64,000 bases of DNA from Dendrophyllia cribrosa (Eukaryota > Cnidaria > Anthozoa > Scleractinia > Dendrophylliidae), in NCBI GenBank assembly GCA_024195265.1, contig JAJLRJ010000009.1:11040291-11104290 (forward strand), read 5' to 3'. Of this stretch, positions 1 through 64,000 are shown piece by piece; positions within the stretch are counted from its first letter, which is position 1; every line of letters begins with the position of its first letter. The position numbers and the translations under genes were made by a program. The notes beneath the pieces were generated by a model. The model saw nothing but the letters and a program-made list of their open reading frames with translations, was not told the DNA's origin and searched no databases.

Positions 1-260
1 ACATCATCAAGCTAAAAAGATGTATCCTTGGTGCTAAGGTGGGACTGTTAGTCTTGAGCAGCAAACCAGTCTATTTTCCAGAGAAAATCAGTGAAAATGC
101 ATCTTCCAATCAATGTACTGAATACCTGACGCTATGTCTATCCACTTTAGGATGTTCAAAGCCCTCTTACCACAGTCGACAACATATCCTGTCCTGGGCA
201 TTGCACTTCTAAGGTGCTCCCTAAAACTGGCCATTCCCATCCCTTCATCTGGTTGGACAA

Positions 261-427
261 TTCGCCACTTTAGAAACGAGAAGAAAACTGGGCCGAGTGA
301 ACTTTCGCAACGACTTCTGGGACTGTTACTGGGGACAGAGACAAAAGAAGCGTCCCCTGTAACGATCCCAGAAGTCGTTGTGAAAGTTCACTCGGCCCAG
401 TTTCCTTCGCGTTTCTAAAGTGGCGAA
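261..427. mobile_element. Palindromic MITE, family A, copy 1
   Basis: Two arms of about 70 bases beginning TTCGCCACTTTAGAAACGAG are nearly perfect reverse complements around a short centre (about 310-370), so the copy can fold into one hairpin. A second copy lies at 8385-8550 with its centre in the opposite orientation. No coding capacity. Confidence 0.85.
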
Positions 428-689
428 TACATGGTACAATCCTGGACATAAGTGCCGCCTTGTTTGTAAAGGTTTCTGTAGTAAGGTCCTTTTTACGTGG
501 CTGGGGTGCTGACTCTGCGCATAGCCCTCTTCCTTTCACATCCTGGGCTTGGGACCAGGCAACGGTGGAGTTATTGTTGGTGCATTTCAATATTCTTCAT
601 GCATGCTACATGGTCAGCCCAATTCCATTTCATGCTAGCGGTGTGCCATGTAGAATTCTAACTTCTGCCTTTACTCTTTGCTCTGATAG

Positions 690-750
690 TTGTAATAAGT
701 TGTAATAATAATTTAGTTGTAATAATAATAAGTTGTAATAAATTGTAATA
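690..750. repeat. AAT/TAA-rich simple repeat
   Basis: Repeated TTGTAATAATAATAAG-like units, low complexity, in a glycogen synthase intron. Confidence 0.6.
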
Positions 751-980
751 CCCGGTAATACTCAGTCACGCAGCAACATGTGCATTTTAATTTATCATGT
801 ATCATTTGATAACCTTTTGAAGTCTCTCATACAAAACAACACTCTGTATTGTCTGTTTTAATGGTTCTCCATGTTACACGGGTAATTTTAAAGGGAATCG
901 TAAAGCATAGATGCTGTAAGAACCGTGGCAATGGTAATCAGTTCTTATCAGCGCCCGTGACACATAAGTCCTCAAAGTGT

Positions 981-1546
981 TTAACCCTTCAACTCCCAAC
1001 AGTGCCAAAAAACAAAATTCAAGAAAAATTTCAAATTTCATTTTGTAAAATATTGGAAAACAAAAGGTACCATGCAAAAGTACTGCTGAAGAGGTTTCAT
1101 TTGAATGGTCACACCATAGGATTTCGTCCACAGACTCAAAAGTTAAAACAAATGGTACCACGCAAAAGTACTGCTGAAGAGGTTTCATTTGAATGGTCAT
1201 ACCATAGGATTTCATCAACTGACTCAAAAGTTAGAACAAATGGTACCATGCAAAAGTACCGCTGAAGAGGCTTCATTTAAATGGTCACACCATAGGATTT
1301 CGTTCACAGACTCAAAAGTTAGAACTTATGGTACCATGCAAAAATACTGCTGAAGAGGCTTCATTTAAATGGTCACACCATAGGATTTCGTTCACAGACT
1401 CAAAAGTTAGAACTTATGGTACCATGCAAAAATACTGCCGAAGAGGCTTCATTTAAATGGTCACACCATAGGATTTCATCCACAGACTCAAAAGTTAGAA
1501 CTACATTGCACATCTCCATCGTTGACTTTGGGCGTGAAAGGGTTAA
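981..1546 (+). mobile_element. TTAA-flanked element with five 88 bp tandem units (family C)
   Basis: Begins TTAACCCTTCAACTCCCA and ends with the inverted form (GGGCGTGAAAGGGTTAA). The inside is five head-to-tail units at exactly 88 base spacing (1059, 1147, 1235, 1323, 1411 to 1498), each with GGTACCATGCAAAAGTACTG-like sequence. Since 88 is not a multiple of three, the open frame running through it is not protein-coding. TTAA followed by CCC is typical of piggyBac-type ends, so a non-autonomous piggyBac-like element is inferred. Relatives at 11297, 11889, 19343, 37087 and 52873. Confidence 0.8.
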
Positions 1547-1605
1547 AGGTGTTTAAAATTATAGAAGCCCATTGTTAATTGGATATTGTTTTGGTTGTTT
1601 TTCAG

Positions 1606-4600
1606 CGTCCAAATCTTCCTGCCATAGTAACTCACAACATGATAGATGACTCTGTGGATCCAATTTTATGTCACCTCAGGAGAACACAACTTTTTAACAG
1701 TAGTGAGGACAGAGTAAAGGTGACACTCAATGCAGAGATAATAAAGGAGCTATGTCATGGTGATTTTAAGGTTTTCGGGTCAAAAGCGTCGCAAATTAAA
1801 ACTAAGTACCTTTGTCGTACACGAAATGCTTAAAGAACACTAACAGGAAGATATCAAGTGAATTTTAGCAGAGAAAATAAACCATAATCGGAGTTTTAGC
1901 GAATTTTCTAAGGCACAAGCGATAAACTTGAAAACATTGGGCAATGTAATCCATTTCCATCCTGGCCATCTGCAGTCCAAAACACTTATTTTTACTTTTA
2001 GAGCACTAGTAGAATAATTTTAAACAAAACTGGATTCTTAGTTTTGGAATTTCACTGATATAAAGATGTATTTTGGCTTTTTAAAGTAACGCTAAAAATG
2101 GTGACATAGCCCCTTTAAAATCCCAAATTAAGTCTGGTGTAATTTTAGTCCCAACCGATGTTAAGGATAAGCATTGATGCCCCGTCCACACGTATGCGTT
2201 TACTCTGTAAACGCATATGTTTTTATCTAAAACGTTTGCGTCCACACGTATACGTTTACGTTCGTAAACGCATAAGTTTTTATGCGTTTAGGCCTCCCGT
2301 CCACACGTAAACGCTAAAAATCTGCATTGAGCATGCGTAGATAAGTAGTATCTACGTCAGCGTTTACGAAAATATCCGTTTACGCTGTCTACACGTTAAC
2401 GGGTAAACAGTGGTTTCGAAAATATCCACTTTGTAGAGCGTTTTCGAAAATATCCGTTTAGGGCGACCGTTCTCATCGTTTACGTATGGACGGGAAGCCT
2501 AAACGCATAAAAACTTATGCGTTTACGAACAGAAACGTATATGCGTGGACAGGGCCTGAGATGCAACAGAAATAGAGTGGTACCCTCTGGGGGCCTCCCA
2601 TTTAAACTTCACGGGGGGCGATCATTGGAAATTTTGGAAGGAACCCCGAAAAGGTACCAGAAATCCATTTTGTGGGCGTGGCTCGATTAAGTTTTACCCC
2701 CGAGAGGTATCAGTTTTTCTGAAAAGTTGTTTCTGTCAGCATATTCTGGCTTAGGGTGGCTCCCAACAGTTTCCAGCAGGTGGCTCTGAACCCCATGTAC
2801 AGAATTTTTTTAAACTTTGCCAAAAGTTGCATGTTATCCTGATGATCGAAATTCGACAATAAAAAATGGGGTTCACTGAGTCATTTTTGAGTTATTAACA
2901 CTTAAAGCTAAAATTAACGGTGTTTTCAGCACGTTACACTGTTGCTATAGTAACATATTGTGTCACAAAAATGATAACAACGTGTTTACCAATCATTGGG
3001 CATTCGTTTGATATCATGATTGTAGCATCAACTGATAAAGAGTGGTTATAATGACCCATCAAAATCTAAGTCTTGGAAAGTGCTGAAAACTGTTGGGAGC
3101 CACCCTAATACCCTAAAGGATACAGAATAACTGCGACAGTGGTCATTTTCGATTCAAACACACTTAGCGGTACCAAACCCTGCATTTTAACCCCTAGCAG
3201 GCACGAGTATCACCCCTGTTGCTTTTTACGTCTACCACATAGGCTAGCATGGTTATGACTGATGCACTTGATTCACTGTATTCTTTGAATTGGACAGTTT
3301 CCTTTTATTCACTGTTATTCCTCCATTTGCTGAATTTCTATTCCCTCCTGGCTTGAATCTCTTTGTTAACTTTTGTTGTTGTGTTCGTTGCAGGTTATTT
3401 TCCACCCTGAATTTCTGTCCACCATCAGCCCGCTTCTTCCTATGGACTACAGTGAGTTTGTACGTGGCTGTCACCTGGGCGTGTTTCCTTCGTATTACGA
3501 GCCATGGGGCTACACTCCAGGTAATAAACACTGCCCCTAGGGCTCCAGATTTGCATCGTTGTCTGGAATACACGCATATAAAGCCTAGACAAACAAGTTT
3601 AACATCGCGATTCCGGCATCATTGAACAAGTTCAACTCGATTGGCCACGCTGTTGATCGATGTTGAATGTTGAATAGTTCAATATACCTTTTGTCCTCAG
3701 GTGTAAACAACAACAACAACAACAATGGGGGGTGGGGGGAGGTGATGGGGGGAGGAGTACGGGAGGCGGGAGAGGAAAGGGCGGGAAGCGGGAGAAAAAT
3801 GCTAAACGCGGGGCGGGAGCAATTTTAGCTCCTTGTGAGCTTCTTCCCCCCACCCATTCTCCCTCCCTCTTTCCACTGTCATATCAGCGTGAAAGGAACC
3901 CGTTTCCCTTTGCGTGGGGGCTCATGGGTGGCTTTCCAGGATTTGCCAGCCAATGAGGGCAGTCTCCATCTAGGAGCTTGCTGCCCAAAGTGAAAACTCC
4001 CGGATGTCACATGCACCCAACCTCCGCCACTTAGCGAAGCAGGTATTAAATTAAATATAAAATACTAATTTCTAACAAATTTAAAGTATGTAACACGGCT
4101 ATTATAAAAAGAGAGAATTACTTTCAATGAGCCTAGAAAATAAAAATAAAAAGTCTTAAGAAATCAGTTAAGACCGTTTGGCCGTCTACTATGTGTTGAT
4201 TTTGAGTTCGTATCGAAACTTCATCACGTCACCTCCCTGGGCAACGCTAGGACATTTGGAATTTCAATATTTGGATTGTTCAAATTTACTTCCCTGGGCC
4301 AAAAATGTTGTTCAAATGCCCCATCCTTGTGTGATATTCAGGAGGTCAAATGCCCCTTCTCCCGAGAAATAGTCATTAGTTTTGACACCGCATTTTGTTT
4401 CTTATAGAAAGTGTTTTAGATTTTCAGTGTGACTTGTTTGTCAGCCAGTTTGTTGTACTCAGAAAGCGAGTGCTATTAGAGCGGTTTTCAATTGAGTGTC
4501 AAAAGGTATTTTGATTTTGCATTACTACGCTTTGTGATTGGCTAAAAAATCTTGCGCCACTTTCTCAACCAATCAGAAGTAAAACCAAAACTTATCGTGA

Positions 4601-7600
4601 CTTGCTCGCACGCGTTTTCTCGCGTTTGGCGCCGGCTACCTGTATTTGCGTCGAGTTCTGATTGGTTCATTGGATTGTCAGTGACTGCTGTGATTGGCCA
4701 GAGTAATTGCTTTTGTTTTGGTTTTACGAGATTTATCTCAAAATCGCTCTAGACTGTAATGATAGTCAATACCCACAAGGAGGATCGTAGTGCCAATCAC
4801 TCAGTCCAGACCTTTCAGTGACCCCTCGCATTTGCCTTTTTTCACTTTTGGGAGATTCGCATAAACAATACAGGCTGTGTTGTAGTCTAGTGTTTTATAG
4901 CCCATTTCGAAAAATATCATAATAATCTTTTATGTGCAGGCTCAGCCTCACCGGGGTGTAATTATTCAAGTCTCCTTTGTTAGAATGGCACAATGGAATT
5001 CAGAGTACATGTAGGAACGCTAGGACGTAGCATTGCGTGTTCGTATACAGATGTGCACCGTATGCAGACTCTATGCAAATTGCCAAGAAGTTGAAGCATA
5101 GCACGGACAGTTCGTGCCGAAAACAAAAGAAATTGGAAAAATCAGGCTTACATCAAGCACCACCTAAACCTGCACTTTAAAGAGTATTATGGTATTTTTC
5201 GGAGTGGCCTATTTAAGACAAACGTTTGCTAACATTTATGCTGCCGTTGTTTCTGCACAGCGGAGTGTACCGTGATGGGAATCCCCTCCGTATCCACCAA
5301 CCTGTCAGGGTTTGGTCGTTTCATGGCAGAACACGTGACTGATCCAACATCTTACGGAATTTATCTCGTGGACAGACGGTTCAAGCCAGTAGAGGAGTCC
5401 ATCCAAGAACTTACGCAGGTAAGCATCTTAACATTCAAATTCTTCTCAGTGGATTCTTTATGTTTCTCCTAGTTCTAGATAGGAGAATTTCCTTTTAAAA
5501 TCAGCATGTGTTATTATAGAGCGCTTTTCAGTTGAGTGTCGAAGGCAATTTCGCAATTGCTTTGGTTTTGCATTGCTACGCTTTGTGATTGGCTAAAAAA
5601 TCTCGCGCCACTTTCTAAACCAATCAGAACTAAAACCAAAACCAATCTTGACTTGCGTGTACGCGTTTTCCCGCGCTTGGCGTCGGCTACATTGCTTCGA
5701 GCTCTGATTGGCTCATTGGGTTGTCTGCGTCTGTTGTGATTGGTCAAAGTAATTACTTTGGTTTTGGTTTTACGACACTCGACTAAAAACCTCCCTCGTC
5801 TTTTGTAATTGAAGTCTTTAGCAGGGCTGTGCTCTAGCAGTGCCCAGGGGCCTCAGGCTCCTTACTTTTATCTTCGGGCGACTAGAAAAACTTACTTTTG
5901 CATAAAGCTTAAGTGCCAGGCACCCCAGATTTCGTATAGTTGGGAGCCTTTGGGCTCCCTGTGATTCTTCTAAGAGCACAGCCTTGTTTAGTTGTATACA
6001 GTTACTTTCATTAATTCACTGAAACCAACAGCGGCCAACGATTTCGTTTTTCGCCTGTGAACTTTTGACTGATGTCAGTAAATAAACCAATCAGCATTCG
6101 TTATTTCAAATGAGGCTACCGTTGCAACATTCCAATAATCAATTTTAAACCTAAATTTTTTACGTTAATAATGCAATCCGTTCCTGATTAATGAAAGTCA
6201 TTCCCAAATGGTAAGCGGAACGCGCTGAGTATTTTGACTGTAAAAACACAACAAGGTAAGTCTTAACAAGCCTAATGGCTCACAACTAGCGGCACTTAAC
6301 CCCGGCCGGTTTCTGAAGCATGAAGCGACTGAGAGTATTACAACTCCTCCTGGATGGGATGCTAGTCCATCGCATTTTGTCGCCGGTATCCATTTATACA
6401 CCTGGGTGGAGAGAGACAACGTGGAGCAAAGTTTCTTGTGTAAGGAAACAACACGACGGCAGAGACCAGACTTGAACCACCGACCTTCAGGTTGAAAGTC
6501 TGATGCGCTAACCACTAGACCACCGCGTTTTCCCGCGCTTGGCGCCGGCTACATGTATTTGCTTCGAGCTCTGATTGGTTCATTGGATTGTTTACCACTG
6601 TTGTGATTGGTCAGAGTAAATACTTTGGTTTTGGTTTTACGACACTCAAATGAAAACCGTTCTATTATTAGTTCTTATTTCATAAATGAAGGAGTTAATT
6701 GTTTGTGTTTCAGTACATGATGAGCTTTTGCAAGCTTACCAGAAGACAACGGATTATTCAGAGAAACAGAACTGAGCGGCTAAGTGAACTTCTGGATTGG
6801 AAGAGTCTCCATCGGGTCAGTAAAATTTTGAATCTAGAAGCTTACCAAATTAGAACTAAACTCCGGTTTTTTTTGTTAGACCGAAAAAAATTATATGATC
6901 CAAATCATAATCATCAGAAAAGTAAATTAGTCTATTAGAACTCAAAGAGTGTGGAACCTGCTTCTCTTAGCAGTTGCTTCTTCCAGTTGAAGTGCCTGGT
7001 CACTTGCACAGGCATTAGACTGCGCTACCCTCAGTATACTAGTAGTAATCGTTGATTACGGGATTGCGTTCGAGAGCGCTTATGTCTGTCTACTAAAACG
7101 TAAAATTGAGGGGGGGGGGGGGGGGGGGGGGGCAAATCACTATCCGATTTTCTTCTACTCCTGTCACACAGGAAAACCAACATTGTAACAGGACATCAAG
7201 ATTAGGCTTGCGTTCTCTTCTCGTCGAACGCAATTAGTGCAAACTATGTCAGGAGTAAACATGCCTAAGTATGCAATGAAGGCCTAAAACAAATTAGGCT
7301 TCAATGGGACTCTGTGTTGTAAGTTCATGTGCACCAATAGAAGGGATAAATTTGGTGATAGTAGAACAAAAGCATACGACGTCGTTGTTTTGCACCTTTG
7401 TCGGTAAACAGAAAGTGAAGTTGCATTTGAGAATTGGCGACTTCTGCTACTTACCGATCCCTTTTTGCGAATATCAGGCTTTCGCGTGACTTTCAAGCTG
7501 TTGCTACTTTCATCATCAGGCAACCTCGTTCCCAGGGTCTCTCTTCTTCCCGCCCCCTCTCGCTCCAGGGGGCGGGAAGAAGAGACCCCTGGGAACGAGG

Positions 7601-8900
7601 TTGATCATCAGGCACTTTCAATTCCAATGCTACGTTAGGAACTTTAAAAACCCAGTGCTTTCAGAAACTTCAGTAGGCCACCAAAATTTCGATAGACAGA
7701 CCTCTGTACAGCTTTAAAATTCGTTTTTCTTCTTACTGGCAGTATTATTGTGAGATAGAGCAGTTTTCAATTGAGTGTCGAAAGTAATTACACAATTGCT
7801 TTGGTTTTGCATTGCTACGCTTTGTGATTGGCTAAAAAATCTCGCGCCACTTTCTCGACCAATCAGAAGTAAAACCAAAACCAATCGTGACTTGCTCGCA
7901 CTCGTTTTCCCGCGCTTGGCGCCGCCGACATGTAATTGCTTCGAGCTCTGATTGGTTCATTGGATTGTTTACGACTGCTGTGATTGGTCAGAGTAATTAC
8001 TTTGGTTTTGGTTTTACCACACTCAATTGAAAACTGCTCTATTAACACATTTGATTATTATTTCAGTACTACACACGGGCTCGCTTGCTTGCTATGCATT
8101 ATCTTCACCCTGACAAATACGAGAAACCGAGTTTAGTGGATGAAATGGTAAGACTTATTGCTTTGTGTTTGTTTTTGTATGGCTGTTTGTTTGTATCCAT
8201 TGTTTTAACAAAAATTTAGACCTGCAAACAATATCTTGGCATATAAACTTGCTCCAAGTTGCTCGGTTTTCTCGAGGAAACTAAAGGTTTTTTAATTCTA
8301 TAAGACAAAATGCGTAAAGAGGTAAGCCTGCACGCAGAAGTCCCTTGCAGAACACGGATTCGTGGTGTTATCAGAGAGACTCAATTCGCCACTGTAGAAA
8401 CGAGAAGGAAACTGGGCCGAGTGAACTTTCGCAACGACTTCTGGGATCGTTACAGGGGACGCTTCTTTTGTCTCTGTCCCCAGTAACATTCCCAGAAATC
8501 GTTGCGAAAGTTCACTCGGCCCAGTTTCCTTCTCGTTTCTAAAGTGGCGATTGCAGTTACCTTATGACTCAGAAACGGCCAGAATGGTAACTCTCCCCAT
8601 CTGAGAAACGAGAGGGTACAAAACAGAACAAGGATTTTAGAATTGGCTTTTAGTAGGAGTCAAAGACGTAATGAACAACTCAGAATTGTGCCCTTCCATT
8701 CAGAACCTCTTATTAGGTTGTTTTGACTGACAAAAAAATAGAACTAGATTTCACGTAAAACCTGCTTTTCTTGTTTTCAGCCCGCTAGTTTTAGCTACCC
8801 GCGCCCAGGCTCTGCGCCGCCATCCCCTGCACCGTCTGAGTGTGGCTCGGAAGAAGATGAAGATGAAGAAGACACCAAACATCGACTGTTTGACGAATGA
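1606..8900 (+). CDS. GYS: Glycogen synthase, C-terminal 233 residues (5' partial, 6 exons)
   Basis: Exons read by family similarity and splice sites: 1606-1719, 3394-3520, 5261-5418, 6714-6815, 8067-8147, 8781-8900. All introns are GT-AG and the frame closes exactly, giving 233 residues and a stop. Glycogen synthase extends glycogen in the cytosol by adding glucose from UDP-glucose through alpha-1,4 links (GT3 family). Seen: the catalytic E-x7-E motif (EPWGYTPAE), its last AE crossing an intron at 3520/5261; the arginine-rich glucose-6-phosphate switch ([13 protein letters not shown]) in exon 6714-6815; and a C-terminal serine ladder (GS, PPS, APS, CGS at four-residue steps) leading into an acidic stretch, like the GSK3/CK2 phosphorylation sites of vertebrate enzymes. 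The C-terminal tail is short compared with human GYS1. The N-terminal half is upstream; I found none of its exons in 1-1605. Confidence 0.95.
2178..2556. mobile_element. MITE with internal CGTTTACG-type palindromes
   Basis: The ends are inverted (GCCCCGTCCACACGTATGCG on the left; the right end reads GGCCCTGTCCACGCATATAC on the opposite strand). The interior repeats short TTTACG/CGTAAA palindromes several times. Located in glycogen synthase intron 1720-3393. Confidence 0.75.
2751..3108. mobile_element. 358 bp MITE with perfect 22 bp terminal inverted repeats
   Basis: The left end TTAGGGTGGCTCCCAACAGT (plus TT) is repeated exactly as its reverse complement at 3087-3108. No open frame of note. 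Ends of the form T-TA-GGG / CCC-TA-A suit a TA target duplication, but the superfamily is uncertain. Confidence 0.85.
3704..3800. repeat. (AAC)n tract followed by G-rich stretch
   Basis: AACAACAACAAC repeats pass into a purine-rich GGGGGAGG segment. Low complexity within intron 3521-5260; open frames on both strands here are compositional artefacts. Confidence 0.6.
4477..4751. mobile_element. CCAAT-rich MITE, family B, copy 1
   Basis: Ends are inverted: TAGAGCGGTTTTCAATTGAG on the left and AAAATCGCTCTA on the right. The interior contains several CCAAT/ATTGG motifs (for example GTGATTGGCTAAA, CAACCAATCAGAA, CTGATTGGTTCATTGG). One of four copies in the glycogen synthase introns. Confidence 0.85.
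5517..5790. mobile_element. CCAAT-rich MITE, family B, copy 2
   Basis: Same layout as the copy at 4477, starting TAGAGCGCTTTTCAGTTGAG. The 3' terminal repeat has decayed (ACTCGACTAAAAACCTCCCT), so the exact end is uncertain by a few bases. Confidence 0.8.
5823..5985. mobile_element. Short MITE, AGGGCTGTGCTCT ends
   Basis: AGGGCTGTGCTCT at 5823 is matched in inverted form by AGAGCACAGCCTT at 5973-5985. About 160 bases, non-coding, in intron 5419-6713. Confidence 0.6.
6240..6530 (-). mobile_element. tRNA-Glu-derived SINE
   Basis: The minus strand from about 6530 reads like a tRNA head: an A-box-like GGTCTAGTGGTTAGCGC, a possible anticodon loop CTTTCAA (TTC, Glu) and a good B box GGTTCAAGTC. 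It continues into a longer body (TGGATACCGGCGACAAAATG, TGGACTAGCATCCCATCCAG) absent from a real tRNA. It abuts the truncated MITE at 6526. The 3' limit is approximate. Confidence 0.7.
6526..6664. mobile_element. CCAAT-rich MITE, family B, copy 3 (5'-truncated)
   Basis: Only the right half of the family B consensus is present, from CGCGTTTTCCCGCGCTTGGC to AAAACCGTTCTA. The left half is missing exactly where the minus-strand SINE head begins, so SINE insertion with loss of the left half is inferred. Confidence 0.75.
7110..7132. repeat. Poly-G run (23 G)
   Basis: Uninterrupted G homopolymer in glycogen synthase intron 6816-8066. Possible G-quadruplex; length may be unreliable in sequencing. Confidence 0.9.
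7521..7603. repeat. Hairpin element with CAACCTCGTTCCCAGGG ends
   Basis: CAACCTCGTTCCCAGGGTCT and its reverse complement flank a second inverted core (CTTCTTCCCGCCCCCT). The same terminal sequence recurs at 19703-19766. Confidence 0.8.
7756..8041. mobile_element. CCAAT-rich MITE, family B, copy 4 (complete)
   Basis: Best preserved copy: starts TAGAGCAGTTTTCAATTGAG and ends with the inverted form CTCAATTGAAAACTGCTCTA. It lies just upstream of the acceptor of exon 8067-8147. At least five CCAAT/ATTGG motifs. Confidence 0.9.
8385..8550. mobile_element. Palindromic MITE, family A, copy 2
   Basis: Same arms as 261-427 (ACTGGGCCGAGTGAACTTTC and its reverse complement). The centre is inverted relative to copy 1. 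In the last glycogen synthase intron. Confidence 0.85.
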
Positions 8901-8989
8901 GCTTGTGGACTGTAACAATGAAGAGTGCAAATTGACGAACCTCAAACAGTAATTTAGAATATAATTTTGTCCTTCGCTCGACGTAGTAT

Positions 8990-9125
8990 ATAAAATACAA
9001 GGAAGAGTGTTTCATCAGGATATTCAAACACCAAGAAATGGGTTGAAAAAACGAGCTACAGCCGATTTTCCTTAACTGACTTCAAGGTGTTTGGATACCT
9101 GATGAAGCAATCTTTCGAGTGTTTG
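8990..9125. repeat. Family E inverted-repeat element, copy 1
   Basis: GTGTTTCATCAGGATATTCA is followed about 70 bases later by its approximate inverse (GTGTTTGGATACCTGATGAA). A close relative lies at 25858-26005 in a BLTP3 intron. Confidence 0.65.
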
Positions 9126-9392
9126 ATTTAGCTTCTCAAATCATTCATAATTCTTGGAGAAATTTAAAGCAAAAGTTCGCCAAATTTATGGCGGCCTGCC
9201 AGGCAGGCATATGTAGGGGGCGGACGAGCGCTATGTTATAAAAACCACAGACTGAGGCGAGTCAAAAGATGCGACCAAGGGTTTACTACTTCCAGCCCCC
9301 GACGCTGAGCAAAACCAAAATGGCGACCAAACACTAAATTCAGCACTCGCCCACCAAAAAAAACCCAGAACGCCTGCACTGCGGTTGTGCCT

Positions 9393-9992
9393 AAATCATA
9401 CCGTCCAGAAGGACGTCGGACACCTTATTAAGACTTATATAACGTAATGTCGACCCTTAGAATTTTATTTTCAATAAATTTTTAAGTGTAAAAAAGAAAA
9501 TCTAAAATCCCCGCTCAGGATTGAACCTGTGATCTCAGCTAGGCTTAGGCTTACATAGCCTACCATACCACTGTACCACCTACAATCATGGACAAAAGTC
9601 GTTGAGACACTCACAATAAACAAACCTTTTTACCCAAGGCGCAAATACTCCCCTCTCCACACGTGAAACGTAGTCCCCCCTCCCCCCTTTTTCAATGTTG
9701 AAAACAAACAAACGTCAACGAAGCTTTTTGCAACATTGTTTAGGGGGGGAGGGGGTGACTATTGAAAGAAAAGGTGTTTTCATTCAAATACGAAATATTA
9801 TTCTCGGGTTGAAAGTGCTCTTTCTGCTAAAATGTCTCAACACTTTTGTCCATGATTGTAGCTTCTCGGGTTGCTTAGTCCTAAATTTAACTATATAAAC
9901 TGCTACCCCTAACCTCAACTGGAAGCTAACCAGTTACTCCGTTATATAAGTCTCAATAAGGTGTCCGACGTCCTTCTGGACGGTATGATTTT
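9393..9992. mobile_element. 600 bp element with ~50 bp terminal inverted repeats
   Basis: The left end ATACCGTCCAGAAGGACGTC continues through CGGACACCTTATT and is matched in inverted form at about 9940-9992. A second inner inverted pair (ACAATCATGGACAAAAGT and its complement near 9840-9860) extends the stem. No transposase. Confidence 0.8.
9505..9600 (-). ncRNA. tRNA-like segment (SINE remnant or tRNA pseudogene)
   Basis: The minus strand has an A-box-like TGGTACAGTGG and a B-box-like GGTTCAATCC about 50 bases apart, but the anticodon arm is not convincing. It lies in the left half of the 9393-9992 element. A pol III-derived remnant is more likely than a working tRNA. Confidence 0.4.
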
Positions 9993-10861
9993 AACATTAA
10001 TTTGTTATAACAGTGAAAGTTCCCTTTTAGAAGTAAAGTAGATAATTATTTTAACCACTGGGTAAATGGAGGAATTAAGTAAAGTATTATTTTCTGTCAC
10101 CTAATTCAACAGGGTACAACTACACATTTGTTCAGCAGGTTCTTTGATTTGTCTTATAATCGGTTGTCCACATATTTAGCTTGCTTACCATTCATTGATA
10201 ACAAGATATTATTTGTGAATGAATGATGAACATGTTAACTCTTTATGCTAACAATTCCCATGCTAAATGCCTTATTGTGGGAAATATACAATAGACGTAT
10301 TAGGTTGTTGCATTTTTCGCTGTGTTGAAAAAGCGAAAATTTAATGAAGCAAAAAAGAGGACTGTTGGATCTATATATTTATATATTGAAGTGAACTTTC
10401 GAATTCTCAAAAATTGAAAATGAATTGTGAGAAAGAGAGAATATTTCCTACTGTGAGTTTTATGTCAATTTCTTTTTATCCACCGCGATATACATGTATG
10501 TTGTGTGCGATTTCAATCTTTTTTTAATTCAATTTTTCTCTACTGATTAACATTTTATTTGTTGATATTTCTACAATGCTATTTTCTCTTTGTCGTTCGA
10601 TGTTAGAGTGATTAATAAATTAAAGGGGCAGTGTCTCGTGGAGTTTGACCTTTTTTGTTTAAAACCATGCTATAATACCTTTACTTATTTAAAAAATAAT
10701 ACTAAAACGCCAAAAGAAAGAAATCAACCAATTCTGGAAAGAGAAAAAGTCATGGTCTGTTCTAGCCTAATTACTCGTGCCGGTACGGCAAAGATTAAAG
10801 GTTTGCCCTCCGTTAGGCGAACTTTTTTCAAGTTGCAATAGGTGGTTTTCACGGTACGTCA

Positions 10862-10940
10862 CGGCGGCCATGTTGGTGCACACCTACAAAAGAATTTTAA
10901 TGAACTTCTTTTGTTATGTGCACCAACACGACCGCCATGG
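10862..10940. repeat. Short inverted repeat, GGCGGCCATGTTGGTGCAC arms
   Basis: CGGCGGCCATGTTGGTGCAC and a near-perfect reverse complement about 35 bases later; non-coding hairpin. Confidence 0.6.
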
Positions 10941-11296
10941 CCTTTGTCATTTGAGTCCCACAGGACTGAAGGTCATGTGAGTTAAAACCATTTATTCATT
11001 CAGATCCAGTCCGTCTAACACGAGAGACACTCAGCGACAGTTTTGGTACGCTAGGACGGCAATTTTTCACAAAACTGGACCATTATTTTCATTTTCTGTT
11101 AATAAAAAACATTTTTGGGATTGTGAAATGACACCAAATCGCCGTGACACTGCCCGTTTGACAGTGATGCAATAGATTGTAGTCCGTGTCCGTTATATCC
11201 TTACGAAATTACAAGGTCGAGAGTGTAATAAGTATACATCACCCAAGTTAAGGAATTGGTGACAATACCTAACCTCAATTTGAAGGGTCGTGTAAG

Positions 11297-11440
11297 TCTG
11301 TGAACGAAATCCTAAGGTGAAAGCATTCAAACTGAAACGCAAGGCGGTTCTTCAGCACTGCTTTTCCTTGGTACTGTTTCATGTCAGTATTTTACAAAGT
11401 GAAATTTGGGATTTTTTCTTGAATTTTTTAACTGAATATT
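11297..11440 (-). repeat. Degenerate family C copy
   Basis: Resembles the 88 bp-unit family on the minus strand (ACGAAATCCTAAGGTG, then a diverged unit, then AAAGTGAAATTTGGGATTTT) without recognisable TTAA ends. Confidence 0.55.
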
Positions 11441-11699
11441 TCTCGGGGTGAAATGAAATGCAATCCTGGACATAAGCGAGACATCAAAGAACTGCTCAGT
11501 AGCTTTCACTCCGATCGGTTAGGATTTCTTCCACAGAATCATTAGAAAATTTGATACGTGGTTATGGTGATTTCTAGTATTTTCTTTTTTGCAATTGCAT
11601 ATTGATACAAATGACATTGATACAATTATATTTCTAACTATATGAACATGATTTCGTTATAATTATTTTTTTTCATTTGATTTTTTCTTGAGAACTTTA

Positions 11700-11819
11700 G
11701 GCCCGGTTCAAACGTGGAACTTCGCATGTGCCGAATCTAATGCAAATGAGCAAAATCTATTGTTCTTGCTCATTTGCATTAGATTCGGCACATGTGAAGT
11801 TCGATGTTTAAACCGGGCC
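11700..11819. mobile_element. 120 bp palindromic MITE with TTA target duplication
   Basis: GGCCCGGTTCAAACGTGGAA on the left and its inverse on the right (end CCGGGCC), flanked on both sides by TTA (11697-11699 and 11820-11822). A 3 bp TWA duplication with GGCCC-type ends suits PIF/Harbinger. The larger element at 42116-44215 shares the ends. Confidence 0.85.
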
Positions 11820-11888
11820 TTAGACTATCTGTAATGAATTTATAATACTGTTATGCAAAGGACACTGGTATGGTAGGCCCGTCGTAAT

Positions 11889-12102
11889 TTAACCCTTTAA
11901 CTCCCAAGATTGCCAAACATCCAAATTCAAGAAAAATCCCAAATTTCATTTTTTAAAATATTAAAAAACGAATGGTACCATGCAAAAGTACTGCCGAAGA
12001 GGTTTCATTTGAATGGTCACACCCTAGGATTTCGTCCACAGACTCAAAAGTTAGAACTACACTACATGTCTTCATAATCGAGTCTGGGAGTGAAAGGGTT
12101 AA
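11889..12102 (+). mobile_element. Family C TTAA element with a single internal unit
   Basis: Starts TTAACCCTTTAACTCCCA and ends TGGGAGTGAAAGGGTTAA. Contains one copy of the unit that is repeated five times at 1059-1498. At 214 bp it shows the minimal form of the family. Confidence 0.85.
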
Positions 12103-12921
12103 GAAACCGTATGTGATAGGTATAACCTCTATATTCATAAGTTAAAAGAAACATTTTCAATGTTATTACCCGAGTATTAACAATAATTAGGAAATGTGGT
12201 AGCTATGTAATGCAGTAAACTGGTATTAAAATGAGGATGGAATAACTTTATTTTCTAATTATATGAAATGATTTGGTATAATCTTGGTGTGATGAATAAA
12301 ACATAAACGAAATATATAAAAAGATATGTTACATTTTTGGTATGGAGAATTAACTCAAATAAACCATCTTTACCGTAAAAACCATATTTATTTCATTTAA
12401 AGTGCACCTAAACCCCAATTTTCTTTTTTTCTTTTAATTAATTCGATGTACGTTGAAAAGTCGAATAGTCAAATATTTCTTGTTTTTAACGTCGCGTTGG
12501 TAAGTTATAGAGATTTGAATTTACAAAATGCTAATTAGATGACGTTAAATCAAGACTCGTTTATTATACAACTACTTGTTTCCACCTCCAAGTAATATTT
12601 TTTTACAAATCAATTGACTATAAACAATTTTTATTAGTATTTCTTAAATTGATTATCCTTAAGCTGTGAACTGCGTATTGTAAATTGAAGTAGAAATAAT
12701 GGTAAAGTTTATTTACAAGAGCACATTTTTTAATCCGACATCTTGTATGATGAACCGTCTGAACAATCAGTTGGCACTGTTAGTCATTGTACTGAGGAGA
12801 ACTTACAATGTACAATCATTTTCATCAAATGCAAGGTGAAAGGCATTGCGGCATTCATGTTAACCCACTTCATACCGGCAGTCCTTTTTCTGATACATAC
12901 GAGGTTCGCCCATGTGTATAC

Positions 12922-12999
12922 AGCCAAGACCGCAAGGTAGTATGGGTAGTTGTAAATAGCCTTTGCATAAAAATCCCATACTACCTTGCGGTCTTGGCT
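12922..12999. repeat. Palindromic hairpin, AGCCAAGACCGCAAGGTAGT arms
   Basis: The 25 base arm at 12922 recurs inverted and ends at 12999, with a ~28 base loop. Non-coding. Confidence 0.8.
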
Positions 13000-13023
13000 T
13001 TTCGGCTTTTTCATCCAACAACG

Positions 13024-14040
13024 TTAACCCATTCGCTCCTACACCGGCCAAAACCGGCCGTACAATACTCCACTGCTTTAAAAAATTGCAACTTTCTCAA
13101 TCGCGCGAACATTGCCCTAACTAGCAGTTCTGAGCATTGACTAGAAAGTCCCTCAAATTGAGATACCCAATAAACACAAAAAAGTCAGCGATTTTTGCAG
13201 AATATCAGCGTTTGAATTTGGACAATAACAAAAATGACCGTTTTAAATGACCGTTTTTAACGTCATAGAAAAACAACAAAATCACGTTTTTGCCTTTAGT
13301 TTTTTTTATTCAAATCATCATGGCAAACCCAAAAGTCAACATTCACAGCAAAATTCAGTCCTAGTCCTAGCTTAGCAGTGAATTTTTTTGCTCTTATTCG
13401 TTGCTCGGGCCGAGCTCTAGCCTCTCGTTCTAATGCATACTGACCTTGCCTCGATTTTCAATATCACCACCGCACTGCATGCTGGGAAATAGTCAAAAAT
13501 TTTGACAGCGTTCGTTTCTTTCCGCACACATTTCATATTTATACTAAGTCCACAGCCACTCCGACCCACCGCCGAAATTTCGCGCTTGTTGTATTCTCCT
13601 GTGGTCGCAACTTCCAAAATATGCCGCGGTAGGTCGAGAAATTCATCCAGAGTCGAGTCCCAAAGCTACTTCGTTTCCAGGCGGCCATTTTCCCAGTTCA
13701 ACGAGCAACGAGCCAAATTCGTAAACGAAGTACAACACCTAACTCGCTTCATTGAGAAGTGGACTCTGAACTACCTCCAAGCTTAATGATGCTCATCAGG
13801 CAGCTACTAAAGATGAAAAATGGCTGTGAACTTACCAAAAATCGTAGATAATTCATATTGGACCCTTTGTTGCAAATCAACCAAGCAAAATGAGATCGTC
13901 ACAATGACGTTTCCAGTAAACTCGAGCCTTCAGTGTTTTAGAACAGCAGCACTTTCAATGGTAACTTTAAAATCCTATGGGGCGTGTGAATGCAGAAAAT
14001 CGCTCAAAAACGTAAAAATTCTCAGGAGTGAATGGGTTAA
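13024..14040. mobile_element. 1.0 kb TTAA-flanked element
   Basis: Starts TTAACCCATTCGCTCCT and ends AGGAGTGAATGGGTTAA, inverted with one mismatch. The ends resemble those of family C (TTAACCCTTTCACTCCC), so the two may share a piggyBac-like mobiliser (inference). An internal open frame at 13502-13786 has no recognisable transposase motif. Confidence 0.75.
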
Positions 14041-14045
14041 GTAAC

Positions 14046-14485
14046 AATCCGTGTAAGAAGTAGGCAATTTTCTATTGTTCCGATGCATTTCGCTTTCCCC
14101 ACATAAGAATGTTTAGATTTTCGTACTGAGAATACGTCAACCTATGGACAACATGATTTTGAAATAAAATTTACTGAAACTTTATTTTAAAGCGATGTTT
14201 CTTTTGTGTTACAAGATTTCATCCAATCGTGAGACTCCAAAACAATGGCCAAGAAAGACTTCTAATTTTCCATGTTCCCCACATAGAATTTTTGTTGCAT
14301 TAAAAATCACAATAGTTTTCACTAAAAGGGAATCAATTAGTAAACTAGAGATAAATAAATGCGCTGCCTGGTGAAGTTACAGTAGATTTTCATGTTTAGC
14401 CAATGAGGTGGACGGTTTCAACAATAGCACAATTCACACCTTTCTGCATTCCGTGGATTTGGGTTGCCTACTTCTTACACGGATT
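14046..14485. mobile_element. 440 bp MITE with perfect 22 bp ends
   Basis: AATCCGTGTAAGAAGTAGGC (plus AA) at 14046 and the exact inverse ending at 14485. Starts five bases after the end of the preceding TTAA element. Confidence 0.85.
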
Positions 14486-15920
14486 TTTACTTAATTGAAA
14501 TAGCTGTACACACTACAGGGGATTTACATCTATTGAAGGAAATTTTTATGCTGATTTCTAACGCTACCGTTGCGAAAAGTCGCACTATGGCCTACAAATA
14601 TCTTTGTCACTAATAAATGACAAAATGTATTAAACAAGGTACAACTTCCATAATTTGCCAGCAAAACAACAGGGAGTTAACCACTGTGGTACAGTCACAT
14701 TATAAAATCGCCAAAGGCTCAATTTCGTCTCCAGGCCACAACGCGCTAAGCAAGCGCGCCAAGGACGACTGGGAACGAGGCTGCCAACAGCAAGTACACT
14801 AATCGGGGGTAGAAGCGGAATATTGACACTCAAAAAATTCCGTATTCCTCTGCTCTCCTGAGGAAAATATTCCCATTCCCTACTAATTTTTTGGGAGATA
14901 TTTCTTATTCTTTTTAATTTTTAAAAGTGCCTTACTCGACTTACTCGTCCCGATACTCTCATACTCAGTCCGCAACCAACAAAGTAAATGTTTAACACGA
15001 CACGAAAAATTGCGAATTGAACCTCAATTTTGCCATGTCCCGTGGTTTCAGGATCATGGTTCGGCGTTTGACTCAAGCAGACATCATAGTCCGTTTTCAT
15101 TATGATACTATCTGTCGTTAGAATTGATTTTTGAATTATTTCCGCAAGTATTGTTACCATGCTCCGACCATGTTGAACAAACTGTACACAAAAACGACAC
15201 TGCAGATCATGCATAACCTGGTCTGACCTGAGCAAACCATTTGGCGAATTATTTTTTGTCCTTTTTAACCCAAAATAGTTCGGGAACAATTGTTATGGAA
15301 TACAAAGAAAACCCTCAGCTAGTGAAAGGTTAACAACTCAAATGTATCATCAAATGCTACTCTATTTCCATAAAAACATTTCAGTTCACTGGACCCGGGT
15401 CACTGAACAAGACTGCTATAACGCCCACAGTCACGTCAATAAAAGCAAAAAAAAGGTCGATCCTTTTTAACAGAAATTTCTGTTTCAACTGCAGTTGCAA
15501 CATGGTTTTTCAAATATGAAAACGGGTTTAACTGGTGGAGTCAAATGATTTTCACTATGAGTTTTTAATAGAGTCATCACAAGCTAGAGAGTTGATTTTA
15601 TTGAACGCATTAGGGGTCCACATTCGCCTTGGAAATTCACACGTTTAAATAAATCTTAATTAGTTTTCACACATTCCTGTTCGCACCCAGTTATCCCTAT
15701 CTGTCTAAAGTTAGCGTTTCCTATTGGAAAAAACAACCTTAAAAACTATTAATAGGCTCGCTCTGTGTTTAACGGAAGCCAAGGATATGCAGTATGGTCA
15801 GACTGGCACAGAGTGGTACAATACAATACAATGGTCAGTTATGATCTTACTATAAATAACAAAGTAGCCACTTATCAGCCACTTAAGTTTATATTTATAG
15901 TCAGGTTCTAGGTATTATTT

Positions 15921-16395
15921 TTAGTCGATAAATAAAGCCGAATTCTAGAAGAAATTTTTTCATTGTGTCTATGGTCTTGCGAATACACCTTATTCATAAA
16001 TGGCGACCGATTCATGATTCTTTTATATCTATGTTAATTTGTCTCACTAGCCTCATTTTAGCGTGTAAATTCTTTTGAATTTTGCACATGCTAACGAGGC
16101 TTGTGAGGCTAATTAAAATAAATACAAAAGAATAATAAATCCGCCGCCATTTATGAATAAGGTGTATAGCCCTCGAATTTAGTCGTCCGAATCCGGATCA
16201 CAACTAGCCGAGAAATAACTGATCATAAACTGCAACTTTGTTATTTATAGATCGCTTTTTTTTTTCATTTTCGTAAGCAGTTTGTTTTCTGGCTATGAGA
16301 ACAACCCCAGAGAAGGATGTTGCAGGGAATGCCAAATAAAAGAAATTAAGAAATTCTTGAAATACAGCTAAATTTTCTCTATAATTACCGTTAGC
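15921..16395 (+). repeat. Local duplication, copy 1 (carries a MITE)
   Basis: Shares with 16673-16945 AAAGCCGAATTCTA, AACTAGCCGAGAAATAAC, TGCAACTTTGTTATTTATAG and TGTTGCAGGGAATGCC in the same order. It differs by the MITE at 15986-16164, absent from copy 2. Confidence 0.85.
15986..16164. mobile_element. 179 bp MITE with TA flanks, absent from the sister duplicate
   Basis: CACCTTATTCATAAATGGCG on the left and its near inverse GCCATTTATGAATAAGGTG on the right, with TA on both sides. The parallel position in the second duplicate reads straight through (GCGAACAGCCCTCGAAT), defining the insertion. Confidence 0.85.
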
Positions 16396-16578
16396 GAAAC
16401 ATACATTCAAATGGACAGAGTAGGATCATTCTGTCGCTTTTTGTCTACTAGGTAATATGTCGATAAAATTCACCTTAGTTAGTTAATAGGTGCTTCCAAT
16501 TGGAGACGTTCACTCAATGAGATACACAAATAATCTAATTTAACTCACGTCATTCTCTTAAAGCACTTTGAACTTTCG

Positions 16579-16622
16579 AAACCGCGTCTTTCAATGACTA
16601 GTGTCATTGAAAGACGCGGTTT
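16579..16622. repeat. Perfect 20 bp palindrome
   Basis: AAACCGCGTCTTTCAATGAC, a four-base TAGT spacer, then the exact reverse complement. Sits between the two duplicate copies. Confidence 0.9.
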
Positions 16623-16672
16623 GATAAATTAGTTTTTAAATTGCGGTGTGGGATTTAAGTACTTTGATATTT

Positions 16673-16945
16673 TAAGTCGATAAACAAAGCCGAATTCTAT
16701 TTTTTCATTATGGTTATGGTCTAGCGAACAGCCCTCGAATTTAGTAGACTCCACAACTAGCCGAGAAATAACTTAGCACAAACTGCAACTTTGTTATTTA
16801 TAGATCGTTTTCATTTTCGTAAGCAGCTTGTTTTCTGGCTATGAGAGCAACCCCAGAGAAAGGATGTTGCAGGGAATGCCGCAAATAAAAGAAATTAATT
16901 AAGAAATTCTTGAAATACAGCTAAATTTTCTTTATTACTGTTTCT
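16673..16945 (+). repeat. Local duplication, copy 2 (empty site)
   Basis: Same order of blocks as 15921-16395 without the MITE. Small differences elsewhere indicate some age. Confidence 0.85.
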
Positions 16946-17603
16946 GTTCAGTTCAAAGATTCAAAAGACCACTGATTTGCATCCTCGCTTTAGAAAAGTC
17001 TTTTAACTGAGTGAAAAATACTTGTTTTGCTTTCGCACATGGACGCTCAGCTGCACGGCCAAAAATTTCAAAATTCTACATCTCCAAAGCAATGTTGCTG
17101 ATATGAAGAACCTGTTGAGAGACTGATATGCAGGATTCACACCTAGCGCGCTAATAATCCCCCACAAATATTTGAAGAACGCGACGTTAAACGTCGGCTT
17201 GGTCCTAAAATCGGGGATCTGGCTTGTTCTGTATTATTGACCGCTCCGTGCAAGCGTTCGTGAAGCAGGCGGTGACGTGAAATCGCGTGCGTAGTACGCG
17301 CTCAGGAGTGCAACTGGAAACGGCGGTTGATGCGGAATGAATGTGATAAAAGATTGGTAAGTGATCCACGCTTAGCCACGAGCTCTACTGCTTACCATCC
17401 CAACATAAGAGGATGCATTTTAGTAAATTTATATTAGAATATTTCCTATTCTCTATTTGTCATGCGCTTTATTGAAATATTCCGTATTCAGTATATTTTT
17501 CAGGCAAATATTCAATATTCCTCAGTTTTCAACCACGATATTCAATATTCAATATTCCGCTTCTACCCCCGACACTATAAAGGACCAAACAACCAAAGGA
17601 CCT

Positions 17604-17750
17604 GGCCCCGGTTGTTCAAAACGTGGATAGCGCTATCCACCGGATAAATCACTATCCAGTGGATAAGTATTAACAAAACCAATTGTGTTATCCACTGGAC
17701 AGTGAATTATCCGGTGGATAGCGCAATCCACCTTTTGAACAACCGGGGCC
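17604..17750. mobile_element. Palindromic MITE, GGCCCCGGTTGTTCAAA ends
   Basis: The left arm GGCCCCGGTTGTTCAAAACG and its inverse enclose a second tier of GTGGATAG/CTATCCAC palindromes around a short unpaired centre. Confidence 0.85.
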
Positions 17751-18833
17751 TGGATTCAACTCAACATGCAGCTGAGCCCGCGAGTGACAGTCTTGGAACT
17801 TACAATACTAGTGCGATCTCGTCTCCAGGCTCTTTTCCAGATATATAGAGTATGTAGCGTTGATCACGGACAACGCACTTCCGTTCACTCGGAACGAGGT
17901 TGAGGTTAGCCAGAGTTTTCCCGTTCTCTACAGATCGTGATCGGAGATCAAGTCGCAAGATAAAACAAACGTGATGTACCATTCCCAAGTTCAGATGGCC
18001 CAAAATATAATTCTAAAAAGAATGCTGGTACTGTCCAATAACCGCGGAAAGAAAAGTAGACTGAATTGTAGATTCGAAATAATCATCTGAAATGAGTTAA
18101 GAAATTTATTTTGTTGAGTGACTGGATGTGAGAAAACTACGTGAGCGACGAAAAACTTGTGGTTGGCACCTGTGTTTAACGTAAAGAGATTTTTAACACG
18201 AAACAATAAAACAAAAATAAAATTTTTCTTTGTTCATGTATTATTCACGAATCTTCCGTTTGCATACTTTTAGTACATCTTTCAGTACATCTTTTGTTTG
18301 GTACATTAGGAAACGAAATTTAAAAGGAAACACCTTTGAGCGAATGAAAAAAAAATATAGTGGACCTTTTCTATCTGTAATTATTTTGTCATTCTTTGTA
18401 TATCGTCGTGAAATATTTACAAATATAAAAATGCGGTTTTAGTTTGGTTATATTGGACAAAAAACATCAAACATTTATAACCTTTCAACGATGACTCATC
18501 TGTTCGTTTAAACAAGAGATACTAGTAGCTAATAATATTACAGAGATATAATCTCTGGGATATATGAAAAGTGCACATTTATTATTTATTTGGCAATGAT
18601 TGAAAAAAAGATGATTGACGAAATATTATACGCGCTTGAGAGGTTAAGCGAATTAGTATTGTCTTCGACAATTCAACTTGGGAGTGAATATAGTTCTCTT
18701 CGACAATGGCGTAAGTATAGTTCAGAGCTGTCGGCGATATGAACATAAATATAGCAAAGAAACTACAGGTTCTACATACTTTATTCAGGTAAGAGAACTT
18801 TCGTTTATTGAAGTGTTGTGTCTGTACAGAAAT

Positions 18834-18855
18834 TTATATATATATATATATATAT
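18834..18855. repeat. (TA)n microsatellite
   Basis: About eleven TA dinucleotides. Confidence 0.9.
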
Positions 18856-19342
18856 CGGAGTGGACATATTGACACATTTCATTAAAGAGAATTTATTGCT
18901 TCGAAAAATAACTTGCGTTGTCATGGATGAATTCCAGTCAAATGTCTCACAGTGATTCTGTAAGCTTTCAGTGCGTAAATCGGTTTAATTTCCTTTAATA
19001 TATGGAACTTTAAGGACATAATCGAATTCTGGGACTGAAAAAAATCGAATTTTAAGTAACTTGCTTATCAAAGTCAGCATTTTTATCGACGTTTTAAGCG
19101 TGACATACATACGGACCCACAGAAATTCATAATGTTGCGTTACAAAATCGATATCAAAGCCGTGCGGTGTTGTGTGCAGGCGCCCAAAATGCAGGTAATA
19201 ATAAATGAAATAAAACAAACAGATAAGTTAGCATTGATAAGTGGAGCTTGAACTAAATATCTCTCGACCAGATAATATCAGTCTACCGAAATACAGACAA
19301 CGCTGACCGTCTTGAATCTGAAAGGGAAACTGTAAGTTGGAA

Positions 19343-19462
19343 TTAACCCTTTGCTAAGACTGCTGAGAGTGCCAAAAATAAAAATTCAAGAAAAATCCCA
19401 AATTTCATTTTCTAAAATATTTAAAAACGGTACCATGCAAAAGTACTGCTAAAGAGGTTTCA
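19343..19462 (+). mobile_element. Family C TTAA element, 3'-truncated
   Basis: TTAACCCTTTGCTAAGACTG leads into the family body and part of one 88 bp unit, stopping at GAGGTTTCA; the right end is missing. Confidence 0.7.
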
Positions 19463-19702
19463 AGTCGATTCGGTCTTCGTCTGTATAATTGTCCTATATT
19501 GTCACTTCGCGCATTTTTTTGACAGTTTGTGGTCCGCCGTGTTTTTTCAGCGTGTGTATCAAGTAACTTAACCATGTATCTTGTATCAAGTAATAACTGT
19601 ATCAAGTAACTTAATCCAAAACAGTGAGAAGCTTACTAATTAATATCTAACAGTGTTCTGTCAGTGTATATTGTATCAAATAAAGTAAAAAGAAGCCAAG
19701 AT

Positions 19703-19766
19703 CAACCTCGTTCTCAGGGTCCTCTCTTGACGTAGCTGAAGAGAGAGGACCCTGGGAACGAGGTTG
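19703..19766. repeat. Short hairpin with CAACCTCGTTC(C/T)CAGGG ends
   Basis: The arm CAACCTCGTTCTCAGGGTCC and its inverse are separated by about 10 bases; same terminal family as 7521-7603. Confidence 0.8.
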
Positions 19767-20358
19767 GAGGGTGCTCTTTTTGGTCAAAACTCAGCTAAAT
19801 ATTTGACCAAGCACCTTTTCTCTTATACAAATGCTCTCAGAGCACCAAGACGAAAACACCAAGTGGTTCCTAGAAGTGAGAACAAACCATAATTAGATTT
19901 AAGCAGGAGCCTGTTAAAGGCCAGCAAGGGAAGAACTTGCAACATTGGCAATCTTTCAAGTTGCTATCCATTTCTATCCCGGCTTACAGCTTCAGTGCAC
20001 TAGTATAGTAATTGTTAACAAAACTGTCGGAAGCATTACTTTTACTTTTCCAATCAGAAAAAGTTTTTTGTTTTTCAAAATGATGCTAATATGGTGACAT
20101 TGTCACTTTAAAATTAAGAAAACGAGAAAGCAAGGGACCGTGAACGAAAATGCTGCTACTATACGCAGGATCTGTAAGGGATCTGATCAGCCAAAAATAA
20201 ACAATACTATAAGAAGCAAGAGCTGACAAAAAAAAATTAAGGTACAGCACTACGAGCAAAACTGATAAAAAATAAAGATAATAAAATATGAATCAGTTAT
20301 GACTGGTTTTGGAAACTCCAATTTGTTAGTACGGATTTCGGGCGATGGGGCCGCGCTC

Positions 20359-20408
20359 ACCCCACCCCACCCCCCCCCACCCCCCACCCCCCACCCCCCC
20401 CCCCCCCC
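20359..20408. repeat. C-rich tract
   Basis: Fifty bases of almost pure C with single A interruptions (CCCCACCCCCC). G-quadruplex potential on the minus strand; the minus-strand open frame over it is compositional. Confidence 0.9.
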
Positions 20409-21261
20409 TTAGTCTTATTGGGGAGGAAAACTGGAGCCGAGTTAGTAGCAGCGGAAATCGAGCCCAAAGGTGATAGTTGTTTCTGGTGACCAACTGATGT
20501 TTCGTCAACCCGAACGGAAGTCTATCATATTCAGAGTGTCGACCTATTATTTGTTAAGTGGTCAGTTGAGCAAGCCATGCAATAAAGTGATTTTTCATCC
20601 GTTTATTGTTAGTCTAACTAATATGAATTAAATTTCTCGAAAGATCGTGCTGAGAAAAAAAATAAAAGTGGAAAGGCGGAAAACTGTCTGTTGATTCGAT
20701 TAAATCGCGTAGTTTTATTGCTTCATTTGAAATTATATTACACCTGTTGGAATTGTGAGACAAGTAGTCAACAAGGCCTCATCTAAGTGCCAGCCTCGGA
20801 ATTTAACCCTGTTGAAACGTATAGTTACCTTTAAAATGCTTTTGAAACAAGAAAGGAAAGCGTGTTTTCATGAGGACATGTCAAATTCGGACGATAAAAA
20901 ATGGGATGGGTCTATTTACGCGTTTAGTGCCAAGAAGGATGGCTTTATTTTGATGATCAAATAACTGTAGAAAACTTGTTTATGTTCCATTTGAAGACCT
21001 CGGGTACCGTTGTCGATTCACTATTGCCGCAATCCAAATGGGATGTTGAACGTGTTATGAGAACAGGTACTAATTTCTGGCTGGTGACGCAGTACCTTCC
21101 CCACCCTGGCATCTATCGGGTGGCACACGGTTACGTCATTATCCAGTTCAGGAATGTGTTGCGCAAGCGCGACCTTCATTTTAGAACAACAACATGACGA
21201 AGCTGGAGATGGAAGGATGGGGGGAAATGAACGCCGGTTTTAAGTTTTATTTTGCAACATA

Positions 21262-24200
21262 ATGTCTGGTTTGGTCAAGAACCAGATCGTGAAGCAACTC
21301 GCCAGGTACTGTGGCGATATATTGGTCCAATATGATGGCGATGTCTAAAAGAACTGTTTAGTGCGGCGACACGGCGCAATGCACGTGAACCAGTTGTTAA
21401 TATGTTGTGCATTTGTTGTTGTTCTTTCAGATTCACGAAGAATCTCTCTCCGAACAAAATCAGCGTGAAGTTTCTTAAGGGAGAGGGAGAGCTTCACAAT
21501 CTCGAGCTAGATGAGACGACACTTTCAGAACTTCTGGAATTGCCGCCATGGATTCGCCTCACAAAAGCTGTGTGCAACAGAATTTCGGCCAAGGCAAGAA
21601 CTTGTTATAAGTGAATTGTTTAATTTATTAACAGTAACGTTTAGGGTCACTTCACTGTGTGTAGAAGGATCGTCTCGCTCAGTGAACGTTTCAATACGGA
21701 AACCATTAGCCGCGAACAAAGGAATTTTCGTGAATTGATCGACAGATATTCCACTTAGCTATATACAATACTCCCAGCGACCTGATAATGTTTCATGCAA
21801 GTAACTGGATGGAAGAAGATTTGTCGGCTGGGGTGAATATGATTAAACATATGTGAATTTTAAATTCTGTGTTAAAACTGACCTTTCTCGTGGCGAAAGC
21901 GTTTCAACTGTCTTTATGAATGACTAATAATAGGTGTTTTCCTGTAGTCTAGCTTCTTTGTTGTAAATAAGACAAATTGTATTTATATTCAAAATGAAGT
22001 GAAACAAATTTTGACAACTACATGTAGGATTTATTTGATTACGAGTTTTAATGAATATCGGAGTGGTTTTGAATATTTTATTTAAAATATATTTAAACAA
22101 GGTTTTTACCTAACTTAGCAATATTTAGTATAAAGTTCAAAAAGTGTTTAAAATGGTAATTCAAAAACCCCTCATGTTTAGAATTTATTATTTTCGAAAA
22201 CATTGGGATTTACATAAGTCTTAATTGGATATTCTTTAGACTTGTCAAAAAGGTTTCTGTAGGAACCGTTAAAGATAAAAGGAAAACAATTATTGAAAAA
22301 CTGTTAAATACAGATGCCGAAAAAAAAGAAAGTTGAAAGAAATAAATGTATTGACATTTGACAAGTTTGTAGGCTTCTGGGTCATATTTTTGAATATTTA
22401 TGAATCGAATTGTTGTTAATATGGAAATCTTGATAATCCGTGGATAGCATTTTACAAATCAATTTTTAATTGCATTTGAGTCCAGATATTCACCTTTTTC
22501 ACTTCTAGTGTTGTTGCTTGGAGCCTGAATTTAAATTTGTGCTGCTAGTGGCTGCCACTGGGTTGCTGTACATATGTGTTATATTATTTTGATTTATTTA
22601 CAGATTCACTGGACACGTCTCAAAACAGACCCAATATGCCTGGTAGGTTTTAATCATGTTCTACTTGTAGTACTCTACTGTTTTTCCAGGTTTTACACGC
22701 TTAGTTGTTCAATATTGATTCATGTACACAAATTGAATATTTTCCAGTGTGCGGCATTGTTCGAATTGTGTATTGTTTTGGCAAAAAAAGCAACATTTAC
22801 AACAGACTGAATATATTTTTGTGAAAGGGTGCTAAGCGCCTGGTCGCACTAGGGAAATTTTGATCTAATTTGTCTTTGTTTAAGATAAAAATCTGTCATC
22901 ACATCAGGTTTCCTAATGTGACCGGTGTTTCGCAAATTTGAAAAAAAATTGGAAATCCTACTAAACTTCCAAGATGCCATAGTGAAAAAAATCAAGGAAA
23001 ACAAAAGAAACCACTACGGAGGGACACACTTTTAATTTTGTGGAATATTTTTTGTTTTTATGTCATTACGCATATGTTTTCAAAAGCATCGACGGACAGT
23101 GTGACCCTGAAATGTTCACAAATTTTTTCAACTTCCATTTGCGGTTTCACATTTATGGAAATTTTTGCACAGGCTAATTTCTGTTTTTGACTGTAGTGCG
23201 ACCAGGCCCTTAGTAGTGAATTTAAAGCTAAAAAAGAAATATTGTCTCGTGTTTCTTGTGTCTCATTATAATATATGCAACCATACATTGGTTTCACATG
23301 TAAGCTTAGGGAATGACATGGCTTTATCACCAATCTGTGACACATTCTGACTGGGGTACCCTGCGAGCAGAGCCTCTTTCGATCTCAAAAGAGGCTCTGC
23401 TCGCAGGGTATGACTGTGGCAGCTTTTAATTAAAATAAGTGCCTTCTAAACCTCAAAGACATGTCAAACACTAAAAAGAAAAGAATCAACACTCTTTGAA
23501 AGAACAGTGAGAGGTCATCAGTTTGTTCTTCAAACAGTTCAAATTGTTTGCAATCTCCTTTGAAATAGCTTGAAAATCAGCCCGTTTCATGGACCATTGG
23601 TTTCACTCAACGGTTTGAATAAAGCTCATCACATGATCAAATATTTGTTCACCACAAATCAACCACAAGATTGGTTATGTCATGTAACATTGAACTTGCG
23701 ATGAATGAATTTCAACTCACAGTCACCTCAAATGTGCTCAGATAATTACCTTTCGTAGAATACAGTTCTTCCAGCTGTTGAAGAAAAAGAAGAAATATTT
23801 TATTTGACAAATGGGCAACTGCGGGTTCAAATTCATCCTTTGCAAGTTCAAAGTTACCAATCTTGCGATCAACAAAAATATGATCCTGTGATGAGCTTTT
23901 TTCAACCCACGGTGTGAAACCATTGGTGCAAAAAGCTTGCTGATTTTCAAGTCATTATAAAGGACGTCCGGCATCAATAGTACATGTACATGTATGCAGA
24001 ATAAAACAACCTAAATTATACTTCTTACAACAAGCAAATGTATGTGCAAAGCATCTCTGTCAGTAGTCATCAAATTTGAGCAAATTAATGTCCTCTTGAA
24101 TTTAGTACATCCATGAAAATTCAAATTCAAAATCAGTGATGTAAACAGTAACAAATGCCATCCCCATGGGTAAGGCAGGTGACCATTGTATACTGCAGGG

Positions 24201-27200
24201 CTCAATGTTACTGTAACAGCCCATTGACCCACCGATCAAGTACATTTTGTCTTCAGCTGCCATAACGTGTTCAATTCTTTGTATATTCATGAGTTAATAC
24301 ATGTAAGTACTGACATACATTGTAACAGTGTAAAACATTTTTTTTATCTTGCAGTACCTTGACAAGGTAGAGGTCAACATGGAGGCATTGGACGGTGACA
24401 TCAACACCCCACCACCCGGTACACCCCAGAAACATCCTTCTCAAGCACCTCAACAACCACTTAAGTAAGGTTTAGATTATAAAGAATACTTGTTATACCT
24501 CCCAACTCAAAGGCCTTTTAATTGGACAAGATCTTTCACATGTCACGTGCCATGGGTCAGAAACAGTCTAACTCCCTAGGGCAAACAAAACTCACTAATT
24601 CCCTAGGGAAACAACAACTTGAACTTTTGACTTGCAGGTGATCAGGTTGTGTCCCTTGCAATCGTGGCAAATTTGAGTGCTAGCCACATCAAGCACTTTT
24701 TTTTCTTATCTCAACTATAATTATATATTTTTTTGTTGGCCTCAGGGAACATTGAGGGTCTCGGGGAAATAAAACTCACTGTTTTCCTTGGGGCGAATCA
24801 TTAAGTGCTTATTTTACAGCTGTATATAAACTGTAATGAAATACTATGTACTTATTGACTAAGTGGGAGGGCCGGATGGGAAAATATTTGGCTCGAGGTC
24901 ATGGCGTACGGACCAAGCGCAGCGAGGTCCGTGCGATATAATATGCCAACAATAAGTGACAACAATTTTAAGTTTAAGAAGGGCATGAAACAATAAAAAC
25001 AATAATAAATTTAAAAAATAGTCTAAATGAATACCGGTAATTTGGCGCAAATTGAATCGCACTGTTTGTTTAGCGTTGGCTTCAGTTCTTTGATACTTTC
25101 ACTTGAAAATGACCTTGGAGAGGTCGAAACGTCGCGACTTTTTATCATTATTTTTTATCGCAAAATAGATGGGCTGCTTGGAGATGTTGTAGTTCAAAAT
25201 GAATCTTAGGTCAAAATGATTTCAAACTAGTTTAGTTTTGATTTTCGTTTGTTCCAGATTAATTGACATAATCCTAAGACAAAGAAAACTGCAAATCAAA
25301 CTAGTTTGAAATCATTTTGACCTAAGATTCATTTTGAACTACAACAGAGATATGAATTTTTCTTCGAGTGCTGAATGAGATACATGTAACTTTACTTCAA
25401 ATTGAAGTTACTGACTTCTAGTTTTGTTTTTTCTTTATAGGGAGAAAGCTCCTAACAGGTATGGTTTTGTTGAGAAGGTGGTGGATGGGATGTTCGTTCA
25501 GATCAACTCTGTGATCATCTCGTTTAAGTTTCAAGCTTTTCTTGCTACATTCCAGATGTCGCGTCTATTTATCCGAAGTACAAATCCCAAATGGGAAGCT
25601 GATGATCTGCGGATGACGCGCGTGAAGGATGAGACAAGAGGGGAGGTGTTGACATTCAAAGAAATAACATGGTCCACTCTTAGGATAGATGCCAATGCCT
25701 TGTATGATGTGAGAAAAAAATCTTTGACTTTCTTCAGTACCTGTTCATCTATTTTAATGTAAATCAGAACAAATGTTTTGTTTAGACCAGATGCAATGTT
25801 CTGTAGTTTCACTTTGGAAATGAAAATGGTATAGAAAATGCTGAATGTAATACGGCATATATCAAACACAAGGGAGAGTGTTTCATCAGGATATCCAAAC
25901 ACAGAGAAGTGGGTTGAAAACATGAGGCATGGCCAACTTTTTAACCAACTTTAAGGTGTTTGGATACCTGATGAAACACTGTTTTGAGCGTTTGGTATAG
26001 CTTCTCAAACTGATCATTAAATACAGTGAAAATAAAAAAATATAATTGCCAAAATCTATGCTAATTAAGATTAGATGTTCAAACACACTTGATGAATTAT
26101 TAATGAGTTTGAGAAGGACATCTCATGATTCACTTGCAAAAACTGTCTAGAGGGTAACAAAGTGGGGGGGACGGGGTCACGATCACGTTTCACGCACCTT
26201 TTTTATGCAGTTCACGCGTCGCATATTTGTTAAATTCCTTAGTCTGGTTCCTTACAAGGATATTAGTTCCTAAATTCATGAATCACGTTTCCATTTTACT
26301 AACTTTCACGTTTCACGCACTGATTTTTGCACTGTACACTGTACACTGTATTTGTATTTGATGTCATTGTTTAGTTGACTTGGATATGGTTTGATTTTGT
26401 TTTGGGTTTTAAAATTTCAAATCATTATTTCAATTTTCCTTTTTGTCTCAGATTCATTACGGTACCATAATCTATGACAAAGAAAAATAAAACTCAAACT
26501 GGTTGGAATTTTAAACCAAAAATAAAATTAAACCACAACAGATATACTAGGTGCATTACAGTAAAAATTCATTATCTTGCTCTATACGTAAATAAGTAAA
26601 TTATTAATACGTTCAATTTTCTTCCAGGAAAAGTTATACCAGCAGTCCACTCCTCTACGACTTATTACCAGCCACTCTGCTCTTCATATTACGATCAAAA
26701 AACGTCTTGAGGACTGTGCAGTGCTATCTGCAAGACTGGAACTTCTATTAGACGATATTTTATGGGTTCTGACTCAATCTCAACTGGAGGCATTAGCTGG
26801 TCTATTACACTCTGTGACCCAGGCTATGTCGCAGACATCAGGGCAAAAGGGGCCTGTAACCAATCCTGGGCATCCTGCTGCCCAGGGTACCCAGCAACAG
26901 CAAACTTATTACACGTCCTCCAAGGTGCACGAACGCAAGTCAGACATTGAATCATTAAATGCACTTTTTACACAACATGATGTGCGAGAAACGTCTTATC
27001 ACTTAAGGACAGGAAGTATTGATCTTCACTTGTGCGACGATTCTGATCAAAATGCTGGCGGTGATGGCGGAGCTATGCACTTGCAAATAAACAAGTTATC
27101 AGTTGATTACTATCCGTATCACTTGGCCGGGACATCAAGGACTGATTGGCCATGTCATAATGAGGCTTCTCTAACTCGGGCTTACTGGGTCAGCCAACTT

Positions 27201-30200
27201 CTGACAGCTTTTAGAAACTCTCAGAGTAACAAACAAATGTCACCTCAAAGAGTGGCACACACTCATCATCGAGCAAGAAGCGACGTAAGTATAATGCTTG
27301 TATGAACTTTTTTTTTACTTTCAAAAACTGCCAAAATTAGGATTCAAGAAAAAATCCTCAACTTCAGTTTGTTAAATAATCTTATCAATTTATAACAAAA
27401 TTCTTGATTGTGATTGGTCATCTGGGTGCAGGCCTATTTCTTATGCAATTGGCATGAGATCACATGGGTGTCCAATTACAACTCTTTGTAATAATTACTA
27501 GCGAGACTGACCATGAGGCGATGAAATACGAGATCTACATTGTAAAGGTCAAACGCTATGATGCAATCGATCGAGCAAATAATTAACTACTTTGATCAGA
27601 GATCAAAATGACAAGCTGTAATTGAACACCTAAATTATGTGCATGTCAATCAGGTGATATTTGTTTTGCTGTTTCACTCCTGGTTTCAAACTGATAAAAA
27701 ATATCTCTGATGCTATGAGTACAAGAAAGTCCACATAGGCTTTTTAATCTCAAATTTTGATATTGATGCAATTAATTAGTAATTGGACTTCTAATCGTAC
27801 AATTCATTCAGGGGTAACTGTGCTTGTAATTTCAAATACTACTGTGCTGTGGCTCAGCCATACACTGTATTTATTGAAACCAGGGTTTGAGCCAGCTCTT
27901 GGGCCTTAGGAGATGACAAAAAGTGTTTTTATTGTCACAGCAAATGCTAATATTTTATTTCATTAGTAAATATAAAATGTATATACATAATAAGCCCTTA
28001 TCACTTGCAGAAGGGTTTTTCTTTTTGCCCAAGTGACAAAAATGGCAAAACATACATGTAGCTTGGTTTAATTGTATCGTATAAATCATGTGTGTTCTTT
28101 CAGCCATTTCGCCTGAAAATTGCCGCTTTCGTTAGACGTTTTCCCCACCTTAGGATTCGTATTACCATGCATCTTCTTCAACGTTCAATTTGTCTTGATC
28201 TCTTTCTTGATCTTTATCTTTCTCTTCATTTCTTTCGCCGCCAAAATAGTTAGAGATTTTCCTCTCAGACTTTTTTGTTAAAAACGTGACCTTCTCACAC
28301 AGCCAGTCAAGCGTGAAACATGCAATCATGCAAATTTTTATCGTTTTTCCAAACATGGTTAACTTTATCTGATCTTTCAAATGATATGGAGAATAACTTT
28401 ATTTGATCATTCACATTCACTTTATCCAAAAATCAGAAAATATAAGGAAAAATAATGATGTATGAATTCACGCACCATTCGGCAGACCAAGCAGACTGTG
28501 AAAAAATCATCGGCAGTTTAAAGTATTTATTTCTTGCTCATGTTTGTACCGAGATCTCAACATTCTTTGCTAAGAAAATTTATGTATCTTAAGAAATAGG
28601 ATTTCAAAGCTCTGCTTTTGTCTTTTTTAGCCACGCCTGGAAATTTTTATTGTGGGGGGCAATTTTGGCACAGCAGCCAAATTTTAAGGGACAAATTGTC
28701 ATGGGAGTGCTAGAATGTCGCAGGTTCGCACTCTGGCTCAAACCCTGTCGAAACTCCTTTCCTACCTAACCTAAAGGGTCTTAGCCAGAAGAGGGCTGTG
28801 CATCCTTTGGATGCGGGCTAGTCTCTTCTTGTGGAAAATCCTTGGAAAATTCATCTACAGTAGTAAGGATATTAAAATTTTGACATGGTTCCAGTATGCC
28901 CAACTGCTAATAATAAATTGATCCCTCATAAAATTATTTATGGGAGTGTGTCTTTCTTATAAACTAAATTGGCCATCATGAAGAGATTCAAAAGCTGACA
29001 TTTCGAGCACTAGCCCTTTGTCAGAGCTGTAAGGGCTAACACTCGAAATGTCAGCTTTTGAATTCCTTTATGGTGGCCAATTTAATTACCTTATCAACTC
29101 AGTTAACAAAAAAACCAAAGTAAGTTATAGTCAAGTGAGGCCTTAAGCTACTGTATCCAAGCCCGAAAAAGCCTGAAAAAAAATCAGGGCTTTTCAACGG
29201 GAATCGAACCCATGACCTTCGCGTTACCGGTGCGATGCTCTACCAACTGAGCTAACAAAGCCACTTATGTTGGGAGCAGGTCAAATGTGAGTTCATGTGG
29301 AACTATACAGGAGGATGAAGTAGACTTGGCCCTAGTCTAGGTTCAGACTTAATCACTCCTCTACTGACACAACACCACAGTTTCTTTAGTAACTAACCCT
29401 TTATGTATTTCTTATAAACTGCACCTTATTTTGTTATTGCAGAGTTCTCTTGTTGGTGTTGATGGTAGGGAAGGTCCTCATCATCCCTCATCTCCACTCA
29501 GTACTCCTTCTTCCCCTCATGCAAATCCTAGGAAAAACCACCCTTCAAGTCCAGCTGCATCGTCGCGACAATCTGCACATTCTATCAAGAGCAGTATGCA
29601 GCGTCCTGTTTTCATGCTTGAAAGCTGTTTTGTGGTCCGCTGTGAGGAATTTTTTATCAAGACAGTTACAACTAGTAATATTTCAAAGGATGAAACAGCA
29701 TTTTTGTCATCTGATAAAAAAGCACTGTACTTACCAACAGACATGCCAGCATTTCAACTGGACTTCACACAGTATTATTATCCTGGTTCCACAGGCTCTC
29801 CAGGTAAGATTTGCACTGCAGTGTACAATGTAAATTTATTGTGAAAAACACTTGTCTATTAATTTATTTTAGGGAGGAGCAACTAAACATTTATGGTATT
29901 TTATTGTTACATGACTACAACAGTTGATAGGGCCAACAACTAAAATCACTAAAATCAACAAATCAGAATGCTTATTTGCTGGTATGATATCAGATATCAG
30001 ACCAGGTAATGTCCCAAAATATCCAGAGCAAGTTTGGGTGCATTGTTTTTCACATATTTTTACAGTTATGTAATAAAATTTATGACTGTCTTGAGCAAGC
30101 TTAGTATAAGAGATTACATGTAATTTAATCTCTTATACTAAGCTTGCTCAAGACCGTACTGGGAGAGTTATATTTGAATATATACTGTATATGTTCAAAT

Positions 30201-31180
30201 GCGCGCTGCAGCCAATAGGGTTTAATTGTTTAATTGTATGCAAGTTCGTATTTGTAATAAACCGCATTTCCGTTAATAGCAAATTTTGAAATGTTGTAAG
30301 CAAGCCTTAGTGCAGTAATTCTCCTGTAGAGGAAGGCCGTGTGGCCAAAACATTGAGAATAAACCTGTCAAAAGTCTTGACTGGAGTCAGAGTTTATTGT
30401 TTTACAAGTGAAAATTATATATACCTGTATATATGTATACACACATATATATATATGTTGTAGTTAATTTTTTATTTCAGGTAATTTTCGTTTTTCCTTT
30501 GTTTCAAATTCATTAGCATATATTACCATATCCAAAAACAATGGAAAAATAAAAATTACCTGAGATAAAAAATTAACTACAACATATATATAGTTATATT
30601 AATAGTTATTGACTATCTCTCATTGTTTAGGCTAACAAAAACATTCATTGTCTTCTAGTACCATGTCCAAACGTGTTTGTCCAATTAAACCCAATTCAGC
30701 TGACACTTGACACTACAACCTGTGTGTGGTTCAATAGCTTCATACGAAGCATTCTTGGACAGCGAGTAAGTAATGTCCCCATATTAACCTGGTCTTCATA
30801 GACCAGGGATTTTTTGGCATCAAGTTAGCAGAACACTGCTATAATTTCACTTAGCTTATTTCCATGTTATATGGCATAATGCCACCAAGTATACAACTTT
30901 ATAATATGACCGTATGGCCCCGCTGACGCAATCCTACAGAAAATAGAATCGCAAGGTGATGTGAGCGGGGCCGGACGGGTTGACGTGAGCCGGTCCGGAA
31001 AAAGCTGTCTGGCCCCTCTCAAGTTCAAGCGACCTCACACTGCATGACTATTCTTGTACTTTCTAGTCATATTATAAAATACTTATTGACAGAGTTAGGT
31101 TGGGCCAGACGGGAAAATATTTGGCTCTCGGTCATGGTGTACGGACCTCGCTGCGCTCGGTCCATACGCCATGACCTCAA

Positions 31181-31223
<43 letters not shown>

Positions 31224-34200
31224 GCATAATATTCAAAAGAGCACTTTACCAATACTATTTTGTTCAGTATTAATCACTATCTCACCAATCTTGTAACAGC
31301 TATATTACTTCTATGTTTATATTCCTTTCTTAGTAGTGTGTTTTCTCTTTTTCTTAAAAAAACGTAATTTAGTTATAGGGTATATAATTAGTTTACCTAT
31401 ATCTTGCCCTTCTCCATTTTTTTTTCTTATCTTGTTAACTTCAAAAAATATATATTTTTAATGATATAATTGTCACTTTTTATATACTGAATGATTTTAC
31501 CGAGTTTAAATAAAGTTATATGTATGTATGTAAAAAATGTATGTAATAATAAAAAATGGAGTAAATAAATAAATAAATAAATAAAACTATAAAATTGGAT
31601 AAAAAGATTCTATGGAGCAAAAGAGAAGCAGTAGTTTGCAAATAAAGTGCAGGATTACAAGGATGGAAGTGGATTACAGTTCATCAAATTTGATTTTATG
31701 ACAGGCAGTCAAGAAATCAAAATTGCCATTCTTATAGAATGTTTACTTTTTTCTGTTATTTTTCCTCTTTCGTCAATACTTTGTTTTCATCACTTTTGCC
31801 GATTTTTCTTCCTATTTCAAGATAATAAAGCAAGCTTAAAGCAATGAAAACACAATAATTCCATCAGCCAGGACACTGTCCCCTTTACAGATGTTAACTT
31901 TGAATCATTGTTTCTTTTCAGACATGGTCCACGGGCTCACCTGAACAAGCCAACAAGCCCTCAAGTCATATTGATATTAGAATTGAAGCCCTCATGCCTA
32001 AGGTGGGTCTCCTTTGGTGTGCTGTATTACTGGTTCCGATGATCATTGCAGTAAGAGTAGTTGAATAGTTATAACACTAGACTGCAAAACAGTCCGTATT
32101 TTTTGCGCGAGTCCTCCGAAAAAAATGCGCAACCGAAAAGATCTGGAGCGAGTGTGATTACGTGGAGTGAGACTGGGGAGTTTTTTTCCTTGCCTCAAGC
32201 GAGGATCGGCGCTTCGCTCCTCTCCACGCCTGTCTAGGTGCTTCACGCCTCTTGCTTCGAACCTCGCATGGCTTTAACAGGAAAAAACCGACTGTTTTGC
32301 AGTCTATTATAACACAGGATTGTTTTTTCCAGACTTGGCATTCTACATGTATGATAAAATACTATCTGTGAACTACGTAATCATCATCAATCAGTATGGA
32401 GTACCCTGTATTATAGTTAGTCTCACCCATGTAGTCACTTGGGATGTAAATCAGGACGTTTCAACTGCTTATTGCTAGCCTTTATCAGTTGACGAGGTTG
32501 ACTGGTTACACGCCACCATTGGTGTCACGATGGTCGGCTGTGATTGGTGGAACTCAATCCTCGTCAACTTCCAATAGTCATCAGCATCAAATTTCCCCTT
32601 GTGGTATCAATGGATAGTCAAACAAACAGATCATGAGAATTAAGGAAATGATCAGCCAAGATGAACCGCCTTGATATTTGAACAACTTCTCCCAACTGTT
32701 ACTATAGGAAATGTAAGGACACCAGTAAGGAGAATGGGACTTACATGTAAAGGGTTAGCTTGTGTGGCTTAGAAGACCACATACATGTGTATGTATCAAT
32801 GGCAGCCCTATCTCCATTATGAGCATGTGAAAGAATAGCAAGACTTGCTCATTTCTTAGCCTGCGAGTAAGCTCCTGTACTCGGGGGCATAACCCGAATC
32901 CCCCCCCCTCCCCCTCCCCCTTCCCCCTCCCCCTTCCCCCTCCCCCCTCCCCCTCCCCCCCTCCCGCTCCCCCCTAACCCCTGAGCTCCAGAGCTTGCTC
33001 ACGGGTTACTTACTCATCTATTCTATCTCATGTGATGCTTTCTTTTCCAGATTATAATCCCTTGCCCAAGCGATCCCTGTGCAGCCTATAAAGAATCGCG
33101 GCCCCAGGCTCTCCAGGCCCAAGCATCTCAAGTGTTCATCACGAATTCAAGGACTGGGTACAAGTCTACCCAGACAGACATGTTGATGTTTCTGCAACCT
33201 TTCCTGGCCTCGAAAGTTTACACAGATTTTAACAGCTTCCCCTCCATGAGCAGCGATGTACAGCCTTTGCCGAACTCGGCTTGGGTTAATGACTGCAGTT
33301 TGTTGGTGAACAATGGCAAGGTTGATAGAGTCATGAATGGTGTTTGCCATGATGTTTATGACACTCATCAGCCCTCACAGGTAAGGACATTTTGTTAGCA
33401 GTCACACTAGTGATCCATCAAATAAATAAATCAAAAACTTTATTTAACTTCGAATTTAAGATAGCAAACATGCTAATATCTCCGAAGAAAATAAGTTACA
33501 CAAAAGAAAGAAAAAAAAGGCATGGCATAGATTCTAAGTACAGTCAAACCACTTATCGTAAGCGACCACCTCTCCCAGGTGACCACTTGTCTATTATACC
33601 AAATTTTTATCAATCAAATCATCCGAACTATTAAGAAGCTAAATCCAAAATCCGGGCCCAAAAACAGGATAAATCCGTAATCCGCTGCATTAGTAAGATC
33701 CACAAATCCGTTACCTTTTTCTTTGAATCCGGGGAAAATTATTTCTCAAATCCGCCGATCCGTAGACCAGTTTACCCCCCACCCCCACCCCCACCCCCTG
33801 CCCGTAAATAAAAATAACCACAGCAGCTCCACTCCCTGAGGCTTTAGCTTAAACATGTGCAAGAATTCAGTCATCAGCCATTACTATCTAACTCAACTGC
33901 AGATTGCAGATGAATAATCAGTGTCTATGCTCCGTTTTTAATGTTAACAGGTTTGGTGCATTTCTGCAGAACAAGTATGGCTGGACTTTCTTGGCATTGA
34001 GGAGGCAAATAACCGGCCAATGCCCTTCATTGATGCTGTCCCCATCAATGTGTGGATTGCTACTCCTGTACCCCTCCAAGACGACAAAAACACAACCGTC
34101 AAACCCCCTATGAAACGCACTCAAAGTGCCAGCCCTCTGAACTCGCCTCCCAATAGAAGGACGAATTCAGAAATGTTATCTCAAGCGAGGAAAGCTTCTG

Positions 34201-36131
34201 AGCTTTCATTATCTCCGAAACACCGAGCTAACACGGCAGCTCCATCACTTGTGTCCTCAAATTCGATTGGTTTGCACAATAGTGATCCCAGTGTTAGCCC
34301 CGTTCCTGAGGCTCTAAACACAACGAACCCAAGTGATTTGTCGGCGCTCGATCGACCTCCTCCCGCTTATGAGCTGAGAAATGAAGCGCACAAGCCAGCC
34401 TCGGTTGTGAATGAACAACCGCCACCATACGAGACATTGACCCATAATGGGCCTACTCTACCAGGAGCTCCCTTAGAAGAAGCACCTCCGCTGCCTGAGA
34501 AGGCTCCCCTCTCTGAGAGCCTGTTGAATGGTTTGACAGCAACAGAGAGGCGTTCAGAACAGGAGCTTAGTTTAGCGTCCAAAGCAGATCTGAGCTTACT
34601 CATGCACATCCCACAATGTGCTCATGTTCAGTTGGACCATTTTCAATTTGTATTTCTTCTGCGTATGCAGGAAATGCTAGTTAAGCTGCAGGAAGATTTA
34701 GAGAATGGCCAAGCTCCTCAGACAAACCATGTGAGTGAGTCAGGAGACTCTCTACCTGCGGTGTCATTTTCTATCCTTGCACGAGAAGTAGACTTGAACA
34801 TTGTGCTTCCTCCAGCGCCGGACCGTGAACCATCACATCTGGACAGGGATCAAAACATTAGCCGCAATGCCAGCAGTCTCAGCAGCTACTTAGAAACTGG
34901 TGTTGTATCAGACAGTGGTTGTCAATCTCCCGATGTTATTGACTTCAAAGCTCACTCTAGAACCGACTCAGATGGAGCTCCACAGTGGAAAGATGGGTTG
35001 CAATCCAGCACGGAAAATCGTAGTCCTAGAGCTAGCGATGAGCACGTGTTATCACCTCGACCCAACTCATCACAGTCTGTATCTCATACTTCAGGTCGTG
35101 CCAGTGCGTCTTCAGCTCCTGATTCCGAAGGCTGGTTGATGGTCGCTGGCAACGACGGCAAGTCCACGTCTGGTCGAGTCCAGAGCAGGACAGACAGTGA
35201 CGCGAGTAACTTCAGTAGTCAATTGGAAAGTAGCGTTTCCAAAGATTCCAGTAAAAAGGATAAAAAAGACCCCAAAATGGTGTCGATTCTTTCCATTCAA
35301 GGCGAAGAAGTCGAAGCTGGAATACATTTTCAGGGATATGAGAAGGTGATCAAGATAATTTCCCCAGAAATCAAACTGGAGGAGCTTGGTGTGCTTAATT
35401 TTGACAAATATCTCAACAAGAAGTCCTTCAGGAAATCCTCTACAAAGACCACACTCTCTCCTGCGTCAGAGGCCACTCCCATGGTGCGCATGCGCGCGGT
35501 GTTTGGCCCCTCTGCTGAAAGGTTGGAACCAACAGCTGGGGAGCGAGGTTTCATGCACGTCAAAGCCAACGGTGTTAATGGCGCTTTGTTGGTAAGCACT
35601 TTAGGAAGCATGGCTGAATGCCTCGAGGATGAAGTTCTGGTACCTCCGATGCCTTTCTTGATAGAAGTGAACAACTCGAATGTGAGTATTAACAACGACA
35701 TGCCTCCCACGCTGGTATCAGCGCCGTTGGCCATTCCGGTGGATTTAAACATCGAAAACATCTCAATCCGGCGAGCAAACACTGGTGTCTTCCACATCAG
35801 GCCAATGGCCGCTGACTCTCAGGAGCGTGGTGGCGAACCGGTTACCACGCCAATGACACGTCAGGAATCAATCAATGCCAGTCAACTGAGCCTGTCAGAT
35901 TCAGCCTCGGTGTGTTCGCGTGCCGAGAGCTTGGAGAATGAGAAGCAGTGCCTGGTTGCTCAGGTGTCTGTTTCCCGTGCTGCACTGCAGTCGTTGCAGG
36001 AGGAGCGTGACGCCTTGTTGAAGACCATTGAAAGGCTGCAACAAGAGTTGTCATTTTCAAACCGCGAACAGGACTTGTTACAAGAAAAAATGACGAGCTT
36101 TCAGAAAGGAGGAAGAAAGGGATACAGATAG
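21262..36131 (+). CDS. BLTP3: Bridge-like lipid transfer protein 3 (UHRF1BP1/UHRF1BP1L, SHIP164 family), 11 exons
   Basis: Coding exons: 21262-21305, 21431-21593, 22604-22642, 24355-24464, 25441-25708, 26628-27284, 29443-29803, 30659-30765, 31922-32002, 33051-33380, 33951-36131. The frame closes through every junction to 1446 residues, matching about 1440-1464 for the human paralogues. The family forms rod-like proteins with a hydrophobic groove that move lipids between membranes; SHIP164 acts on early endosomes and trans-Golgi-derived vesicles. Seen: the N-terminal chorein signature (FTKNLSPNKI...GEGELHNLELDE) in exon 2, IHWTRLKTDPICLYLDKVEV across exons 3-4, the RGEVLTFKEITW block in exon 5, and LLLDDILWVLTQSQLEAL in exon 6. 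The large last exon has a Ser/Pro-rich disordered region with two PPxY motifs and a C-terminal coiled coil (about 35919-36105). The start ATG has A at -3. All introns are GT-AG except 21594-22603 (GC-AG). Confidence 0.95.
21594..22603 (+). other. BLTP3: GC-AG intron of BLTP3
   Basis: The only frame-preserving join between CNRISAK and IHWTRLKTD uses donor AAG|GCAAGA at 21593/21594 and acceptor TTTACAG at 22597-22603. The GT sites just downstream would break the frame into the next exon. The intron interior is AT-rich with no repeat that I can define. Confidence 0.85.
22832..23213. mobile_element. MITE with GCCTGGTCGCACTA ends
   Basis: GCTAAGCGCCTGGTCGCACT at the left and the inverse TAGTGCGACCAGGCCCTTAG at the right. 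About 380 bp, non-coding, in BLTP3 intron 22643-24354. Confidence 0.75.
23357..23410. repeat. Perfect short hairpin
   Basis: TACCCTGCGAGCAGAGCCTC (plus TTT) and its inverse separated by about ten bases, in a BLTP3 intron. Confidence 0.85.
24850..24945. repeat. Single arm of family F palindromic MITE
   Basis: ATTGACTAAGTGGGAGGGCC and GGAAAATATTTGGCTCGAGG match one arm of the complete element at 31082-31223; the other arm is missing. Confidence 0.7.
25187..25345. mobile_element. Palindromic MITE, family D, copy 1
   Basis: GTTGTAGTTCAAAATGAATC and its exact inverse form ~60 base arms, with a centre resembling ...GACAAAG.... Just upstream of BLTP3 exon 25441-25708. Related copies at 26396, 30453, 54833 and 55795. 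Confidence 0.85.
25858..26005. repeat. Family E inverted-repeat element, copy 2
   Basis: GTGTTTCATCAGGATATCCA and AGGTGTTTGGATACCTGATG as in 8990-9125; the arms are inverted to each other. Confidence 0.7.
26396..26540. mobile_element. Family D palindromic MITE, diverged copy
   Basis: Has the family centre (TTTGTCTCAGATTCATTACG ... GACAAAGAAAAA) and the AACCACAACA end; the left arm is weak. In BLTP3 intron 25709-26627. Confidence 0.6.
28960..29110. mobile_element. Family G palindromic element, copy 1
   Basis: AAAGCTGACATTTCGAGCAC and its inverse CGAAATGTCAGCTTTTGAAT surround an inner GCCCTT/AAGGGC pair. Relative at 37367-37580. Confidence 0.7.
29185..29265 (-). ncRNA. tRNA-Thr(GGT)-like head of a SINE
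   Basis: The minus strand has a good A box (TTAGCTCAGTTGG), a possible loop CCGGTAA (anticodon GGT), an intact T arm (ATGGGTTCGATTCCCGT), but a poorly paired acceptor stem. It continues into a repeat tail (CCTGATTTTTTTTCAGGC), so a SINE or tRNA pseudogene is more likely than a functional tRNA. Confidence 0.55.
30088..30154. repeat. Perfect 29 bp palindrome
   Basis: GTCTTGAGCAAGCTTAGTAT and nine further bases are repeated as their exact inverse after a nine-base spacer. In BLTP3 intron 29804-30658. Confidence 0.9.
30453..30590. mobile_element. Family D palindromic MITE
   Basis: ATGTTGTAGTTAATTTTTTA and the inverse at the right end, with the family centre CAAATTCATTAGCATATTAC-like sequence. 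It ends 68 bases before BLTP3 exon 30659-30765. Confidence 0.8.
31082..31223. mobile_element. Family F palindromic MITE (complete)
   Basis: CTTATTGACAGAGTTAGGTT is paired in inverted form with AACTCAGTCAATAAG-like sequence at the right end; the inner arms (GGGAAAATATTTGGC and inverse) are near perfect. Confidence 0.85.
31558..31587. repeat. (AAAT)n microsatellite
   Basis: About six AAAT units in a BLTP3 intron. Confidence 0.85.
32078..32306. mobile_element. MITE with 9 bp target duplication (MULE-like)
   Basis: Ends TAGACTGCAAAACAGTC and GACTGTTTTGCAGTCTA are exact inverses. The nine bases TTATAACAC occur directly before (32069-32077) and directly after (32307-32315). A 9 bp duplication is typical of Mutator-like elements. 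No transposase, so non-autonomous. In BLTP3 intron 32003-33050. Confidence 0.85.
32900..32976. repeat. Pyrimidine (C/T) tract
   Basis: Nearly 80 bases of CCCCCT-type sequence, purine-free but for one G, 75 bases upstream of BLTP3 exon 33051-33380. Could form triplex or quadruplex structures. Confidence 0.9.
33770..33800. repeat. C-rich simple tract
   Basis: CCCCCCACCCCCACCCCCAC in BLTP3 intron 33381-33950. Confidence 0.8.
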
Positions 36132-37086
36132 AATACACTCAAAAACAGAAAACGGAGAAGACAATTACAGCATCACTTCTTGTTACTGGATTCCCGTGAG
36201 ATTTATGGACTTGCTCGTTCCCAGGTTCTTGCTACGCACGGTCTCTTTAGGAGGGGAAAAGAAAGAGCTTGCCTTATTAAGATATTAATTTCCAAAGAAC
36301 GAGGATTCCAACTTCAACTACTTTGGCAAACAGGAGTCTTATTTGTTGGAAAGTCGTGTTTGTGTTCACGAGAGATATTTTTGAATTATGGAAGAATAAT
36401 TTGAAGTGACATAATGACGTCCAACTCAACAGCAAATGCCTGCATTGTCATTAACATGACAGCACTGGTTTTATATCGGCCTGTTTGACTTACATTTAGG
36501 GTATTGGGCTGCGTTGAGAAGATATTGAATGCAATAATTTATTGATGATGCAGAAAAAAAAAACTTCAAAGATAAACTTTTACTTAGCTTAGTTAAAGTC
36601 GAAAGCGTGTGAGCTATTTTTAATAACTAGAATATTAAAAAAGAAAATAATTTTCAGATAAGGAGTAACGTTAAACAAATGGGTATTTTAGGCTAAGGGG
36701 TATCGAAATCTTTAGTTGTAATTCTTATCCGAATCAAATTAACGAATCATTTTTATTTTTGAATTGTAAGGAAATTTTGCCAACAAAAACGCGTGAATGA
36801 AATCTGTTTTCGTATCACATCTATAGTAGCTTTTATTGATGTTCTAAGAGCAGTTGTTTTTAAACACTCTAAAGTAATTTTCAATTGTAATTTTATCGTG
36901 ACAATTGTGTAGCGTCGCTCGGAAGTGAAAGCTGAGAGACCTAGCACTGCGTTCTACGGCAAATTGGTTTAGCTTGCTTGCTTCCCCTCTGCATTAGCTT
37001 GCTGTAAACGCGATGCTAAATCTCTCTAGTCTGATGGATAACCACTAGACACCTTTCTGTAAAGTATTGGTGTGTAATCTTAAATT

Positions 37087-37862
37087 GTAACCCTTTCACT
37101 CCCAGAGTCAATTATGGAGACATGTAGTGAAGTTCTAACTTTTGAGTCTGTGGATGAAATCCTAAGGTGTGACCATTCAAATGAAACCTCTTCAGCAGTA
37201 CTTTTGCATGGTACCATTTGTTCTAACTTGAGTCTGTGGACGAAGTCCTATGGTGTGACCATTCAAATGAAACCTCTTCAGCAGTACTTTTGCATGGTAC
37301 CATTTGTTCTAACTTTTGAGTCTGTGGATGAAATCCTATGGTGTGACCATTCAAATGAAACCTCTGCAGTACAAGAATTTAGTTTTATCGACTGAGTTTC
37401 GAGCGCTTCCCCTTCGTCGGAGCGAATCGCTCCGACGAAGGGCTAGCGCTCGAAACGTCAGCTATTTGAATCTTTTTACGGTGATCAATTTACCTTATTG
37501 ACTCAGTCGATAAAACTAAATTCTTGTGTTTCATTCCCCCACCGACGCAGCACCACAGTTTCTCTAGAAACTAACCCCACTCTTCAGCAGTACTTTTGCA
37601 TGGTACCATTTGTTCTAACTTTTGAGTCTGGACGAAATCCTATGGTGTGACCAAATGAAACCTCTTCGGCAGTACTTTTGCATGGTACCATTTGTTCTAA
37701 CTTTTGAGTCTGTAGATGAAATGCTATGGTGTGAACATTCAAATGAAACCTCTTCGGCAATACTTTTGCATGGTACCATTTGTTTTTGAGTATTTTACAA
37801 AATGAAATTTGGGATTTTTCTTGAATCTTAATTTTTGGCACTCTTCGGAGTGAAAGGGTTAA
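37087..37862 (-). mobile_element. Family C TTAA-type element with tandem units, interrupted
   Basis: Opens with GTAACCCTTTCACTCCCA and closes with GAGTGAAAGGGTTAA. Several ~88 bp units lie between in the opposite orientation to the copy at 981-1546 (GCAGTACTTTTGCATGGTAC repeated). A second element is inserted at about 37367-37580 within one unit. Confidence 0.8.
37367..37580. mobile_element. Family G element nested inside a family C unit
   Basis: ACAAGAATTTAGTTTTATCG at 37371 and the inverse CGATAAAACTAAATTCTTGT near 37508-37527; the inner palindrome CCTTCGTCGGAGCG/CGCTCCGACGAAGG forms a hairpin. The 88 bp unit resumes at TTCAGCAGTACTTTTGCATG just after it. Confidence 0.75.
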
Positions 37863-38705
37863 TGTGAAAAAAAGACGTGTTAAACTAAAGGAGTTTTGTT
37901 TCAACGCCCTTTTCGTGATACATTGTATTACGGTATAAAAGATAATATAGACAGTGAGGGTCGTGAGAGGTAAATACCAAGGTGAAGAAAGCGTTTGTAT
38001 TTTTTTTCATTCTCAAATTTGTTTCCCGCTATTTAGGAATAAATTATTAAATTACTATAGAAAAAGACATTCATGTACACGACTTGAAAATCGTTCGCGC
38101 ATCAGAATTTATCGTCAAAAAAATACTAGATTATGTTGCTATTGAATCAGGAGTATTTAGTTAAACCATAGTTTATGGTAGAGTGTTTGAGCTACTTGAA
38201 TAAAAGCTAAAAATGATCAGACGTGAAAGGGAGTTCAGTCGACGTTTCAAAAGGGAATGCAATTTTCACTTCCAGAATCAAATGTTATCAGTGTATAGTG
38301 GCTCGAAGGCTGTGTTCACACTTGGTGCCCGAGCACAGTTCCCGATTTCGATTATCGTTGGGCACTAATGTGAACACACCTTTTTTCAATTCGCCAGAAT
38401 TCGGGCATAGTGCCCGTGCCCGAGTACAAGGTCGAGACCTTGTACTCGGGCACCAAAGTGGACACCGGTTCCCAGCACGCGTTTTGCGTTAGTTGCGAGG
38501 GCTTTACCCACCAACCACTGTTTTGCGTACCCAAAATCCCTGGTACACTCATAATGTGAACATGTTGGTATCCGCAGTTGGGAACCCAGCTTTTCAGTTC
38601 TATAGTTCCGACAGTGTGACCATTCTGTTAAGCCTGGTTTTCACCAGCGACATAAGCGGAAGCATAAGAATTTGTGTCAAGTAAAAACGAACAGTGTTCA
38701 CTTTA

Positions 38706-38870
38706 AGAGGAGGCAGCGTGGTCGTGTGGTTAGGGTGCTGGACTTGAAATCCGGAGGTCCCGAGTTCAAGTCCCGCTCTGACCACTAGCTGGAGTTGTTT
38801 CACGGTAGACCCGAGTTCAACTCCTCGACCACGCTTGTAAAACAGCCGACTGGTTTGCCTCCTGCCAGTT
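38706..38870 (+). mobile_element. tRNA-Ser-like SINE
   Basis: The anticodon arm CTGGA-CTTGAAA-TCCGG would present TGA (Ser), and a B box GTTCAAGTC follows. The T stem does not pair well and there is no long serine variable arm. The segment runs into an unrelated body (ACTAGCTGGAGTTGTTTC). Confidence 0.6.
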
Positions 38871-39244
38871 GGGATTTTTAACATGTTATGTTCAATTTAT
38901 AATATTTGTTTATATATTTGAGTGGCGTGCCTGTGAATTAGCTACCAGCTAAGTGCTCGTTCACAAAAACAACATTTACCTTTTTTTTACATTTTGGTCC
39001 CCGAGCACGAGTGCCAGGAAACTGGTACAAAATGGTGCTGTGTTCAGACACTGGGTACCCAAGACATCAACATGTTCACATCATGAGTGTACCAGAAAAA
39101 GCAGAGGTTTGTGGGTAAAGTGCCTCGGAACTAACGCAAAACGCGTGCACACTGGGGACCGGTGCCCACTTTAGTGCCCGAGTACTCGGTCCCGAATTCT
39201 GGCTTTGGTATTTGAAAAAAAAAAACGGATATCACGCAGCTCTT

Positions 39245-39472
39245 AAGGCTGGTTTTCACTGGCGACGGAATCGGAGTCGTAAGAGCTCTTCCGACCTAGT
39301 GAAAATCGAAAATCGGAGTCAAACTCGACGGAATCGGAATCGGAAAAATCAGAACGGTTCCATTTCCTTCCGATTCCGCTTTTGACTCCGTAATATTCCG
39401 ATTTTCACTAGATCGTAACGCTCTGCGCTTCAGATTACGATGCCGACTCCGTCGTTAGTGAAAACCAGCCTT
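39245..39472. mobile_element. MITE with AAGGCTGGTTTTCACT ends
   Basis: AAGGCTGGTTTTCACTGGCG and the inverse CGTTAGTGAAAACCAGCCTT; the interior repeats GAATCGGA/TCCGATTC several times. Nested in the composite element 38308-39692. Confidence 0.8.
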
Positions 39473-40129
39473 TAACAACCTCTTAATTTTATTGGGCCAG
39501 GGTATCACGCAGCTTGATTGTTTTCAGGGCTAGGGTCCATTGTTGTGTTGTTTGTTCTAATGTTTTCTCAGCAAATCAGAGAAGACCTTGTAAGAGTTGC
39601 GTACTGCCCCGAAAAAAAGGTGTGTTCACATTAGTGCCCAGCGGTAATGGTACTCAGGCACCGTGCTCGGGCACCAAGTGTGAACATAGCCTAAGATTGA
39701 TCCTCATTCTTAAGATTGCTTGCGCTTATGATTATGTCAGGCCCGCTTTCACTGGACATAAGCGCTGTTATGCTTTAGTTTGCGTGTAGACGTCTTCTAT
39801 CTGGTAAAAACATGGCTTTACATGCTGTTCAAGGTGGCTCTTACATTTTGGGGATGGGCATGGAATTAAATTACTACTATTCAAACCGTAAAAATGATTC
39901 TAACTTTTACGTCTGAGGATGGAATCACGAAGTTAAATCGTTGAAGGCCAACTCTACATGGTGGGTAGCATTGATATTGTTAAGTTTTGTAGGTTCCAAA
40001 CCCTTACCCTTTTATATACCGTTTTTGACAGAAAAGGTAACCGTTTCATAGTACCTTCAATAGAAAACGGTACCCCTACAGAAGAAACACTGCATCTCTT
40101 TACCCCTTCAAATATAACCGAACAATAAT

Positions 40130-41065
40130 ATTCTTTTGTATTAAAGCTGTAACAATACATCGAACTATCGATAATTGCGATATTAACGCTGCGATAGCGA
40201 TGGATCAATAGCAAAAATGAAACGAACTATCGATAGTTTCGATAGTTTCTATACTTCTAACATTTTAACTTCTTTGAAAAATTGACACCTTTTTTACCCA
40301 TCTTTGATTCTCAAGGTCACAATAACGGTAAAAAAATAAACCGTAAAATCAATCCACCTACTGCACCTAGAATGTTTTAGCGTCTTGATGATTCTTGAAC
40401 CGCCATTAGGGTTTTGAAGTACGCCATCTTCGTTCCTGAGTCCCAGGATGTACTCTAATGTTCGAGGGGGTTATTTAAATTGCTGAGGTTCATTCAAACT
40501 TCAAACATGGCGGCCAATTTTGTAATCGCTGCAAACAAAAAAGGAAAGGCTGCTGTATGGAAGTATTTTGGCTTCATAAAAGAAAACGAAGACTCAACCA
40601 TCGACAATACAAGAGTGGGGTGCAGATTATGCATGACAACGCTGAAATACAGCGGGAATACGACAAACCTGATGAACTACTATAGTTTTTATTTTGTAAT
40701 TGAAAACAAAAACCACCGATAACAGTTTGACTGTTTGAATGTTCGATCTTCAACATTTTATTTGGTTTTACCACAAATTGTTTAAATATTCCACTGAAGT
40801 ATGTTCGAGTGTTCGTGAATCTACTACCACAGTACCACACTAACAACAGTTTATTGCATTTGGTTTCTCAATAATTGATTAAATTGCATTTCACTGTGTT
40901 CCACAGTACCTGTATTATATGACCGTGACTACTTCTTTATTGATAAGGCATTAAGTAAATACAGACATTCCTGAAAACTATCGCAATACTGATTGCAATA
41001 GTATCGCAATATCCATGTGACCTATTGCAATACAATTGCAATAGTTTAAATTTCCTCAATAGTCA
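40130..41065. mobile_element. Decayed hAT-type element with BED-finger remnant
   Basis: Boundaries are approximate: ATCGATAGTT/CAATAGTATCGCAATA-type sequence is rich on both sides of the BED-finger fragment at 40492-40722. No catalytic region was found, so this is a deletion derivative. Confidence 0.45.
40492..40722 (+). pseudogene. BED zinc finger fragment of a hAT transposase
   Basis: The frame reads AAVWKYFGF, then CRLC and SGNTTNLMNYY, the order seen in BED fingers of ZBED/hAT proteins (W-x-Y/H-F..., C-x2-C, T-x2-L...). The expected pair of zinc-binding histidines after NL is lost (NYY instead of H-type residues). The frame ends soon after, leaving no catalytic domain. Confidence 0.65.
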
Positions 41066-41075
41066 CCCTTATTTT

Positions 41076-41656
41076 GTATATACTAAAACAGTGGATGCCG
41101 TTGTTGGCGCGTTCTGATTGGTTACTGAAACTCCGGATCAAGTGCGATTCACCTCCAAGCAATTTGCGAGCGAAAATATTAATCGTTGACAGGAATAAAT
41201 GAGTTAAAAATCATCATTTTCGTGCTTTATTACATCCATTTTGAAATCACTGGTGATCCTTGCAATTTGATTGGCTCTCAGCAGTGCGATTTATTCCCGA
41301 ATCGCACTATTTTTTGCTCTAAATCGCATCTTCTAAATCGCATCTCATACAAAATGAGATGTAAAAGCGTTTCCGGTTCTGCTTTTTTACAAACCAGCTA
41401 CTAGCTGGATCAATAAAATACTGGTACTGACTAAAATCCTGTATTTGGGCGATTAAATTATGCGATTTCAAAATGGATGTAATAAAGTGGTAATTGAACT
41501 TTGTGTCGTGCAATTTTGGTCTGAAATCATTCTTGCGATTTTAAATCGAACTCTGCGCGCTGGTTCGATTTTGAAATCACGCGTATGATTTCAGACCAAA
41601 TTGCACTCCACTCAGTTCAGTGACAATTATATATTAACTCACTGTTTTAGTATATA
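41076..41656. mobile_element. 580 bp MITE with TATATACTAAAACAGTG ends
   Basis: TATATACTAAAACAGTG at the left and its exact inverse CACTGTTTTAGTATATA at the right. AAATCGCA and TGCGATTT blocks recur inside in both orientations. Confidence 0.8.
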
Positions 41657-41660
41657 CTAA

Positions 41661-41984
41661 GGGCCTGTTTATATGGAGAAAAGTTGTCTCGGGTAGGAGG
41701 TTCACCCGTCCACCCGCCCATGCCTAGACTACCTATAGTTGACCGAGTTGGCCCGGTTAGCCGAGCCAAACCGTTAAATGAGAAAAGTTGGCCTGGCCCG
41801 CCGGCGCGGGTCACCCTACCATCGAAAGAGGGTGACCCGGCTAACCGAGCAAACTTTGAGATTCTCATATAAACAGTTCGACGCGTTTTGTAAGGGAAAG
41901 TATGAAAACTTGGCTCGCCCAGGGTAGCTCGGGTGGGCGGGTGACCCGCCTACCCGGACAACTTTTCTCCATTTTAACAGGTTC
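41661..41984. mobile_element. MITE with GGGCCTGTTTATATGGAGAA end
   Basis: The left end GGGCCTGTTTATATGGAGAA and the right end ACAACTTTTCTCCATTTTAA are imperfect inverses. Inside are repeated GGTCACCC/GGGTGACC and CTAACCGAG/CTCGGTTAG motifs. It directly follows the previous element. Confidence 0.75.
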
Positions 41985-42439
41985 TAAAACAACGAAGCGA
42001 ACAGGTTATCACAGACGATGGCAAATATGTAGATGAGTACTCGCTCGCTCTTCCATCAGCTGTAAACGTTTTGTCACATGTTTTAAATTAGTTTTGTTAG
42101 GAATGCGTTGCGTAAGGCCCGGTTCAGACGCCGAACTTAATTCGAATTTGGACCGACCAAATAAACAAAAGTACGCCTGTTGATTCAGACGCCGAACTTA
42201 ATTAGCCGAACTTAATTCAGTTTGAAGAGAAACAAATCGAAAGGTCAGCGATTTTCAGGCAAAGATGTCAGAACACGCACCAGTCGAAAAGTTCGGCGTC
42301 TGAATCAAAGCCGTTTCAAAGCCGAAATTCACGGCTGAGCCAGGCGAAAAGAACGGCTGAGCCGTTCCAAATTCAAATAGCCGTTCTTAACTGATTCAGA
42401 CGCCGAACTTTCAGGGACCGCGGAGTAAGTTTTAGATTG

Positions 42440-42510
42440 GGGGGGGGGGGGGGGGGCTATCCCGAGCGCCGAAGGCGCGAGTTTTCTTTCGGGGGGGGGG
42501 GAGGGGGGGG
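42440..42510. repeat. Two poly-G runs
   Basis: G runs at about 42440-42457 and 42491-42510, inside the 42116-44215 element; a third is at about 44110-44125. Confidence 0.85.
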
Positions 42511-42789
42511 TTGAAAATTTGAGCTTCCAGAATCGCTAGAAATGCATTTAAAATTGAAAATCGTAAAAAAATGGTCGTGAATTTATATAAGGTGAAGTGC
42601 GTTTTAAACATTAGAAGCTCAACTTTTTCATGTTTAATCAGTCAAGTGAGGTTAGGGTTTGAGTCGGAACTAGTGCTCATTGTTTTTATTAAGCAGTGAT
42701 ACGCTATAAACAGCTGAACATGAACATGTTAAAACAGCAACAGTAACAAGCAACGATGAAATCAAAACCAGTCTGTAAAATCCCACTGA

Positions 42790-43652
42790 TCATGGTAAAA
42801 GATCTTGCACTGTGAAAGTACCAAAATTTCTTTTCCTGTTTTCATTTCTTGCTATAATCTCGTTTGCCACATCCACAAGTCGTAAGTTATCGGTACGGGT
42901 CTTGTGGGTGGTAAGCAAGGTCACGTGATTGAAGCGCTTTTGCGACATCTTTGCTCTAAGCCAGGATTTTATTCGCCTTGCTGTTGAAAACGAACGTTCG
43001 CCAGAAGCACTTGTTGCGGGGTTGACGTGAATCAGAACACAGATCTGTATCACCTCACTGATCATACTTGTATGAGCAGAATCGACATTTTTAATCGCTT
43101 TCAAAATGTCTGAATTTTTCTCCGTCCATTAAAATTTTGAAAATATCCAGTTGTGGAATCAGATATTCCATCCTTATGTCATCAGAGTAATGTTCACGGA
43201 TCTTAACCGATCTCTGACGAAGTGTCTGACGAGTTTACAGCACCGAGTAAAAGGCTTTCCAGGTTCATATAAGCTTTTGAAACTTGGCTGATCAAAGCGT
43301 TCAGTAATTGACGCAATGATCAAATCAAGCGCTTCAAAATAAACTCTTCGGTACAATTCCTCCGATGTTTTAGGGAAGGACGGTGCACTTGTCCAACCTC
43401 GAATCGTGTTGGAGCCCTCCTCTTTCTTGGCAGTTTAGGTTCTGAAACGTCAAGGAATGGTTGTTTCTTTTTCAAGACTGTCTCATAGAAAGCCTTGAAA
43501 GAATCATCATTTCTCATTCGTTTCAGAGCCTCTGTAATGAGTTTGGCGTTGTGCTGTCCAGAAACTGCTAGACTACGAGCAGTCTCTCTTTCCCAGCTTA
43601 GTCCGTCGAGCGAGAAACGAAAAGACATCAGTACCGAGCGGATAATGGCCAC
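42790..43652 (-). pseudogene. hAT-family transposase, C-terminal remnant with frameshifts
   Basis: Read on the minus strand. Block 1 (43652-43320) ends in PKLPRKRRAPTRFEVG. The coding then shifts frame to YRRVYFEALDLIIASITERF (43356-43174). A third block (43104-42790) has NPATSASGERSFSTARRIKSWLRAKM and RFNHVTLLTTHK, the signature of the hAT C-terminal dimerisation region. These segments in this order match ZMYM1-like hAT proteins. Frame breaks near 43340 and between 43174 and 43104 make it non-functional; the N-terminal catalytic part is missing. Confidence 0.8.
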
Positions 43653-43773
43653 GCGAAACTGCCTGCCTCGCCCCCAGTTTCACGTGGCCATTATCCGCTC
43701 ACTCATGTTTTTTCGTTTCTTGCTCAACGGACTAAGCTGGGAAAGAGAGACTGCTCGCAGTCTAAGAAACTGC
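43560..43773. repeat. Inverted duplication of a transposase segment
   Basis: 43560-43660 and 43675-43773 are near-perfect inverses (CAGTCTCTCTTTCCCAGCTT / AAGCTGGGAAAGAGAGACTG; GCGGATAATGGCCACG and inverse). The arms of about 100 bases carry the 5' part of the hAT fragment in both orientations. Confidence 0.85.
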
Positions 43774-44107
43774 CGACATAGTTGATTTTTGTGGAGTTGC
43801 TGATAAGTTGTCCGTGTGCCGAAATATAAGTTGACCCGAGATGTAGGCCGAGAAAGAAGTGAAACGATTTCATTTGAGCCTGACAGCCTAAAACACGGCC
43901 ACGAACTTCTTCTTCTAAGGATTTTGGATGTTTATTTAGCTAATTGAATTACATGGGTCCGCCGCAAAGCAAAACAAAGCTGTTTTGCGTAGAATAAAAG
44001 TTTTACAAAGCGTAAAACAAAACCACAATCAAAACAAGTGAGTTTCTTTTCTAAACCTTTTCTCTTTAAATTTTTATAAGAACTTTTTACAATTGCGGCA
44101 AAATTAT

Positions 44108-44160
44108 TGGGGGGGGGGGGGGGGGCACGTGCCCCCCCGGCCCCCCCAGCTCCGGGGTCC
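44108..44160. repeat. G-run/C-run pair
   Basis: A G run is followed by GCACGTGC and C runs, a local palindrome near the right end of the 42116-44215 element. Confidence 0.75.
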
Positions 44161-45211
44161 CTGCTTTCAAGGTATTAGGTTCGGCTCATGAAAAGTTCGG
44201 CGTCTGAACCGGGCCTAACAAGAACAAAGTGAATCCAGCGATGACAATAACTAATTTATTGTAAACGAATATGAACAACAATATTAAAGCTTAAAGATAT
44301 TTCGCATTTGATGTCCTTTGATGAATAAACCAAATTTATGTCTTTCGTGAAAGTACAAATTCGCATTGTTTTATTGAAATATGAGAGAACTGGACACGGT
44401 TATAATTATGCGCTAAAGGTCAACTTTCATATGTCGTCATTGGATCTGTTCCTCGAGTGAAAATATATCCTTGCGTTTTTCTGCTGAACAGAATATGTAC
44501 TCCTTAAATATCACACATAACATATCGAGGAAAAATTTACGGTATTTTAAAAGATATCGAGCCGTGTTTATAATATAAACATACCGTACATTGCGTTACA
44601 CGTTCAAAAGATAAATTTAGCAATCTTATCGGTCCTCTGATCGTGGAACGCTTCCACGAACTCGAGTGTCTCCTCCATCAAATTGACTAAGCACATGTCT
44701 AAATTCAAAATTTCTATTTAACTACATTTCGACACCGATCCCAATCCTTTTACATACCTCCAGCAGCTCAAAAAGGTACCCGGCCCTTTCGGGCGGAGGA
44801 TCCCCGTATTAGCAGGTATTAGGTCTTATCAAAATTCAAAAGCAATTAAAAGCAGATTTAAATTCTAAAATGTTTATACAATTGCAGAGAGTTTAAAGCG
44901 CAAGTATAGACATTTTTAGTAAGAAATGTATGGAACGGCCATCTTGGTGCCCCACTCAGTAGGGGAAGTGGCGGCCAAAACTTCAAAGTCTTAATTACAG
45001 CCATGCCAAAATCTCATCACAAAATATTGGATTCACTATAAGTTCCATTAAATCGTCTTATAAGCATCTATAATGCAAAAATAACTTTCAACTGGTTCAA
45101 TTTTGTTTATTTTCATGGCTTATGTGAAATAGCGTGACGAATTTCGTGACACATAATTCGAAAGCAAAATATCGTTAAAACCTGAAACGTTTTCTGAAGG
45201 ATTGTAATGGC

Positions 45212-45590
45212 GAATTTCAGCCCGGTTGACCGGGCTGAGATTTCAGCCCGGCTTCCGAAAGAAATCCTCGTAAAATGATGTTAGCGATTACATGAACAAA
45301 GTTTCAGCCCGGGCTGAGTTTCAGCCCGGGCTGAAAATTCCAGCCCGGTTTCAGCCCGGCCAAACGGGCTGAAATTCGCCATGTAATCGCATCAGAATTT
45401 CAGCCCGGGCTGAAAAGTGACTTTGGGCACGCGCAGTCGAATCTTCGACGCCATTTTGATTATCTTTATCAATCTTCTCGCGTAATTTCAAACTTGGCGC
45501 CCGGGCTGAAATCTCAGCCCGGGCTGAAATTTGTCATGTAATCACAACGAAATTTCAGCCCGGGCTGAAATTCGCCATGTAATCGGCCCC
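45212..45590. mobile_element. MITE built of repeated TTTCAGCCCGGGCTGAAA palindromes
   Basis: The ends (TGGCGAATTTCAGCCCGG and its inverse CCGGGCTGAAATTCGCCA) are inverted. Between them the palindrome TTTCAGCCCGGGCTGAAA or half of it recurs about ten times. Non-coding. Confidence 0.8.
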
Positions 45591-46028
45591 TAACAATGGT
45601 ACCCACATACCGTGTTTTAGATTTTTTATTTTTTATTACGTCAGGTGAAATAGGGAGTACCCCCCCCCCCCGGGCATACGCATCGATCGAAGCATTGAGT
45701 GAGGTTCACTTGTTGCCTGCTTCACTACGTTTTGGTATTTTAAAAATTGATTACTGTAGGGCTTACCCTGAAAACATATCGGCAGTATTCCTATCGGTTT
45801 GTCTAGGTTTTCACCACTGTTACCAGTTCACTGATTCTTTGCGTTCGCGCCGGACCCTGGGGGGTACTCCCTTATATAAACTTCATAGGTATGTGCGGCG
45901 CCAAAGGGTTTGCTTTTTTAGCCATTTTGGTTGTGTACTCTGGTCTGGAATTGAGAATGGTCAGGAGCCTAGGCTCCTGGAATGGTTTAACACATATTTT
46001 GGTCTGAAATAGCGGTAAGGATTTCAAG

Positions 46029-47236
46029 TAGCCTGCAGAACAGGCGTTATTTTTTTAAGCGTTTCAGGCGAGCGCGGCAGGCGAGCGCGAAGCGCGAGGC
46101 GAGCGCTGAGCGCGAGGGGAGAAAAAAATAACGCCTGTCCGCACACCATTGTTTGTGCCCTTCCGCCCCCATACACACCCCAAATCACCAACCAATCAAA
46201 CGCAAATGCAAAACGGCCTATTTTGGCCCCATATGGTGCGAGAGCCAAACCGACCACCGGCGAAGGTATAAAATGTCCTGATGGTTCTGCGCCGAACATA
46301 CGCCAGCTACTCAAAAGAAAGCATTTGCAGAAGACTTGCAGATTCTGGTGTCCGAAACTGTGAAGCGTTCCAGTTCTGTGACAAGTTTTCGGCAACCCAT
46401 TAGGAGAAGACCGTAAAGGAGCCAAGATCTGTGAAATTTTATCCCAGCTTGGACTTCATGTCGAAGAGTCACACGCGTAAAATGGCAAGCACGCACGACT
46501 TTACATGTAACCTTATGCTTTTTAATGCCATTTGCTCCTATTTGTTTTAAACGAGTGTACATTTAGCTTGTTTTGGAGGATTTTGGTGCTGACCGATTGA
46601 ACTTTTGTAAAAAATGCCGCGTGCATGCAATGGACGGAAGGTCAAATCTGTCTATTGTGATTTCCTGTAGTTTTTGTTCTCGATAAATTATGAGCATTCT
46701 TTTTTTCATTGCGGTTAGAGTGTTGCTTTCGGCATGTTAGTTATATATACGAACGATTTTCACTTCTTCTTCTCTGAAATGACAGGATCTGAAATGAGAT
46801 GTCGCCCTTGCATGTCTATCTTCTATCTTGCCATGTTTTTGTCACGCTGGGCCCAGCTATTTTAGTTTTCGTAGGAATTGTCACGAAAATCGATCTTTAG
46901 ATTCAAGCTTAGCAGAGAGAGATGTAGCTTTAAAAGTTAGCCATTTATTTTGTAGAGAATTGAAGTTTACGTGAGGTTTGTGAATTGAAGTTTACGTGAG
47001 CTGTGATTTTATTATCGGTTCCGCTTCGTCGGTCTAGTGTCTGTTTTGTTTACGCCGTTATTATGTGTCATACCATTATGATCACATGATATCGAGCAGC
47101 CAATTGGATAGCCGCGTTCATATATGAACGCCGGAACAGCACGAACAATGGTGTGCGGACAGGCGTTATTTTTTCTCCCCTCGCGCTTCGCGTTCACCTG
47201 AAACGCTTAAAAAAATAACGCCTGTTCTGCAGGCTA
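46029..47236. mobile_element. 1.2 kb element with ~120 bp inverted ends
   Basis: TAGCCTGCAGAACAGGCGTT at the left; the inverse, with GGACAGGCGTTATTTTTTCT and AACAATGGTGTGCGGACAGG, at the right. The left arm has extra GCGAGCGCGAAGCGCGAGG repeats. No transposase recognised. A TATA-like GGTATAAAAT near 46265 lies inside. Confidence 0.8.
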
Positions 47237-47670
47237 GATTTCAAGAAGCGCGACGCACGCTACCCAAATTTTCGGGGAGTACTCCACCCCCCCGGGGATC
47301 GCTACCGAGAGCCGCGAGAGGCCGAATAAGTCGAATAACTGAGCAGGGCTCCTGGAATAAGTTATTCCTCATTTGATCTAACACGAACCTTAGTTTTGTA
47401 AGACTTTGACAATGATTATCTTCAGAAACAGTTTGTTTTCACCGCCAATATTAATACTTTTAAACAATATAACATACGAATTTTAATATATTTTCACTGG
47501 GATCCCCGGCAAACAATTCAATTCCCGGGCCGTGATCAGATATGGGCAGAATCAGCCCGAGGAGATTGGGAGCGGTTGGCTCCCAGAGGAGAAGAGTGGT
47601 TCATCGCTGTCGGGAGGAGTTGTGGATGAAGCTATTTGACGGTCGTCCCTTTCGAAAAGACTTGAGGCAG

Positions 47671-47955
47671 GTTTTGGCCATAGTTAATCGAGAGACTGGT
47701 TATGAAACCTTGCAAATTTCAATGGCGATAACAAAGGAGCTACAATTTATGTTGAACCGACCGTGACCGTGCACATCTTTCGTTTTTTTTATCACACCCT
47801 ATGACTGAATAACTGCTGGAACAAAAGATCAACATACTTTTTTATTGTGTTGTGCACGGCCATGGCCAAAAAAACGATAACAAAAAGATTGAACAAAGAC
47901 AATTCTCTGAATTCTCAAGTTTCACAACCAGTCTCTCGATTAACTATGTTTTGGC
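47671..47955. repeat. Inverted repeat, ATAGTTAATCGAGAGACTGG arms
   Basis: TTTTGGCCATAGTTAATCGA... at 47672 has its near inverse at about 47920-47955. The small open frame at 47542-47766 overlaps the left arm and has no known domain. Confidence 0.55.
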
Positions 47956-49407
47956 GTGAGGCGAGCACTTTCCTCCTGAACACAAAGAATATGGCTACGT
48001 AATACGTCCCCCTGGGCCACATACTACACAGCGCATACTAGTAATCTCAGGGGCGGATCCAGGGGGGGGGGGTGGATTGGGTGGCTAGCCACCCCCGTTG
48101 AGACCAGTGGCAGGGGTTTTGACCGGCTGTGAACACCATTTTGCCCGGCTGCTTTGAACATCTAAACCTTATTTTTACCGCCAACAAGTTAAATAATTTA
48201 CTAACTTGACCTTTTTGATGCGTGTTCTAAAAAATAAAGCATATTTCAACTAAAAAAAAAACAACGAAGTTATTGCTTATTTACCGTACCATACCTCCCG
48301 TTGCTCCCTGTACAGAAGAAACGTGATAAACAACTGAAATCGCCCCACAATGCATTGCCAGCTTAGTGCTCTGCATTATGTTCTGCATGATGTCACTGAG
48401 TTGCAAACAAGTTCCACATGTGTTATGGCGACAGGAAAAATGTCAGAACGGTCGATTAAACAATATTTTTGTATTCAGCTTGATGACTTGATGTCCGCGA
48501 CTACAGATATCTGTATTCATTTGATTAAAACTGTAAAAACGTTATACAAGTGGTTTTGAAAAAACTAAAGAAAAAAAAACAATGAATGTGATTGGTGAAG
48601 GGTTTGACGGGTAATAAACTCAACTGACTGGTGATGACAAAGTTAATAAAACACATGTTATATCGCTAGTGATATATATGTGTTCGGGAAAACACATATC
48701 ACGGGGCCGGGAAACACATATCACTGCAGTGACACCGGAAGATTTGTCATAGCCCTTTATCGGTCGATCGTCGTACCCTGCTCAAGTCCAGCGCGAGATT
48801 AGCATAGCACGCGCGAAGCGAGAGGCACGAGATCGAGGTAGAGAAGAAAAGAGAGCTCTTTGCGCTGCACATGCAGCTAACAAAGTCGACGTGGTCGAAA
48901 ATTTGCATGAAAAACAGGACAAGAGAGCGAGAATGAGCTAATTAATTTTGAGAATATCGAGGCAATTAACTAAACGGCGATACGATACGTGCAATATTTT
49001 TAGCCATCTGGTTTCCGGGCTTTTCACAGGGCGCTATCATCCGGCCATTGTGCTTTCGTTTACTCGTTGCGAAGTGGCGGTCAAATACAAAGTGTAATTG
49101 GTAACGACAGACTTTTGTTCGCTTTGCTGATGCCCGATAAGAAAGAATAATGTTTCACTTGGAGCCGTTCCGAAAGCACCTTCCCATGGCGGCCGTTATG
49201 GATGGATCTTTCTAGTAACAGTCTCGCTGCTATGTGCCGGTAAATATTGTTTCAAAATGACAAACAGTCGAACTAAACACATTTTCGACTTCTTGTTTAT
49301 GTTCGAAGTGCATGTACATGTTGGATTCCAACCGTGACGGCTCTTTATACAGTATTTCTATATTATTTGGCGCCATCTGGCAGGTAATATCTGGTTTATT
49401 CTCGCTG

Positions 49408-49415
49408 TATATAAG
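49408..49415 (+). promoter_or_regulatory. TATA box of the guanylate cyclase gene
   Basis: TATATAAG is placed 53 bases before the start codon at 49468. Transcription would begin about 30 bases downstream, near 49440, giving a 5' leader of roughly 30 bases. Position-based inference. Confidence 0.5.
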
Positions 49416-49467
49416 CTTAGCTCCCGCTGTTGCTGGCTGACTTCAAGTATTCGTCCTTCGAAGCAAC

Positions 49468-52400
49468 ATGTACGGCCTGATTCTGGAGAATTTCCGTGTC
49501 GAAATACTTGAGAGATACGGTGAACCCGTGTGGAACAAAATTGTGGAAAAATCCGGAGTAAGGAATCACACATTTGCAACGCACAAAATCTATTCGGAGG
49601 ACATCATGGTTCGCCTCATGCAAGCAGCATCAGAAGTGACTAAACACAGTTCGAACGAAATTACTGAGGATGTTGGTTTCCATTTTCTTGGGTTTATAGG
49701 GCAATATGGCTACGACCGAATTTTAAAAGTCCTTGGAAGACACATGAGGGATTTCTTGAGTGGCTTGGATAATCTTCACGAGTACTTGCGATTCACGTAC
49801 CCCAAATTAAAAGCACCTTCGTTTTTCTGCGACGACGAAACCGAAGAAGGTCTCAAACTTCACTACCGCTCCTCACGAAAAGGATTTCTGTATTACGTGA
49901 TCGGTCAGATCAAAGCTGTTGGTCGATTTTTCTATCATTTAGATGTTGGGGTCGAAGTTTTGGAGTACACTGAAAATAAGGAAGGTAGCAATGCCTTGTT
50001 TCAACTCACGTTCGACAACAGTGTGTATATGGAGTCACGCCGAAGGCCAAAGCGGCATTCTGTCATTTCATTGAACGGGGACACCGAAAACTTGAAGATC
50101 CCCATAGACGTATTTTACGAGGTGTTTCCTTTTCACATTGTTTTCGATCAAAACATGGTGATTTCCAGCACTGGGAATAGCTTGGAAGCGATCTTAAGTG
50201 ATCTTCCTGGAAAAATGGTAGCTTCGCGGTTCACTTTGATTCGACCCTTCATGGAATTTACGTGGGAAAATGTAAGTTTTATTCTATTATTATTAATTTG
50301 TATATTATTATGAAAGCTTTAGATAGGGTTGATTTTGATTCCTCATTAATTTTCTATTTGATTGTGAAAGCTTTAGGTACACCAGAACCAAGAAAAATAT
50401 TACTATGCGTTTGTATGGGTTTGATATTTATTTTGGTCACGAGGAACACAGAAATTAAAGCTAGTGTCCATTTTTCAGAAGAGGGTATAATGTCTGTAAA
50501 GCGTATTCAACTATTTTTCTCTTTAGATTAGTCCTTTTAATTTCGTTCTTTGAAAATTAACATCCGTTTGTAATCTATGTAACAGAAAAAATATTAGCAA
50601 AGTTTCCAATCTAGTACATAAATCTGTACTGTCAGAATTAATTTGTGGACTTCAATTTGTTATTTTCTTGTGTTGGAACAAATTTGAAAAAAGATGCACT
50701 GTATGTAGACGATATGAATAAATATTTATAAAACTTTGGATGTTACATGGCAACCTTTGCCAGATAATGTAACATCCAAAATTATGTGAAAGGCGAGCAA
50801 TGCAGCTGTTGCTATTGTAGTAATGTTGAAACTTTTTATTTGTTACGATATGATAGTTGGCTTTTTTTAGATACATGATAAATTAATTAGGTTCTCTGAA
50901 TTTTCTTTACACAGTCAAAATTTACAAAAAAAAAAATTTGCAGTCAAAATTTAGAACATGTGCCAAACAAGAATTTCTCACATAAATTTTTATTCGCGGA
51001 TATAAGATTATCTGTAATTTTATACAATTACATAGAAATTGATATCTAAGGCATATTTTGTGCAATTTTATGGCAAAACGTGACCAATCTATTATTTCTA
51101 AACATGACTGCCTTGTGATGTTTTTAGCAATAATGGTGAAAGTTAAGGTTGTCAAAATCTTTTCAAAATGTAAAATTGCCAATAAAAGGGTCCAGCACAT
51201 AAATAGCCAAAATAAAGACCAGAAATATTTTTTAACTATGAAAAAAAAAAACATCATGTTGCACATTTAGTCAGACTTTTTCTTAAAATGAGGATTTTCC
51301 TTTTAATAATAAAAATATAAAACAATCATCATATTTAGACTTCATACTTCCAAATTTAAAACTCAGTCATGCTAAATAATTCAAAATAATTGGCAGTATA
51401 TATGGCGGCAAGGCTAATGCAAATTATTTTTAGGTCTTCAAATTTACTATTAATGAACACATTTTTAATTTAACTTTTTGTGTTCATTTTCAGTCATTGT
51501 TTTATCAATCTTTGTTTCTGTAGTTTAAAATAACTGTAAAAAAAAAAACTGGTAAATTTTTAATGTTTTGTTTTGTTGAGAATTGATTTTTTTTCTCATC
51601 AATACTGAGAAACATTTTGTTTATATTAATGCAATTGGACTTGTACATGTGTTACTGTGTTGCTTCTAGTACGTGCATGTATCTACTTTTAAATGTTTTA
51701 TTTCCCTTCTCTTCAGTATGGAATACGACCGGAAATGTTTTCTTGTTGGGGGAGTAGTTTGACCAACTTTCTTAAGCCTTTCCATTAAACAAATTGATCT
51801 CAGTTCCAATTAGTGTTATCACATGCAGAGATATTGTGAAAGGAAATTATACAAAAACATTTGTCTGCAAAATAGGAAGCGCTAACTGCAAAGAATTTAA
51901 TTGCTACTAAAAATATCCTCCCAGTGCGGTAGGGAGTGAGGTTACATAAATTCAATACAAAAATCCAATTTGGCTCATTGTTGTATTTTGTAAACATTCA
52001 TACAACATGTATATTGTGTATGTTCCCTAGACTACACAGCTAATTTTGAACAAAATAAAATTAAGATAACCGAACTGCACGACTGTAAGTTTCATCAGTT
52101 AACTCAGGGAAAAAATGATAAAGTAGTGCAAAAATGTTAGTTATTATCAACACCGCATTTAAATATTTTACATCAGTACATCAGAAAGAAGCATAAATAA
52201 TTATTTTCCTTTGTTTGACAATATGCTATTATTTCCCATTTTTTAAAGGAATTACCTTTTTTCATTTTTTTAAATTTTATTTTTGATAAGTATTTAAAGT
52301 CATGATTCAATACAAACATACATATGTATGTAGGCTAACCTAAAATGGAGTGAAAAGATGCCATATCGTGCTTCAAAATGCAGGAAGAGGTGCCTCTACA

Positions 52401-55400
52401 AGCCAAAAACTTCAAAATTTTCTGGGGAAGAATGCCCCAGACCCAACTGATGCCAAGTCTCTCAGACACTTTAAAAATACTGATCTGCCAACTTGTAGAA
52501 AGCAATGAAAAAAAACTGTCTACCCCACTTGTGTTACACCCGCTTTCAGTGTTATGTGCATAGGCGACATCTTTCGACCATCGTTCCGCTATGTAGTCAG
52601 ACCTGGCATCCAAAGCATGCGTTTATCATAAACTTGGCGCCAAATGTGGCGGATTCTGAGTTTATTACTGCTATGAATATATTCGGTCTTCCGATTCCTG
52701 ATGGGGTAGAGAAGACTAGTCGAGAAGTTGTGTTATTTACAAAACTGCAAATGGGAAAGCAATTGGACAGCCGCTAAGTTTTCATCACCCGATCACAAAA
52801 GATCTGAGAGAGACCAAACATGTCATCAAGACAAAAATTAACTGTAACAGAGACATGAAAATTGATGTTTGTAGTTCTTAGTTGAGAGTCTCTCAACCAA
52901 ATCCTATGACATGACCATTCAAACAAAACCTCTTCAGCAGTACTTTTGCATGATACCATTTTTTCAATATTTCATAAATTAAATGAAGTTTGGAATTTTT
53001 CTCGAATTTTTTGAGACAATTCTGTAAACAAGTGCTCCAGTGATTCAGCATATGTTTGCACAAATTTACACTGATGTGAAAATTAAAGAAAAATGGCGAA
53101 CATTCTGGTGGTACATAAATGTACAACTTGTATACATGTATAAATAACTTTGTGTGGTCTCTAGAAGACATGACATTCTTTTCAGAATCCAGGCTGTCAA
53201 CTTCCTCTTTTTCCATAATTTTCTGAGGCCTTCCTTTTTTCTCTCTACTGTATTTTTTTTAGGAAAATCTCCAGGCAACTGAAAGATGCTGTTGTGTGCT
53301 TTAAAATATAGAAAAAGGTCTAAAACATCAAAATGTTCTTAAGGAGAATACCTTTAGGCCCCTAAAGGCAAACACTGGGTACCTGGCCCTTTAAAAATGT
53401 ATCTGCCAACCTGTAAAAACTCCACTTGTATTAAAACTGAAGTATCACTAAATATTTCATACATGTACTGTATGCATTATTTTTTCTTAGTTCATGATTA
53501 AGAAACATTTTAAAGGGGCTTTGATGTTGGGTTGTTGGGTCTATGCTTCATAGAATATCATGTACCCCTACTTTTTGATTTTTCCTGTTTTTCTTTTCCC
53601 TAATTAATTTGTTCGAAATTTTTCTATTTTCCCAATTTTCCTTCCCCCTATGCAATGCTTGAAATCAGTTGTATTTTAGGTGCATAGTACAAACCAGGTT
53701 TTGGAATGGCATATGCTTATAATTAATGAATTGATAAATGTTCAGGGACCTTGTTTCAATTTTTGAACAGGGAATCCACTTATATTCACTACTTGTAAAA
53801 AGGTTTGATTGCCTTTAACTTTGGCTTAAACCACCAAGATCCTTGACAGCTTTTAACTGTCATTTCCTGTGTATCCTCAAACATCCTTCTAGTAATCAGC
53901 ATCAAGATCATATAATATTTATTTTTGAAGACCCTAAAATTAAAATACAATGCAGTAATACATATTTTTATGTGCTAAATGTTAAATGCCGTGAAGTACA
54001 GGTCATTGAAATATGCCAGAAATAATAGTTGATGTCAAATCAGCTGATCAATAATGCACTCTAGAGTATTTTTTAACTGTCAATGAATTAGTGAATTGCT
54101 GTTTATCATGGAATAGAAGTTTTTTTTGACACTTGCCAAAGGTTGTTGGCACATTTCAAGGAGTACTTACAAGATATAGTGCTAAATGGCTTCCGGCTTT
54201 AGTATTTAATGTGAATTTAAAGTATGGATTCCAGTTGATAATTCAAACAGGATATAAAATCATGACAGTAGTTTAAAAGTATGGCTCATCAACTTTTCCT
54301 GACGGATATTTTTATCCTATTAGTTTACATACATTTGTTAAACTTCCAGAATCCATATTATGTGAAAGCAATTCATGGAATTTACATTGTAACTTCTTAA
54401 CAGATGCTATCAATATTGAAGGGTTTAACCCTTCAAGGACAAGTGATGATCAGCATCAAATTTCTCCTTGTAATATCAATGCTTAATCAATCAGAAAGGT
54501 CATGAGAATTAAAGGACATGATCACCCAAGATGAATGTGACATTTAATATTTTAAGAAAAACATTGCCCCAATTTTTTTGGCTGGTATTTGCTTTGTTTT
54601 TCAGAAATAAAGTATGCAAGAAGTTCATGTTGCCTATAGGGCCTCTTTTTGGCCCAAAAAACCTTTCGTTTCTCCTGACACTGAATGAAAATTTAATCAG
54701 CAAAGCGATGTGTTTGGAATAAATTGGCGACATTAGCCCAATCTGAACAAAACATAAAAAGGACCCGAAAAGTCGATATACGTAGGTCAGTTTTGCCCAC
54801 AGCCTTTCAATAAATTTATTGGTATACATGTTATGGTTCAAATTGTAATTATACCAGTTTAATTTTTAGTTTCATTTGTCTCAGATTTATTTGACACATT
54901 AAGGAAGACAAAAATCAAACTGCTAAAAAAGATTTGAGTTTGAACATACACATTTTATGTATTAATATTTTTTTAATCAAAGGAATTAGCATTTTCCTCA
55001 AAGCCAGTGTTCGACAAATTAATATTTTCCTATAAAACGTGTATTGTGTCAAAGTTACTTGCCCAATTGCATTGAATGGTTGCCCAATGGAATTTTGCTA
55101 TAAAATATCTTCATCGTAAAAAATCTGACCGATTTCTGTAAAACAGTGAAAACCAATCTGGATCCACACTTGAGTTGGAAGTTTATCATTAAATCTTCAG
55201 TAACGTTTTTGTGATAAGGCAATTTATGTACATGTTCAATGACATTTGATTTTTACAGGTAAAGACTCACACAAATGTTGTGTTTGAAGTCCAGTCAACA
55301 GAGGCTATAGCACTGCCAATGGACACTGATCTGAAGATAAATGGAGAGGTGACAGAGAATGGCACAGAAAAGGAGGAGTCTGACAATCTCTGTTTCATCC

Positions 55401-58071
55401 ACCTCAAAGGACAGATGTTGTACATGGAGGAATGGAATTCCATGGTTTACCTTTCAACTCCTATGTAAGCTGTCAACTCTTCATCTTGCTTTCAATGCAG
55501 TGAATACTTGATTTATTTTATTTTTACTTACAAACATCACTAAGAAAGGAGGGGAAACCTCACAGAGCTACATGTACATGAAATGCTGCATTATGAGGAC
55601 CCAATCTGCAGATTAATCTACATACCGATATAAAAAGAAAACTGGATTGATCATACATGTACACACAAAAAACCTAAAAAGAGAACAAGCAAAAACAAAG
55701 GGAAAGTAAAGGAATATTTCACACGAAGCATGCATAGAATGTTAACAGCACATCCTGCCATCTTGACTAGAAATTGGACAGCATACAATGTATGTTGTGG
55801 TTCAAATTTTTCTTTGGTTTGAAAATATTCAAACCAGTTTAATTTTTATCTTCCATTGTCTCAGATTCATTATCATATTCGTAGACAAAGGAAGACAAAA
55901 ATCAAACTGGTTTGAAAAGTGAAATTTTGACTTTTCTAGCCGTTATTTTGTCTGTTTAGTTAATATTTATTTGCTTCTATCACTTTTGGTGATAGTTTCT
56001 TCCAATTAAAGTTAGCTTTAAGCAAGCTTCTAGCCATAATCATAAAAACACGATATTTTAGCCAGGATAGTGTCCCTTTAACAACAAAAAGTGCCAGTGG
56101 TCTGTGAATTAGCGGTGGTCAGTGGTCATTCATGTTGCGCATTAATTTGCAGTAGTTGTCAGCTTCGTTCGTGTGGCATGTGTTTATTCAGCGTGCAGAT
56201 TCTCAGCCAGCGCTGTCGGCCAATTGTTTTGGTTGGCCAAATCACGCCCGATTTACAGCCTTGACACTATATGCTAATTGTGGGTCAGTGCTACCTCCTT
56301 AAATACAGGTTGACTTTAAGCCGTATTATTATCAAAATACGCGGCCAAATAAGAAACTGCCTTCGAGAAAACACGGGTGAGTGGCGGGCGATATTGAATT
56401 TGACGGGCTGCAAACGCATTTACGGCCCTGTTTATGTTAAACCTTTTTTTCTTATTAAATAAGTTTGTACGATTTGGCCTTGTGTATTGATAATAATGAT
56501 AATCACATGACTTTTGTCGGGCATATAGTTTATTTGTGTCCCTCGTAGCATCATTTGCACCCTCGCTCCGCTCGAGCGCAAATGGTGCTACTCGGGCCAC
56601 AAATAAACTATATGCCCTCCAAAAGTCATGTGATTGTCCTATTGGCATAGTTAAGTATAATGTAGAGCGGTATTGTCGCATGGAATTCTTACGCGTCTAA
56701 TTAGCATAGTATAATCAACCATGAAAAAAAAGTGAAAAATGATAATCCCAACTGGATAAGAATGTAGATGTGTAGATGCCGGATCACTGTTCAATTGAAC
56801 ATCTCATGCAGAATCGTTGGCATTGCATTAAGGTGGCTGAACACAGTTTCACTGTACCTATGCGTCATTCATTGTCATTTTAAAACCACTAACGTCTGAG
56901 CGCCCAAAATTGGCGAGGCATACAATTAAGCAACAAGCTATATATTTTGATATTTTTGTTGAGCTTTTAGGGTGTTGCCATGGCAACATGGTGGATTGAA
57001 AATCAGCCTGCAATATTTGGTTTCTTTTATTTTCAGAAAATCTAGTCATTAGATTTTGTCCATCATTTGTCTCCAGTAAACTCGTAAAAATATTCGCATG
57101 TTAACACTGGTCTCATGTAATTTTGACAGAGGGATCTTCCGTAATTTGTGGTTTAATATGTTTGCGTTTTGTAAAAATCTCCTCTGTTAGATTTCAAATT
57201 TTTGATGGCAGGTGAGTTCGGCATATTTGGAACTATTATTGTGCCAAATTTCGTGAAATTCTAATGAGTAGTTTTCTAGAAATCAGCATGTTTCCAAGGA
57301 AAGTCGCTAAAACATCCAGTCACAATTTTTTGGTCAACTGCGCATGCGTTGCATTTGACTGGGTTCTCAATCCAAAGACAAAAACGACCAAAAAGGCAGT
57401 GTATTTCTTCAATGGTTCTATATATTATCTATTGATTCAACAAACATTTTTACGAACAACAAATTGTTTGATTTTAAGACGAAAAACAACACTTTCGCGA
57501 TCCACGCTGAGCAAAATAAAATGATCGCTGAACAGGCGCCACGTTTGTTTTTCTCAAAACTCTGCGCCCGCTGACTCACGTAAGCAGCTGAAATTGAAAA
57601 GCGCGCGCAAACTGTGTTCAGCCACCTTAACTAGTGGTTAGGATCTCAACTAGGCCGTAGAAATAGCAAGGCATCGCTACCGCAGAGGATGGCAGGACAA
57701 ATGCAAGCTAAACGGCATTGCTATGGCAACAAAAAAATGTAAAAAAAAAAACAGAGGAAATACGTCATGTAGAGGCATAGAGGGTGTACGCCAAACTGTA
57801 CGCATTCAGATACATCCAAAAATGCGCCCTTTTGTAATAGTCATATGTGGCCGCTTCTCCTAGAATTTTGATTGGTCAATTACAAGGCTATTGACTGACT
57901 TTAATGTAACAACCTTGAACACTTTTTATTTCAAATTTCAGCATTGAAAAACTGGAAATGATGCACAGTCTTGGACTGTACATTAATGACCTGAGCATGC
58001 ATGATTCCAGTAGAGATCTTGTGTTAGCTGGAACACAGCAGTCTGCAGAACTCAGATTAGCTCTTGATCAG
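49468..58071 (+). CDS. Gyc88E: Atypical soluble guanylate cyclase, Gyc-88E type (3' partial, exons 1-3)
   Basis: Exons 49468-50271, 55259-55464 and 57942-58071 join in frame to 380 residues; the rest is beyond the window. Soluble cyclases make cGMP from GTP when a gas binds the haem of the H-NOX domain. Seen: H-NOX, about residues 1-180, starting MYGL; the proximal haem ligand His104 (NLHEYL); the propionate-binding Y-x-S-x-R at 133-137; Tyr143 at the distal-pocket position. HNOBA/PAS-like region about 205-345 ([22 protein letters not shown]); [22 protein letters not shown] leads into the signalling helix. Resemblance is much closer to Drosophila Gyc-88E than to NO-sensing beta-1. The start ATG has A at -3. 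Exon 1 alone carries the whole haem domain. A 5.5 kb retrotransposon lies in the following intron. Confidence 0.95.
52335..53430. repeat. Diverged repeat pair
   Basis: 52335-52510 and 53275-53430 share the order GAAA(A)GATGC...TGC/GTGCTT, ...CTTTAAAAAT, ATCTGCCAAC, with many differences. Probably two old copies of one interspersed repeat. Confidence 0.45.
52873..53025 (-). repeat. Diverged family C copy
   Basis: Minus-strand match to the 88 bp unit (AACCTCTTCAGCAGTACTTTTGCAT as seen on the plus strand) and the adjoining body; no TTAA ends preserved. Confidence 0.65.
54833..54950. mobile_element. Family D palindromic MITE, diverged copy
   Basis: Family centre TTTGTCTCAGATTTATTTGA ... GGAAGACAAAAATCAAAC with partly inverted flanks; in intron 1 of the cyclase gene. 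Confidence 0.6.
55795..55930. mobile_element. Family D palindromic MITE
   Basis: TGTTGTGGTTCAAATTTTTC and a centre TTGTCTCAGATTCATTATCA ... GACAAAGGAAGACAAAAATC; AAACCAGTTT / AAACTGGTTT pair as arms. In intron 2 of the cyclase gene. Confidence 0.75.
56501..56635. mobile_element. Palindromic MITE, AATCACATGACTTTTG ends
   Basis: AATCACATGACTTTTGTCGG through ATAGTTTATTTGTG is matched by its inverse ending at 56635, with an inner AGCATCATTTGCAC / GCAAATGGTGCT pair. Almost a full hairpin. Confidence 0.85.
56828..57630. mobile_element. 803 bp MITE with perfect 22 bp ends
   Basis: TTAAGGTGGCTGAACACAGT (plus TT) and the exact inverse at 57609-57630. Interior AT-rich without a domain-bearing frame. 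In intron 2 of the cyclase gene (55465-57941). Confidence 0.85.
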
Positions 58072-58179
58072 GTATGACTGTACAGTATATAATGGTGTGA
58101 CGCACTGGAACAGAACTGAGACCAACAACTCTTAGATCCCAAGTCTGACTCAGCAACCTCTTTACTGCTTGATGCTGGG

Positions 58180-58245
<66 letters not shown>

Positions 58246-58250
58246 AAATC
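58180..58250. repeat. (TCAA)n microsatellite
   Basis: About 15 tandem TCAA units ending in TAAATAAATC, 140 bases upstream of the retrotransposon. Confidence 0.95.
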
Positions 58251-58391
58251 TTTAAACATGATGGAGTTTAAAGTGCCCCTGTGATCAAATTTTGATTTTG
58301 ATTTTTTTACATTTTCGTGTACAATTAGACTTTCTTACTCATCTTGCCAAATGTCAATTCATTATGAACATCAGAAGTCATTTTATTTTAT

Positions 58392-58689
58392 TGAATGTTT
58401 TTGCCACAGCATAAACTAGAGTTAATGTTTAGCTCATTTGAACCTTGTGCCTTGCCGTCATATTATGTATTTTTCCGGCTAATTGAATTATTGTACTTTG
58501 CTTACTTACACGCGTGTCCGAACTGCCACATATTTTTAGCAGCCAATTACACTATTAGCATGCACGTGCCTCAGTCTGTTATCCAATCAGATTTGGGCCC
58601 CCTCACTGCGGTCACTTTTGGTAATGTACATCGCTCGTGGTCTATCTCGCATTCAGTTCAATTTCACTGTACAAGGCAACTGTTTATTT
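58392..58689 (+). repeat. Split direct repeat A1 (Ngaro left end)
   Basis: Identical by eye to 63141-63438. It should carry the element's promoter. The open frame through it merely extends gag upstream and also appears in A2, so it is not taken as coding. Confidence 0.9.
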
Positions 58690-58724
58690 TGTTTTTCCTG
58701 CGTTTTTCTCGCCTTTTTTCCACC

Positions 58725-59897
58725 ATGAGCGAGTACGAGAATCTCACAGCAGAAGTTCTACGTCTTCTTTGCCAACAAAAGCACCTTCCCGTCGCGGGCG
58801 AACGGCAAACCCTGATAAACCGTCTTCGAGGTACCGAACCAAGCAAATCCACACGCGGGAAAAGGCCAGCTCCACGCGCCCCAGCTAAGCGATCCAAACG
58901 CCAGAAAGGATCTGCTAGAGGCCGCTCATCCACCTCTCAGGCCAAGAACACGGCAACACCACCGTCTGTAAATGTTTCCGACGAGGAAAGCGCAACCGAA
59001 AACACTGCGCTCGAGTACGAAGTCACAGCTGACAACACGCCGCCGGGGATCTCCGTGGAGCAAATCACCTCTATCGTCTCCGCAATCGTCGATAGCAAGA
59101 TGGCCGCTCTTTCTCCTGCTTCACCAACTCAAGCAACCAACACACTTGCATTGAATCTCGGCGACCCAAACGCAGTGCAACAACTAATCTCTCCTTCAAA
59201 TGGTGACCTTGCCGCACACGTGGATGAGAAGACACGCACAGCGATCAAACAGGGTGAGTACGTTGATTTTGTGTCGCTGCTCCCCGAAAATTCGACCGGA
59301 TCTCCCAATGTAGTCGACTTGCTTACCCTTACTGTTAACGGCGAGTCCGTTCCTATACACGTCCCGGGTCAGAGGAGGTCCAAAAAGGTGCCCATCGATT
59401 CGTTCGATCGATGGTTGTCGGCCTTTGCCGTGTTCGCGACTATTCTCTTGTCCGCATTCCCACACAGGGCGGTGGAAATGTTCGCCTACATCAATATTAT
59501 TCAGTCTGCGAGCAAAAAATTCTTAGGCCTCTCCTGGCTTGCCTACGATCTAGATTTTCGTCGAAGGGCTGCCCGGGACCCCACCCTTCCCTGGAGTAAA
59601 ATTCATCCCCAACTCTATTTAGAGAAATTCACCGGTCTCTCCCGCACTGCATGCTTCACCTGTGGGGGGGTAGATCACATGTCTCATTCCTGCCCTCTGT
59701 CTTCCCATAGGGATAGGCCAAGCCAAAGCAGTGACCCCTGCAGAAATTTCAACCGGGGAGTTCCCTGCATCAGGTCACCATGCCCCTATCCCCACCGCTG
59801 TTCAGTCAACGACTGCCAGGAGTCCCACCCAGCAACCGCCCACCCCACTCACCGCCCTGGAAAGTCTACAAGGGCTGACGATCACAAACGCCGCTGA
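58725..59897 (+). CDS. Ngaro gag-like protein with SAP domain and two zinc fingers
   Basis: 390 residues. ATG at 58725 in the context CACCATGAGC, chosen because it follows the A1 repeat; an in-frame ATG at 58395 lies inside A1. Seen: a SAP-like DNA-binding helix pair near residues 5-35 (LTAEVLRLLCQQKHLPVAGE), a basic RS/RK-rich stretch (about 38-70), then a CCHC zinc knuckle (CFTCGGVDHMSHSC) and a C-x8-C-x4-C-x3-H finger (CRNFNRGVPCIRSPCPYPH) near the C-terminus. Gag-type proteins package the element RNA; CCHC plus CCCH fingers are common in DIRS-order gag proteins. The 3' end overlaps the RT frame by over 160 bases. Confidence 0.85.
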   Translation: MSEYENLTAEVLRLLCQQKHLPVAGERQTLINRLRGTEPSKSTRGKRPAPRAPAKRSKRQKGSARGRSSTSQAKNTATPPSVNVSDEESATENTALEYEVTADNTPPGISVEQITSIVSAIVDSKMAALSPASPTQATNTLALNLGDPNAVQQLISPSNGDLAAHVDEKTRTAIKQGEYVDFVSLLPENSTGSPNVVDLLTLTVNGESVPIHVPGQRRSKKVPIDSFDRWLSAFAVFATILLSAFPHRAVEMFAYINIIQSASKKFLGLSWLAYDLDFRRRAARDPTLPWSKIHPQLYLEKFTGLSRTACFTCGGVDHMSHSCPLSSHRDRPSQSSDPCRNFNRGVPCIRSPCPYPHRCSVNDCQESHPATAHPTHRPGKSTRADDHKRR

Positions 59898-61510
59898 TTT
59901 TGTATCACATCTTAAGCCACGTACACCTGTGAATATTGATTTGCTTGAAACCTACCTTGAGGGCCACCCTGATCCCAACTTTGTTTCTTCCCTTTGCCTA
60001 GGTTTAAGAGAGGGTTTTCGCATAGGCTACTCAGGTCCTCGTACCCCCACATCTTACCCCAATCTCCGCTCGGCTAAACTTCACCCAGACATCTTGGAAA
60101 AGAACCTCCTTACCGAGGTCCTAAATGGACACACTGCAGGGCCTTTCCCCTCCCCCCCGTTCAAGAATTTCCGCATCTCCCCACTGGGCCTTGTCCCCAA
60201 AAAACACTCTGAGAAATGGCGTACCATCTTTCACCTGTCATACCCTAAAACCTCCTGCACCAGCGTCAATGCCAACATCCCCATTGAAGACTATACCCTC
60301 CAGTACGTAACTATAGACAATGCCATCCACCTCCTCCTCTCCCTTGGGAAGGGTGCATTTATGTCCAAGACAGACATCCAGTCTGCCTTCCGGATTGTCC
60401 CTATCCATCCCCATGACTGGGAACTCCTAGGTATGCACTGGAAAGGGCTCTATTTTTTTTGACACCGTTCTCCCCTTTGGTCTCCGTAGCGCCCCATTCC
60501 TGTTTAACATGCTGTCAGATGCTCTTGAGTGGATAATTCGCTATAAACTCAACATTAGGGGTACCCTACACATTTTAGATGACTTTTTCATTGCCCTTGC
60601 CCCACCCCGCTCCCATTGCACTACGGCTCTGTGCAAACTCCTTACCCTTTTCACCGATCTGAACATACCTCTGGCCCCGGGAAAAACCTTTCGACCCTCT
60701 ACACAATTAGAGTTCATGGGTATACTTCTGGACTCCTCTACCATGGAAGCCAGACTCCCTGAAGACAAGTTGAGAAGGCTATGCTCACTTGTCTCAGCCT
60801 GGCAGACAAAAACCTGCTGTCGTCTTCGGGACCTACAGTCACTCATTGGCTCCCTACATTTCGCCTGCAAAGTCATTGCCCCGGGTCGCCCCTTCCTCCG
60901 CCGCATGATCACTTTAACCCGCGGCCTATCCAACCCCGGCTCCCTTATCCGCCTGAGCAAGGAATTCCACAAAGATCTAGACATGTGGGCGCACTTCCTG
61001 TCCTCTTGGAATGGGGTGAACCTTTTCCTACCCCCGTTTTCCCTTTCTCAAGATTTCATCCCCCTTTTCACAGATGCCTCCGGGTCCATCGGGTATGGGG
61101 CTTACCTTCACCCCCACTGGTTTAACGGCAAATGGCCCCCTCAACACCAACTTGGTTACTCCCCTGACATTAGTATCGCGTGGCAGGAACTGTTCCCTAT
61201 CTACCTAGCATGTGCCCTGTGGGGACCCTTTTGGTCAAATCAACATGTCCGCTTCTCTTGTGACAACCAAGCGGTTGTAGCCATCATCAACACCAAGACC
61301 TCTAAAATCCCTCGGATCATGGATCTCCTTCGGCCCATAACCCTTTTTACCCTTCAACACAATTTCACCCTGACAGCTGTTCATTTAGAAGGCCTCCAAA
61401 ATGGCATTGCTGACTCCCTTTCTCGCTTCCAGATGGAACGCTTCAGGGAGCTGGCACCAGAAGCCTCGCCTACTGGTTACCCCATCCCGGAATACTTGAC
61501 CCTTATTTAA
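59674..61510 (+). CDS. Ngaro reverse transcriptase-RNase H, with a one-base frameshift
   Basis: Open from the last stop at 59671-59673 and lacking an early ATG, so probably expressed by frameshift from gag (different frame, overlap 59674-59897). RT fingers/palm: PLGLVPKKHSEKWRTIFHLS and KTDIQSAFRIVPI. The frame breaks in a run of eight T at 60453-60460, within the motif that precedes PFGLRSAPFLFNM, and resumes in the next frame. The catalytic LDD is at 60575-60583. RNase H follows with acidic residues in LFTDASGS, AWQELFP, SCDNQAVV and GIADSLSR. DIRS-order RT. One extra T, real or a sequencing error, separates it from an intact gene. Confidence 0.85.
60453..60460 (+). other. T8 homopolymer at the RT frame break
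   Basis: Eight T following TA; seven would keep the reading frame. The only visible lesion in the element's coding region. Confidence 0.75.
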
Positions 61511-62526
61511 GCAAAAAGGTCTCTGGCTACCTCTGGGATTCATTAGCACCTTCCACCAGAAGAACGTATGCTTCGGGGGAGAAACAGTTTATCCTATTCT
61601 GCCTCAAACATGGTCTAGTCACCCCCTCCACCCCCCTACTCCCCGCTAGTGAAGTTACCCTGATCTACTTTGTTTCTGATTTAGCTGAATGTGTCAAATT
61701 TGGCACTATTAAAGTGTACCTAGCAGCGATACAAAATCCACATGCTGAGTTCAACTGCACCCTCAACTTTGCCACCATGCCTCGCTTACAAAACAGTCTG
61801 CGGGGCATCAAACGCTCCCTCGGCTTATCTCGACGTGACCGTCAGCCAATTACGCTGTATATTCTCGAATCTATTTTTCACTTGCTTCACCCCTACCATT
61901 CAACAGACATTGACACTGTTATGCTTTGGGCTGCGTTTACCCTAGCATTTTTTGGCTTTATGAGGTGCAGTGAACTCACATGTAATGGTCCTTTCGACCA
62001 CAACGTACATCTCACTCGGGGGGACATCACATTTGTCCCCAACATTTGCGCACCTAAACACATGGGCGTCCGCATCAAGAAATCTAAGACAGATCCCTTC
62101 CGGCAAACAGCCGTCATCACCATCGCCAAATCAAACTCCACCGTCTGTGCAGTGTCAGCCACAAGAGAATTCTTCCTTCAGACTCCAGATTCCACCCCAC
62201 AAAGCCCAATGTTTCAGTTTAAGGATGGTACCCTCCTCTCACGGCGCACTCTGGCCCTTAATCTACACACGCTTCTGACATTATGCGGTCTTAAAGCCCA
62301 TTCATACAACACTCACAGTTTCAGAATTGGGGCAGCAACAACTGCAGCAGCAGCTGGCCTGCCCTCCTGGCTCATAAAAATACTTGGTCGCTGGCGCTCG
62401 GATTCATACGAAAGGTACATCCACCTTCCTCAAGCTACTATACTCCAAGTACCATCCACTATGACCTCCCACCATCAAGAACACACTACTTCGCAGAACC
62501 CCACCACGTTTGACCCCTGGAATTGA
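61414..62526 (+). CDS. Ngaro tyrosine recombinase
   Basis: Open from the stop at 61411-61413 to TGA at 62524-62526, overlapping the RT frame by 97 bases in a different frame. No ATG before 61777, which would cut off the N-terminal domain, so expression by frameshift is likely. Seen: a SAM-like N-terminal segment (DSLAPSTRRTYASGEKQF), then the catalytic set of the tyrosine recombinase fold: Arg in FMRCSEL (61963), H-x-x-R in HSFRIGAA (62314-62325), and the nucleophile Tyr in SYERYIHL (about 62416). It would integrate the circular cDNA in place of a DDE integrase. All catalytic residues are present. Confidence 0.88.
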   Translation, partial: LPFSLPDGTLQGAGTRSLAYWLPHPGILDPYLSKKVSGYLWDSLAPSTRRTYASGEKQFILFCLKHGLVTPSTPLLPASEVTLIYFVSDLAECVKFGTIKVYLAAIQNPHAEFNCTLNFATMPRLQNSLRGIKRSLGLSRRDRQPITLYILESIFHLLHPYHSTDIDTVMLWAAFTLAFFGFMRCSELTCNGPFDHNVHLTRGDITFVPNICAPKHMGVRIKKSKTDPFRQTAVITIAKSNSTVCAVSATREFFLQTPDSTPQSPMFQFKDGTLLSRRTLALNLHTLLTLCGLKAHSYNTHSFRIGAATTAAAAGLPSWLIKILGRWRSDSYERYIHLPQATILQVPSTMTSHHQEHTTSQNPTTFDPWN

Positions 62527-62830
62527 ATGGAACAATCAAACTTTGTGACAAGACCTGGATTGGTCAGAACTTGTGTGACTTACACAAAGGCCCACGGGCC
62601 CTAGACTCTATGCCTAATTATCTTAAACTTAACTACATCAGACACTGCTTGGTTTAGAAATACAGAAGATAGAAGGGTGGTAACTACTTAACTATTAAAA
62701 AGAATTCTGTCTGAGGCTACTAACAGACTGCTGCTTTGCACCATCCTGGGTGGGGTTAGCCTTTCTTCCCGCTTGCTCGAACAGCTCTTTTAGCAGCCTC
62801 AGTGTGGGAGAATTCTGTTCCAGAATTAGT
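62527..62830 (+). other. Ngaro 3' spacer between recombinase and B1
   Basis: About 300 bases, no open frame of note. Includes a weak inverted pair (CAGTGTGGGA near 62800 and TCCCACACTGAAGCG in B1). Confidence 0.6.
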
Positions 62831-63140
62831 GGGGATAAGTGTTGCTGGCGACAACCCTTCAGTCCCACACTGAAGCGATGCCTGGGTTGCCTTAGCTTGG
62901 GTCGAGCAAGGTGGCCACGCCCACTACCCCTCGCTAGTCACCCCTCTAGGAGCTTGGCATAGGTACACGCCACTCAGCTGTACTCCATGACGGCCAATCC
63001 ATGGTTTCTATGCCACTCGCTGACACTAGCCCCAGTGACTGGCCTCGCATGTGGCAGGCAGCATTCGGGTCCTGGACAACACTTACCCCCCGGGCCTTTC
63101 TCCCACATAAACAGTGTCTTTCAATTGCGCGTGACATTAA
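62831..63140 (+). repeat. Split direct repeat B1
   Basis: Identical by eye to 63562-63871, starting GGGGATAAGTGTTGCTGGCG and ending GCGCGTGACATTAA. It touches A2 directly, the expected B1-A2 junction. Confidence 0.9.
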
Positions 63141-63438
63141 TGAATGTTTTTGCCACAGCATAAACTAGAGTTAATGTTTAGCTCATTTGAACCTTGTGCC
63201 TTGCCGTCATATTATGTATTTTTCCGGCTAATTGAATTATTGTACTTTGCTTACTTACACGCGTGTCCGAACTGCCACATATTTTTAGCAGCCAATTACA
63301 CTATTAGCATGCACGTGCCTCAGTCTGTTATCCAATCAGATTTGGGCCCCCTCACTGCGGTCACTTTTGGTAATGTACATCGCTCGTGGTCTATCTCGCA
63401 TTCAGTTCAATTTCACTGTACAAGGCAACTGTTTATTT
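63141..63438 (+). repeat. Split direct repeat A2
   Basis: Identical by eye to A1, from TGAATGTTTTTGCCACAGCA to GGCAACTGTTTATTT. Confidence 0.9.
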
Positions 63439-63520
63439 CCCTCCCACCCACCGCATTCCCCTTTTTTTTTTTCACCCAACCGAGGTTACCACTCTGGCCC
63501 GTGTTTATTGCGTAAAATGT

Positions 63521-63554
63521 AATAAAGTTCTTTGTTTTGCTTATTTTCAATAAA
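63521..63554 (+). terminator. Candidate poly(A) signals of the Ngaro element
   Basis: Two AATAAA hexamers (63521-63526, 63549-63554) lie in the unique spacer between A2 and B2, where the element's transcript would be expected to end. Confidence 0.55.
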
Positions 63555-63561
63555 CGGTTTG

Positions 63562-63871
63562 GGGGATAAGTGTTGCTGGCGACAACCCTTCAGTCCCACA
63601 CTGAAGCGATGCCTGGGTTGCCTTAGCTTGGGTCGAGCAAGGTGGCCACGCCCACTACCCCTCGCTAGTCACCCCTCTAGGAGCTTGGCATAGGTACACG
63701 CCACTCAGCTGTACTCCATGACGGCCAATCCATGGTTTCTATGCCACTCGCTGACACTAGCCCCAGTGACTGGCCTCGCATGTGGCAGGCAGCATTCGGG
63801 TCCTGGACAACACTTACCCCCCGGGCCTTTCTCCCACATAAACAGTGTCTTTCAATTGCGCGTGACATTAA
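63562..63871 (+). repeat. Split direct repeat B2 (Ngaro right end)
   Basis: Identical by eye to B1; marks the right boundary, after which the flank CATTTATTTCCGAGAATTTA begins. Confidence 0.9.
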
Positions 63872-64000
63872 CATTTATTTCCGAGAATTTACAGCTGCTA
63901 TTAATCAACCTTGTTCCGAGGCTTGGTTGCGAATGGGAGAAAGTGACGTCAAAGACTCAAACATACCTCACGGGTTGAAATTATAATAACAATAAGTATT
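63872..64000 (+). other. Guanylate cyclase intron resumes
   Basis: No coding similarity to the next expected exon (signalling helix and cyclase domain) is seen before the window ends. Confidence 0.6.

Follow-up and report, generated by a model that had tools for sequence, protein, structure and literature searches.

Does a stony coral carry a guanylate cyclase that senses oxygen through its haem? The question is raised by a gene in a stretch of 64,000 nucleotides from the Dendrophyllia cribrosa genome (627 Mb, 22 contigs; the stretch corresponds to C22:11040291-11104290 and is called the window here), as a preliminary description of its first exon had proposed a cnidarian guanylate cyclase with an oxygen-sensor-type haem pocket. 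The assignment to the cnidarian guanylate cyclases was borne out. In Pfam exon 1 holds the whole HNOB (H-NOX) domain (E 1.2e-50) followed by the beginning of HNOBA (E 3.3e-16), and a search of NCBIfam gave no family for this exon. Following the gene beyond the window in its own genome we obtained ten exons (Table 1) which form a single open frame with GT/AG borders, and the spliced product of 752 residues carries the H-NOX, HNOBA and guanylate cyclase domains, all three being complete according to Pfam, with exons 5–7 as independent PF00211 matches. At exon 2 the spliced product aligns with the database protein P0122 across the junction, and the alignment of both proteins runs from end to end, showing 90% identity for residues 1–568 (exons 1–7) and a catalytic part without gap. 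The tail differs from P0122 and is gapped, and because of this we regard the join between exons 9 and 10 as the least certain one of the model. We assign the gene as an anthozoan, probably stony-coral, orthologue of Gyc-88E, an atypical, O2-regulated soluble guanylate cyclase (sGC).

Table 1: Positions of the cyclase exons and of further features mentioned in the text. Plain numbers are window positions, numbers following C18 or C22 are positions on these contigs of the same genome.
Feature	Position	Strand	Description
Exon 1	49468..50271	+	open frame of 268 codons; start codon, protein start MYGL; whole H-NOX domain, HNOBA start; GTAAGT donor at 50272, directly after the exon
Exon 2	55259..55464	+	next part of HNOBA; entered in phase 0, left in phase 2; AG acceptor, GTAAGC donor
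Exon 3	57942..58071	+	HNOBA continued; joins exon 2 in frame; gene exits window within intron 3
Exons 4–10	C22:11104695-11134297		beyond window, own genome
Last exon (10)	C22:11134148-11134297		encodes CaaX end of window gene
Whole coding span	C22:11089758-11134297		ten exons, 752 residues
Lipid transfer protein gene	26592-36131		exons, PF24917; upstream of cyclase
Intron 3 retroelement	58388-63861		5.5 kb
Recombinase-like ORF	61414-62526		in the intron 3 retroelement
Cluster of four sGC genes	C18:47380000-47420000		L004-L007

That the gene is unused, being silenced or decaying for example through the 5.5-kb retroelement in intron 3, is very improbable. The element does look recent, its repeats being 100% identical, but it is intronic, and the single open frame over ten exons with GT/AG borders, the 90% identity of the first seven exons to P0122 and the gapless catalytic part all argue against this reading. 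Upstream of the cyclase the window also contains exons of a gene for a bridge-like lipid transfer protein of the BLTP3A/B type.

The residues on which the oxygen-sensor reading had been built are located as claimed, since the translation shows His104, the Y-x-S-x-R motif as Y133-R-S135-S-R137 and Tyr143. Using HMMER, the alignment with human and Manduca beta-1 is gapless from this motif to the next Gly and puts Tyr143 at the position of beta-1 Ile145, in agreement with the preliminary description. The proposed equivalence to Tyr140 of the H-NOX protein from Thermoanaerobacter tengcongensis was recovered only in the profile alignment, with a one-residue gap, whereas MAFFT --add puts Tyr142 there. 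For conservation we used 241 rows, namely the window exon, the best 120 of 208 matches and the best 120 of 3180 matches, a set which is biased toward the 88E type by construction as it consists of best-match rows. Position 143 is a Tyr in 239 of these 241 rows and position 142 in 115 (the window being included in the former), and because of this conservation and the human alignment we prefer position 143 as the equivalent of Tyr140. His104, Tyr133 and Arg137 are kept in 241/241 rows. Both exceptions at position 143 are fish carrying a Phe instead; P0094 (Notothenia) and P0119 (Pleuronectes) represent a fish 88E-like type with Phe for the distal Tyr and with Gln147 kept.

Gln147 is a second polar residue of the pocket, aligned to beta-1 Ile149, and is found in 233 of the 241 rows including the window, in 231 of them together with the Tyr. 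The importance of a distal Gln at this beta-1 position is known from sGC mutagenesis, and in one such study Tyr and Gln were reportedly placed at both sGC positions in order to imitate O2-binding cyclases. Gln147 was missing from the preliminary description, and so were the partner subunits, the likely activation by hypoxia and the fact that the Tyr is a published family norm. That the distal Tyr is shared with 88E-type proteins is correct, as it is present in the fly (Megaselia) and Manduca rows, and it is the family standard and not a novelty: passages of Fitzpatrick et al. from 2006 (PMC1435932) already give Tyr for the O2-regulated insect and nematode clade and Ile for beta-1 and beta-2.

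A pocket like that of T. tengcongensis was not borne out. Trp9 and Asn74, which accompany Tyr140 in the O2 binders of anaerobes according to passages of PMC1435932, correspond to Phe9 and Phe73 in the profile alignment (the Phe73 equivalence being taken from this alignment, as MAFFT --add shifts the Asn74 stretch), leaving Tyr as the only member of the trio in the window protein. Because of these two replacements we read the pocket as 88E-like rather than T. tengcongensis-like. The bacterial protein (1u4h) is also only 21–22% identical, is named a methyl-accepting chemotaxis protein and has no cyclase. Nor did the idea hold that the Tyr alone implies O2 binding, since full-length human sGC into which the equivalent Tyr had been placed showed no O2 binding, as stated in passages of PMC9592903. 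As O2 complexes may be short-lived in a pocket lacking the Trp and Asn, a sensor of redox or haem state has to be considered, in which O2 would mainly oxidise the haem or cause it to be lost, the activity being set by the ferric or the haem-free form. We regard this as improbable, because His104, Tyr133 and Arg137 in 241/241 best-match rows together with the conserved distal Tyr and Gln point to a defined gaseous ligand.

This gas could also be NO, Tyr143 being tolerated and the natural ligand coming from the coral's own NOS genes. A PF07700 profile search of the genome revealed at least seven H-NOX exons, and two NOS loci are located on C21. The three exons of the 88E/89D type among the seven found all have the Tyr; besides the window gene these are two genes on C12 (C12a and C12b) with the Tyr and Gln pocket, whose exon 1 ends at the same place as that of the window gene. 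Four further sGC genes form a cluster on C18, three of which have the haem His, distal pairs of Ile/Ile, Leu/Leu and Met/Met and both beta-1 cysteines, while the fourth is without haem His and looks alpha-like from its sequence. The genome carries beta-1-like genes and an NO source beside the Tyr type. In the window protein both beta-1 cysteines, Cys78 and Cys214, are absent and replaced by Ile77 and Tyr217; we assume that these two positions are the cysteine pair for NO sensitivity. Most Fe(II) H-NOX domains bind NO, and this general background and the two NOS loci would be in line with an NO receptor, as would the full-length human sGC with Tyr, described as fully functional in passages of PMC9592903. 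We nevertheless consider an NO receptor unlikely, though less so than the redox sensor, as pockets with Ile, Leu and Met occur together with both cysteines in beta-like genes of their own and the window gene has neither cysteine. Passages of PMC1435932 describe two Cys as needed for NO sensitivity and the O2-regulated clade as lacking them, and report for fly and moth relatives that NO is bound weakly or with reduced affinity, and the Tyr and Gln are common to bilaterian 88E and 89D rows.

To take a look at the relationship of the three Tyr genes we reconstructed a tree from 38 chosen rows, without corallimorpharian rows, in which the 88E and 89D types stand together versus beta-1 (100/100). 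The 88E clade is present in the best tree with 91/79 and unstarred, and inside it Nematostella and Actinostola are grouped with the window gene (100/99). C12a and C12b, which had not been resolved in an earlier tree with fewer rows, are located within an 89D-type clade of cnidarian and bilaterian rows (99/96), where three stony corals accompany C12a (100/99). C12b forms a group with Acropora and Montipora (93/84, unstarred) that is nested among other stony corals. From this placement of the sister genes a link of the cyclase to algal symbiosis, as raised in the preliminary description, would be plausible. A cnidarian-specific duplication as the origin of the three genes was tried as well, and the corresponding single all-cnidarian 88E/89D clade, which was defined after the tree had been seen, was rejected (p-AU 9e-5). 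Therefore, the 88E/89D duplication most likely predates the split of cnidarians and bilaterians. None of the named proteins of the window type among the best 120 of 3180 matches is from a stony coral, and to read this as a loss in other corals would be unsafe with a row set limited to these matches and containing clusters and isoforms. Early-animal sGCs have been covered in placozoan and ctenophore surveys (PMC7400543, PMC10073611), with seven listed for cnidarians in passages of the latter; the distal residue goes undiscussed in the passages concerned, and the words H-NOX and atypical are absent from both main texts. A literature search on cnidarian sGC and oxygen, covering titles and abstract openings, gave no report of a cnidarian O2-binding cyclase.

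The catalytic residues separate the two types further. The window protein has the metal-binding Asp440 and Asp484, the guanine-binding Glu480 and Cys551 as well as Asn558 and Arg562. In the 88E rows (best 120 of 3180 matches) both Asp and the Glu are found in 120/120 and the Cys and Asn in 112/120. The 89D-type rows, counted for the 40 of 55 with at least 550 residues, all have the Glu, Cys, Asn and Arg, and the first metal Asp in none (Tyr in 18, Glu in 17, Gly in 4, a gap in 1); it is also missing in both 89D-type genes of the coral genome. As both metal Asp and the guanine Glu and Cys are present, 88E could act as a homodimer, whereas 89D, missing the first metal Asp, would be expected to depend on 88E for the metal site of an active enzyme, in the way beta-1 depends on alpha-1. 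The activities of the fly proteins are in line with this, since 88E and 89D are described in passages of PMC11568450 as mostly inactive singly, more active when paired and activated by hypoxia, and so is the activation of Gyc89Da by low O2 reported in passages of PMC6041325. Eight of the 120 88E rows, from jawed vertebrates (teleosts, coelacanth and shark: P0152, P0156, P0160, P0162, P0166, P0174, P0177 and P0219), deviate in that the guanine Cys, the catalytic Asn and the Arg are replaced by Gly, His and Ala, respectively, but neither metal Asp nor the distal Tyr is changed, and would from these residues represent an alpha-like half-site requiring a partner.

A second feature of the 88E type is found at the C-terminus. 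The window protein ends with STSLCNLI, in which CNLI is a CaaX motif, and a Cys at -4 is present in 94 of the 120 88E-type rows (P0122–P0241, best 120 of 3180 matches), always combined with an aliphatic residue (Leu, Ile, Val or Met) at -2. At the other positions from -1 to -12 a Cys occurs in 0–6 of these 120 rows, the overall Cys content being 1.4%. The 26 rows without CaaX include partial proteins and isoforms, and where the tail following the cyclase motif is 80 residues or longer, 78 of 90 rows have the CaaX motif and 12 lack it. Many of the 120 rows are from moths and butterflies and some are isoforms, but Actinostola, Branchiostoma, teleosts, Lingula, molluscs, sea stars, hemichordates, spiders and a horseshoe crab are represented as well. 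In contrast, no CaaX is present in the 40 89D-type rows of at least 550 residues, and in the two of them that do have a Cys at -4 position -2 is acidic; 15 shorter rows were left out of this count, one of which, the partial 89D-type protein P0243 of 461 residues and without a listed cyclase domain, ends with CCIF. In the simplest reading of the conserved motif the 88E subunit would carry a prenyl anchor. A CaaX end is also known from rat beta-2. No paper linking soluble guanylyl cyclase, prenylation and 88E was found in a search of mainly open-access papers, and an earlier mention of the 88E motif elsewhere is possible.

Taking together the gene, its domains, the aligned pocket and catalytic residues, the orthology and the CaaX motif as obtained in this analysis, we consider it likely that the window gene is a sensor-bearing 88E orthologue with a haem-O2 switch, 89D partners and a membrane anchor. 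In such a model the ferrous haem would be attached through His104, and O2 would bind at the open distal side, held by Tyr143 with Gln147 adjoining, and this O2-bound form would be the one of low activity. A fall of O2 would leave the haem unliganded, upon which the cyclase would raise cGMP, with 88E able to work as a homodimer and probably also paired with one of the two 89D-type subunits of the same genome, while the C-terminal CaaX would probably lead to anchoring at membranes by prenylation. For O2 binding, the sign, the dimer partner and prenylation we infer from relatives or general knowledge. The oxygen-sensor reading of the preliminary description was a fair one for a known family and is partly supported, but weakened in that it relied on the Tyr alone and omitted the sign and the partners.

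The predicted sign for the coral 88E is a rise of cGMP as oxygen falls, and in worms the sign is mixed: according to passages of PMC4072718, BAG neurons of C. elegans, for which gcy-31 and gcy-33 are listed, respond to an oxygen downshift, a table there gives gcy-33 also for URX, AQR and PQR, neurons responding to an O2 upshift, and the loss of gcy-31, gcy-33 and gcy-35 left the survival of anoxia unchanged. This worm sign, the Tyr result from human sGC, the missing Trp9 and Asn74 and the unstarred 88E clade (91/79) are points against the oxygen-switch model.

The closest known system is the Gyc-88E type, known from Drosophila and Manduca and with rows of this name in arthropods, molluscs, sea stars, amphioxus and fish; the Manduca protein is presumably MsGC-beta3. 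It shares with the window protein the domain order, His104, YxSxR, Tyr143, Gln147, the lack of Cys78 and Cys214, the full catalytic set, the CaaX end and the place in the tree. The window protein differs in being cnidarian and in its tail of approximately 140 residues after the cyclase motif, compared to a median of 311 in 78 88E rows, many of them from moths and butterflies. For Drosophila Gyc-88E itself the comparison is taken from passages of PMC1435932, the aligned fly rows being Megaselia. The Gyc-89Da/89Db type, to which C12a and C12b belong, has the same distal pair and the same end of exon 1, and is distinct in its clade, in the missing first metal Asp and in the lack of CaaX (40 rows of at least 550 residues); in passages of PMC11568450 the 89D proteins are the partners of 88E in flies. 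NO-sensitive beta-1 (GUCY1B1) is 33% identical in the H-NOX fold alignment and shares the domain order and the haem ligand, but has Ile145/Ile149 and both cysteines where the window protein has Tyr/Gln and neither Cys. Furthermore, beta-1 needs an alpha subunit.

If the oxygen-switch model is right, the coral carries a gene set for direct haem-based oxygen sensing via cGMP beside beta-1-like genes and two NOS loci, offering named targets for coral physiology in tissues where oxygen may swing between day and night, and the 88E/89D oxygen-sensor pair would be moved back, most likely before the cnidarian–bilaterian split. If the CaaX motif works, a textbook soluble enzyme would be placed at membranes. 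It is this probably pre-bilaterian pair together with the CaaX end that is worth following beyond the known family. As a more far-reaching proposal, to which we give somewhat less than an even chance, the 88E-type "soluble" cyclases might be prenylated, membrane-anchored oxygen sensors, and an anchored 88E with full catalytic residues and an unanchored 89D without the metal Asp might already have been present in the ancestor of cnidarians and bilaterians and still be running in corals.

The retroelement in intron 3 contains two pairs of 300-nt direct repeats in the split order A-B-A-B, identical to 100%, a weak reverse transcriptase match below the cut-off and a recombinase-like ORF without match in Pfam or NCBIfam. 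It resembles Ngaro/DIRS elements and looks recent.
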